Positions 1 to 43,131 of a stretch of 43,131 bases of DNA are shown here, piece by piece. Numbering within the stretch: the stretch's first letter is position 1; each line of letters begins with the position of its first letter. The stretch comes from a virus, in IMG/VR virus record IMGVR_UViG_3300023174_000295, positions 1 through 43,131 of that record; one strand, 5' to 3'. Below the pieces are notes generated by a model. That model was given only the letters and a program-made list of their open reading frames with translations, was not told the DNA's origin and did no database searches. Both the position numbers and the translations under genes were made by a program.

Positions 1-1044
1 GTCTTCGTTGATTGATAGAGGATTGTATGTGGCATCCATGACATTGGCGCTGCCACCTGTTTGGCTAGGAATACGACGTTGGTGTATTTCGTTTTTAACC
101 CGCTCAACAAACTGCATGGCAAGGTGGCTAGGCATGTTACCTACGTCAATGTAGAACACTCTGCGTTCTGGAGCACGTTGCACACGATAGATCAATATGG
201 CGTCTTCCAACAGTTCTTTCTGCTTGAAAACCTTGAAAATCATCTCTAATATGCTTTGCCCAAACGGCCAATAGTAGTCCAGGCCTTCGCTTAAACTGAG
301 GTGAACCACGTGTTTTGCATCTATGCAAGTTTCGTTTACTGATTTTTGAAAACGGCTTTGTCCACTGCTGTTTGGTGCATTGGGAGCTGTGTAGTTATAG
401 GGTGCTGAATAACCACCACTGGGCGGTTGTGTGTTATAATCGTTTGTGGTTTTGGCAGCGATGCTCAAACTCTGGAAGTTGGGATTGATATCACGAATCA
501 CATACTGCTCAGGACGCTTGCCTTCGCTTTCGTTGACGATCACACGGGCTACCTTGGTCATGTCTACCCAGTACATTTCAAATGTTTCTGGGTCACGCAC
601 AAACACTTGATCTCCGTACTTGAGTACATTACGGAACATCTTGAACATGCGGTTGTCAAACTTGTTGAGCTTGGTCCACTGTTGCAGTTGCTTTTTGATA
701 ATTTCTACTTCGTGATCTGTGGGTTTGTCTTGATATTCAACTTCAAATGGTGTGTTGTTGCTTTCACAGTTCTGTGTGCTAAACTCAGAGATGATGTCCA
801 AGCAAGCATTGATCTCACTATCGCCGTCCATGTTTTCATACTGGTTGTAGCGTTCCATCCTGTTGGGATGTCCAGTATACACTTCGGGCAGTCTGCTGGC
901 ATAGTTACGGAAAGCAAACTCAGTCTGTGCTTGACCTTCTGTTCCGTATCCTGTTCCGTAGTTTGGTCCACGAGGAATGTTGCCCGAAATGGGACTCATT
1001 TGGCCCGAAACGTTTGCTACCTTAAAATATTTTTTCCAACTCAT
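1..1044 (-). CDS. 20: Portal vertex protein gp20, N-terminal part (cut by window edge)
   Basis: The reading frame is open from the ATG at 1044 to the first base of the window, giving 348 codons with no stop, so the 3' end lies outside. The translation begins MSWKKYFKVANVSG and contains LLEDAILIYRVQRAPERR followed by VFYIDVGNMP, the hallmark portion of T4-type portal proteins. The portal is the dodecameric ring at the capsid vertex through which DNA is packaged and to which the neck attaches. T4 gp20 is about 520 residues, so roughly two thirds is present. The gene starts 16 nt after the stop of the tape-measure gene on the same strand, so the two are probably co-transcribed. No clear Shine-Dalgarno precedes the ATG; a GGTAAATA octamer sits 7 nt upstream. 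The family call is secure; the C terminus cannot be seen. Confidence 0.93.
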   Translation of the reverse strand, partial: MSWKKYFKVANVSGQMSPISGNIPRGPNYGTGYGTEGQAQTEFAFRNYASRLPEVYTGHPNRMERYNQYENMDGDSEINACLDIISEFSTQNCESNNTPFEVEYQDKPTDHEVEIIKKQLQQWTKLNKFDNRMFKMFRNVLKYGDQVFVRDPETFEMYWVDMTKVARVIVNESEGKRPEQYVIRDINPNFQSLSIAAKTTNDYNTQPPSGGYSAPYNYTAPNAPNSSGQSRFQKSVNETCIDAKHVVHLSLSEGLDYYWPFGQSILEMIFKVFKQKELLEDAILIYRVQRAPERRVFYIDVGNMPSHLAMQFVERVKNEIHQRRIPSQTGGSANVMDATYNPLSINED

Positions 1045-1051
1045 AGTGTAG

Positions 1052-1059
1052 TATTTACC
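1052..1059 (-). promoter_or_regulatory. Late-promoter-like octamer upstream of gp20
   Basis: GGTAAATA on the minus strand, in the 16-nt gap between the tape-measure stop and the gp20 start. It shares TAAATA with the T4 late consensus TATAAATA. Only 7 nt separate it from the ATG, so initiation here would give an almost leaderless mRNA. Its role as a promoter is doubtful. Confidence 0.3.
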
Positions 1060-1060
1060 G

Positions 1061-3469
1061 CTAGTTTACAGTGGCGCGGTATATCTTGCCTTGCATATCC
1101 ACGCTAGATTGCAGGAGACTGATCATTTGGTCAAATCGATTGACTTGTTCTGTCATCAATGATACCTGTTCGCCCATTTGGTCACTCATGCCGGTCATTT
1201 CCACAGGCACATTGCGGCCTCCGGGTAGCGGAATCACTGCTTCTGTACCGTGCATCATACTCAGATAACCCGACTTGGGTCCAGCACTGATACCGCCATA
1301 GGCAAAACTGCCCATGGCTTCTTCAAATCCTATAGTGGATTTGTTTGATCCTACCCCTTGATAGAAACTGCGGCCACTGGCATCCATGGGCAAGCCTGCC
1401 CAGATTGATGACAAGTTGCGCATGAATCGTTCTTTGTTTATGGCGCCGGCGGCATACTTGTTGTAACCACCGCGACTCACAATGAGTTCATCTGCCAACC
1501 TATCCTGTGTGGCTTGATCAAACTTGGTAGTGTTGATATCCATACCAGTTTTGTTGATAAGATCCATCAGAGTTGCCCGTGTTATTTGATATTTGCCCAG
1601 GGCTGAGCTTTCAAATCCACTGCCTCTTTGTGTCATCTTTGACTGTTGCTCAAGTATTTGAGCCAGCGTCATGTTGGTTAAGTCGCCTTTTTTGCCACCA
1701 ACCATGACGTTGTAGTCGCCACCACTTTCAGCACGGCCAATCATGTTGCGAATAGCGCCAAGAGTTCCTGCGGCTTCAGGAGTTGGCGCACCGGCACCAC
1801 CTACTCCGGTTGTTGGTGCTTGTTGAACTCCTGTTCCACGACCGCCTGCGCCCGACGGATTGTTACTTGGCGCACCCGGAATACCAGTGGCTGCGCCTCT
1901 ACCGCCTCCACCGCCGGTGCCCGAGACACCTAGTATTTTTGCAATCTTTTCTGCACCTTCGGATATAACTTCAGTAAAGTATTTGACACTGCTAGCCATG
2001 GTAGGAAACAGCTTGTCAGAAACAATCTTATCCAAGGTCACAGCAAAATCCCTTAGACTTTTTTGCGCATCGATAACGTTTTGTGTTTCTTTATCTTTGT
2101 TATCAGTGGCGTCCTTTTGATCTTTGGTTGCTTTGTTTAAAGTATCTGAGTTAAGATCTTGCGCTTTATCCAGGCGGCGCATGCCTACTAACATAGGATC
2201 TAGCACAGTTCCTAGTTTACCAACTCTGCGTTCAAATTCATCTGCACCCAGAGCCTGGCGAGTTTCTCTTACACTCTGCTGGAACTTCTGCATAAACTCG
2301 GCAAAAGATATACGACCGTTTTCCAAGTCATCGGCTAGGCCGGCAGCGGCTCCTCCAGTGGCAGCCATGAGTTCTTGACTGCGTTGTGTGGTAGCACCAC
2401 CAAAGATGTCTTTGAAGCCTTCGGCAATTTCTTTACTACCTTGAGTTTCCAAAACTTTGGCAGCTTTCCTAATACTGTCAGCTGTGTTTTTTTGTTCAGC
2501 AATGGCCAGAGTAGCGCCAAATCTCAACTCTCGACTCATGGCTTCAATTTCACCTGCAACTTTGTCTTTGCTTTGACCTGTTAGCCTTGCCAGTTCATCG
2601 ATTTGTTCTAGATATCTACGATTGGCTTCACTGAGTGCTTTGCCATCTTCAAGATTGATACGAACTAAGTTACGTTGCTGTGCTAGGAACCTAGCAGAGA
2701 ATTCGCTCTGTTGCTCAAAGCTAAAGCCAAGTTTTAAAAATTTATCTTCAAACTCTGTGCCGGCTGTGGTGATTTTTTTAAGGACTTCTGCACCACCTGT
2801 GACTGTTCCTGTGGTTGCGGCAAGGCCTTCACTGTTTCTTGCTATCAGTTTGGCATAGGTGTCTACGCTGAGACCCAGAGCCTGTGCATCTTTCATCAAC
2901 CCGCGCATCGAGGCGCCGGTTATACCACCAACATCACCCAGTGTTTGGAATGCACCAACTACACGCTGTATTTCGCCTAGAGAAAATTTTGCATACTGTG
3001 CGGCCGCATCTACTGCTTCGGCACCATACTTTTGTACTGCTTTACCAGCGCCACTGACTGCTGTACCAAACACACCAACCAGTTTGCCCCAGCCAGGTAA
3101 TACAGCACCAACACCACTTAATATACTGCCCAAAGAATCCATGCCTTTGGCCACACCGCCAAGACTCAACTTTAGACCCTGTGCAGTGGCATCTACTGCT
3201 GGGCCCAATGAACGGAAATCTTCTCTGTTTTCTCTTACTGATTGTGCCGCAGCCCCAATGTTTTTGGCTAGACCAATGAGATCTTTGGTGAGCTTTTCGC
3301 GGGCTTTGACTTCATCGTCTATGGCTTCTATAGACTTGTCTGTGTCTTTGGTCTGCTGTTTTACTGCCGCAGAGAGTTTGTCCAGTGTTTTGGCACTGAG
3401 TGATCCAGCCTTGCGCAGTTCGTCAAGGGCTTCTTTGGCCAGTTGTGTGGAGTTTTCTAGATCTGCCAT
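1061..3469 (-). CDS. Probable tail tape measure protein with lambda-R-like transglycosylase domain
   Basis: 802 residues. The N-terminal part is charged and probably helical or coiled-coil. A glycine/hydrophobic stretch follows at about residues 105-145, and a long helical middle. A Gly/Pro/Ala-rich linker lies at about 515-565. At about 570-720 is a domain resembling the lambda R endolysin (GH104 lytic transglycosylase): GRAESGGDYNVMVGG with candidate catalytic Glu581, ALGKYQI, ATQDRLADELI and LSSIWAGLP match lambda R in order. The end has a GPKSGYLSMMHGTEAVIPL segment of a kind common in tape measure proteins. Its inferred roles are to set tail length in the tail lumen and to open peptidoglycan locally at infection. 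It lies just upstream of the portal gene, and a late-promoter-like octamer lies 32 nt upstream of its ATG. No Shine-Dalgarno is obvious. The tape-measure call rests on length, composition and the C-terminal motif; another virion-associated lysin is the alternative. Confidence 0.7.
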   Translation of the reverse strand: MADLENSTQLAKEALDELRKAGSLSAKTLDKLSAAVKQQTKDTDKSIEAIDDEVKAREKLTKDLIGLAKNIGAAAQSVRENREDFRSLGPAVDATAQGLKLSLGGVAKGMDSLGSILSGVGAVLPGWGKLVGVFGTAVSGAGKAVQKYGAEAVDAAAQYAKFSLGEIQRVVGAFQTLGDVGGITGASMRGLMKDAQALGLSVDTYAKLIARNSEGLAATTGTVTGGAEVLKKITTAGTEFEDKFLKLGFSFEQQSEFSARFLAQQRNLVRINLEDGKALSEANRRYLEQIDELARLTGQSKDKVAGEIEAMSRELRFGATLAIAEQKNTADSIRKAAKVLETQGSKEIAEGFKDIFGGATTQRSQELMAATGGAAAGLADDLENGRISFAEFMQKFQQSVRETRQALGADEFERRVGKLGTVLDPMLVGMRRLDKAQDLNSDTLNKATKDQKDATDNKDKETQNVIDAQKSLRDFAVTLDKIVSDKLFPTMASSVKYFTEVISEGAEKIAKILGVSGTGGGGGRGAATGIPGAPSNNPSGAGGRGTGVQQAPTTGVGGAGAPTPEAAGTLGAIRNMIGRAESGGDYNVMVGGKKGDLTNMTLAQILEQQSKMTQRGSGFESSALGKYQITRATLMDLINKTGMDINTTKFDQATQDRLADELIVSRGGYNKYAAGAINKERFMRNLSSIWAGLPMDASGRSFYQGVGSNKSTIGFEEAMGSFAYGGISAGPKSGYLSMMHGTEAVIPLPGGRNVPVEMTGMSDQMGEQVSLMTEQVNRFDQMISLLQSSVDMQGKIYRATVN

Positions 3470-3479
3470 TATCTACGCC

Positions 3480-3487
3480 GATAAATA
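3480..3487 (+). promoter_or_regulatory. Late promoter candidate for the gp26 unit
   Basis: GATAAATA, 7 of 8 matches to the T4 late consensus TATAAATA, 32 nt before the gp26 ATG. A Shine-Dalgarno (AAGGAA, 3512-3517) follows. The element forms one arm of a perfect 9-bp inverted repeat with the minus-strand octamer at 3502-3509. Confidence 0.6.
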
Positions 3488-3501
3488 TTGTTGCATACAA
3501 A

Positions 3502-3509
3502 TATTTATG
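3502..3509 (-). promoter_or_regulatory. Late promoter candidate for the tape measure-portal unit
   Basis: CATAAATA on the minus strand, 7 of 8 matches to TATAAATA, 32 nt before the tape-measure ATG. That is exactly the spacing of the plus-strand element from its own gene. The two elements face each other, so the predicted start sites of both transcripts lie between them. Confidence 0.6.
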
Positions 3510-3519
3510 GTAAGGAAAC

Positions 3520-4362
3520 ATGCCCGAATCTAACAACCCACTGCGTCGGTTTTTCCGACAACCTGCTGTCTATATCAAGCTACCGTCTGAAGGTAATTTT
3601 TATCCGCCAGGCGCAATAGACATCCCGCCCAACGGCGAATTTCCAATATATGCAATGACTGCCATGGACGAAATCACTTATCGGACTTCAGATGCATTGT
3701 TCAACGGCACAGCCATAATCAACGTGATCAAAAGCTGTGTTCCCAACATCCTTGATCCTTGGAAAATCCCCAACATAGACATGGATACCCTGCTGGTAGC
3801 CATACGCATTGCCAGCTACGGTCATGCCATGGATTTTGAAAGTTCATGCCCGCACTGTGAACACGAAAACTCTTTTGGGTTGGATCTCCGTACCATATTA
3901 GATGGCATGGGCAAAGCCGACTACGGTAGTCCCATGCAAAACGGCGATATCACTATATTCTTTAAACCATTGACTTATCAGCAGGTCAACGCTAATTCTA
4001 TTGATCAATTTGCTGATCAGAAACTGCTGGAAACATTGCCCGATGCCAATGTTCCTGAAGAAGAAAAAATGCGATTATTAACCGGTGCGTTTGCCAAACT
4101 CACTGACATGACCATGCGAGCTTTAACCCAGAGCATAAGCATGATACAGGTCCTAGAGGAAACTGTGGTAGAACCAGAATTCATCGAAGAGTTTATTAGA
4201 AACTGCGATCGTGATGTGTTCAATCGTATCAGAGACCACATTGTATCACTGCGTTCTTCTACCGAGCTCAAACCTCTCAAACTACAGTGTCAAGGCTGCC
4301 AAAAAGACTACGAAACACCATTTACCATGGATGTCTCAAATTTTTTCGGCTCCGCCTCCTGA
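3520..4362 (+). CDS. 26: Baseplate hub assembly protein gp26 (T4_baseplate family)
   Basis: 280 residues. The N-terminal pattern KLPSEGNFYPPG, then AMTAMDEITYRTSDALFNG, IKSCVPNILDPWKIP and LLVAIRIASYG, is characteristic of the gp26-type family (Pfam T4_baseplate) in T4-like phages. Two cysteine pairs, CPHC at about residues 110-113 and CQGC at about 258-261, could bind a metal. In T4, gp26 is needed to assemble the central hub of the baseplate. The ATG at 3520 has AAGGAA 3-8 nt upstream. T4 gp26 is about 208 residues, so this one is longer. Five codons before its stop the frame crosses TTTTTTC (4341-4347), a canonical -1 slippery heptamer. A slip there would join it to the next ORF and give a product of about 352 residues. 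Confidence 0.82.
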   Translation: MPESNNPLRRFFRQPAVYIKLPSEGNFYPPGAIDIPPNGEFPIYAMTAMDEITYRTSDALFNGTAIINVIKSCVPNILDPWKIPNIDMDTLLVAIRIASYGHAMDFESSCPHCEHENSFGLDLRTILDGMGKADYGSPMQNGDITIFFKPLTYQQVNANSIDQFADQKLLETLPDANVPEEEKMRLLTGAFAKLTDMTMRALTQSISMIQVLEETVVEPEFIEEFIRNCDRDVFNRIRDHIVSLRSSTELKPLKLQCQGCQKDYETPFTMDVSNFFGSAS

Positions 4363-4577
4363 CCTCTAGTCCTGAGCGCATCAACAAGATCGTTGAAGCC
4401 CAGGACAAAGAAGTCAAAGCCATACGCGAAGATCTAATGAAAATGTGTTGGTACATGCGAGGCGGCCTAACATACAATGAAGCATTGCACCTCAGTTGGG
4501 AAGAGCGAGAAATCATCGGCACGGTGATCAAAGACAATCTTGAAACAACCAAAAAAACTGGAATGCCACATTTCTAA
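4287..4577 (+). CDS. Short gp26-downstream protein, probably made as a -1 frameshift extension
   Basis: The frame is open from a GTG at 4287, inside gp26, to a TAA at 4575-4577. Only the part after about 4347 looks like protein: LLTSSPERINKIVEAQDKE, then MKMCWYMRGGLTYNEALHL and IKDNLETTKKTGMPHF. From memory, similar CWYMRGG proteins of about 80-90 residues follow gp26 in marine T4-like phages, probably as hub assembly factors. Here no credible start codon with a Shine-Dalgarno lies near the conserved region. The GTG at 4287 is 75 nt inside gp26 with no ribosome site, and the next ATG falls in the middle of the conserved block. The frame is -1 relative to gp26 and joins it exactly at TTTTTTC 4341-4347. 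The next gene overlaps its stop by one base (TAATG). Confidence 0.72.
   Translation: MSRLPKRLRNTIYHGCLKFFRLRLLTSSPERINKIVEAQDKEVKAIREDLMKMCWYMRGGLTYNEALHLSWEEREIIGTVIKDNLETTKKTGMPHF
4341..4347 (+). other. Candidate -1 programmed ribosomal frameshift site
   Basis: T TTT TTC, read in the gp26 frame as AAT TTT TTC, fits the X XXY YYZ rule for -1 slippage. The zero frame stops 15 nt after the heptamer (TGA 4360-4362), while the -1 frame stays open to 4577. Downstream, GTCCTG (4369-4374) can pair with CAGGAC (4401-4406) around an inner TCAAC/GTTGA stem. That structure starts 21 nt after the site, further away than usual stimulators. Confidence 0.55.
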
Positions 4578-5080
4578 TGAACCTAGAGCAAGTTAAAAAA
4601 GACATCAACGCCTGGATAGAGAACTTTGTAGAAGTATCTCATCCTGCCCTGGGCAATTGGCCGCCATGTCCGTATGCTCGCAATGCTAGACTCAACAACG
4701 AATATGAAGTGCGAGTGGGTACAAGTCCTTTGCTGGATCTTATCATGATTGCCACTGCCGGGTTTGGAGATAAAAAGGTCATTGTGTTGGCCTATGACCC
4801 TGTGCATTGGACATACGAACAATTTCATCATGATCTTGAATATGCCAACACAGAGTTTTTGCTAGACAAAGATATCATAGCACTAGAGGACCACCCTGCA
4901 GATCCTGAAATTGTCAACGGTGTGTCAATGAATCAAGGAACCTATGCCCTAGCCCTGGTACAGAGTCTAAGTGACCTTGATGCCAAAGCTAGGTTAATGG
5001 CTGCCAAAGGTTTCTACGACACCTGGCCCAACGAATACTTAGAAGTGTTGTTTAATCACAGAAAGGATCCACGCCTGTGA
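4577..5080 (+). CDS. Conserved-looking hypothetical protein, 167 aa
   Basis: I do not recognise a family. The ATG overlaps the upstream stop (TAATG), implying translational coupling. The protein is acidic and aromatic-rich with no signal peptide or membrane span. Segments such as LLDLIMIATAGFGDKKVIVLAYD and ANTEFLLDKDIIALEDHP look like an alpha/beta fold. The three consecutive overlapping genes 4577-5855, directly behind gp26, may have tail-assembly or accessory jobs, but that is inferred from position only. The end overlaps the next gene by 4 nt (GTGA). Confidence 0.75.
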   Translation: MNLEQVKKDINAWIENFVEVSHPALGNWPPCPYARNARLNNEYEVRVGTSPLLDLIMIATAGFGDKKVIVLAYDPVHWTYEQFHHDLEYANTEFLLDKDIIALEDHPADPEIVNGVSMNQGTYALALVQSLSDLDAKARLMAAKGFYDTWPNEYLEVLFNHRKDPRL

Positions 5081-5517
5081 GCTACCAGTTTGCCAGGATT
5101 GATCTTGCAAAAACTAATTACGATGCTTCTGTAGAGTGGGGCTACCTAATACCCACAGAGGAACAGATTGTTGAGCTTGATAACATATATCGTACCTACT
5201 GTATCTACAAGCACTTTGCCAGTGTGATGCCCATGTTCCACAGTCGTTACACTGACCCAATGACGGACGTTATAGGTTACTTTGATCAAGGACAGATGAT
5301 TGCATTTAGCCTGATCAAACGCTATGACGATAAGAATGCAGAATGCATGCAGTTTGCATGGACGTACCACAACCCAAAGCTACGATTGGGTGTTGAAACA
5401 ATGAAAACAGAGTGTGCTATCTACAAAGCTCGAGGGTTTGACTATCTCTACCTTGAGCAAGCACATCTCTACAAGAAAGAGATAGATGGATTTGAAATTT
5501 TAGGACCAATGACATAA
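5077..5517 (+). CDS. Hypothetical protein, possible GNAT-like fold, 146 aa
   Basis: It starts at a GTG that overlaps the preceding TGA (GTGA), so translation is probably coupled. The central segment has beta strands and a helix arranged as in N-acyltransferase-like proteins: VIGYFDQGQMIAFSLIKRY, then a WTYHNPKLRLGVETMKTE strand/helix, then RGFDYLYLEQ. No acetyl-CoA P-loop (Q/RxxGxG/A) is present, so enzymatic activity is not shown. No membrane or secretion signal is visible. The stop shares one base with the next ATG (TAATGG). It is a real gene by packing and amino acid composition; its function is unknown. Confidence 0.72.
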   Translation: MSYQFARIDLAKTNYDASVEWGYLIPTEEQIVELDNIYRTYCIYKHFASVMPMFHSRYTDPMTDVIGYFDQGQMIAFSLIKRYDDKNAECMQFAWTYHNPKLRLGVETMKTECAIYKARGFDYLYLEQAHLYKKEIDGFEILGPMT

Positions 5518-5855
5518 TGGCAGACTTATACACAATATGGGCCAACAAAGAAGGTGACATCAGCGATATAGACTGGGTCAATGGCATGAAGAGCTTCTTT
5601 GATCACTTGATATCTGAAGGCAAAATGGAATCATACAGAATCACTCGTTGCAAAATGGGATTCCGTAGCATTGCTGACATGCCTGAATGGATGATACTCA
5701 TGGAGTTCAAAGACATGGGTCAAATGGATAGTGCATTCCGTCGTGTTGCTCCATTAGAAGGAGAACTCGAACAGAAACACAAGTCATTCAATCAGTTTGT
5801 TGCTGGCGATATACAACACGCATTGTTTAGAGATTGGCCAGATACTAATCTATAG
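5517..5855 (+). CDS. DUF6614 family protein
   Basis: 112 residues. The pattern IDWVNGMKSFFDHLISEGKM, then YRITRCKMGF, MILMEFKDMGQMDSAFRRVA and a C-terminal ALFRDWPD is what I recall for DUF6614, a small ferredoxin-like alpha/beta family found in marine phages and proteobacteria. Its function is unknown. The ATG overlaps the stop of the preceding gene by one base. It is the last gene before a hairpin-rich noncoding region and so probably ends the gp26 transcription unit. The family assignment is from remembered sequence pattern and needs a profile search. Confidence 0.7.
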   Translation: MADLYTIWANKEGDISDIDWVNGMKSFFDHLISEGKMESYRITRCKMGFRSIADMPEWMILMEFKDMGQMDSAFRRVAPLEGELEQKHKSFNQFVAGDIQHALFRDWPDTNL

Positions 5856-5864
5856 TACACTTTG

Positions 5865-5883
5865 AGAACTTCTACGAAGTTCT
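5865..5883. repeat. Perfect hairpin just after the DUF6614 gene
   Basis: AGAACTTC (5865-5872) and GAAGTTCT (5876-5883) form an 8-bp perfect stem with a TAC loop, 10 nt after the stop. It lacks a GC-rich stem and a run of T, so it is a weak terminator at best. Confidence 0.5.
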
Positions 5884-5888
5884 ATTCA

Positions 5889-5936
5889 TTTCGCTTACGC
5901 TCATGAATATATTATTAAGAGATGAGCGAAGCGAAA
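5889..5936. repeat. Long imperfect inverted repeat
   Basis: TTTCGCTTACGCTCAT (5889-5904) pairs with ATGAGCGAAGCGAAA (5922-5936), giving 15 bp with a single bulged base and a 17-nt AT-rich loop. This is one of the longest stems in the window. It could stabilise the 3' end of the upstream transcript or be a protein-binding site. Confidence 0.55.
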
Positions 5937-5963
5937 CAGTTATCATCCAGATACCTTGGTCAC

Positions 5964-5986
5964 ACTTTGCCCGCACAGGGCAAAGT
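5964..5986. repeat. Perfect 9-bp hairpin
   Basis: ACTTTGCCC (5964-5972), loop GCACA, then GGGCAAAGT (5978-5986). It is stable in either strand. No T run follows on either side, so it is not a standard intrinsic terminator. Confidence 0.5.
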
Positions 5987-6120
5987 TAGAACTGTCATCA
6001 TCCGAGTACGAACAGTCACTTAGCGTTACATCATTACAGAGGCGGTTGTCCGGTACCTCGAGATGTGTCTTTATCACAACGGCGGCCTGCATACAATACG
6101 CTAACATTGCATACAAACGT

Positions 6121-6151
6121 GTGCTATCACTAGCACGTCTTTTTCCCTTTT
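6121..6151 (+). terminator. Rho-independent terminator candidate (plus strand)
   Basis: GTGCTA TCAC TAGCAC (6121-6136), extendable by two wobble pairs, is followed by GTCTTTTTCCCTTTT. This is the only hairpin in the 5856-6300 region with a proper T tract, and it points in the direction of the gp26-DUF6614 unit. Its distance of about 265 nt from the last stop leaves a long 3' leader, or a small RNA ending here. Confidence 0.6.
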
Positions 6152-6300
6152 GTCTACTCTATTCAAACAATCAAACCGCAGGAGTTTGCGATCGTGGTCC
6201 TGTCAAGGATACTGATTGAGTGCTCACTAGCGCGGTGAGTCTTCCATCCCTGTGATCCGTGATCCAGGTCTAGGGCACACGACTTTGGCCTGTGCCAGCC

Positions 6301-6735
6301 TTAACTGCTTAATTTGCCTTTGATATGACTGCCATGTACACGGACTTGAATATGTCCGTTGTAATAGTCGTCACTTTCTAATACACGTCGGGAGAATTGT
6401 TCGCGAGCTTCAATGTAACTGCATTCCGATTTGGATTTACAGTAATATAGTATTTCGCGTGAGAAGTTTTCTATGCCTAGCAGTTCAACGTCTCGAGATA
6501 ACTCTGGAGAACTGCCATAATATGTTTGCCAGTCAGATTCAATTTTGCCTTTGATTTTTTTGCGTTTCTTTTTACCGTTTTTAAGTTTTACTACTTTATA
6601 TGTTGTCTTTGAGAACTTTGCTAATTTTTTTCCAATGTACTTCCTGCCGGTTGAGTTATTTGTGATCAAATAAACAAAACCAACACAATCGTCGGGCAAT
6701 GCTGAAATTTCTGTGCTTTCGTATAACCATGTCAT
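6301..6735 (-). CDS. GIY-YIG family endonuclease-like protein
   Basis: 144 residues. GFVYLITNNSTGRKYIGKK at about residues 19-37 is the GIY-YIG signature (here VYL and YIG). It is followed by a Lys-rich KKRKKIKGKIESDWQTYYG segment and SKSECSYIEAREQFSRRVL, which supplies the conserved Glu region. GIY-YIG nucleases nick or cut DNA with one metal ion; in T4-like phages relatives occur as Seg-type homing enzymes and as stand-alone conserved nucleases. This short form without a DNA-binding C-terminal module resembles the stand-alone type widespread in cyanophages. It is the last gene of the minus-strand operon, 17 nt after the rSAM-1 stop. A role in phage DNA processing is inferred. Confidence 0.82.
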   Translation of the reverse strand: MTWLYESTEISALPDDCVGFVYLITNNSTGRKYIGKKLAKFSKTTYKVVKLKNGKKKRKKIKGKIESDWQTYYGSSPELSRDVELLGIENFSREILYYCKSKSECSYIEAREQFSRRVLESDDYYNGHIQVRVHGSHIKGKLSS

Positions 6736-6752
6736 GCACTGTAATTACCATA

Positions 6753-7763
6753 TTACCACTCTGTTGCATATTTTTCATCTACCCTGCTTGTGTTACACTT
6801 TGTTTGGCATTCTTGCCACCCAAAACTTTTAAATTCTGTATTCCAAAAATCGTCAGTTACAACATCTGACAGTGTTCGGCGATGTAAGTTAAACTGTTCA
6901 GCCAAGGTTTGCCAGTCAGAGTTGTGACTGTATCGATTGGCAACCCAACAACACGGAAACAGTCGGCCGCGAGCATCTATGTATAGACCTTTGTTACCAA
7001 TTTCACACAACGGAGTTACTCCGTTGACTTCTTTGACAGATTTATAAAGTTGGATGTTTGTTGATTTTACTTTGTTGTTTAACCCACGCGAGCTTAACAG
7101 TATAACATCTCTTTCGAATCTATGCGAGTTACTTACAAATTTTTTACTGGGTTCCAGTGGGTCGTTAACTCCGTAGCTGGGATAGATAGTCCCAAATTTA
7201 GTGCTTTTAGTGAATTGTATAGCATCAAACCCGTGGCTTTGTGCCATGGATTCCATAGTGTCCAATTGGTTTTCGTTGAATCTAAATGCAATGGCATCCC
7301 ACACTATACGACATCTACTGACCGATCGCAAAATGTCAACGCCTTGCATGATACTATCAAAATCGCTGTTTACTCGGTACAAGTTGTTGCTGTCATTGTC
7401 CCACCCATCAATGCTAAAATGCACAGTATCTTCTTCACTTAATACATAACCTAGATCTTCCCACCACTCGGGTTTCTTGTGACTTCCGTTGGTGATAATA
7501 ACTATCTCAACTGGTTTGATGCTTTTGATGTATTCAATGACTGGTATAAGATCATGTGCGTAGATAGGATCTCCATCGTCACCACAGAATGTAATCTTTT
7601 CTACATTGTTGAGAATAAATTCTTCTGTGAAATTTCTTTTGAAAAATTCTAAATCTAATTCGGTGTTTATCAATGTATCAGGAACTTCTTGCCGAGCACA
7701 TCGCGGACACCGCAAAGTGCATTTGCTAGAAATTTCAATGTGAAAATGCCAAGTGGCTAGCAC
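6753..7763 (-). CDS. Radical SAM protein rSAM-1 with C-terminal auxiliary cluster motif
   Basis: The CTLRCPRC motif near the N terminus is the CxxxCxxC that binds the 4Fe-4S cluster cleaving S-adenosylmethionine. ITFCGDDGDP follows as the GGEP-like SAM-binding strand. The C-terminal third has PLC, then GLYIDARGRLFPCCW, and finally ECQTKC. These cysteines fit a SPASM/twitch auxiliary iron-sulfur site as in peptide- or protein-modifying enzymes. The substrate is unknown. I chose the GTG at 7763 because AGAGGTGG lies 4-7 nt before it. An in-frame ATG at 7784 would add seven residues but has no ribosome site and overlaps rSAM-2 further. It overlaps the rSAM-2 stop by 7 nt, implying coupling, and is about 20% identical to rSAM-2 by eye, so they may be ancient paralogues. 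Confidence 0.82.
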   Translation of the reverse strand: MLATWHFHIEISSKCTLRCPRCARQEVPDTLINTELDLEFFKRNFTEEFILNNVEKITFCGDDGDPIYAHDLIPVIEYIKSIKPVEIVIITNGSHKKPEWWEDLGYVLSEEDTVHFSIDGWDNDSNNLYRVNSDFDSIMQGVDILRSVSRCRIVWDAIAFRFNENQLDTMESMAQSHGFDAIQFTKSTKFGTIYPSYGVNDPLEPSKKFVSNSHRFERDVILLSSRGLNNKVKSTNIQLYKSVKEVNGVTPLCEIGNKGLYIDARGRLFPCCWVANRYSHNSDWQTLAEQFNLHRRTLSDVVTDDFWNTEFKSFGWQECQTKCNTSRVDEKYATEW

Positions 7764-8653
7764 AATTCCACCTCTCGTTGCCATTGATTAGAAAAACTAG
7801 TGTCACCGCTGTCAACACCGCAGGTATCCATACAAACAATATTAGGTTGCAAACTGTTCCAAGAACTTTTAACTTCTTCAAAATCTTTGACAAAGTCTCG
7901 TTGTCTGCTTCCTAGCCAACAACAAGGGCTTACTCTTCCTTGCGCATCAATATAAACGCTCTGTTCTTTTAATGCATGGCAATCAATTGCTTTTGCCACA
8001 ACATTGGGACTTTGCCATCCAATGGGAGATTCTAACTTGCCAATCAATGCACGTTTGCTTACTTTGGCACGAAACCATTTAAAGCCCATGTCACGTGCCA
8101 GTTGTTCGCAAGCATCAACTTGATGCTGATTGTGTTTGTAAACCAACATGTCCCAGTGTGCTGACCCTCCAGCGGCAATAAATGCTTCTGCATTGGCCAT
8201 CAGTTTGGACCAATTGACATTGACTCTATAATCAGCATTGGTGTCCTCTAGTCCGTCGATGCTAAACACACAGTAGTCCAAAGGTTTGTTTAAAATTTTA
8301 GCCAGGCTATGCCACCAAAACGTAGTACCAATGGCACCATTGGTATTCATACCTAGTACGATATCAGGATTTTGCTGGCGAAACCATTCGTAGATAGCAA
8401 TGGTATGATTGCCAGCAGCCGGATCGCCGTAGTTGCCGCACATAAACATCTTGTCAAGATTGACAACGAATTCTTCAGGGAGAATAGATTCTAATTGTTC
8501 TACAGATAATTGGTGGCGACGACTTTTATCAAAATTCTTATCTGTTTCTCGAGCGCAGAGAGGACATGCCGCCTGGCAAACATCAGTGGGCTCAAGATGC
8601 AGAACTTTGATATTACGCGATGTCAACATCTGTGTTGTAACTTGTAAATCCAT
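7757..8653 (-). CDS. Radical SAM protein rSAM-2 with C-terminal auxiliary cluster motif
   Basis: 298 residues. LEPTDVCQAACPLC gives CxxxCxxC at Cys26, Cys30 and Cys33. MFMCGNYGDPAAGN is the SAM-binding strand in the same position as in rSAM-1. The C-terminal part repeats the rSAM-1 layout: DCHALKEQSVYIDAQGRVSPCCW, then CMDTC, a probable second iron-sulfur site of SPASM/twitch type. The start at 8653 overlaps the gp46 3' end by 41 nt; an alternative ATG at 8629 reduces this to 17 nt, and neither has a strong Shine-Dalgarno. It lies in one operon with gp46 upstream and rSAM-1 downstream. No peptide precursor gene was found nearby, so a RiPP role is unsupported; modification of a protein, RNA or nucleotide remains open. 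Confidence 0.82.
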   Translation of the reverse strand: MDLQVTTQMLTSRNIKVLHLEPTDVCQAACPLCARETDKNFDKSRRHQLSVEQLESILPEEFVVNLDKMFMCGNYGDPAAGNHTIAIYEWFRQQNPDIVLGMNTNGAIGTTFWWHSLAKILNKPLDYCVFSIDGLEDTNADYRVNVNWSKLMANAEAFIAAGGSAHWDMLVYKHNQHQVDACEQLARDMGFKWFRAKVSKRALIGKLESPIGWQSPNVVAKAIDCHALKEQSVYIDAQGRVSPCCWLGSRQRDFVKDFEEVKSSWNSLQPNIVCMDTCGVDSGDTSFSNQWQREVELC

Positions 8654-10376
8654 TTTCTTTTACCACTTTTAAAATATTTTCTACACGACCGGCCAACTCA
8701 TCTCTGTGACTTACTAACCAAATTGATTTGTGCCGCTCACGACTCATCTTCTTGAGCAACGCTAAACTATTTTCCACACCCTGTGTGTCCATGCCTGAAT
8801 CAACCAGCTCGTCAATGAACAGCAAGTTGATGGGCGAGTACAAACTTTCCCATACATCACGGAATGCCCACGACATTGATAAGATTAGTCGATTACGTTC
8901 ACCACGGCTCAAGTTATCAAAGTCTAAGTCACGGCCCAACTCAGTGATTTCCACTGTGAGATCATTTTGGAATACAACCTGATGCGGCAATCCAATGCGA
9001 TCTAGATAGTGAGTGAGACGAGCATTTAAGTAGCTCAAGTTTTGTTCAATGATCTTCTTGCGGATAAACGAATCTTTGTTTGTGAGTAACTTTAGCAAGA
9101 AATCTTGATGTTCTTGCAGTCTTGTGAGTTCATTGAGTGTATCGTACGTTACTACCTGCAAAGCCTGTCCAGTCATTTCTTCAATCTGTTCACCATATGG
9201 ATCAGTTTCAACAGATTTTTCAGCAATTTGTTTTTCTAAATTAGTCAGTGTGGCTTGATGGTGTACAGCATCAGCTTCGTTGTCATAGAACATCTTGGGA
9301 GGTTTGCCTAACGTGCCCAAGGAGTCGTGGGCAATCTGTAGTTCTGATAAGAGGGTGCTGTGTTCCTGGCTTGACGCTCTTGCACCTGCCAGATCTTTCT
9401 GTTTCGCTTCCAAAACTTGTTGGTGCTTATTGTCGTGGAACGGTTGACCACATGTGTGACAGGTGTGAGATTCAAGTGTTGCAATCTCTTTGCTAAGTTT
9501 TTCAATGCTTTTGTTTTCTCGATCCACGTCAAGTTTCGTGCGGGAGATCTGGCTAGATAAGTCGTTAAGATCTTTGCGTTTCTGATCCCAAACACGGTGC
9601 GCCTTGTGTGCTTCAATCTCCGCTTCGATGTCAATCTTCTTGAGTTCTTCCAACGCCGTTTGTAACTTCTCAACTTCTTCATCATGTTTGGTCACCCACA
9701 TTGTTTGTCGCCGACGCAGATTTTCTATTTGTTCTTCTATGCGTTTGTTGGCTTCCTGTACTGCACGGATACGCATCTCTTCTTGTGAGATGCCATCCTT
9801 GGTTTCTTTGTTGAGTTCTTTAATACGCTCAGCACGTTCACTCAACAAAGTAATGCCCAAGAGCTGTTCAATTATGGCTCGTTGATCGTTGGCCTTTAAG
9901 CTCAAAAAAGGTTCAGTGTAGGTGTTTAGTGCCAGCACATGTTTAAACATGTCATGTGTCATGCCCAGTGCAGACTCTATGGCATCTTGTGTTTCTCTGC
10001 TGTCACCCTGACTGTTATCATCTGCGGCTTGTTCTTCGTTGTTGACATAAAATTTAAGTATGTTAGGCTTGCGACCGCGCTCAATTTTGTAATCTCTACC
10101 GTTGATATTAAAATCCAAACTAACCAACATATTCTTGCCGTTGGTTTTGTTTATTAGATTATCTCTACGAATGTTAGTAAGTGCTTGCCCATATAACGCA
10201 TAGCTCAATGCATTGATAATAGTTGTTTTACCTGTGCCGTTTCTTGAACCGTCTCCACCAAGATCCAAATTTTCACCCAACACCAGCGTGAGGTCTCTGC
10301 GATCAAAGTTAATGGCCTGTGTAGCATTGCCCACACTCATAAAGTTTTTAACTGTTAGGTCTTTGATTTGTATCAT
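8613..10376 (-). CDS. 46: Recombination endonuclease subunit gp46 (Rad50/SbcC-like ATPase)
   Basis: 587 residues. The Walker A lies at about residues 36-55 in GDGSRNGTGKTTI. Two long coiled-coil arms flank the zinc hook CHTCGQ at about 303-308. The ABC signature LSRGERNR and Walker B INLLFIDELVDSG lie near 490-520, with a VSHRDEL switch after them. With gp47 it forms the Mre11/Rad50-type complex that resects DNA ends for recombination-dependent replication and degrades host DNA. T4 gp46 is about 560 residues, so the length is normal. The gene starts 9 nt after the rSAM-3 stop. The gp47-gp46 order is as in T4, but the rSAM-3 gene has been inserted between them. Confidence 0.95.
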   Translation of the reverse strand: MIQIKDLTVKNFMSVGNATQAINFDRRDLTLVLGENLDLGGDGSRNGTGKTTIINALSYALYGQALTNIRRDNLINKTNGKNMLVSLDFNINGRDYKIERGRKPNILKFYVNNEEQAADDNSQGDSRETQDAIESALGMTHDMFKHVLALNTYTEPFLSLKANDQRAIIEQLLGITLLSERAERIKELNKETKDGISQEEMRIRAVQEANKRIEEQIENLRRRQTMWVTKHDEEVEKLQTALEELKKIDIEAEIEAHKAHRVWDQKRKDLNDLSSQISRTKLDVDRENKSIEKLSKEIATLESHTCHTCGQPFHDNKHQQVLEAKQKDLAGARASSQEHSTLLSELQIAHDSLGTLGKPPKMFYDNEADAVHHQATLTNLEKQIAEKSVETDPYGEQIEEMTGQALQVVTYDTLNELTRLQEHQDFLLKLLTNKDSFIRKKIIEQNLSYLNARLTHYLDRIGLPHQVVFQNDLTVEITELGRDLDFDNLSRGERNRLILSMSWAFRDVWESLYSPINLLFIDELVDSGMDTQGVENSLALLKKMSRERHKSIWLVSHRDELAGRVENILKVVKENGFTSYNTDVDIA

Positions 10377-10385
10377 TGTTATAGT

Positions 10386-11876
10386 TTACACGTATCTCAT
10401 GGCTTTTGCAATCTCATAATGACTCTCGGCAAAATTTTCCTCTCGCACCTGATCAAACCATTTAATCTTGGATCTAAAATCATCTCCGTTGCTGTCTGGT
10501 ATTTCTTGGATGATTTTGATAACCTGTTGCATTTCGTCCCAGGGATGGTCTTTGAATTTTTCAATAATTAGATCTTTGGCTTCTCGAGTTAGATCTTGAA
10601 GTTCAAATCCTGTTCCGCGAGCATGACTGACAAACAGTTGAAATCCATGTTTGGTTGCCCAATCGTAGACTTGATCAATGTAATACACATTCATAGCACC
10701 GATGGTGGGCATAAGACTGATACTAAGATTTGGCAAGCCTAGATCTTTGAGACGTAAAATGTTGCTCTCAACTTCGCTCCAGTTTCCACCGCGCTCCAAT
10801 TCAAACTGCTTGCCAATGGCATCAATGCTAAAGTGTATGTCAACTTGTCTGAAATTGGGCCAGTATGGTAAAAAGTGTTCGGGCCAAACTGATCCGTTGC
10901 TGTTGTAGTGTAATCGGATATTTTTAGCATGCCCGTGATCAACTGCCAACTTTAAAACTTCTTTGAATTTTTTTACTAAAAATGGTTCCCCACCGTACAT
11001 GTCAATGTTGTGTATGCTAGGCAAATGAGAAATCATTTGATTTATAAAATCTTCACTTTCGCTCCAGTTGTCTTGCGATATCAACGGAATGCCACGAAAT
11101 TTATGATTCTCCAATGCAAACAAAGAACTGTTGCTTGGCCCACAGATCCTGCATTTAAAATTACAGGTGTTATTGAATTTGATATCCATTGTTGCCAACT
11201 GTGGCTGATCAAGATACTTGAGTAAAAAGTCTTTTTTCAATCGTTTGATATTGTGTATGCGAATTGAAGTTAGATTTTTTTCTTCTGCTTTCCAGCATCC
11301 TCTGCAAATCTCAGGACGTTCTCCGGCCAGCAACCCTCTTCGTAGTTCCTGTAAGCCCTGGCCGTTGAAAACCTGATCAAGTGTGGTGTGTTTGATATTT
11401 CCCAGAGTAGACCCACTGGTCATACAACACGGCGTGATACCTCCATCGGTTTGTATTTCCAAATGTGTCCACGGTATTGCACACACAGTGTCTGGTAAGA
11501 AAAACTTGTCCTCAATGCTGTGCGTGGGCACGAGATCAGTGTATTGAAATTGAAACGGAATAGGATCGTGGGAGAACTGTTTACAGGCAGATTCAATGGA
11601 TGTTTCTAGTTCAGCTGGACCACAGATCAATACAAACCAGTTGCTGATGTCAATAAAATTAACCGTCTCGTATAAATGTTTTAGAAAATTTTCTGGCAAC
11701 ATATGAGAAGTATAAAACACTATGCGATCTGTTGGTTGATAGCTGGATTGGTAAATTTTATGAAGTAGTTTGAATAATCCATTGGGACTTGTTGACATCT
11801 CTCCAATGTCACACATGTGCTTGATGTCAAATTTAGATTTTAGTTGACGTTCTAGTTCTTGTGTAGATATGGTCAT
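10386..11876 (-). CDS. Radical SAM protein rSAM-3 with N-terminal twitch/SPASM-like domain
   Basis: 496 residues. The order of domains is reversed relative to rSAM-1 and rSAM-2. A cysteine cluster, CAIPWTHLEIQTDGGITPCC at about residues 132-151 followed by CRGCW, comes first. The radical SAM motif CNFKCRIC is at about 237-244, followed by MYGGEP for SAM binding. This matches the class described as N-terminal-twitch radical SAM proteins. The first 120 residues look like a separate alpha/beta domain I do not recognise. The ATG overlaps the gp47 stop (ATGA) and the stop lies 9 nt before gp46, so it is translationally embedded in the gp47-gp46 pair. The reaction and substrate are unknown. Confidence 0.85.
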   Translation of the reverse strand: MTISTQELERQLKSKFDIKHMCDIGEMSTSPNGLFKLLHKIYQSSYQPTDRIVFYTSHMLPENFLKHLYETVNFIDISNWFVLICGPAELETSIESACKQFSHDPIPFQFQYTDLVPTHSIEDKFFLPDTVCAIPWTHLEIQTDGGITPCCMTSGSTLGNIKHTTLDQVFNGQGLQELRRGLLAGERPEICRGCWKAEEKNLTSIRIHNIKRLKKDFLLKYLDQPQLATMDIKFNNTCNFKCRICGPSNSSLFALENHKFRGIPLISQDNWSESEDFINQMISHLPSIHNIDMYGGEPFLVKKFKEVLKLAVDHGHAKNIRLHYNSNGSVWPEHFLPYWPNFRQVDIHFSIDAIGKQFELERGGNWSEVESNILRLKDLGLPNLSISLMPTIGAMNVYYIDQVYDWATKHGFQLFVSHARGTGFELQDLTREAKDLIIEKFKDHPWDEMQQVIKIIQEIPDSNGDDFRSKIKWFDQVREENFAESHYEIAKAMRYV

Positions 11877-12889
11877 AATGCCTGATAGATCTGTAACAGT
11901 AATTTTGGATCGTAAAACTCTGATTCAATCTTGGTGATTTGATCTGTGACAATTTGATCCACACTTTCAAATTTAACTTCTCCAGGTGCTAGATCCTCTT
12001 CCAAAGCTGAACGTTTGTTGGGCATAAGAGCCATTTCTCTAAGATTGTGTTTGCTTATGAATGTATCTTTGATCAGCCCTGCTTCTTCGTAGCTGATTTC
12101 AATGTCCAACTGCACACGCACATGCATGTTGGGCTTGAGCAGTTGATCCCCACGATCTAACAACGTGGAAAGATCAAATACGTTATAAAGCGGTTGGTTA
12201 GGCCAAGCATGATATTCGGGTTCTGCACCCCAATCAAGAATCATACACCCACGCTTGTCGTCACCAGCATCAGCAAAGTTATGTGGAAATGCATTGCCAA
12301 TGTAGTTGATATTGTTTTTGTGTTGGCGCAAGTGGAAGTGACCAGAAAATACTTTGTCATAGTGGCCAAAGTGTGCGGCCTGTATTTCTCCATGATCGGG
12401 CATTTCTACCATGGCGTTCATTTTGAAATGAGGCAGTTCAAAATGTCCAAACATATACTTGCTGGACATTTTCTGTATGCGTTTATGATCATCGCCCACC
12501 AACCAAGGAGCAATGATGACATCGCCTTCTTCAAACCAGTCATTGCAGATATGGATGTTGGGCAAATGTCGGGCCCAGGCCGCTCCATGAATGTCGCGCT
12601 TGTCTCGATAGTACAAGTCGTGATTGCCAGGAATAAAGAAAAACTGCGAAAAGGCATTGGATAGTTTTTCCAATGCCTGCAAGCTAAAGTTTAGTGTCTG
12701 TAAGTTAATTGACGCACGATGATGATGCCAATCGCCTAAGAACATTCCAGTTTCGCAACCATGTTCCTTGCCGGTGGCAATAATCCAGTCTACAAACTGT
12801 TCGCAATCTTGATTGTGTAATAGGCTATTCGATTTCAGTCCAAAGTGGATGTCAGTGAAAACGATAGCCTTCTTGAATAAGTTGGCCAT
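11873..12889 (-). CDS. 47: Recombination endonuclease subunit gp47 (Mre11/SbcD-like)
   Basis: From the ATG at 12889 the protein has 338 residues (MANLFKKAIVFTDIHFG). The metallophosphoesterase motifs are in order: DIHFG, GDWHHHR, FIPGNHD and, near residue 180, GHFHLRQ. These bind the two Mn ions of Mre11-type nucleases. It partners with gp46. A longer in-frame start at 12973 would run back into gp55 and would place the first motif abnormally far from the N terminus, so I prefer 12889, 14 nt after the gp55 stop. No strong Shine-Dalgarno is visible, so reinitiation after gp55 is likely. T4 gp47 is about 339 residues, the same length. Confidence 0.95.
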   Translation of the reverse strand: MANLFKKAIVFTDIHFGLKSNSLLHNQDCEQFVDWIIATGKEHGCETGMFLGDWHHHRASINLQTLNFSLQALEKLSNAFSQFFFIPGNHDLYYRDKRDIHGAAWARHLPNIHICNDWFEEGDVIIAPWLVGDDHKRIQKMSSKYMFGHFELPHFKMNAMVEMPDHGEIQAAHFGHYDKVFSGHFHLRQHKNNINYIGNAFPHNFADAGDDKRGCMILDWGAEPEYHAWPNQPLYNVFDLSTLLDRGDQLLKPNMHVRVQLDIEISYEEAGLIKDTFISKHNLREMALMPNKRSALEEDLAPGEVKFESVDQIVTDQITKIESEFYDPKLLLQIYQAL

Positions 12890-12903
12890 AGAGTAGCAGT
12901 ATA

Positions 12904-13800
12904 CTATTCTTCTGAGCTGTTTGCAACCGCTTCGGCTGCTTTGTTGTGGCTTTCGGAAAATTGACGTGTCCAACTAGGATTGAGTCCGTTTATTTCTAGT
13001 ATGTCGTCGCGTATGTTTTGCATCTTTTTCTCAATGTTCAACACACGAGTGAAGCTATTAGTGATAGCGGCAGTATAATACGCAAAAGGGTTCTGCGATT
13101 TTGACTCATCAAATTGCAGTCCAATTTGACTGAGCTGTAGCAGGGCTTGTCCCCGCATTTCTTCGTTGTATGTGTATCCACGCCAGTTACTCCTTGTAGC
13201 ATATCTTTCGCATAACTTAATAAACATTGTGGCCAATTTATTGGTCATTTTGCCATGATCTTTGCTGAATTCGCCTGTGTCTAAGGCACCCTTCCAGTGC
13301 GATTTACCCACCAAAAAAGGCTCTTTATTTTCGTCTAAACGGTAGTGATAGAAGGGAGGAAAGTTCAATCTCACGTAGTTCATATCCAGCACAGGAACTT
13401 CTACCAGCTCCTCTAATCCGTCGGATTCTGCGGTGTCATCAAGCTCTAACAGCTCTTCCATCTTGCTTTTTTTAGCCTGCGCTTTGGTTTGTTTCTTGGG
13501 AGCCATGGGTATGTGATCCCAGCAAGTGATGCGAAACACCAGATCTGTGTGCGGAATTTTTTTGTCATTGACAACTTCGCCAGTTTCTCGCTTGATACGA
13601 TCAGCACGATTGCGTCGTGCTTCAGCAACGGTACGCTGATTGATTTTTTCTAAACTGGGCAAAATTATGTCGTATTGATGATCAATAACACGATCTCGAT
13701 ATGAACAGTATGTGTTCTTGCTTAGGTGTATTTCTTTTAAAATATCTCTATTGTTGAGATAATTGACTTTTTTTGGTGTGGGCGTAGCTGTTGTAGCCAT
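12904..13800 (-). CDS. 55: Late sigma factor gp55-like, with long N-terminal extension
   Basis: 298 residues from the ATG at 13800. The C-terminal half carries the sigma-70 region-2-like pattern of T4 gp55: GYTYNEEMRGQALLQL, FDESKSQNPFAYYTAAITN and FTRVLNIEKKMQ. gp55 replaces host sigma on RNA polymerase and recognises TATAAATA late promoters. T4 gp55 is 185 residues; here an unrecognised basic N-terminal part of about 100 residues, including RRNRADRIKRE, and a KKQTKAQAKKSKMEELLELDD linker precede the sigma region. I see no hydrophobic/acidic C-terminal tail of the sort T4 gp55 uses to bind the sliding clamp; the end is ESHNKAAEAVANSSEE. The start is set by AGGAGA 10 nt upstream. The ATG at 13839 lies upstream of the predicted transcription start. 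Confidence 0.85.
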   Translation of the reverse strand: MATTATPTPKKVNYLNNRDILKEIHLSKNTYCSYRDRVIDHQYDIILPSLEKINQRTVAEARRNRADRIKRETGEVVNDKKIPHTDLVFRITCWDHIPMAPKKQTKAQAKKSKMEELLELDDTAESDGLEELVEVPVLDMNYVRLNFPPFYHYRLDENKEPFLVGKSHWKGALDTGEFSKDHGKMTNKLATMFIKLCERYATRSNWRGYTYNEEMRGQALLQLSQIGLQFDESKSQNPFAYYTAAITNSFTRVLNIEKKMQNIRDDILEINGLNPSWTRQFSESHNKAAEAVANSSEE

Positions 13801-13827
13801 GAGTTGAACTTCTCCTATATTGTAGTT

Positions 13828-13855
13828 ATTATACAACACTCTCGTCCTTTGTCAA
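13828..13855 (-). promoter_or_regulatory. Consensus sigma70 promoter for the gp55-gp46 operon
   Basis: On the minus strand TTGACA (13855-13850), a 16-nt spacer and TATAAT (13833-13828) match the bacterial housekeeping consensus at all 12 positions. The start site is predicted near 13821, giving a leader of about 20 nt with AGGAGA before the gp55 ATG at 13800. Host polymerase should read it early without phage factors. Confidence 0.85.
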
Positions 13856-13891
13856 ACCTTTTGTTGGATTAACTTAGCCGTTTTTGCCTAC

Positions 13892-13899
13892 GGTAAATA
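13892..13899 (+). promoter_or_regulatory. Late-promoter-like octamer before the tail cluster
   Basis: GGTAAATA ends 16 nt before the ATG at 13916, with AAGGGAA in between as a ribosome site. No other such element is seen until 21351, which fits one transcript for the first genes of the cluster. Confidence 0.4.
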
Positions 13900-13915
13900 C
13901 AACAAGGGAATAACT

Positions 13916-15529
13916 ATGGCCTCAACAGCACAGATACAAGCACAGATCAATTCAAAAGAAGTCACAGTTCGAGGACTAGAAAATAGCCTCGATTCCTTGC
14001 CTTCTGGTTCAGCAGAAGCCAAGGCAGTACAACAACAGATCAATGTGCTCAACGGTCAAATTTATCTACTAAATGTTGATCTAGTGAACTCGGGCACAGT
14101 GACCAATCCTCCAGACCCACAGGTCAGCACAGGTACACCTCCATCAATAACTCCTCCACCAATTGTTAGAACTCCAACAGTGGTCACAGATCCTCCTGAC
14201 CCAACAGTTGCGTCAGTTCAATTTGATGAAGCAGGAGTAGATACCGCCAATCAATTTGTGTATGGCCCCGACGGACTGTTGAGACCAGCCACAAATCCTT
14301 ATGTAATTAACCAAGGCAATACTCAAGTCGTTGCACCGGTGCCACAAAACACTTTCCCACAAACAGTGGGCGGCGACTTTGTAGCATCGTATGATCCAGA
14401 AACAGGCAAGTGGGACGTTGTTAATTTGGCCACAGGATTGCCAGTTCAGACTGGCCTCACTGAACAACAAGCTATTCTTGACGCTCAAAATCTTTCCGTA
14501 GGCGATCCGGGCTATGGTGGCTTGGCTGCACGTAACTTTGGTGTGGCCTACGACGACAACGGATTCTTATTACCTGGCTATACCCTTGATGAAAATAATA
14601 ACCCTGTGTATGTTGGTGGCGACTTTGTTGAACCAGCCACAGCATACTCAGCTGAACAATCACGTGCTCAAGCCTTGTTGGATCAAGCACGTCAGCAAGC
14701 ATCTGTTTCTGCCTTACGCAAAGCCAGCGGCAAAGCAGTAGGAGATGGAGACTGGCGAGTAAGATTACGTTTAGCCCCTGGTGCAAATTATCTTTACAAA
14801 ACTCCAGGCATAAATTCAGCTGGTATCATGGAGCCACTGCGAAACACCGACGGGGTGGTGTTTCCATACACTCCTCGCATAGACATGACCTACTCGGCAG
14901 ATTATAATCCCACAGACCTGGTACATTCTAACTATCGAGCATATTTTTACAAAGGCAGTAAAGTTGGAGAAATAGTTCTCAACTGTGACTTCACAGCACA
15001 AGACTCTACAGAAGCAGACTATCTGTTGGCCACAATACATTTTTTAAGATCCTGTACCAAGATGTTCTACGGACAGGACAAGAATCGCGGTGCACCGCCT
15101 CCATTGGTTTTTCTTTCGGGACTTGGCGAATTCCAGTTCAATGAACATCCTTGTGTGGTATCGCAGTTTAACTATAACTTGCCCAGCGATGTGGATTATA
15201 TTCGTGCTCGTGGCCGCCAATCAACATCAGCAGGTGTGACACAAGGTGGCAACGGACTCATGTTCCGTAGAACATTGTCCAGTACAACTACAGCTAGTTA
15301 TAGTCTCAGCAGTATATGGAGTCGACTCACAGGAGCAAACTTACCACAAGGCGGTATGAATATTCCACCTTCGCCTCCCAACCTTGGATTAAATTCTCCA
15401 ACCTATGTGCCAACCAAAATCAGTATAGCCATAACATTGTTACCAATGCCTACACGCAGTCAGGTCAGCCAACAGTTCAGCCTTGAAAAATACGCCAATG
15501 GCAACTTATTAAAAGGAGGGTTCTGGTAA
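13916..15529 (+). CDS. Baseplate-tail tube junction protein (gp48/gp54-like), 537 aa
   Basis: The N terminus (about 1-60) is a predicted coiled coil, followed by a Pro/Thr-rich linker with repeated PPDP at about 63-100. The C-terminal half, from DWRVRLRLAPGANYLYK on, carries TPRIDMTYSADYNPTDLVHS, AQDSTEADYLLATIHFLRS and GEFQFNEHPCVVSQFNYNLP. I recall this pattern from proteins annotated as tube initiator, tube cap or gp48/gp54-like in T4-related marine phages. Such proteins sit on the hub and nucleate the tail tube. The gene leads the plus-strand tail cluster and is followed immediately by gp53, sharing one base (TAATGG) after AGGAGG. The family is reasonably clear; the exact T4 equivalent is not. 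Confidence 0.65.
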   Translation: MASTAQIQAQINSKEVTVRGLENSLDSLPSGSAEAKAVQQQINVLNGQIYLLNVDLVNSGTVTNPPDPQVSTGTPPSITPPPIVRTPTVVTDPPDPTVASVQFDEAGVDTANQFVYGPDGLLRPATNPYVINQGNTQVVAPVPQNTFPQTVGGDFVASYDPETGKWDVVNLATGLPVQTGLTEQQAILDAQNLSVGDPGYGGLAARNFGVAYDDNGFLLPGYTLDENNNPVYVGGDFVEPATAYSAEQSRAQALLDQARQQASVSALRKASGKAVGDGDWRVRLRLAPGANYLYKTPGINSAGIMEPLRNTDGVVFPYTPRIDMTYSADYNPTDLVHSNYRAYFYKGSKVGEIVLNCDFTAQDSTEADYLLATIHFLRSCTKMFYGQDKNRGAPPPLVFLSGLGEFQFNEHPCVVSQFNYNLPSDVDYIRARGRQSTSAGVTQGGNGLMFRRTLSSTTTASYSLSSIWSRLTGANLPQGGMNIPPSPPNLGLNSPTYVPTKISIAITLLPMPTRSQVSQQFSLEKYANGNLLKGGFW

Positions 15530-15828
15530 TGGCCGTCTATGCCCCAACCAGTGCATATTTTAGCACACCCAAAAATAATATCTATCTTGGGTTTATGACC
15601 AATCGTCCTATTCCAAAACAGGCCGACGATATTTTGTTTAAAATCAACACTACCTATAATCTCCGACCAGACTTACTGGCCTATGACTTGTATGGTGATG
15701 CTGGCCTATGGTGGGTATTTGCTCAACGCAACCCCAACACACTGACAGATCCATTGGGCAGTTTTCGAGATGGTGTACAAATCTACATTCCCAAAATTGA
15801 TACATTAAAAGCCGCCCTGGGATTCTAA
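15529..15828 (+). CDS. 53: Baseplate wedge subunit gp53
   Basis: 99 residues. LRPDLLAYDLYGDAGLWWVF, then AQRNPNTLTDPLGSF and VQIYIP is the core pattern of the Gp53 family, which has a LysM-like fold and clamps the wedge subunits around the hub in T4. T4 gp53 is about 196 residues; this version keeps mainly the conserved core, a common state in marine relatives. It overlaps the previous stop by one base and has a strong ribosome site (AAAAGGAGGG). The large hub gene starts 3 nt after its stop. Confidence 0.85.
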   Translation: MAVYAPTSAYFSTPKNNIYLGFMTNRPIPKQADDILFKINTTYNLRPDLLAYDLYGDAGLWWVFAQRNPNTLTDPLGSFRDGVQIYIPKIDTLKAALGF

Positions 15829-15831
15829 CAC

Positions 15832-18800
15832 ATGGCGCAAACTTTTTTAACAAGTCAACGAGAGGCAGACAAGTATCTTAATCTGGCTCAAATACAGTTA
15901 TCCACTGCACAAAATCTTGATGGAGAATTGGCAGCATCTGTGGCTGTACAAAACGTACCTCGATCAGAAAATCTCTATGGTCAAGTCAATACATTTCTTG
16001 GCCTAGCACAAACCAATAACTCTAAAGCAGGTTCTGAAATCAGCGATATGGCTCGACAAGCCACCGTGGAACCAGAACGACAGTTGGTACAGACTTTTAC
16101 TGCTATACAAAAAAGTATTCAAGATGGTATAGGTTCTATTAGAGCTTCGTCACAAAGACTGATCAATCAGCTAACACAAACTCGTTACAACGAAGCAAAC
16201 AATACTCCAACTACGCCAGGAGTGTCAGCTGGCGAAGAAGTAATTGTGGACAGGCAAGCTCGCAGTGAAGATGCAGTTGTGTCAAATCCGCCACCACCTT
16301 TGATTGTCAACGATGACGACGGCAATCCTCTTCCTAATCCCAACCAGGTTTCCTCAGAAACCAATGCACAGCAACCACCATTGGAAAACAATGAAGATCT
16401 TGGCAACGTTGAAGGAGCATCTGTGGTGGGTGGCGATCGCGTCACTAGATCGTTGGTGCAAACTCAAAACAACGGCCCTTTTGCCCCCAATGACGACAAC
16501 AGAGATCAAGCATCGGCTGTGATAGGCGCCACTGTGGCCGAAGGCGGCCGCCCGCAAATTGCTCCTGAGTTTTTGGCCCCAATCGTATCACAGCCCAATC
16601 CTTTGGCCAAGCTGGCATCAATGACATACACTATCAGCATCTATATCATGAATATAGAAGAATATCAACGCTTGCTGATCAGCCAGAGAAAAGTTTTGCC
16701 CACACAACAGTTAATCATTCAAAGTGGCGGCATTGACAAAGGCCTAGGATTTGGTAGCGGACAAAGAAACAAATATTTTGATGTGGATTTTTATCTTGAT
16801 GATCTGGTCATTGATAGCTCCATTGGTACTCAGAGTGGTACTAGAGCACACAATGCCCTGACTATGAAATTCACCGTGGTAGAACCCACTGGAGTAACAT
16901 TCATTGAGCGCATACGAAAAGCAGTCAAAGAACATCAAGCCGCAAAAAGTCCCACAGTGAGTGAAGCCAACCAGAATTTTCTCATGGTTGTTAGATTCTA
17001 TGGCTATGACGCAGAAGGTAAACTAATAAACGGCAGCCAGTTAGGTATCACCGAAGTTGGCAGTGACACCAATGCAGTATTAGAGAAGTGGTTTCCGTTT
17101 CAAATATCCAATATAAAATACAAACTTTCTGCAAAAACAGTAGAGTATCGAGTGGAAGCCACAGTCCCACAAACCAATATTGCATTCAGTGACATGACTG
17201 CCACGATTCCTTTTGATTTTGAATTGTCTGCTCCAGACGTCAAAACTTTGCTCAATGGTCGTGCAGTGGTAGGATACAACGCTGCCACAGGAGTTGATGC
17301 GGCAGGCAATACTGTTGGTATTCCTGTGTATGCCGAAGATGGGTCAGCATCCTCATTGAGACGAAATCCTGAAACAGGCGAACTCTACGACCCTGGAGTC
17401 AATGGCAGCGCACCTCCCAAAGCATCTTCTTTGAGCAATGCCAAAACGTATACACAAGGTTTGTGCGAAGCACTTAACCAGCATCAGCTCGAATTGGTAA
17501 GCACAGGTCAGCAAGAAATTGCTGACCAATATGAGATCATACTAGAAAATGTTCCTGGGTTGGTAGATGCCAAGATGGCAAGACCTGGCAAACAAGACAA
17601 ACTACGATCAACCATGCCTGTAGCCACCACAGCGGCAGAGGCCTTGTTGCCTAATAAAACACGCTACGATAATCAAAGTAAAAATTGGTCGGTGACCAGA
17701 GGTACCCAAATAGTTCAACTTATTGATCTAGTCATGCGCAACAGCAGTTATATCACCAGCCAACAAAATGTTATATTTGACGAAATCACCTTAAAGCCCA
17801 AAACACAAACACCAGTGCAAACCGTACAATGGTATCGTATACGAAGTAGAGTTACACCCATTGGCTACGATAATATCCGCAGGACTATTGCTTATAAAAC
17901 CACGTACACAGTTAGTAGATATCAGATCAATGATCCTCGAGTTCCAGTATTTCCGCAATCGCGCTATCGAGGAGCACACAAAATTTATAACTACTGGTTT
18001 ACAGGACAAAACAATGAAGTAATTGACCTAGATATCAATGTTGAATACAATTATGTTATGACATTTGGCAATAGCCAAGGCGGGTCAACTTTGAATGACT
18101 ATACATCTGATGGTAGGCTATATGAAAAAAGATATTTTCAAACCAAACCCAATTCAGAAGGCACAGGTGGCACAGGCGATACTACCACTCCTGCCGCACA
18201 GTTAGCCGAACGACTCTACAGTGATCAAGATATACAAAAAGCTCAGCTGACCATTATAGGGGATCCAGACTGGTTACAACAAAGTGATGTATTCTATAAT
18301 CGAGGTGTAGATCTCAAACCGTTTATGCCCGATGGGTCAGTAAATTCAGATGCCAGCGAAGTGTTGTATGAAATACGCATCAACCCTGTGGCAGACTACA
18401 ACATTAACACAGGGTTGGCAGAAGTCAATGCCAAAAATCAAGCCTACAGTCAAGCCACCGGCGAAACCAATTTAGCTTCACTCAGTACAGTGTTTGCGGC
18501 AAACGTTGTGCAAAGTACGTTTAGACAAGGTAAGTTTACACAAAAGTTAGCAGGTACCATAAGAAACTTCAATGCCAAAACTGCTGATCTTACAGCACAA
18601 GATCTAGCCAAGCAGTCGGGATCTCAGGTCATAGCTACCACTGTGGCAACAGCACAGCAAGCAGATGTAAGAACAGGACAACAGGCAGATATAAGACGAG
18701 TAGACAACGCAATTGCCGCACGCCGCGACCAATTTCGTACTGCCACTCCGGCAGCTCCGTTATATACAGATCCAATGGGCAGTACCGATGGAGCCGCTAT

Positions 18801-18903
18801 ACTGGCAGCGCAAGGAACAGCAGTGGCCAGCCAGCCCAGAGGTAGAAATGGGTCTGCACCCGGAGATGATGCGGCCCAGATCAGTGATATTATAGCACCA
18901 TAA
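15832..18903 (+). CDS. Large baseplate hub-like structural protein, 1023 aa
   Basis: The N-terminal part (to about 130) is helical and Gln-rich, followed by an acidic Pro/Asn-rich linker to about 250. The folded part begins NPLAKLASMTYTISIYIMN, with YFDVDFYLDDLVIDSSIGTQ, NALTMKFTVVEPTGVTFIE and YKLSAKTVEYRVEATVPQTN. It reads as beta-rich hub domains of the kind found in gp27-type proteins of large myoviruses. The C terminus is Gln/Ala-rich and low in complexity. Its position directly before the gp5-like spike gene matches the hub/spike pairing (gp27-gp5) in contractile tails. The hub role is therefore inferred from order and general features; I cannot show homology to gp27 by eye. Confidence 0.6.
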   Translation: MAQTFLTSQREADKYLNLAQIQLSTAQNLDGELAASVAVQNVPRSENLYGQVNTFLGLAQTNNSKAGSEISDMARQATVEPERQLVQTFTAIQKSIQDGIGSIRASSQRLINQLTQTRYNEANNTPTTPGVSAGEEVIVDRQARSEDAVVSNPPPPLIVNDDDGNPLPNPNQVSSETNAQQPPLENNEDLGNVEGASVVGGDRVTRSLVQTQNNGPFAPNDDNRDQASAVIGATVAEGGRPQIAPEFLAPIVSQPNPLAKLASMTYTISIYIMNIEEYQRLLISQRKVLPTQQLIIQSGGIDKGLGFGSGQRNKYFDVDFYLDDLVIDSSIGTQSGTRAHNALTMKFTVVEPTGVTFIERIRKAVKEHQAAKSPTVSEANQNFLMVVRFYGYDAEGKLINGSQLGITEVGSDTNAVLEKWFPFQISNIKYKLSAKTVEYRVEATVPQTNIAFSDMTATIPFDFELSAPDVKTLLNGRAVVGYNAATGVDAAGNTVGIPVYAEDGSASSLRRNPETGELYDPGVNGSAPPKASSLSNAKTYTQGLCEALNQHQLELVSTGQQEIADQYEIILENVPGLVDAKMARPGKQDKLRSTMPVATTAAEALLPNKTRYDNQSKNWSVTRGTQIVQLIDLVMRNSSYITSQQNVIFDEITLKPKTQTPVQTVQWYRIRSRVTPIGYDNIRRTIAYKTTYTVSRYQINDPRVPVFPQSRYRGAHKIYNYWFTGQNNEVIDLDINVEYNYVMTFGNSQGGSTLNDYTSDGRLYEKRYFQTKPNSEGTGGTGDTTTPAAQLAERLYSDQDIQKAQLTIIGDPDWLQQSDVFYNRGVDLKPFMPDGSVNSDASEVLYEIRINPVADYNINTGLAEVNAKNQAYSQATGETNLASLSTVFAANVVQSTFRQGKFTQKLAGTIRNFNAKTADLTAQDLAKQSGSQVIATTVATAQQADVRTGQQADIRRVDNAIAARRDQFRTATPAAPLYTDPMGSTDGAAILAAQGTAVASQPRGRNGSAPGDDAAQISDIIAP

Positions 18904-18913
18904 GAGGATATAG

Positions 18914-21355
18914 ATGGCAGAAAGCATACAACGGACTTCGGGAGTACCCGGTGCCTACAAACTAGATCGAGGCAATGCACCCACACAGGTGGGCATGTAT
19001 ATTGGCGAAGTGCGCCAAGTGGTTGACAACACACGAAGCGGCCGAGTCAAAGTTTGGATTGAAGACTTTGCAGGACCAGACAAAACCAATCCAGATCTGT
19101 GGCGCACAGTTGCACCAGTAAGTCCTTTCTATGGTGCAACCAATCCTCCGGTGGATCAAGAAACTGGCGAAGGTGGCTATGTACTCAACAAACAAAGTTA
19201 TGGTATGTGGTTTACTCCACCAGACATTGGAACAACCCTGGTTTGCTTCTTTGCATCTGGTGATTCAAACTATGGATATTATCTTGGTGCAGTGATTGAT
19301 CCAGGCGTGACACACATGTTGCCAGCCATTGGCGCCACACGCAATTACAAATTAGACAACAATGCTCAAGCACCGTATTTTCAAGGTGCACCACAACTAC
19401 CAGTGGTTGAACTCAACGTTAATAATAAAACACTGGATGAAAATCCTAGATTCTTTGACAGTAAAAAACCTGTGCATAGTGTGGTATCGGCTGTGCTGTT
19501 ACAGCAGGGCTTGATCAAAGATCCTGTGCGTGGTCCCATTGGATCAAATGCACAACGTGAAAGCCCCAGCGCGGCCTATGGTATTTCCACACCAGGGCGA
19601 CCTATCTATCTTGGTGGCATGAGCGACCAAGACGTTAAACAAAGACTAGAAGCAGGTGCAGTACAACCACAGGATGCCACTGTGATAGCACGTCGTGGCG
19701 GACATAGTTTTGTCATGGATGACGGTGATCTTGCCGGTGCAGATCAACTGGTACGAATCCGTACCTCCAAAGGTCACCAGATCACAATGAGTGATTCAGG
19801 CGATTGTTTTTACATCATACATGCCAATGGGCAGACCTGGATGGAGTTTGGCAGTCAAGGCACAGTGGACGTATATTCAACCAATTCCATCAATCTACGC
19901 AGTGGCGGCGATATCAATTTACACGCTGATCGAAACATCAGCATGAATGCCAAAGGATCTGTAAACATTCGTGGAGAAAAGTCAGTGGCCATTGAAGCTG
20001 AACTGGCACAAATAAATGCCTCCAAAGCCATGTTACTTTACAGTGACAGTTATGTTGGCATAAAGAGTGACGGAACCCTAAGCCTCAAAGCCAGCAAAAG
20101 TGGCACGTTCAACGGCGGAAGTCAGATGTCTCTGTCAGCAGGTTGTATTGCACTAAACAGTGGTGACGCACCCGATGTACCCAAACCAAGTAATATAGTA
20201 AAGCAAAGTCTTCCTGATGTTAAATTTGAAACCAACATAGGATGGGTAGTACAGCAAGGGGCCTTGCAGACCATAGTTACTCGAGCTCCTACTCACGAGC
20301 CTTATCCCTATCATGGCAGAGGAATTTCTGCCACTACGTCCTTGCAAACAGCAGAGCCCACTGCCGAAGTATCTCCACAAGTCACAGCCAAATACGTAGA
20401 GATACAAGACACTGAGTTTACTCCCATAGATGCTGAACAATATGAAACTCAAGAGCCAGCAGAAACCAATGTGGGATCTATAGAGCCAGAACAAGTCACA
20501 GGTATGTTGGCTCAGGCCAAAACAGAATTTGGACAAAATACAGATGTAATCAGTGACGAAGGTGTTGGTGAGTACAAACTAACTCCAGCACAACTAGAAG
20601 AAGCTGGATATCTTAAACCAGGCACAGTTGAGTTTTACCTCAGTGATGGAACTGCCACCAACACTGAAGTTTTGCTCAGTCCTGCTGTGTGGACTGGAAA
20701 ATCTGGAGTAACTGATGTCAGCGCACTGTTAAATGATAAAAAATTACAAACCACGGTTCAAACAGACTTGTATCAGTCATCATTGCAAGCACTTAGATCC
20801 ATTGGAGTTGTCACAGGCAATGAAAATCCTGCTCAATTGGCTGGTTTGGTACAGTCTGGATCAAGATACGGAGCCAACACAGTGCAGTCTTGGATACAAG
20901 GCACATTGGGCAATACTCCATTGGTACAAAGTATCAACAAGTTGGCACGTGGCGCACAATATGCTGTGGAATTTAGCAATCAGAAAGTCAGCGACGCCGT
21001 CAAAGGATTTAGTACAGTGCAGCCAGGGTCTACTGTGACGGTCAGCAGAGGCAGTGTTGACGATGCGGTTAGAGCTATTATTGGCAATGATAAAGTTACT
21101 ACCCCAGATTACAGTGGAGTATCGGTTAATAACATTGAAGGATCTGCCACGGCATTGCTGGAAGCTCAGCTATTTCAAATCACACAAGAAATATCGTCCA
21201 CACAGTCCGCTATTGCTACATTGGATACTACTATTGCAGAAACGGGTCAGCGACAAGCGGCAGTGGCTCTTTCACAAAGACGAGCAGATTTGTACCAAAT
21301 TTTAGAAGATCTTAGAGCTCAACAAGCAGACATAAGAAATCAACTTTTCATTTAA
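18914..21355 (+). CDS. Baseplate central spike/hub protein, gp5-like without lysozyme
   Basis: 813 residues. An OB-fold-like start, GMYIGEVRQVVDNTRSGRVK then VWIEDFAG, WRTVAPVSPFYGAT and MWFTPPDIGTTLVCFFASG, matches gp5/VgrG N-terminal domains. At about 310-410 a repetitive beta segment (VDVYSTNSINLRSGGDINLH, ISMNAKGSVNIRG, VAIEAELAQINAS) has the spacing of the triple-stranded spike helix of gp5 and VgrG. No lysozyme domain lies between the two parts, unlike T4 gp5; a cell-wall domain occurs instead in the putative tape measure protein. About 390 residues follow the helix, including a C-terminal coiled coil with QITQEISSTQSAIATLD. GAGGATAT lies 3-10 nt before the ATG. Confidence 0.75.
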   Translation: MAESIQRTSGVPGAYKLDRGNAPTQVGMYIGEVRQVVDNTRSGRVKVWIEDFAGPDKTNPDLWRTVAPVSPFYGATNPPVDQETGEGGYVLNKQSYGMWFTPPDIGTTLVCFFASGDSNYGYYLGAVIDPGVTHMLPAIGATRNYKLDNNAQAPYFQGAPQLPVVELNVNNKTLDENPRFFDSKKPVHSVVSAVLLQQGLIKDPVRGPIGSNAQRESPSAAYGISTPGRPIYLGGMSDQDVKQRLEAGAVQPQDATVIARRGGHSFVMDDGDLAGADQLVRIRTSKGHQITMSDSGDCFYIIHANGQTWMEFGSQGTVDVYSTNSINLRSGGDINLHADRNISMNAKGSVNIRGEKSVAIEAELAQINASKAMLLYSDSYVGIKSDGTLSLKASKSGTFNGGSQMSLSAGCIALNSGDAPDVPKPSNIVKQSLPDVKFETNIGWVVQQGALQTIVTRAPTHEPYPYHGRGISATTSLQTAEPTAEVSPQVTAKYVEIQDTEFTPIDAEQYETQEPAETNVGSIEPEQVTGMLAQAKTEFGQNTDVISDEGVGEYKLTPAQLEEAGYLKPGTVEFYLSDGTATNTEVLLSPAVWTGKSGVTDVSALLNDKKLQTTVQTDLYQSSLQALRSIGVVTGNENPAQLAGLVQSGSRYGANTVQSWIQGTLGNTPLVQSINKLARGAQYAVEFSNQKVSDAVKGFSTVQPGSTVTVSRGSVDDAVRAIIGNDKVTTPDYSGVSVNNIEGSATALLEAQLFQITQEISSTQSAIATLDTTIAETGQRQAAVALSQRRADLYQILEDLRAQQADIRNQLFI

Positions 21356-21358
21356 ATA
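21351..21358 (+). promoter_or_regulatory. Late-promoter-like octamer before gp25
   Basis: TTTAAATA overlaps the end of the spike gene and lies 7 nt before the gp25 ATG. The distance is too short for a normal leader, so it is listed only because of the recurring TAAATA core. Confidence 0.2.
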
Positions 21359-21365
21359 CATCACT

Positions 21366-21740
21366 ATGCCAACATTCATTGGATTTAACACTATTAACCA
21401 GTACAAAAAGTTTACACTTGTGGATTTTGAGTTAATCAAGCGTGACCTGCTGAATTATTTCAATATTCGCCAAGGCGAAAAAGTGGGTCGGCCTGACGTA
21501 GGAACCACAATGTGGAATTTGCTGTTTGAACCACAAACAGAACAAACAGCCAGCCTGGTCATTGAAGAGATGCAACGCATTGTAGGGCAAGATCCACGCA
21601 TATACCTTACCAAGGCCGACGCTTATCCGCAAGTCAATGGCATCCTAGTTGAACTAGAAATACAGACTGTACAAGGCACCAATGCTGAACGACTGAGTGT
21701 ATTTTTTGATCAACAAACACGCAACGCCAGCTACATCTAA
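21366..21740 (+). CDS. 25: Baseplate wedge subunit gp25
   Basis: 124 residues. GEKVGRPDVGTTMWNLLFEP, with the FEP version of the EPR motif, and a central helix followed by VNGILVELEIQTVQGT are typical of the gp25 family (also called GPW/gp25). In T4 gp25 binds the gp6-gp53 core bundle and has the sheath-initiator handshake fold. Length is close to T4 gp25 (132). It sits between the spike gene and gp6, the usual order. The ATG is 10 nt after the spike stop and no strong ribosome site is visible. Confidence 0.9.
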   Translation: MPTFIGFNTINQYKKFTLVDFELIKRDLLNYFNIRQGEKVGRPDVGTTMWNLLFEPQTEQTASLVIEEMQRIVGQDPRIYLTKADAYPQVNGILVELEIQTVQGTNAERLSVFFDQQTRNASYI

Positions 21741-21761
21741 AACTGAGCCGTTAATTGAAAC

Positions 21762-21769
21762 CATAAATA
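21762..21769 (+). promoter_or_regulatory. Late promoter candidate before gp6
   Basis: CATAAATA, 7 of 8 to TATAAATA, 16 nt before the gp6 ATG, with CGGAAGG in the leader as ribosome site. It may start a transcript for gp6 and the giant gene. Confidence 0.5.
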
Positions 21770-21785
21770 CTTTACGGAAGGTATT

Positions 21786-24700
21786 ATGGCCAAGACTACA
21801 AGACAAACTGCGATATTTGGAGTAGAGGACTGGAAGAGAATCTACCAGACTTACCGCGAAGCTGACTTTCAAAGCTACGACTTTGAAACGCTACGCAAGA
21901 GCTTCATTGACTACATTCGGATATATTATCCAGAAAACTTCAACGACTACATTGAGTCCAGCGAATTTGTGGCCTTGCTGGATGTCATGGCATTTATGGG
22001 ACAGTCGCTGTCCTTCCGCAATGACTTAAACATCCGTGAAAATTTCTTAGACACAGCAGAACGTAGAGATAGTGTTGTGCAGTTGGCTAACCTGGTTAGC
22101 TATACTCCAAAACGTAACCAAGAAGCGCAGGGTTATCTCAAAGTATTCAACGTATCAACCACAGAGAATGTGATAGACTTCAACGGTCAGAATCTCAGCG
22201 GTATCACAGTAAACTGGAATGATGTGACCAACGCCAACTGGCAAGAACAGTTCACAGTCATCCTCAATGCTGCCTTGGTTGACAGCCAAAGATTTGGTAA
22301 ACCAGGCGCTACTAAAAACATTCTTGGAGTAGAAACACAAGAATACAGTTTGAATTTAGTTCCGGGCTATTTGCCAGTGGTACCATTTACTGCCACAGTG
22401 GATGGAACTTCAATGACATTTGAAGCTGTAAGCTCAACATTTCAAAATGAAGACTATGTCTACGAGCCTGCACCGCGCCCATCGGGTATTTTTAATGTGT
22501 TGTTCCGTACCGATCGCTTGGGCTACGGTAGTCCCAATACAGGATTCTTTTTCTACTTCAAACAAGGTACACTACAAAATCAAGACTTTAATCTTGGCGA
22601 GCGCATTTCCAATCGTGTTGTGGCTGTAAACATTGAAGGCATCAACAATGACGACGTTTGGCTGTATCAGCTAGATGATGTAGGCAACATACAATTTGAA
22701 TGGGACAAAGTGCCCAGCTTGTATTCAGCGGCGGTTGAGCAACTGGCTCCCGATGCACGTAAATTCTTTGCAGTGACATCGAGAACCAATGATCAGATCA
22801 ATTTAAACTTTGGTGATGGAGTGTTTACAGAAATTCCTGTGGGCACATTCCGTTCTTATGTGCGTGCCTCCAACGGTCTGCAATACATCATCAACCCTGA
22901 AGAAATGCAAGCCATACAGATCAGCATTGGTTATGTAAGCCGCACTGGTCGTCTTGAAACCATTACATTTACTTGTGGCCTCAGTCAGCCAGTTTCCAAT
23001 GCGGCTTCTAGAGAAAGCCTGGCAGACATCAAGAGTCGTGCACCTGCTCGATACTACACACAAAACCGCATGGTCAATGGCGAAGATTACAACAATTTTC
23101 CTTATACCCTGTTTGGTACAATCATCAAATCAAAGGCAGTCAACCGCAGTTCCATTGGTACTAGCCGTTACCTTGACCTGGTTGACATCACAGGAAAATA
23201 TTCCTCAACCAACATTTTTGCCAGTGATGGCCTGATCTGGGAAAATACAGCCAGCCCAAGTTTTACTTTTACATTCGTTGACAAAAATGACATATCCAAC
23301 ATCATTGTCAATGCAGTTGAACCTGCACTGTCCAGTCGTGGAATGTTGGAATTCTATTATCAAAATTTCCTACGCCCTAGTTTGATCCCCATTGGTATCA
23401 AGTGGCAACAAAGTACCACAGCACTGAACGAAACCACTGGCTACTTTGAATTTATTGCGTCTGGCGCACCAGCACCCATTGGTCCTCAAACCAGTGACAA
23501 CAAAAAATACATGACACAAGGATCTTTGATCAAATTTGTTCCGCCTGCTGGCTACTACTTCGACGCCAATAACCGACTTAAATTAGGTGTTCCTGTATTG
23601 CCCAATGATAAGATAGTGTTATGGGCCACAGTCAGTGCTTTGATACTGGATGGTACTAATTTTGGCACAGGAAACTTGGCCAACGGTCAAGGTCCTGTGG
23701 TGTTAAACAACTTTATCCCAACAGGTGCCATACCTACACAAGTGATACCCAAGTTTATCACAGACTTGCCAACCACACTTGAACAGTCAATGATTGATCA
23801 AATTGAACTCTATAGAAATTTTGGTATTGGGTTTGACAATCTCACAGGTACCTGGTACCTAATTACCAGCCAAAATCTCAATCCTGCAACTACGTTTAGT
23901 TTGGCCAATGCACAAGATCAGTCAGGTCAAGGACTTGATAATTCCTGGCTAGTAGCGTTTGAAACAGATGGCGTTACATACACAGTGTCATACCGTGCTC
24001 TGCAAAGATTTTGGGGCAGTGTATTGCAAACTCGTTTCTTCTATGACGGATCGCAGGCAGTGTATGATCCTCGCACAGGTTCTGTGATCAATGATTTTAT
24101 CAACTGTCTCAAAACCAATAACTTACCTGATGTATCATTGCCGTTGAACAACGATGTTATAATGGACATCATCGGTCAACCCATACAATCAGATGGATAC
24201 ATTGATGATTTCCAGGTGCAGATTAGTTTTAAAGATTTTGACAACGATGGTGTAGCCGACGATCCAGATTATTTTGAAACTTTGGTAGCTCCAGAAATAA
24301 ATCCCACAACCAAGTATGTTTTCTTCCAACAAACAGTTGACTTTGACAATCTTGAACGTTACTTGCCTTTAAACAAAGGACAAGTAATCAGTGATTATGC
24401 CACATTGGATCAAATTGAATTGGCCAAAGCTGAATACTCAGATGGCCAGTATTTCTATGCCTATGATGACTTGGTATTCTATGAACTTGACATTGCCTTT
24501 AATGGTGTGAGAACTCTTACACAAGTTGAAGGACTTGTTGCACGAGTCGGCCGTCAAGATTTGTATTTCCAATACAGACACAATGCTCCATTGAACAGAC
24601 GTATCGATCCAGGATCATCCAACATCATTGATATCTACTTGGTCACTTCAGCTTACTATAATTCCTATCAGAATTACATCAAAGATTCAACTGGCACTGT

Positions 24701-25193
24701 ACCAATGCCATCACCTCCAACCATTGACGAATTAGGTACAGCATATAACAGTCTTCAAAAATATAAGATGATATCAGACAACGTGATTCTAAATTCAGTG
24801 GTGTTCAAACCCTTGTTCGGTGCCAAGTCTTCGCCCGAACTACGTGCCACTCTCAAAGTTGTGCGCAGTTCAGCGTCGGTTGTAAGCGTCAGCGAAATCA
24901 AGAGTCGCATGGTTGCTGCCGTCAACGAATATTTTACCATTGACAAATGGGACTTTGGGCTTACATTCTTCTTCTCAGAATTGGCAGCCTACTTGCACAA
25001 AGAGTTAGGTGATATTATCTCCACAGTGGTACTGGTGCCACAAGATCCGCTGAAGAGTTTTGGCGACTTGTATGAAATACGTTGCCAACCCAACGAGATA
25101 TTTGTAAATGCAGCCACGGTCAACGACATTGAAGTCATTGATGCATTGACCAGCAGTGAATTAAGAACCGCACCAAATAGCGGGGTAGTATAA
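21786..25193 (+). CDS. 6: Baseplate wedge subunit gp6
   Basis: 1135 residues. The N-terminal block, YRIYYPENFNDYIESSEFVA-like in wording (here IRIYYPENFNDYIESSEFVA), then LLDVMAFMGQSLSFRNDLN and ENFLDTAERRDSVVQLANLV, followed by SYTPKRNQEAQG, is the conserved start of T4 gp6. The C-terminal region with LFGAKSSPELRATLKVVRS and DIISTVVLVPQDPL also fits. gp6 dimers form the inner iris ring of the baseplate that triggers sheath contraction. T4 gp6 is 660 residues, so this homologue has about 470 extra residues in the middle, beta-rich and acidic. It lies between gp25 and the giant gp7-position gene and ends 2 nt before the latter's ATG. Confidence 0.92.
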   Translation: MAKTTRQTAIFGVEDWKRIYQTYREADFQSYDFETLRKSFIDYIRIYYPENFNDYIESSEFVALLDVMAFMGQSLSFRNDLNIRENFLDTAERRDSVVQLANLVSYTPKRNQEAQGYLKVFNVSTTENVIDFNGQNLSGITVNWNDVTNANWQEQFTVILNAALVDSQRFGKPGATKNILGVETQEYSLNLVPGYLPVVPFTATVDGTSMTFEAVSSTFQNEDYVYEPAPRPSGIFNVLFRTDRLGYGSPNTGFFFYFKQGTLQNQDFNLGERISNRVVAVNIEGINNDDVWLYQLDDVGNIQFEWDKVPSLYSAAVEQLAPDARKFFAVTSRTNDQINLNFGDGVFTEIPVGTFRSYVRASNGLQYIINPEEMQAIQISIGYVSRTGRLETITFTCGLSQPVSNAASRESLADIKSRAPARYYTQNRMVNGEDYNNFPYTLFGTIIKSKAVNRSSIGTSRYLDLVDITGKYSSTNIFASDGLIWENTASPSFTFTFVDKNDISNIIVNAVEPALSSRGMLEFYYQNFLRPSLIPIGIKWQQSTTALNETTGYFEFIASGAPAPIGPQTSDNKKYMTQGSLIKFVPPAGYYFDANNRLKLGVPVLPNDKIVLWATVSALILDGTNFGTGNLANGQGPVVLNNFIPTGAIPTQVIPKFITDLPTTLEQSMIDQIELYRNFGIGFDNLTGTWYLITSQNLNPATTFSLANAQDQSGQGLDNSWLVAFETDGVTYTVSYRALQRFWGSVLQTRFFYDGSQAVYDPRTGSVINDFINCLKTNNLPDVSLPLNNDVIMDIIGQPIQSDGYIDDFQVQISFKDFDNDGVADDPDYFETLVAPEINPTTKYVFFQQTVDFDNLERYLPLNKGQVISDYATLDQIELAKAEYSDGQYFYAYDDLVFYELDIAFNGVRTLTQVEGLVARVGRQDLYFQYRHNAPLNRRIDPGSSNIIDIYLVTSAYYNSYQNYIKDSTGTVPMPSPPTIDELGTAYNSLQKYKMISDNVILNSVVFKPLFGAKSSPELRATLKVVRSSASVVSVSEIKSRMVAAVNEYFTIDKWDFGLTFFFSELAAYLHKELGDIISTVVLVPQDPLKSFGDLYEIRCQPNEIFVNAATVNDIEVIDALTSSELRTAPNSGVV

Positions 25194-25195
25194 CA

Positions 25196-28100
25196 ATGGC
25201 ACAAACAAGAATTCGTACAGTAGATTTTCTACCAGAGATTTTCCGCACACCGACCAACAGACAGTTTCTGTCTGCTACATTGGATCAACTGGTTCAGGAT
25301 CCCAAGCTCAAACCCACACAAGGGTTCATTGGCCGTCGTGTTGGCCCAGGTGTCAATCCCAAAGAAAACTATGTACTTGAACCCACAAAGACTAGAACTG
25401 ATTATCAGCTCGAACCTGGCGTGGTATTTCTCAAGCCCAACACCAACACAGTTGAAACAGCGGTAACTTATCCTGGCCTAGTCGATTCCATCAAGGTCAA
25501 AGGCGGCGCAACAACACGTCAAGATCGTCTGTGGGAAAGTGAATATTACAGTTGGGATCCCTTTGTTGACCTAGACAAATTTATCAACTTCAGTCAGTAT
25601 TATTGGTTGCCAGGCGGTCCTGATTCTGTAGACGTATCTGCAGCCATTGTGCCGTTGACAGATGATTTTACTGTGACTCGCAATGCCACAAATTATACGT
25701 TCAGCGGTGTTGCTGGCACAAATCCAACTATTACTTTGGTTCGCCAGGGAACCTATGATTTTAACGTACAACAAACTGGACACAACTTCTGGATACAAGC
25801 AGTTCCTGGCGTATCAGGTGTGCTGCCACAAACTCCAAATCAAAGCAGCCGAGAGGTACTGGGCGTAATCAACAACGGCGATGACAACGGAACCATTACT
25901 TTTAATGTTCCTGCTAAAAATGCTCAAAACTTTTATTATCAACTTGCTGACAGCGGTCAAGTTGATTTTGCTACCAGCATACAGTTTGATGAAATCAACA
26001 ACATCTATGTCAGCGAGTTTATTGAACAATATGGTGGCATTGACGGAGTCAAAGACCTTGACGGTCGTACTGTAATTTTCTTAACCAATGCTGGATGGTT
26101 TTACAGCGGCTTGTTTGACAGTGCTGGTCAAGCCTACGATACCACATTGTTTGATGAAACTGTTGAAATTTCTCTGGACAGTCAACGCTACAGCGTGTGG
26201 CGCATCAACTATGTCTACGATGACGATCCACTGAATCCCTATATCAAACTCACTGTGGACCGACCAGTGCCCAATCTCAGCCGACTGCTGACCTTGTATG
26301 GTAACCAATATGCCAACATTAGCTTTTATAAAAATGCTGGTGGGCTATTTGAACAAATTCCATTGATCACAGCAGATCTTGATGTTTTATACTACCAAGA
26401 TGCCAATAATCCAGCACTGTTTGGTATTATTAGACTGGTAGATCAATCCGGAGATCAAGTAATAGACATTGATGAAATCATTGGTCAAAAAAATTACACA
26501 AGCCCCAATGGAGTAACGTTTTCCAACGGATTGAAAATCCAATTCCAAGGAACAACAATTCCGTCCAGCTACGAACAGCAAGAGTACTATGTGGAAGGTG
26601 TAGGAACTGCCATTGAGTTGATTCCTGTAAGAAGTTTGATAACTCCAGAAACATACACTCGTTCCAGCACAGTTCCCTATGACTCAGTGCCCTACGATGC
26701 AACTCCGTTTGATGACACATTGAATGCGCCAGTAGATCAAGATTACATAACCATCAATCGAGCCAGTAAAAATTTAAATGCTTGGACTAGAAGCAATCGC
26801 TGGTTCCACGTGGACATTATCAATGCCACTGCACAGTACAATAACACTGTACCGTTTCTTGACAACAATGCTCGGGCCAAACGACCAATCTTAGAATTTG
26901 TACCTGATCTTAAACTTTTTGATTTTGGAACGCAAGGCATTGAGCCAATCAACATCATTGATTTCCGTGAAACTGATGCGCTGACCAATATCAATGGCAG
27001 CATTGGCTACAGCGTTGATGGCTATTCGTTTGCCACCGGTTCTCGTGTGATCTTTGCCGCAGATCGAGATCCAGAAGTTAGAAATAAAATCTATGAAGTA
27101 ACTTTCATACAGCCATCGCCAGGCGCTACTCCAGTCATTGACTTGTCACCGGCAGACCTTAACACACCTGATTCTCCTTATGATGTTGTGACAGTGTGTC
27201 TGAGTGGTATTACTTTGCAAGGAAAGAGTTTTTGGTTCAACAGTGAAACCTGGGTTGAGGCACAGGAAAAAACAGGAGTAAACCAACCACCGTTGTATGA
27301 TGTTTATGATGGCAATGGGTTTAGTTTTGGTAATCCGTTAGTTTATCCTAGTACGTCTTTCCGCGGAACCAAGCTGTTTAGTTACGCACCCGGCGAAGGT
27401 GTCACAGACAAAGTTATTGGACAACCGCTCAAATATCTTACCATCAACAACGTAGGCGATATTGTATTTGATAACAATCTTTACATTGATACTTTTGTGT
27501 ATGTTGAAGACACTATTAGTATTGAGGAATCCATTGGCAATGGTTTTGTGCGTCAATATCTAGACCGTGTAAATTTCAAACGACGCATTGGTTGGGAAAC
27601 AGCTGATACCACTGTGGTATCTCGCCAGAGCTTTTCTTTTACCTATACTGGTGTTCCGCTGGTCATTGATATTCCTGTCAAGGAAGACAGCACTACTATT
27701 CCGGTCAAAGTTTATGTCAATGCTGTGTTCCTTACCACAGAAAATTATACCTATGAAGTGCAGGCAAACAACAGCACAGTTATTACTTTTATAAATCCGC
27801 CTGCGCTTGACTCCAGCATTGAAGTCACAGTGGTCAGTGATGTAGCCAGCCCCACTGGTTTTTATACAGTGCCATTGAATCTTGAAAATAATCCGCTCAA
27901 TGATCAAGTCACCACAGTGACGTTGGGCACCGCAAGAAACTATTACAATGGTATCTGTCAGAATTTACGCACATTCAGTGGAGAGATCAACGGAATCAAC
28001 AACACACGCGATCTTGGCAATCTCATCCCCTATGGCGATCAGATCATACAAAACAGCGCACCTGTGTTGTTGCCAGCATTATTTGCCAACAACACAGAAT

Positions 28101-31100
28101 ACGATTTTTTCCAGTCTTTGGAATTCACATCATACCAATATCAAAAGTTTAAGAATCTATTGGTTGACACAGTGATCAAGAATGATTTCCAAAATATGAC
28201 TGTGGCCGAAATACTGGATGCCTGCGTAACACAGATTAACTTTGGTAAAACTGAGCTCTCTCCGTTCTACTGGAGCGACATGTTGCCCACTGGAGAAACT
28301 TATAAACAAACCACTTATACAGTTACTCCTATTACCACAGACACATTTGATACTCTGTACACATACGATCTTACTTCTGCCAACTATCAAGCTATTTTAG
28401 TTTATCTAAACAATGAACTATTGCTTGGTGATTCGATAGAATACGAAGTAGCCACCGACGGAGCTCGAGTAACTATTTTGGTTCCACTGGCAGTGGGAGA
28501 CGTTGTTGTCATTAGAGAATACGAAAACACCATTGGCAACTATGTGCCTACTACCCCAACCAAGATGGGAATGTATCCTGCATTCATACCAGAGATATAT
28601 CTAGACACTACCTACGTAACGCCAACCGAAGTCATACGTGGACATGATGGTAGCATCACTGTGGCCTATCAAGATATTCGCGATGATATCTTGTTGGAAT
28701 TTGAAAAGCGCATCTACGATAATCTCAAGGTAGAACGGTTAGATATTCCGCTGACCTACACTGATGTAGCTCCGGGACAATTCCGTACTACAGATTACAC
28801 ACAGGAAGAAATTACCACAATCATGGGCACAAGTTTCTTGGCCTGGGTTGGTGCTAACAAGTTGCCTTACAAAGATCAGGATTACATTCCTACCAATCAG
28901 TTTACTTGGAACTATAGTTCAAGTTTGAACAAACTCAACAACGAAACATTGTTGGGCGCCTGGCGCGGCATTTACAATTATTTCTATGACACTGATGCGC
29001 CCAACACTCGTCCTTGGGAAATGCTGGGCTTCAGTGAGCGACCAACATGGTGGGAACAAGAATATGGTCCAGCTCCATATACATCAGGCAACATGGTGTT
29101 GTGGGAAGACCTAGAAGCTGGCCGAGTGATGGACCCATTGGTTCCATATATCATACCAAAGTATCGTCGTCCAGGATTGACAAACGTTATTCCAAGTGAC
29201 AGCGAAGGCAATTTGTTGCCACCATATGCAGTCATGGTTGGCGAATACGATCCAGGCAGTTTCCGTAAGAGTTGGACAGTGGGCGATGACGGTCCAACTG
29301 AAAATGCATGGCGCACTTCCAGTGCATGGCCGTTTGCTGTACAACGATTACTGGCCTTGACTAAACCAGCCAAGTATTTTACATACTTTGCTGATAGAGA
29401 TACCTATCGGTTCAACCAAGAACTTGGACAATGGGTCTATGGTGGAAGATCTCGATCCCCAGCCGGTGCTGGACAGATCACTGTGTATGGCGCTGGCGAA
29501 CCCAAGCACAGTTATCTAAATTGGATCGTTGATTACAACAAGGTCATTGGAAAAGAAACCACCACAGCATTGAGCGAAATTTTAGTTAATATAGATGTAC
29601 GTCTTTGCTATCGAATGGCAGCATTCTCTGACAAACAATACATTAAGATCTTTACTGAAAAATCAAGCCCCAACAGCTTGAATACCAGTTTGCTATTGCC
29701 CGACGAAAGCTATCAGCTCTTGCTGTATAAAAATCCAACCATTGCTTCTTTGACCTGGAGTTCGGTGATTATACAGAAATCAGAGTTAGGCTACACAGTA
29801 TATGGATATAGCACTACCAAACCTTATTTTGAAATAAGAGCCAGCATACCCAACGGCAATTATAGAACCATCACTGTGAATGACACTGTGGTGCGAGTTC
29901 CTAACGATTACAGCGACACAGTGGTTCAAGTTCCCTACGGTTATGAATTTGTGGGTGTAAATTCTGTAGTTGATTTCTTGTTGAGTTACGGTGCATTCTT
30001 GAACGCACAAGGCATGACCTTTGAAGATCAAGAACGAAATCGTATTCTTAACTGGAGTCAAATGGCACAAGAGTTTATCTACTGGAGTCAGCAAGGCTGG
30101 GCAGTGGGTAGCTTGATCAATATCAACCCTGTGGCCAATGTATTAAACGTTGTCAAACCTGGATTGATCGCCGAACCTCTCAGTATCACAGCGCCAGAAG
30201 ATATATTGCTCAATCAAAACAAGCAACCATTGCAAGGCCAAGATTATGTGGTTGAAAGATATGAAAATGATTTCACACTGAATGCAGTTAATAACAGTAC
30301 ATTCAGTTATCTCAATGCCAAGTTTACTGCCTATGAAAATTTAATTGTGTTTGATAATACCAGTATTTTCAATGACTTAATCTACGATCCAACCACAGGA
30401 GCACGTCAGAGCAGATTGTTGTTTACTGGGTACACTACCTATGACTGGAACGGTAGCTTGGATGCACAAGGCTTTATTCTTAACCAAGATAACATTCAGC
30501 CTTGGATACCCAACAAGAGTTATACCAAAGGACAGATAGTCAAGTACAAAGATGCCTACTGGTCAGCAGTAAAAATTATTCCTCCGCAGGAAAAATTTGA
30601 TTTCCAGTTCTGGCTCAAGAGTGACTACGCAGAAATACAAAAAGGGCTGTTGCCCAACGCGGCAACATCTGCAGAACAAGTGCGTGGATTCTACAACACC
30701 AAACAGGCCAATCTTGAACGAGATGCTGATTTGTTTTCGTTTGGACTGATTGGATTCCGTCCACGACGTTACATGCAGAATTTGAATCTTGACGACATCA
30801 GTCAGGTCCAACTGTACCAACAGTTCCTGGGAATCAAAGGTACAACACAAGCCACAGATTTATTCACCAAAGCCAATCTTGGTAAAGAAGTTGCTGAATA
30901 TGAAATCTTTGAAAACTGGGCAATTCAGCGAGCTGTGTATGGCGCCAACGCCAACCGCAGTTACTATGAACTGCGACTTAACCAAGCTCTGTTGCAAGGA
31001 AATCCCTCAACCATACAAGTGATTGAACCTCAACAGTTTAGCACTGCTGATCAAACAGTGTTGGTAAGCAATCTCTGGAAAGAAAGTTATCCAATAACAT

Positions 31101-34100
31101 CGCCAGACATACTGCCAACTACTTTTTTAAATGCCACAGATGTGCAATTACCAACAGCAGGTTATGTCAACTGGAATGACGCTGACATCAAATTATTTGA
31201 TTTTACCGAACTCACTGCGCTGATTGCAGACATTGAAAATATCACAGTTGGCACCAGCGTGTGGGTGGCCAAAGACAACAATTACGACTGGAATATCTAT
31301 AGAAACAATCTTGTTCTGTACAACATTGTACAAGTTCGAGACAATCTCAACGGAACCAGTACTTTGAAATTTGCCAACCAGCACGGTTTGACAAAGAATC
31401 AAAAAATTGTGGTAAAATACTTTGGCCAAGGCGTTGATGGTGCTTATCGTGTGTTATCTGTTCCATCACTTGACACTATCACAGTTGCTTTGACATTGGG
31501 AGGTGCAGTAACTCAACTCACTGGTATTGGAGTTTGTTTTGTCCTTGAAACCATGCGAGTTAAACAAGCTTCAGATGTTTCAACACTGATCTATGCCAAT
31601 AGTTTACTACCAGGCAATCGTGCTTGGGTTGATAATGACGGTACAGGCCATTGGGTTGTTTACGAAAAAATAAATCCATTTACTGTTGCACCTCCATTGA
31701 ATCCTCTTGAACCAGAGTTGAATTCTAGGTATGGTAGCGCCATCACTCAAGGATTTGGCGGCTTTGGCGCATTGGTTGGTGCACCTGGGTACAACAACGA
31801 CGTTGGAGCAATCTATGGATTCACCAAAGGTGGCATTACAGAATATGTAGAAACTGTGGTGTTGTCTCCAGGTGCCAGCAATTTTGAAAACTTCGGTAGC
31901 GCAGTAACATCAGGCGGAAATCAGTGGGGCGCCGCTGGTGCTGCCAACAGTTGGGCCAAGCAAGGCTATGCAATAACAGTCAATAGAAATTCTAGTTCAG
32001 GTGATTACTTGTTGAGTCAATTGATCACTGAAGTTCCTTATAGACTATATCAGGCCACTGGCAACGGAGTAACATTTACCTATACTCCAACTGGAGTTAC
32101 CTTGACTGATCCAACCAAGGTCAGCGTGGTAGTTAGCGATGTGGTTAAAGTTCGCGGAACAGATTGGAACATTGTTGGATCAACTGTGGTGTTTACTACT
32201 CCACCTGCACTTAACTCTTCAATCAATATTTTTAATTACGATGAATACAGTTACGATCTAAAGATCAGCAGTGACGAGCGTTGGTTATATGTTGGAGCAC
32301 CAGGTGGAAATAGAGTCTATGCGTATAACCGCATAGATGTTCAATCGCAGACTAAAAACTTTGTAGGTGATGCCGAAACCACAGACTTCTACATTGCCGA
32401 TGTTATCATAGTTGATGACGATTCATCATCAGGTGGTATTGGTGGTACACAAATTGGTGTTACTGTAAACAATATACCCAAAACACTGGGTGTTGATTTT
32501 GACTATGTTGATGGAACGGTGATGTTTGGAACAGCACCAAACATTGATGACAAAATACGTGTCATACGTTTGTTGAGTAAAACATTCTTCCCCACAGTAC
32601 CTACTACCACATTTAGTTTCACAGATCTTTATACTGTAGATGATATCTACAGTTTCAGCGTTTATGTAAACAGTATTTTACAACGTCCGAACATGGATTA
32701 CACATTTAATCCATCGACCAAAACAATCACATTTGTTTCAGGCGCAGTCACAGGAACAGTATTGGTCAATTCCTCAACACACTTCAAGTATGTTGATTAT
32801 ATTGACAACACCACAGTTGGTGGGTCTTTGCCTGTTGGTGCAAGATTTGGTCACAGCATAGGTTCCACTACAGACGGACGTCAGTTGGTAATTGGAGCAC
32901 CAAACGACACAGCTGATAGCAAATTGTTAGCCGGTCAAGTTTATCAGATTGACAGAAGTGTTGAAAGATTTACAGTAACAGATACCGCACAAACTCAATA
33001 TTCAACATTACGAAATTTCAACGGACCTGCCACAGTCAAGGTCAATGCTACATTCTTGATACCTGATGCATTTAATAACAATGGTCAATTCACTGAAGTA
33101 GATTCTAACACTGTGAATATCACAGCACCGTTGAACGTTGGCGATGTCATCGAAATAGAAACCAACACTTTCAAATTGATGCAGGCTATAGCATCAAATG
33201 CACCACAAGCCGGTGCAGTATTTGGAACAGCCGTTGATCAGTGTCCAACTAATTGCAGTCTTTACATTGGACAACCCAATGATTCTTCTGTGGTTCCTGA
33301 AGCAGGCAGCGCAGAAAGATTTGTCAATCAAAGCAGATTATACGGAACCATAACTGGAGTCAACCAAACACCCACACTGACTCCTGGCAATACCATAAGA
33401 ATCAATCAAGTTGATATTGCAGTTCCAACGCCTGATACATGGAACAGTGCATTGACCTGGACCGCAGGATCATTTGTAATTTACAATTCAACAATTTACA
33501 AAGCACGGAGAGCGGTGCCAGTATCAATCAGCATTTCTGATACCACATACTGGGCGGCCTCAAATTGGCTGGAGCTATATGCAGATGCAATCAACACAGC
33601 CTCTGAACCCAACAGCATTGGACTTATTGAAATTCCAAATGCTCAGGCCTTGGTCAGCAACGGATATCTCACAATTTCTGTGCTTAATTCAGATGCGGCT
33701 GTGCCATTCACACAACTCACTGTGTTACCGGGCATTGGCAATGCATTCTACGACATTGGATTTGAAACACAATACTACGCTCAGACTATTCAAGCACCAG
33801 GACAAATTGCCTATTCACACTTTGGAGCATCATTGGATATCAGCGATGATTCGTTGACATTGATTGTTGGAGCTCCTCAAGGAACCGCATTTAAACCAAC
33901 AACCTTTGATGGCGGCACCACTTATTTTGACAGTAAAGCCACAGAATATTTTGATCCGCTTAATGAAAGTGGTGTAGCTTATACCTACGATTTGTTATCT
34001 TCAGCCAACGGCTCGATATACAATCCAAGTAAATTTGTATTTGGGCAACAAATCTATGATGAAACATTGTCAAGTCTTGACGAATTTGGAACAGCAGTTA

Positions 34101-37100
34101 GTTATTCCAACGGTATCATGCTCATTGGTTCACCACAAGACGATCTCAATGACAGCGTAGGAGACTATGGAAAAGTTGCCAAACTTAACAATGTAAACAG
34201 ACTTCCTACTTGGAATGTGGTCTACAGACAGACTCCTATTGTTGACGTTAACCTAGTCAACTCGGTGTTTATGTACGACAAGCTACAATCAAAAGTCACA
34301 CAATACTTTGATTTTATTGATCCGTTGCAAGGTAAAATACTTGGCGCGGCACGACAAAACATTGACTATCTAGGCGCACTTGATCCTGCGGCCTACAACA
34401 CAGGCGAAATCAACAACTATGGCGATACTTGGGTAGAAAATCACCTTGGAGAAATTTGGTGGGATCTTTCAACAGTGAGATTCATAGACTATCATCAAGA
34501 CAGCATTGAATACGCTAGCCGTCGTTGGGGACAACTGTTCCCAGGATCAACTGTGGATGTGTACCAGTGGGTTGAAAGCCCAACACCGCCTGCGGAGTAT
34601 CAAGGACCGGGCACAGTTTACAGCACTACCAGCTATACCATATCAAGCAAACTAGATGCATTGGGAACATTTGTTGCTCGTTACTACTTCTGGGTCAAAG
34701 GTATTCCAGAAGTAGCATCCAGACTCAAGAAGACATTGAGTGTACAAGCTATTGCACAGTACATTGAAAATCCTCGCAGTTCGGGTATTTCATATGTGGC
34801 CTTTTTAAGCCCAAGTACCACAGCAATTTACAATGGCAGAGAGTATATCAGCGCACAAGATACCATAATGCAAATTGAGTTTGACAAAATTGCCAACTCA
34901 GACAATGTTCACGTTGAATACGATCTCATTGCCGCACGTAACCCGGACAGTTTCTTGGTCGCTGGTCTGTATCGCAAGATGCTGGACTCATTCTGCGGCG
35001 AGGATACTCTAGGCAACAAGGTTCCTGATCCAAATTTAAGCCCAGCTGATTTGTATGGAGTACAATTCCGTCCACGTCAAAGTTTCTTTGTTGATCGTTT
35101 CTTGGCCTTGCAAAACTATTTAGAACGAGCCAATGCTATAATGGCACAGTACCCATTGAGCGACAGTAGATCATTTGCATTGCTCAACAGTTCTGAGCCA
35201 GAGCCTACTTCTGCGTCAGGTGAGTGGAACAAACGAGTACTAACATATCAAGAACTCACATTCCAAGACCTCACTGAAGTACCTGTGGGATACAAATATC
35301 TTGTGGCCACCGACTCGACCAATGATGGATTATGGACTATCTATACCGTGGTATTGGGCAGTGCATTGCTAGGGTCGCCCAAAGAGTTATTGCTTACCCG
35401 TGTACAGAATTATGACACCCGTCTCTATTGGGAATACATTGACTGGATACAGCCAGGATACAATGCCGGCATCAAACCAGTGGCCGAGGTTGCTACCTAC
35501 AATGATTTGTTACGCTTGACAATACCCAATGGTTCCAGCGCCAAAGTCACACGCAACAGTTTTGGTAAGTTTGAAATTTATCAGTACTTAGATGGCGTTT
35601 GGATTCGCGTGGTGCTGGAAGACGGCACTGTAAGAATCAAAGAAACTATTTGGAATTACACAGCAGGACGATTTGGCTTTGACGTTGAAACCTTTGACAG
35701 TCAGTACTTTGATCAATTCCCTGGCACAGAAACACGACAAATTATCAAAGCCATCAATGAACAATTATTGATTGATGAGTTGGCCATCTTCCGCAATTCG
35801 TTGCTGTTGCTGGTGTTTGAATTCATACTCACAGAACAGATTGCTCCAGACTGGTTGTTTAAGACCAGCTTGATTGATGTCAATCACAAGATCCGTGATC
35901 TGTTACCGTACCAGATTTTCCGCCAAGACAATCAGGACTTTGTGTTGGATTACATCAGAGAGGTCAAGCCATACCACGTCAAGATCAAAGAGTTCAATCT
36001 TCGTTACGAAGGTATTGACACCTATGAAGGCAACGTCACAGACTTTGATTGCCCAGCTTATTACAACACCAGCTTGGAAAACTTTGAAGCACCTGCGTTA
36101 GACAATTCAGATCCTCCAAAGTACAGCAATAGTGTACCATCCAGTGACCCAATATGGTATCAATTGCCATGGAGCCAGTGGTATCAAAATTACACACTAC
36201 AACTACAAGGCGCTGATGTTATAGAACCCGGGGCAGGATACACTGTTCCACCACAGATTACCGTAGGTATGGAATGGCTACCAACAATGTCTGTAACAGC
36301 CGGCGAACAAATTTTCCATCAAAATTATTTGTACACTGTGGTTGAATCGGGTGTTACAGGCACAGTTGGACCAACCTTTACCAGTGGCACAGCAACAGAT
36401 GGAACAGCAACTCTGGGCTATGCTGGCCTGCGTGCCAAAGCAGTGGCGCGAGTAAACACAGCCGGACAACTAGTTGAAGTCATAGTAATCACTCCAGGAT
36501 CTGGATATATTGTCACCCCAAACATGACTGTGTCTGGCGGCAATGGCACAGGTGCTCGCGTTGTTCCGGTACTAGGCAATGAACTAGTTCGCAACATCCT
36601 GACAGTTATCAAGTATGATCGTTACAATTATACCAGCCAGGTAGTAGATTGGACAGCCAACACCGCATACAATGCAGGTCAATTGGTACGATTCCAAAAC
36701 AACGTTTACAGTGCTATCTTTTCAATCATCAACAGTGGTACAATTTTTGATCCAACTGAGTACACTCTAGTAGACGAGTCTACTTTAGATGCCGCTGATC
36801 GTGTGATTGGCTTGTACACACCTAGTCCAAATGAACCAGGACGTGAGCTGGCTCAAGTCATCACAGGCATTGACTACCCTGGTGTACAGGTATTTGGGCC
36901 ATTGTTTACCCAAAATACTGGCTACGATGTTGGTAACTTTGATATCAACCCATATGACAACATTGACTATGGTCCAGAAGGCAAACCAACCTATGCTGAA
37001 TCTATATTAGATGTCATTTACGAAAGCCAGTTCACTGACACCTATCTTGGCACAAGGCCCACAGATATCAATGTCGAAGGCGGTGAGTTCATTGACACAT

Positions 37101-39688
37101 ATTCAAGCCATGCACCAGAGGAATTAGTGCCAGGATCAACATTTGACACCTTGGACTTTAGAGTATACACACGTCCTGGTGCAGACTGGGAAGGCAACGG
37201 GCATGGATTCAACATTAGATCTATCAATCTTGCTTATACCATCAGCACTGATACAGTGAGTTTCAGTGATGTCATGGCTCATGCTGTGGCTGTGAGAGTG
37301 ATCAATGTTACCAACAGAGTTTCATTGATTCCAGAAACACAATACACAGTAGACTGGCCAAACCGCACAGTCACAGTGATTGGCGGAGCAGCCAATGGCG
37401 ATATCATTGACGTTCAAGTCTACGGCGTTGGTGGTGGTAGCCAACTGTACAAAGAAAGCTACCCTGGACAATTTGTTGGCAACAGCCTAACTATTCCTGT
37501 GATCACCGCGGTCAATTGGCAGCCACTGACAACCTACACAAAAGGTAGCTATGTGCTGTATTCAGGCAATGCATATCGAGTCCTTGAAACAATCTACAGC
37601 GGGTCTACTTTTAATACAGCATTCTATACTCTAGTTGATGCTGGTAGTGTGCTGGATGAGTTGTTGATATTGGTCAATGGTGAAATCATAACCAACTATA
37701 CCTATGCTCCGTCTGTTAAAAAGTATGAAACAACTATAACATTCAATGACACCTATGACAGCAATGACTGGATCGTAGTGACTGCATTGGGTATAACTAC
37801 TCCATTCAAGGACTGGAGCTATCCTCAAACTGAATACTTGTTGTATGACGGAAGCTCAGATACCTATACTTTAGACAACAGTTTGCAAGGAACCAATGAC
37901 ATCAACCTTATTGTTGAGCGTGACGGTCAACGACTACGCCCAGCTGAAAGCATTGAATACTTTGGTGACGGAAGTACCACAGGTCCTTACTACTTGCCAA
38001 CTCGTGGAGAAACTCCGCAAGGTTTGATTTCTGACAATGATGTTGTGGTATACATTGATCAAGTACGTCAAAACCTCAGTGTTGATTACACAGTTAGCGC
38101 CTGGGATGGCAGCAGTGACCGTTATGTAGAATTTGGCACAGCACCAGCAAACGGCTCAACCATTGTGATAGCAGTCACCACAGATGCTGATTACACTGTT
38201 AACAATACCGAGCTTACACTCAGAGTTGGAGCCGCAGGAGATGCTGTAATTGCTGTGACCACTTGGAACGACACCAGCGAGCAAGCTATATTAACACAGG
38301 TATTCCAGGGTCCAACATCAACAGGTACTGTGGTTGGACAAGCCTACGATACCACAGATTTTGATGTCGGCACAGTGACTGGCGATCCAGGATCCTTTGA
38401 CTACAGCATAGGCACAGTAATTGCAACCAATAACTTTGATACTGGACGAGTAATTACAGATGCTGAAAGATTGTGGGTAACACTCAACGGATGGCGTTTG
38501 TTGCCAGGTAATGATTTTACAGTCAGTGGCAGCGTTGTTACTCTTGGCGGAAGTGTAATTGGTCCAGGTGATGTGGTAGTGATCACATCATTTACAATGA
38601 GTGTTGTTCCAGAGGCCTTGGCGTTCCGTATATTCCAGGACATGTTAGGCAATCAAAAAATGTATCGTATTACCAGTGATGATACCACAGTGTTGACACA
38701 AGAATTAAGTGAGACTGGCGATGTCATACATGTTGAAGATGCAAACAAACTCAGTCAGCCCAACCCTGCTGCCAACATTTTTGGTCAGTTGACCATAAAC
38801 GGTGAGCGTATTACATATCGTGCTCGCAATCTCACAGAGAATACTGTGTCTGGTTTAAGAAGAGGAACTGCTGGTACTGCCATCAACTCTCATGCTGTTG
38901 GCAGTGCAGTGATAGACATTGGTCGCGGTGAAGTATTGCCAGCTAGATATCAAAAGACCACACTGGTTGAGCCGTTTATTGGTGACGGGGTTACCACAAC
39001 CTATGTTACAGAGCTAACATACAACAATACCGTGGTAGCCACCAATGCTGGAACAGTAAAAATCTATATTGGACCTACGCTGGGAACTCTAGCTGAATTA
39101 CCACAGAGTGCGTACACAGTGACATCCATTGAACCAGTGTCAGTAACGCTGACTGTGGTTCCAGCGGCTGGGTTGATTGTCAGAGTACAATACACTGCAC
39201 CTGACAGTACAATTATCAACACTGATATCACATCCAGTGGGTCAAGCGCAACATTTGGTACTACAGTAATAGCCACAGCAGAAACAATTGATCCTGCAGA
39301 CTATACCGTGACCACGGTGAGTCCAGTTACTGTTGTATTTGATACTGCAATACCAGCCAAGCAAATTATACAAATTGGCGATTTAAACGCTTTGTCCTTC
39401 TACGTAGGAGACGGATCAACTACAACCTATGTCACTGAGATAGAGCTTGGACGAGCAGTGCAGGTCAAAGTTGGCGGAACTCTACTGGATCAATCTCAAT
39501 ATAATGTGCTTTCAGTTAGCCCTGTGGCAGTTGAAATGGCCACTGCGCCAGCTGACAAGTTGGAGATTGAAATCTTTATACAGCAGGCCCTGGTATTGTA
39601 TGCACCCGGTGTTGGTACTCCGAGCAACGGACGCCCATTACAGGAACAGAATACCCTGGCAGCTTGGTTTATTGAAGGCCGGGTTTAA
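25196..39688 (+). CDS. Giant baseplate structural protein in gp7 position, 4830 aa
   Basis: One uninterrupted frame of 14.5 kb, about 530 kDa. The N-terminal 130 residues, with FLPEIFRTPTNRQFLSATLD and YYSWDPFVDLDKFINFSQYY, resemble the large structural proteins that follow gp6 in marine T4-like phages and probably anchor to the wedge. Later parts are a mosaic: VNxxxLxxxxYT beta modules (27.6-28.5, 32.0-33.2 and 37.2-39.6 kb), chitin-binding-like modules, and seven FG-GAP-like repeats (residues about 2179-3000). A helical block follows at about 3010-3620 (RFLALQNYLERANAIMAQYP), then GSGY repeats near 36.2-36.5 kb. T4 gp7 is 1032 residues, so if this replaces it the rest is added. Likely roles are outer baseplate scaffold plus receptor or glycan contact. 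Codon use looks even along its length and no frameshift was seen. Confidence 0.85.
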   Translation: MAQTRIRTVDFLPEIFRTPTNRQFLSATLDQLVQDPKLKPTQGFIGRRVGPGVNPKENYVLEPTKTRTDYQLEPGVVFLKPNTNTVETAVTYPGLVDSIKVKGGATTRQDRLWESEYYSWDPFVDLDKFINFSQYYWLPGGPDSVDVSAAIVPLTDDFTVTRNATNYTFSGVAGTNPTITLVRQGTYDFNVQQTGHNFWIQAVPGVSGVLPQTPNQSSREVLGVINNGDDNGTITFNVPAKNAQNFYYQLADSGQVDFATSIQFDEINNIYVSEFIEQYGGIDGVKDLDGRTVIFLTNAGWFYSGLFDSAGQAYDTTLFDETVEISLDSQRYSVWRINYVYDDDPLNPYIKLTVDRPVPNLSRLLTLYGNQYANISFYKNAGGLFEQIPLITADLDVLYYQDANNPALFGIIRLVDQSGDQVIDIDEIIGQKNYTSPNGVTFSNGLKIQFQGTTIPSSYEQQEYYVEGVGTAIELIPVRSLITPETYTRSSTVPYDSVPYDATPFDDTLNAPVDQDYITINRASKNLNAWTRSNRWFHVDIINATAQYNNTVPFLDNNARAKRPILEFVPDLKLFDFGTQGIEPINIIDFRETDALTNINGSIGYSVDGYSFATGSRVIFAADRDPEVRNKIYEVTFIQPSPGATPVIDLSPADLNTPDSPYDVVTVCLSGITLQGKSFWFNSETWVEAQEKTGVNQPPLYDVYDGNGFSFGNPLVYPSTSFRGTKLFSYAPGEGVTDKVIGQPLKYLTINNVGDIVFDNNLYIDTFVYVEDTISIEESIGNGFVRQYLDRVNFKRRIGWETADTTVVSRQSFSFTYTGVPLVIDIPVKEDSTTIPVKVYVNAVFLTTENYTYEVQANNSTVITFINPPALDSSIEVTVVSDVASPTGFYTVPLNLENNPLNDQVTTVTLGTARNYYNGICQNLRTFSGEINGINNTRDLGNLIPYGDQIIQNSAPVLLPALFANNTEYDFFQSLEFTSYQYQKFKNLLVDTVIKNDFQNMTVAEILDACVTQINFGKTELSPFYWSDMLPTGETYKQTTYTVTPITTDTFDTLYTYDLTSANYQAILVYLNNELLLGDSIEYEVATDGARVTILVPLAVGDVVVIREYENTIGNYVPTTPTKMGMYPAFIPEIYLDTTYVTPTEVIRGHDGSITVAYQDIRDDILLEFEKRIYDNLKVERLDIPLTYTDVAPGQFRTTDYTQEEITTIMGTSFLAWVGANKLPYKDQDYIPTNQFTWNYSSSLNKLNNETLLGAWRGIYNYFYDTDAPNTRPWEMLGFSERPTWWEQEYGPAPYTSGNMVLWEDLEAGRVMDPLVPYIIPKYRRPGLTNVIPSDSEGNLLPPYAVMVGEYDPGSFRKSWTVGDDGPTENAWRTSSAWPFAVQRLLALTKPAKYFTYFADRDTYRFNQELGQWVYGGRSRSPAGAGQITVYGAGEPKHSYLNWIVDYNKVIGKETTTALSEILVNIDVRLCYRMAAFSDKQYIKIFTEKSSPNSLNTSLLLPDESYQLLLYKNPTIASLTWSSVIIQKSELGYTVYGYSTTKPYFEIRASIPNGNYRTITVNDTVVRVPNDYSDTVVQVPYGYEFVGVNSVVDFLLSYGAFLNAQGMTFEDQERNRILNWSQMAQEFIYWSQQGWAVGSLININPVANVLNVVKPGLIAEPLSITAPEDILLNQNKQPLQGQDYVVERYENDFTLNAVNNSTFSYLNAKFTAYENLIVFDNTSIFNDLIYDPTTGARQSRLLFTGYTTYDWNGSLDAQGFILNQDNIQPWIPNKSYTKGQIVKYKDAYWSAVKIIPPQEKFDFQFWLKSDYAEIQKGLLPNAATSAEQVRGFYNTKQANLERDADLFSFGLIGFRPRRYMQNLNLDDISQVQLYQQFLGIKGTTQATDLFTKANLGKEVAEYEIFENWAIQRAVYGANANRSYYELRLNQALLQGNPSTIQVIEPQQFSTADQTVLVSNLWKESYPITSPDILPTTFLNATDVQLPTAGYVNWNDADIKLFDFTELTALIADIENITVGTSVWVAKDNNYDWNIYRNNLVLYNIVQVRDNLNGTSTLKFANQHGLTKNQKIVVKYFGQGVDGAYRVLSVPSLDTITVALTLGGAVTQLTGIGVCFVLETMRVKQASDVSTLIYANSLLPGNRAWVDNDGTGHWVVYEKINPFTVAPPLNPLEPELNSRYGSAITQGFGGFGALVGAPGYNNDVGAIYGFTKGGITEYVETVVLSPGASNFENFGSAVTSGGNQWGAAGAANSWAKQGYAITVNRNSSSGDYLLSQLITEVPYRLYQATGNGVTFTYTPTGVTLTDPTKVSVVVSDVVKVRGTDWNIVGSTVVFTTPPALNSSINIFNYDEYSYDLKISSDERWLYVGAPGGNRVYAYNRIDVQSQTKNFVGDAETTDFYIADVIIVDDDSSSGGIGGTQIGVTVNNIPKTLGVDFDYVDGTVMFGTAPNIDDKIRVIRLLSKTFFPTVPTTTFSFTDLYTVDDIYSFSVYVNSILQRPNMDYTFNPSTKTITFVSGAVTGTVLVNSSTHFKYVDYIDNTTVGGSLPVGARFGHSIGSTTDGRQLVIGAPNDTADSKLLAGQVYQIDRSVERFTVTDTAQTQYSTLRNFNGPATVKVNATFLIPDAFNNNGQFTEVDSNTVNITAPLNVGDVIEIETNTFKLMQAIASNAPQAGAVFGTAVDQCPTNCSLYIGQPNDSSVVPEAGSAERFVNQSRLYGTITGVNQTPTLTPGNTIRINQVDIAVPTPDTWNSALTWTAGSFVIYNSTIYKARRAVPVSISISDTTYWAASNWLELYADAINTASEPNSIGLIEIPNAQALVSNGYLTISVLNSDAAVPFTQLTVLPGIGNAFYDIGFETQYYAQTIQAPGQIAYSHFGASLDISDDSLTLIVGAPQGTAFKPTTFDGGTTYFDSKATEYFDPLNESGVAYTYDLLSSANGSIYNPSKFVFGQQIYDETLSSLDEFGTAVSYSNGIMLIGSPQDDLNDSVGDYGKVAKLNNVNRLPTWNVVYRQTPIVDVNLVNSVFMYDKLQSKVTQYFDFIDPLQGKILGAARQNIDYLGALDPAAYNTGEINNYGDTWVENHLGEIWWDLSTVRFIDYHQDSIEYASRRWGQLFPGSTVDVYQWVESPTPPAEYQGPGTVYSTTSYTISSKLDALGTFVARYYFWVKGIPEVASRLKKTLSVQAIAQYIENPRSSGISYVAFLSPSTTAIYNGREYISAQDTIMQIEFDKIANSDNVHVEYDLIAARNPDSFLVAGLYRKMLDSFCGEDTLGNKVPDPNLSPADLYGVQFRPRQSFFVDRFLALQNYLERANAIMAQYPLSDSRSFALLNSSEPEPTSASGEWNKRVLTYQELTFQDLTEVPVGYKYLVATDSTNDGLWTIYTVVLGSALLGSPKELLLTRVQNYDTRLYWEYIDWIQPGYNAGIKPVAEVATYNDLLRLTIPNGSSAKVTRNSFGKFEIYQYLDGVWIRVVLEDGTVRIKETIWNYTAGRFGFDVETFDSQYFDQFPGTETRQIIKAINEQLLIDELAIFRNSLLLLVFEFILTEQIAPDWLFKTSLIDVNHKIRDLLPYQIFRQDNQDFVLDYIREVKPYHVKIKEFNLRYEGIDTYEGNVTDFDCPAYYNTSLENFEAPALDNSDPPKYSNSVPSSDPIWYQLPWSQWYQNYTLQLQGADVIEPGAGYTVPPQITVGMEWLPTMSVTAGEQIFHQNYLYTVVESGVTGTVGPTFTSGTATDGTATLGYAGLRAKAVARVNTAGQLVEVIVITPGSGYIVTPNMTVSGGNGTGARVVPVLGNELVRNILTVIKYDRYNYTSQVVDWTANTAYNAGQLVRFQNNVYSAIFSIINSGTIFDPTEYTLVDESTLDAADRVIGLYTPSPNEPGRELAQVITGIDYPGVQVFGPLFTQNTGYDVGNFDINPYDNIDYGPEGKPTYAESILDVIYESQFTDTYLGTRPTDINVEGGEFIDTYSSHAPEELVPGSTFDTLDFRVYTRPGADWEGNGHGFNIRSINLAYTISTDTVSFSDVMAHAVAVRVINVTNRVSLIPETQYTVDWPNRTVTVIGGAANGDIIDVQVYGVGGGSQLYKESYPGQFVGNSLTIPVITAVNWQPLTTYTKGSYVLYSGNAYRVLETIYSGSTFNTAFYTLVDAGSVLDELLILVNGEIITNYTYAPSVKKYETTITFNDTYDSNDWIVVTALGITTPFKDWSYPQTEYLLYDGSSDTYTLDNSLQGTNDINLIVERDGQRLRPAESIEYFGDGSTTGPYYLPTRGETPQGLISDNDVVVYIDQVRQNLSVDYTVSAWDGSSDRYVEFGTAPANGSTIVIAVTTDADYTVNNTELTLRVGAAGDAVIAVTTWNDTSEQAILTQVFQGPTSTGTVVGQAYDTTDFDVGTVTGDPGSFDYSIGTVIATNNFDTGRVITDAERLWVTLNGWRLLPGNDFTVSGSVVTLGGSVIGPGDVVVITSFTMSVVPEALAFRIFQDMLGNQKMYRITSDDTTVLTQELSETGDVIHVEDANKLSQPNPAANIFGQLTINGERITYRARNLTENTVSGLRRGTAGTAINSHAVGSAVIDIGRGEVLPARYQKTTLVEPFIGDGVTTTYVTELTYNNTVVATNAGTVKIYIGPTLGTLAELPQSAYTVTSIEPVSVTLTVVPAAGLIVRVQYTAPDSTIINTDITSSGSSATFGTTVIATAETIDPADYTVTTVSPVTVVFDTAIPAKQIIQIGDLNALSFYVGDGSTTTYVTEIELGRAVQVKVGGTLLDQSQYNVLSVSPVAVEMATAPADKLEIEIFIQQALVLYAPGVGTPSNGRPLQEQNTLAAWFIEGRV
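30500..30630 (+). repeat. Chitin-binding-like (CBM5/12-type) module 1 in the giant protein
   Basis: WIPNKSYTKGQIVKYKDAYW follows the W-xxx-Y-xx-G-xx-V-x-Y-xxx-x-Y/W pattern of small carbohydrate-binding modules. A second copy lies at about 33435-33580 (LTWTAGSFVIYNSTIYKA). Confidence 0.5.
31730..34200 (+). repeat. Seven FG-GAP-like repeats, candidate beta-propeller in the giant protein
   Basis: Each repeat has an F/YG-x-x-x start and a LxVGAP-like core: YGSAIT...GALVGAPG (31730), NFGSAVT...GAAGAA (31889), SYDLKIS...LYVGAPGG (32250), RFGHSIG...LVIGAPND (32840), VFGTAVD...LYIGQPND (33215), HFGASLD...LIVGAPQG (33815) and EFGTAVS...MLIGSPQD (34080). Seven repeats is the number in integrin-alpha propellers. 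Beta-sandwich modules are inserted between blades 2 and 5 and a chitin-binding-like module between 5 and 6. Confidence 0.65.
36265..37650 (+). repeat. Three further chitin-binding-like modules in the giant protein
   Basis: WLPTMSVTAGEQIFHQNYLY (about 36270), WTANTAYNAGQLVRFQNNVY (about 36650) and WQPLTTYTKGSYVLYSGNAY (about 37515) share W-5-Y/V-2-G-2-V/I with a final aromatic. Between the first two lies a GSGYIVTPNMTVSGGNGTGA motif, a beta repeat common in phage adhesins. Confidence 0.5.
37225..39590 (+). repeat. C-terminal array of beta-sandwich modules in the giant protein
   Basis: At least seven units share a V-x-V/I-N/G-G-x-x-L strand, then YTV, then a TAP/GD-V/I-I-x-V ending. Examples are VTLNGWRLLPGNDFTVSG (38480) and VKVGGTLLDQSQYNVLSV (39465). 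IGDGVTTTYVTELTY (38980) and VGDGSTTTYVTEIEL (39405) are near-identical unit starts, suggesting recent duplication. Confidence 0.65.
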
Positions 39689-39695
39689 TTTTTAA

Positions 39696-39703
39696 GGTAA
39701 ATA
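39696..39703 (+). promoter_or_regulatory. Late-promoter-like octamer before the 51-aa gene
   Basis: GGTAAATA in the 20-nt gap after the giant gene, ending 5 nt before the next ATG. AAGG overlaps it and may serve as a ribosome site instead. Confidence 0.25.
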
Positions 39704-39708
39704 ATTTC

Positions 39709-39864
39709 ATGCAAGAAAACAATGAAAAACCACAAGTACAGCAAGAAACCCAAAAAGCCAAACCTGTTGCCAAACCCAACGAACGAGCTGGTTTTGCTGT
39801 AATGGGGCATGTTAAAATATTTGATCCTAATTCTCAGGAAGTCATTGTGGAGACACGAGCATGA
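39709..39864 (+). CDS. Mini-protein of 51 aa related to the N terminus of the next gene
   Basis: ATG at 39709, TGA at 39862-39864, overlapping the next ATG (ATGA). The first 27 residues are charged and Gln/Lys/Pro-rich (KPQVQQETQKAKPVAKP). The rest, AVMGHVKIFDPNSQEVIVE, closely resembles the beginning of the downstream protein, KIEGFVKIFDPVTQEIFVD. It looks like a tandem duplication of that N-terminal strand pair or a former first domain now split off. It could be a small baseplate clip, but its function is unknown. The translational coupling and shared motif make it a probable real gene. Confidence 0.6.
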   Translation: MQENNEKPQVQQETQKAKPVAKPNERAGFAVMGHVKIFDPNSQEVIVETRA

Positions 39865-40463
39865 ACACAGTTCCTGTAAAAATTGAAGGATTTGTCAAGA
39901 TATTTGACCCTGTCACTCAGGAAATATTTGTGGATAAAAAGAACGCTATCCACTACGAAAATATCTCCATAAGCATGGCCAACAGTTTGGCCAATAAAAA
40001 CATTGGTCAAATCTATCTCATGGCCTTTGGCAATGGCGGCAGCTCAGTTGATCCCACAGGAGTGATCACTTATTTGCCACCCAATACCACAGGTCAAAAT
40101 GCTGATCTTTACAATCCAACTTATGCCAAAGTAGTAGATGACAACTCATCGTTAAACACAGATCCTAGTCGCAACAATCTCACTGTATTGCACACCACAG
40201 GAACTGTTTACACAGATATTTTGGTCACTTGTTTGCTGGACTACGGCGAACCTGCTGGACAACAAGCCTTTGACAACTCTACCAATTTTAACGGTGAGTA
40301 TGTATTTGACGAGCTAGGGTTAAAAACCTGGAACGGAAGCCCTGATGATTTACGCTTGATCACCCATGTAATTTTTCACCCGGTGCAAAAGAGCTTGAAT
40401 CGCCAGATTCAAATTGATTATACTGTGCGGATACAAACACTTACTAATTTGAGTGCCGCATAA
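39861..40463 (+). CDS. Baseplate/virion structural protein, 200 aa (gp8 position)
   Basis: It begins with GFVKIFDPVTQEIFVDKKNA, then IHYENISISMANSLANKNIG and QIYLMAFGNGG. The C terminus has VFDELGLKTWN, LITHVIFHPVQKSLNR and QIQIDYTVRIQTL. I recall proteins with this pattern in T4-like marine phages annotated only as virion structural. It follows the gp6-gp7-like pair, where T4 has gp8, but no gp8 homology can be shown by eye and T4 gp8 is longer (334). The FDELGL and QIDYT strands resemble bacteriophage proteins that link baseplate and fibres. The ATG overlaps the upstream mini-gene. Confidence 0.6.
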   Translation: MNTVPVKIEGFVKIFDPVTQEIFVDKKNAIHYENISISMANSLANKNIGQIYLMAFGNGGSSVDPTGVITYLPPNTTGQNADLYNPTYAKVVDDNSSLNTDPSRNNLTVLHTTGTVYTDILVTCLLDYGEPAGQQAFDNSTNFNGEYVFDELGLKTWNGSPDDLRLITHVIFHPVQKSLNRQIQIDYTVRIQTLTNLSAA

Positions 40464-40466
40464 ATA
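40459..40466 (+). promoter_or_regulatory. Late promoter candidate, distal, before the 475-aa gene
   Basis: CATAAATA, overlapping the stop of the preceding gene, 47 nt before the next ATG. One of two such octamers in this 50-nt gap. Confidence 0.35.
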
Positions 40467-40483
40467 TGAGTAGATTACGATAT

Positions 40484-40491
40484 GATAAATA
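40484..40491 (+). promoter_or_regulatory. Late promoter candidate, proximal, before the 475-aa gene
   Basis: GATAAATA, identical to the element before gp26, 22 nt before the ATG with GCGGAGTAG as ribosome site in the leader. This spacing gives a usable leader, so it is the better of the two. Confidence 0.55.
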
Positions 40492-40513
40492 TCTCTAAAG
40501 CGGAGTAGAACAG

Positions 40514-41941
40514 ATGGCATATACAATTAACCTTACTGATGGTACCATTTTTGCTGTTATAGCAGACGGTACTATTAACACCGATTCTAGCATGACCCTT
40601 GTGGGCAAAAACTATGCTGGCTACGGTGAATTCCTTGATGAAAACTTCATCCACTTATTGGAAAACAGTGCTAATACCACTGCACCTGGAGACCCATTGG
40701 TTGGTCAACTTTGGTGGGACAAAACCAATGGTGTAATGAAAGTCTACAACGGCTCAACATTCAAAGTAGTGTCAGCTGCCACATCAAGTTCATCTACTCC
40801 ATCCAGCAACGTCACTGGCGATCTTTGGTTTGATACCACAAACGCTCAGTTAAAAGTATTCAATGGCTCTAGTTTTATTCTAGTCGGTCCTGCATTTACA
40901 GCAGGTACTGGTACTTCAGGCGCCATTGTTGATACAGTCACTGACAACTCACCAGGATCTGATCACGTTGTAGTCAAGATTTTCGTTAACAATACCATTG
41001 TTGCTATATTCTCCAAAGACGCTACGTTTACTCCAGCTGCCGCTATCTCTGGTTTTGCAACCATCAGCCCAGGTTTAAACATGAGCACACTGTACCCAGA
41101 CATGTTGGGTACTGCATCAAATGCCGACAAACTTGACACATTGAACAGCACTCAGTTCATGCGTTCTGATACAAATACTTCAACATCTGGTACATTGAGT
41201 GTTCTCAATGACACAGGTTTGTATGTTGGTGGCGACTCAGATGGACGTTTGTTTGTCTCAGGCACAGATGTGTATTTGCGCAATCAAACACAAGATGGCG
41301 ATGTTATATTCCAAGTCAATGATGGCGGAGCAACCACAACCGCTATCACAATTGATGGAGCAACATCCAACGTCAACATCAATACCAACTTGGTTGTATC
41401 TGGATTGATTTCAGCCACTGGTAACTCAGTGAACTTTGGTACAGCCGCTGTATCAGTTGGTAGCATTGTAAACAACAATGCCAACGGTGTTGGTAACATT
41501 GGTAGTTCAAGCACTTACTTCAACACAATTTTTGCCAAAGCCACATCAGCTGAATACGCTGACTTGGCAGAACGCTTTGCGGCAGATGCTGTATACCCAG
41601 CAGGAACTGTTGTGATGTTGGGCGGTGCCAAGGAAATCACTATAGCAAGTGAAGAGCTTTCAGATGATGTGTTCGGTGTTATCAGCACACGAGCAGCCTA
41701 CACTATGAATGGCGCCGCTGGCAACGATGAAACACATCCACCAATTGCAATGACCGGTCGTGTTCCAGTTTTGGTAACAGGAACTGTACGCAAAGGCGAT
41801 CGATTAGTGGCAGCAGGCATGGGCCTAGCAAGAGCCGCTAGAAAAGATGAAATTACAGCATTGAATGTGATTGGTCGTGCGCTTGAAAATAAAACATCAA
41901 CTGGCGAAGGCACAGTTGAAGCAGTTGTGACGATCAACTAA
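40514..41941 (+). CDS. Tail fibre-like structural protein, 475 aa
   Basis: The N-terminal part, INLTDGTIFAVIADGTINTD then YAGYGEFLDENFIHLLENSA, is a conserved virion-attachment segment known from fibre-like proteins of T4-related phages. Two tandem tags follow: GQLWWDKTNGVMKVYNGSTF and GDLWFDTTNAQLKVFNGSSF. A repetitive Thr/Ser/Asn/Gly-rich beta shaft runs from about 150 to 350. The end, NIGSSSTYFNTIFAKATSAE then YADLAERFAADAVYPAGTVV, begins a compact C-terminal domain seen in many phage fibres. It is likely a short tail fibre or baseplate decoration that contacts the host surface. No S74 chaperone catalytic motif was seen. A late-promoter octamer lies upstream. Confidence 0.7.
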   Translation: MAYTINLTDGTIFAVIADGTINTDSSMTLVGKNYAGYGEFLDENFIHLLENSANTTAPGDPLVGQLWWDKTNGVMKVYNGSTFKVVSAATSSSSTPSSNVTGDLWFDTTNAQLKVFNGSSFILVGPAFTAGTGTSGAIVDTVTDNSPGSDHVVVKIFVNNTIVAIFSKDATFTPAAAISGFATISPGLNMSTLYPDMLGTASNADKLDTLNSTQFMRSDTNTSTSGTLSVLNDTGLYVGGDSDGRLFVSGTDVYLRNQTQDGDVIFQVNDGGATTTAITIDGATSNVNINTNLVVSGLISATGNSVNFGTAAVSVGSIVNNNANGVGNIGSSSTYFNTIFAKATSAEYADLAERFAADAVYPAGTVVMLGGAKEITIASEELSDDVFGVISTRAAYTMNGAAGNDETHPPIAMTGRVPVLVTGTVRKGDRLVAAGMGLARAARKDEITALNVIGRALENKTSTGEGTVEAVVTIN

Positions 41942-41967
41942 GAAAGGATTTGATTTATAGACCCGGC

Positions 41968-41975
41968 TATAAATG
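41968..41975 (+). promoter_or_regulatory. Late promoter candidate before the 325-aa gene
   Basis: TATAAATG, 7 of 8 to the T4 consensus and the only element here with the first T. It lies 108 nt before the next ATG in a 142-nt gap. The gap also holds hairpins GTGGT/ACCAC (41994-42008) and CTATTG/CAATAG (42013-42028), perhaps a weak terminator or structured leader. Confidence 0.5.
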
Positions 41976-42083
41976 TTTTTAACAACGACGCCTGTGGTAA
42001 TCAACCACTTTACTATTGTTTGCAATAGAACGCCGTTAATTATAGCGTTGATATAATTCAACTAATACAAAGGGAACAAAAGA

Positions 42084-43061
42084 ATGGCATATTCACTTGG
42101 ATCAGTAATACTAGCCGACGATTATAATATTTTCGCGCAAGGCGGGGCGGCTAGCCCAAACAACAACGTGGCCAACATCAACACGGTGTGGGGTATTGGC
42201 AACAACGACAAGGGATATGGTCAAACAACATTACCTATAGTTCCCACAGTTGCAGCCGGAACTAACGTAGTTACAGCCACACAGTGGACCACACTGTTAA
42301 ATCGTATTTCTAGTGCGGCTACACACCAAAGTTCTTCAATAACACCAATTACCAGCCCCACAGTCGGCAACACCATTTCGGCTTTTGCGGCGCTGTCGAC
42401 CAACATTACCACAATCTACAACAATAGATTGAACTGTGTGTCATCAGGAACATCAATCACTGCAGGTGGTAGTGTTGATCGTACTACAAGTTGGACTGCC
42501 AGCGTAACATTCACACAGACTATTACATTTGCATCTGGTGATGCCGCACGTTATTTCTTCAACGCAGGTGGACGTGTTACATTGAGTTACAGTCGTACAG
42601 GCGGATCAGTAAATTCACAAAATACAGCAATCACAGACTTATGTACAGCAGTTGGTACAATTACTCTAACTGGTGGTTCAGGTACTGCTACAATCGCTGG
42701 CGGATCATTCACAGGAACAAACAAAACTGGCGGATCAGGTTCACCAACCATTGCATCAACAACAGGTTACTATGATCTTACCACAGCTAACGTACAAGTG
42801 TTTACACAGAGCTCAAGTTCTTACTATGGTTACGAAGGTAACTCTTTGACTATCAACGTCAAGTCTAATGGTACACAAGGTGCAAATGCTGATGCAGGTT
42901 CAGTAATTACTATTGCAACTACCATTGCCAAACCAGGTGGATTGACCACAGTTGATGGTACACTAAATGCCACAATGACATTGTTACCAAGCGAAAGCAC
43001 CAACTTGACCACAGTCAGTTGGGGAACTCCAGCATTGGCAGGATCACAAACTGGCTCGTAA
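42084..43061 (+). CDS. Virion structural protein, 325 aa, Ser/Thr/Gly-rich
   Basis: The N-terminal part, SLGSVILADDYNIFAQGG then INTVWGIGNNDKGYGQTTLP and VTATQWTTLLNRISSAATHQ, is a recurring start of structural proteins in marine phages. The rest is beta-rich and low in charge (TLTGGSGTATIAGGSFTG), like an Ig-type or fibre shaft, with DAARYFFNAGGRVTLSYS in the middle. It has no signal peptide. AAAGGGAACAAAAGA precedes the ATG. It is the last gene in the window and is followed by a strong terminator. A fibre or decoration role is likely from composition and location; the exact part is unknown. Confidence 0.7.
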   Translation: MAYSLGSVILADDYNIFAQGGAASPNNNVANINTVWGIGNNDKGYGQTTLPIVPTVAAGTNVVTATQWTTLLNRISSAATHQSSSITPITSPTVGNTISAFAALSTNITTIYNNRLNCVSSGTSITAGGSVDRTTSWTASVTFTQTITFASGDAARYFFNAGGRVTLSYSRTGGSVNSQNTAITDLCTAVGTITLTGGSGTATIAGGSFTGTNKTGGSGSPTIASTTGYYDLTTANVQVFTQSSSSYYGYEGNSLTINVKSNGTQGANADAGSVITIATTIAKPGGLTTVDGTLNATMTLLPSESTNLTTVSWGTPALAGSQTGS

Positions 43062-43081
43062 TAGGCAATATTGGCAAACAA

Positions 43082-43101
43082 AAAGGGCCTCCGGGCCCTT
43101 T
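43082..43101 (+). terminator. Strong intrinsic terminator after the tail cluster
   Basis: AAAGGGCC, loop TCCG, GGCCCTTT: a perfect 8-bp stem closed by a C(TCCG)G tetraloop, followed by ACTTTTGG. A run of A precedes the stem, so it may act on both strands. It ends the transcript carrying the 325-residue gene. Confidence 0.85.
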
Positions 43102-43127
43102 ACTTTTGGTACATACTTTGTTATAAT
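43099..43127 (+). promoter_or_regulatory. Sigma70-type promoter candidate at the right edge
   Basis: TATAAT (43122-43127) lies 17 nt after TTTACT (43099-43104), which matches TTGACA at 4 of 6 positions. The -35 box overlaps the terminator stem. It would drive a gene just beyond the window. Confidence 0.5.
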
Positions 43128-43131
43128 GGAG

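Follow-up and report, generated by a model that had tools for sequence, protein, structure and literature searches.

Phages with about a dozen radical SAM (rSAM) enzymes are already published. Radical SAM modules have been described in CP220 and CPt10, T4-related Campylobacter group II phages with 11–12 rSAMs (PMC2853527; NC_027997), in which exchangeable five-rSAM clusters also hold glycine-amidinotransferase-like and nucleotide-sugar-transferase-like genes. The marine T4-like genome TARA_ERS488813_N000010 has been reported to carry 12 rSAMs together with Fe–S assembly genes (PMC5332604), and in pelagimyophages rSAM cassettes lie in a hypervariable host-recognition island with LPS-type glycosyltransferases (PMC7029224). 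The parts of these two marine sources on which we draw concern smaller phages with rSAMs outside the recombination operon, and describe no carbamoyltransferase/amidinotransferase core.

The 43 kb window considered here, by which we mean the whole stretch of viral DNA that was analysed, encodes three rSAM enzymes, termed A, B and NT. CP220 and CPt10 encode distant homologues of A (25% identity) and B (21% identity). However, they belong to another lineage and host, and their module is not shown to lie within a gp46/gp47 operon, whereas the relatives of the window carry up to 21 rSAMs, share a set of carbamoyltransferase, DegT and epimerase genes and hold cassettes in slots between gp55, gp47, gp46 and segE. 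Two single enzymes offer a working analogy, namely BtrN, a twitch dehydrogenase of aminoglycoside biosynthesis that acts on an aminocyclitol, and BlsE, the cytosylglucuronate decarboxylase of blasticidin S; both represent sugar radical chemistry next to amidino- and aminotransferases. The alignments to them are partial, with at most 17% identity, and do not indicate orthology. The locus had been put forward as the best candidate in the window for an undescribed system. The operon layout, the conserved pathway core and the rSAM counts do look new, and our literature search found neither the cassette slots nor an amino-sugar-type core beside rSAM genes in these jumbo phages; an abundance of rSAMs in a phage is, as noted above, published.

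The operon and its radical SAM enzymes

The operon reads gp55-gp47-NT-gp46-B-A-segE on the minus strand and comprises, with its flanking elements, the following features.

13828–13855, minus strand: sigma-70 consensus promoter upstream of gp55, TTGACA-16-TATAAT (12/12 match)
12904–13800, minus strand: gp55-like late sigma factor, which opens the operon (phrog_12791, 253 bits)
11873–12892, minus strand: gp47-like recombination nuclease subunit, SbcD/Mre11 type (phrog_100, 209 bits)
10386–11876, minus strand: NT, N-terminal-twitch rSAM, 496 aa (NF033640, AlphaFold, BFVD and conserved cysteines)
8613–10376, minus strand: gp46-like recombination nuclease subunit, SbcC/Rad50 type (phrog_77, 343 bits)
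7757–8653, minus strand: B, C-terminal-twitch rSAM enzyme, 298 aa, paralogue of A (PF04055 below cut-off and paralogy with A)
6753–7763, minus strand: A, C-terminal-twitch rSAM enzyme, 336 aa, GTG start (PF04055 and conserved cysteines)
6301–6735, minus strand: SegE-like GIY-YIG endonuclease, last gene of the operon and constant right-hand limit of the variable slot (PF19835, 116.7 bits)
6165–6300, minus strand: Polynucleobacter-1 RNA (RF01718), immediately 3′ of segE (110.5 bits, gathering cut-off 37)

The genes are tightly packed. Overlaps of 4 nt (gp47/NT), 7 nt (B/A) and, if the longest B start is used, 41 nt (gp46/B) are accompanied by a gap of 9 nt between NT and gp46. Upstream of gp55, at least 11 of the 12 sigma-70 positions are matched in 68 of 86 relatives and in none of 86 shuffles; no comparable excess of relatives over shuffles was found upstream of B or A. 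Since the consensus before gp55 is both perfect and conserved, a single operon behind this promoter is likely. The original prediction of touching or overlapping stops and starts, in one transcription unit with gp46 and gp47, is therefore supported. The gp46-like protein is 52% identical to gp46 of PA5oct, and SegE occupies the same position in long relatives, typically with 71–85% identity and about 40% in the most divergent. Conservation resembling that of an ORF is seen on both strands at 5856–6300 and coincides with the conserved RNA. A virion protein of 4830 aa is also encoded nearby.

All three of the predicted CxxxCxxC proteins are present, with the motif invariant or at least 90% conserved in alignments of 40 (A), 47 (B) and 30 (NT) relatives. 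A matches Pfam Radical_SAM (PF04055) with 40.1 bits, over the cut-off, and B with 25.7 bits, slightly below the cut-off of 29.5; B is counted as an rSAM because it is paralogous to A (26% identity across 277 aa). The trio had been described as three different enzymes. Three intact twitch-type genes are indeed found, but as A and B are paralogues they represent only two kinds. The relatives back the GTG start of A at 7763, since their consensus opens with the same residue.

The placement of the auxiliary cysteines, predicted to be C-terminal in two of the proteins and N-terminal in the third, was confirmed by Pfam and NF033640. A and B each have a SPASM-type stretch at the C terminus. The invariant residues are Cys15, Cys19 and Cys22 in the core motif and Cys253, Cys271, Cys272, Cys319 and Cys323 in the auxiliary region of A, corresponding in B to Cys26, Cys30 and Cys33, and Cys225, Cys244, Cys245, Cys274 and Cys278. 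A full SPASM domain has about seven auxiliary cysteines. With five conserved in each protein and Pfam SPASM scores below cut-off, A and B fall short of its two auxiliary clusters. Their C-terminal auxiliary domain, with cysteines sufficient for one 4Fe–4S cluster, agrees with a twitch domain, i.e. a truncated SPASM with a single auxiliary 4Fe–4S cluster (PMC9012708).

NT is assigned to NF033640, the 'twitch domain-containing radical SAM' family (N_Twi_rSAM), with 287 bits over residues 129–490 (cut-off 170), and scores 46.4 bits against Pfam Radical_SAM. Here the SPASM stretch (132–195) precedes the rSAM core (233–405), and NT differs from the family in having some 113 extra residues at its N terminus (approximately 1–113), which make up an α/β region. 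Cys238, Cys245, Cys132, Cys191 and Cys194 are invariant, and Cys242, Cys150 and Cys151 are kept in at least 90% of the relatives. Judged from the alignments, the putative cluster cysteines of A, B and NT cannot be attributed to chance. The AlphaFold model of NT (pLDDT 92.5) matches phage rSAMs in BFVD, among them the family member of KVP40, annotated as a MoaA/nifB/pqqE protein, and the NT profile matches the twitch domain of BtrN (E 3e-6). A tblastn search with NT against annotated phages gave no match.

The model of A has a pLDDT of 81.8 and is weak near residues 11–30, the CxxxCxxC loop. Its best PDB fold match is BlsE (7vob, E 2e-9), and the top matches, all with a TM score of about 0.5, are BlsE, viperin, EpeE, MoaA and anSME; a PDB sequence search with A returned no matches. 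These folds cover nucleoside-sugar, nucleotide and peptide substrates and therefore leave the substrate undecided. The high rank of viperins, together with a weak profile match, might suggest that chain-terminating nucleotides or another small molecule for counter-defence or the killing of competitors is made. We regard this as very improbable. Viperin identity was rejected on the score against the prokaryotic viperin model NF038283, which is 26.7 bits for A and 27.2 bits for NT against a cut-off of 180. A moreover keeps its conserved auxiliary-cluster cysteine set, which viperins, to our knowledge, do not have.

Maturation of peptides or proteins is the usual job of SPASM enzymes. Many peptide maturases are found among SPASM/twitch enzymes (PMC9012708), and SkfB, SuiB and EpeE are among the structure matches of NT and A. 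The enzymes might thus act on a RiPP-like peptide or modify a virion or host protein at a specific site; the 4830-aa virion protein could serve as a substrate, and a ThiF-family gene occurs among the cassettes of related phages. We nevertheless consider this unlikely, as maturase models are matched in a general way and far under their cut-offs, and the neighbouring genes are of nucleotide-sugar type. Nor is a small coding ORF conserved next to any of the three enzymes, where B, A and segE are contiguous and nearly gapless; this bears out the prediction that no precursor peptide would be visible. A RiPP precursor beside the enzymes was rejected for this reason, and a more distant one is possible.

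Insertion slots in related phages

We considered 56 related loci or contigs fetched by their match to gp46. The comparison of their gene orders shows that gp55-gp47-gp46-segE is conserved as a backbone, interrupted by three insertion slots in which predicted rSAM and other tailoring genes occur in changing combinations. The slots hold no rSAM in 17 loci, one in 19, two in 14, three in four and four in two. The remaining cargo includes AMP-binding, SDR/RmlD/epimerase, ThiF, methyltransferase, Rieske and 2OG-Fe(II) oxygenase, sulfotransferase and aminotransferase genes, many slot genes having received no name in the Pfam scans. NT-type genes are found in all three slots, and the predicted enzyme NT is shown by the comparison to be of the type that hops between them. 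B and A often recur as a co-inherited pair. Their protein distances follow those of gp46 (Mantel r of 0.58 for A and 0.65 for B, with 0.71 for gp47), and on this evidence the putative enzymes are shown to be an old pair, inherited mostly vertically.

The original prediction was of a dedicated trio acting with gp46 and gp47 in recombination-dependent replication. A single operon with tight or overlapping junctions and the agreement of A and B with gp46 distances would be in keeping with it, but the exact combination of A, B and NT occurs in none of the 56 loci, and gp46 and gp47 are kept in the 17 that lack a slot rSAM. A without B, and B without A, account for 30 and 40 of 170 bounded slots. 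No rSAM is encoded by PA5oct, the cultured phage that matches gp46 best, and unrelated metabolic genes also occupy the slots. The trio as a unit was rejected, and the genes appear largely independent of one another, the outcome that the prediction itself had named as contrary to it. A role in recombination, which we hold to be most improbable, is already disfavoured by comparative genomics, and the assignment of these enzymes to that process is corrected.

Amino-sugar-type genes in the long relatives

All 14 long relatives (149–345 kb) encode between eight and 21 rSAMs, and many of those in arrays are NT-like by BLAST. Each of the 13 relatives examined has a carbamoyltransferase, with rSAMs within about 6 kb, a DegT sugar aminotransferase and an NAD epimerase-family gene. 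An amidinotransferase, recognised by its similarity to arginine:glycine and inosamine-phosphate amidinotransferases in the PDB, is present in 11 of the 13 with 64–66% identity, and a CP220-type block of several rSAMs and an amidinotransferase occurs in relatives near the carbamoyltransferase. Pfam assignments up to 3.5 kb away from rSAMs were compared in two genomes, and nucleotide-sugar families and DegT rank with the most frequent. All seven records of at least 261 kb encode a NifU Fe–S scaffold. What these freshwater jumbo phages carry looks like an amino-sugar pathway. Against a sugar reading, Clp proteases are likewise among the commonest neighbours in the two genomes, and family-2 glycosyltransferase matches, part of them weak, are found in only seven of 13 relatives. 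In the window we noted the three rSAMs, no core pathway and no amidinotransferase-like gene; as it is a 43 kb fragment without the core, the link between that core and its genes rests on the relatives.

Phage DNA with carbamoyl and aminoacyl-type decorations is known. The rSAMs might hypermodify a base of the phage DNA or of tRNA, for DNA protection or the tuning of translation, while gp46 and gp47 process DNA. The shared early operon and a QueD-like gene near the rSAM cluster of CP220 are consistent with this idea, to which we assign a low probability. The set of DegT, epimerase and amidinotransferase indicates sugars, and gp46 and gp47 persist where slot rSAMs are absent. The thymidylate-synthase fold includes base hydroxymethylases, and a protein of this fold is present in only one of 13 relatives. 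Tet/JBP oxygenases were found in none of the 13, a weak point since the search gave no positive-control match.

A proposed role for A, B and NT

The rSAMs swap in the same slots, number 8–21 per genome and adjoin an apparent amino-sugar pathway; sugar tailoring is therefore the most likely function, rather than recombination. We see about an even chance that A, B and NT are swappable tailoring enzymes of a phage amino-sugar or glycan pathway, with a presumed sugar substrate, acting early and functionally untied to recombination. They would represent, at this locus, the twitch rSAMs that have multiplied throughout the genomes of this jumbo phage lineage, and their position beside gp46 and gp47 would reflect early expression. 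Each enzyme would cleave SAM reductively at the CxxxCxxC cluster, yielding a 5′-deoxyadenosyl radical that abstracts hydrogen from the substrate, and the four-cysteine twitch cluster would take up an electron, as proposed for BtrN; we infer these steps from the conserved cysteines and knowledge of the family. Judging from the genomes of relatives, the substrate would most probably be an amino sugar or nucleotide sugar from a phage-borne pathway that combines, near the rSAM genes, the conserved epimerase/dehydratase, DegT/StrS aminotransferase and carbamoyltransferase with, in most cases, an amidinotransferase.

The product may decorate the host surface polysaccharide or the virion, leading to superinfection exclusion or receptor change, and slot swapping may diversify the decoration. 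That jumbo phages diversify an amino-sugar product of their own by up to about 20 interchangeable rSAM cassettes, a combinatorial tailoring of surface sugars, is a more tentative idea that we regard as quite possible. If sugar tailoring is correct, a widespread freshwater jumbo phage lineage reserves at least a dozen genes for modifying sugars by oxygen-sensitive radical chemistry and brings its own Fe–S scaffold gene. This would bear on the reason for the many radical SAM genes in T4-related phages, CP220 and the marine relatives among them, provide early-expressed candidates for a part in excluding superinfection or glycosylating the virion, and represent a source of new sugar-modifying radical enzymes.

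The cellular neighbourhoods of NF033640 genes were also considered. In Bdellovibrionota these are rSAM arrays (53 of 144 genes, compared with one of 135 in control regions). Pfam assignments for the rSAM regions alone (77 proteins) comprise three GT2, one Polysacc_synt_2 and one carbamoyltransferase; the association with polysaccharide genes is weak, which counts against the sugar reading. In favour of that reading, the closest cellular relative of NT among the matches listed, and the one convincing relative there, is encoded in a cluster that also contains three glycosyltransferases, an ABC-2 exporter and sulfate-activation genes.

Three radical SAM enzymes in a recombination operon

The window spans a whole IMG/VR record (43,131 bases), which is a piece of a larger phage genome. 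On its (-) strand the gene order is gp55 (late sigma), gp47, NT, gp46, B, A and segE, in which gp47 and gp46 are the Mre11/Rad50-type pair and the gaps gp55/gp47, gp47/gp46 and gp46/segE are termed slots.

10386-11876 (-): NT, radical SAM (rSAM) enzyme with its twitch domain N-terminal to the core (NF033640, 287 bits)
7757-8653 (-): B, C-terminal-twitch rSAM enzyme, paralogue of A
6753-7763 (-): A, C-terminal-twitch rSAM enzyme, paralogue of B
6301-6735 (-): SegE, GIY-YIG gene

From gp55 to A, neighbouring genes overlap or stand no more than about a dozen bases apart, and the A/segE gap is short. A perfect σ-70 promoter precedes gp55; matches of at least 11/12 occur there in 68 of 86 relatives versus 0 of 86 shuffles. 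Such conservation suggests that the operon is likely to form a single early transcript. Promoter matches before A or B showed no excess in relatives over shuffles.

Cysteines of the RS cluster and of the auxiliary cluster vary little or not at all among 40 (A), 47 (B) and 30 (NT) relatives, which marks all three as maintained enzymes. Radical hydrogen abstraction is the reaction predicted for this family. The four-cysteine twitch cluster suggests, by analogy, a BtrN-like two-electron oxidation (PMC9012708), and the NT profile matches the BtrN twitch. Structure matches of A, with BlsE first and then viperins, EpeE, MoaA and anSME, leave its substrate unfixed.

Variable slots between constant genes

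Relatives, many on contigs longer than 100 kb (up to 345 kb), were fetched by gp46-based scans; the slot survey took up to 80 loci per scan, with ORFs called mechanically on contigs that are fragments. The gp55-gp47-gp46-segE order is constant, whilst the three slots vary from phage to phage. In 56 loci that were fetched through gp46 and had bounds on both inner slots, the slots hold no rSAM gene in 17, one in 19, two in 14, three in four and four in two; A, B and NT at ≥50% identity occur together in none of these loci. The original prediction of a single three-enzyme system linked to recombination-dependent replication is not supported. The three enzyme genes are indeed intact and lie alongside gp46/gp47, but a recombination role is disfavoured, given variable slot contents in a constant backbone. 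The best cultured gp46 match, PA5oct (52%), differs in having nothing between gp47 and gp46, and no rSAM was found anywhere in its genome.

The gp46/segE slot in all 170 loci, a set biased by some having been fetched via A or B, holds both A and B in 53 cases; 40 have only B, 30 have only A and 47 lack both. Since distances for A and B track those of gp46 (Mantel r 0.58 and 0.65; 0.71 for gp47), they would fit an old resident pair with losses. NT-type genes are found in each of the three slots, and NT behaves like an exchangeable cassette. Among the other cargo are AMP-binding, short-chain dehydrogenase, RmlD/epimerase, ThiF, methyltransferase, Rieske plus 2OG-Fe(II) oxygenase, sulfotransferase and aminotransferase genes. 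SegE occupies the same place across mapped relatives, always flanking the slot that varies. It could be the agent of cassette exchange, or else a domesticated gene.

Biosynthetic surroundings and possible function

The pathway core was seen in relatives; the 43,131-base window does not contain it. Fourteen long relatives have 8 to 21 PF04055 matches each, several of them in arrays of five to eight; in BLAST comparisons many resemble NT and a few resemble A/B. In 13/13 relatives there is a single carbamoyltransferase, no more than about 6 kb from rSAM genes, and a DegT/StrS aminotransferase with an NAD epimerase, usually adjacent; an amidinotransferase, identified from PDB hits of the arginine:glycine and inosamine-phosphate types, is present in 11/13. 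All seven records of at least 261 kb have NifU, whereas the shorter ones lack it. In two genomes, the Pfam families found most often at distances of up to 3.5 kb from rSAMs are Clp protease, NAD-epimerase/GDP-mannose-dehydratase-type and DegT, followed by AMP-binding and carbamoyltransferase. From these families we infer an amino-sugar-type biosynthetic neighbourhood. In one relative (L259) a tryptophan-halogenase-family flavoenzyme (306 bits; L259:3222-4469, +) and an AMP-binding enzyme (L259:1760-3247, +) adjoin an rSAM array.

The closest cellular NT relative among the matches listed is clustered with genes for a polysaccharide-type ABC exporter, glycosyltransferases and PAPS formation, yet across a broader survey of the cellular family the polysaccharide association is weak. 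Sugar or glycan tailoring by A, B and NT is therefore the favoured reading, at roughly even odds, with modification of nucleic acids or of peptides and proteins as the main rivals. Cellular N_Twi_rSAM arrays also occur in 14 Bdellovibrionota regions (53/144 genes versus 1/135 in control regions), and one such genome has up to 50 first-look candidates.

Phages with 11-12 rSAMs (PMC2853527 and PMC5332604), exchangeable rSAM/amidinotransferase modules (PMC2853527) and rSAM cassettes in host-recognition islands (PMC7029224) are already published. Searches of open-access papers on radical SAM systems in jumbo or huge phages turned up no account of this arrangement; the slots within a recombination operon, a pathway core conserved among relatives and rSAM counts reaching 21 look new.

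RNA elements and other features

6165-6300 (-): Polynucleobacter-1 RNA (Rfam RF01718, 110.5 bits), immediately following segE and lying between convergent genes
5925-6080 (-): second conserved RNA-like element, just past the first
25196-39688 (+): one 4830-aa ORF, virion structural family phrog_10938
22228-22311 (-): ARAGORN tRNA-Asp(gtc) call, antisense within the baseplate-wedge gene 21786-25193

The intergenic region with the Polynucleobacter-1 RNA is kept in many relatives. The RNA is phage-borne here, whereas its 2010 discovery paper lists Burkholderiales and fresh water/estuary (PMC2864571); from the latter we infer that the lineage as a whole is freshwater. The 5925-6080 element, which has no Rfam match, forms a hairpin with compensatory changes (seven pairs altered on both sides), flanked by direct repeats ACTCGGATGATG and ATCTGGATGATA that vary in step. 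The 4830-aa ORF is unusually long for a phage protein, and the tRNA call may be a false positive, or else a mimic.
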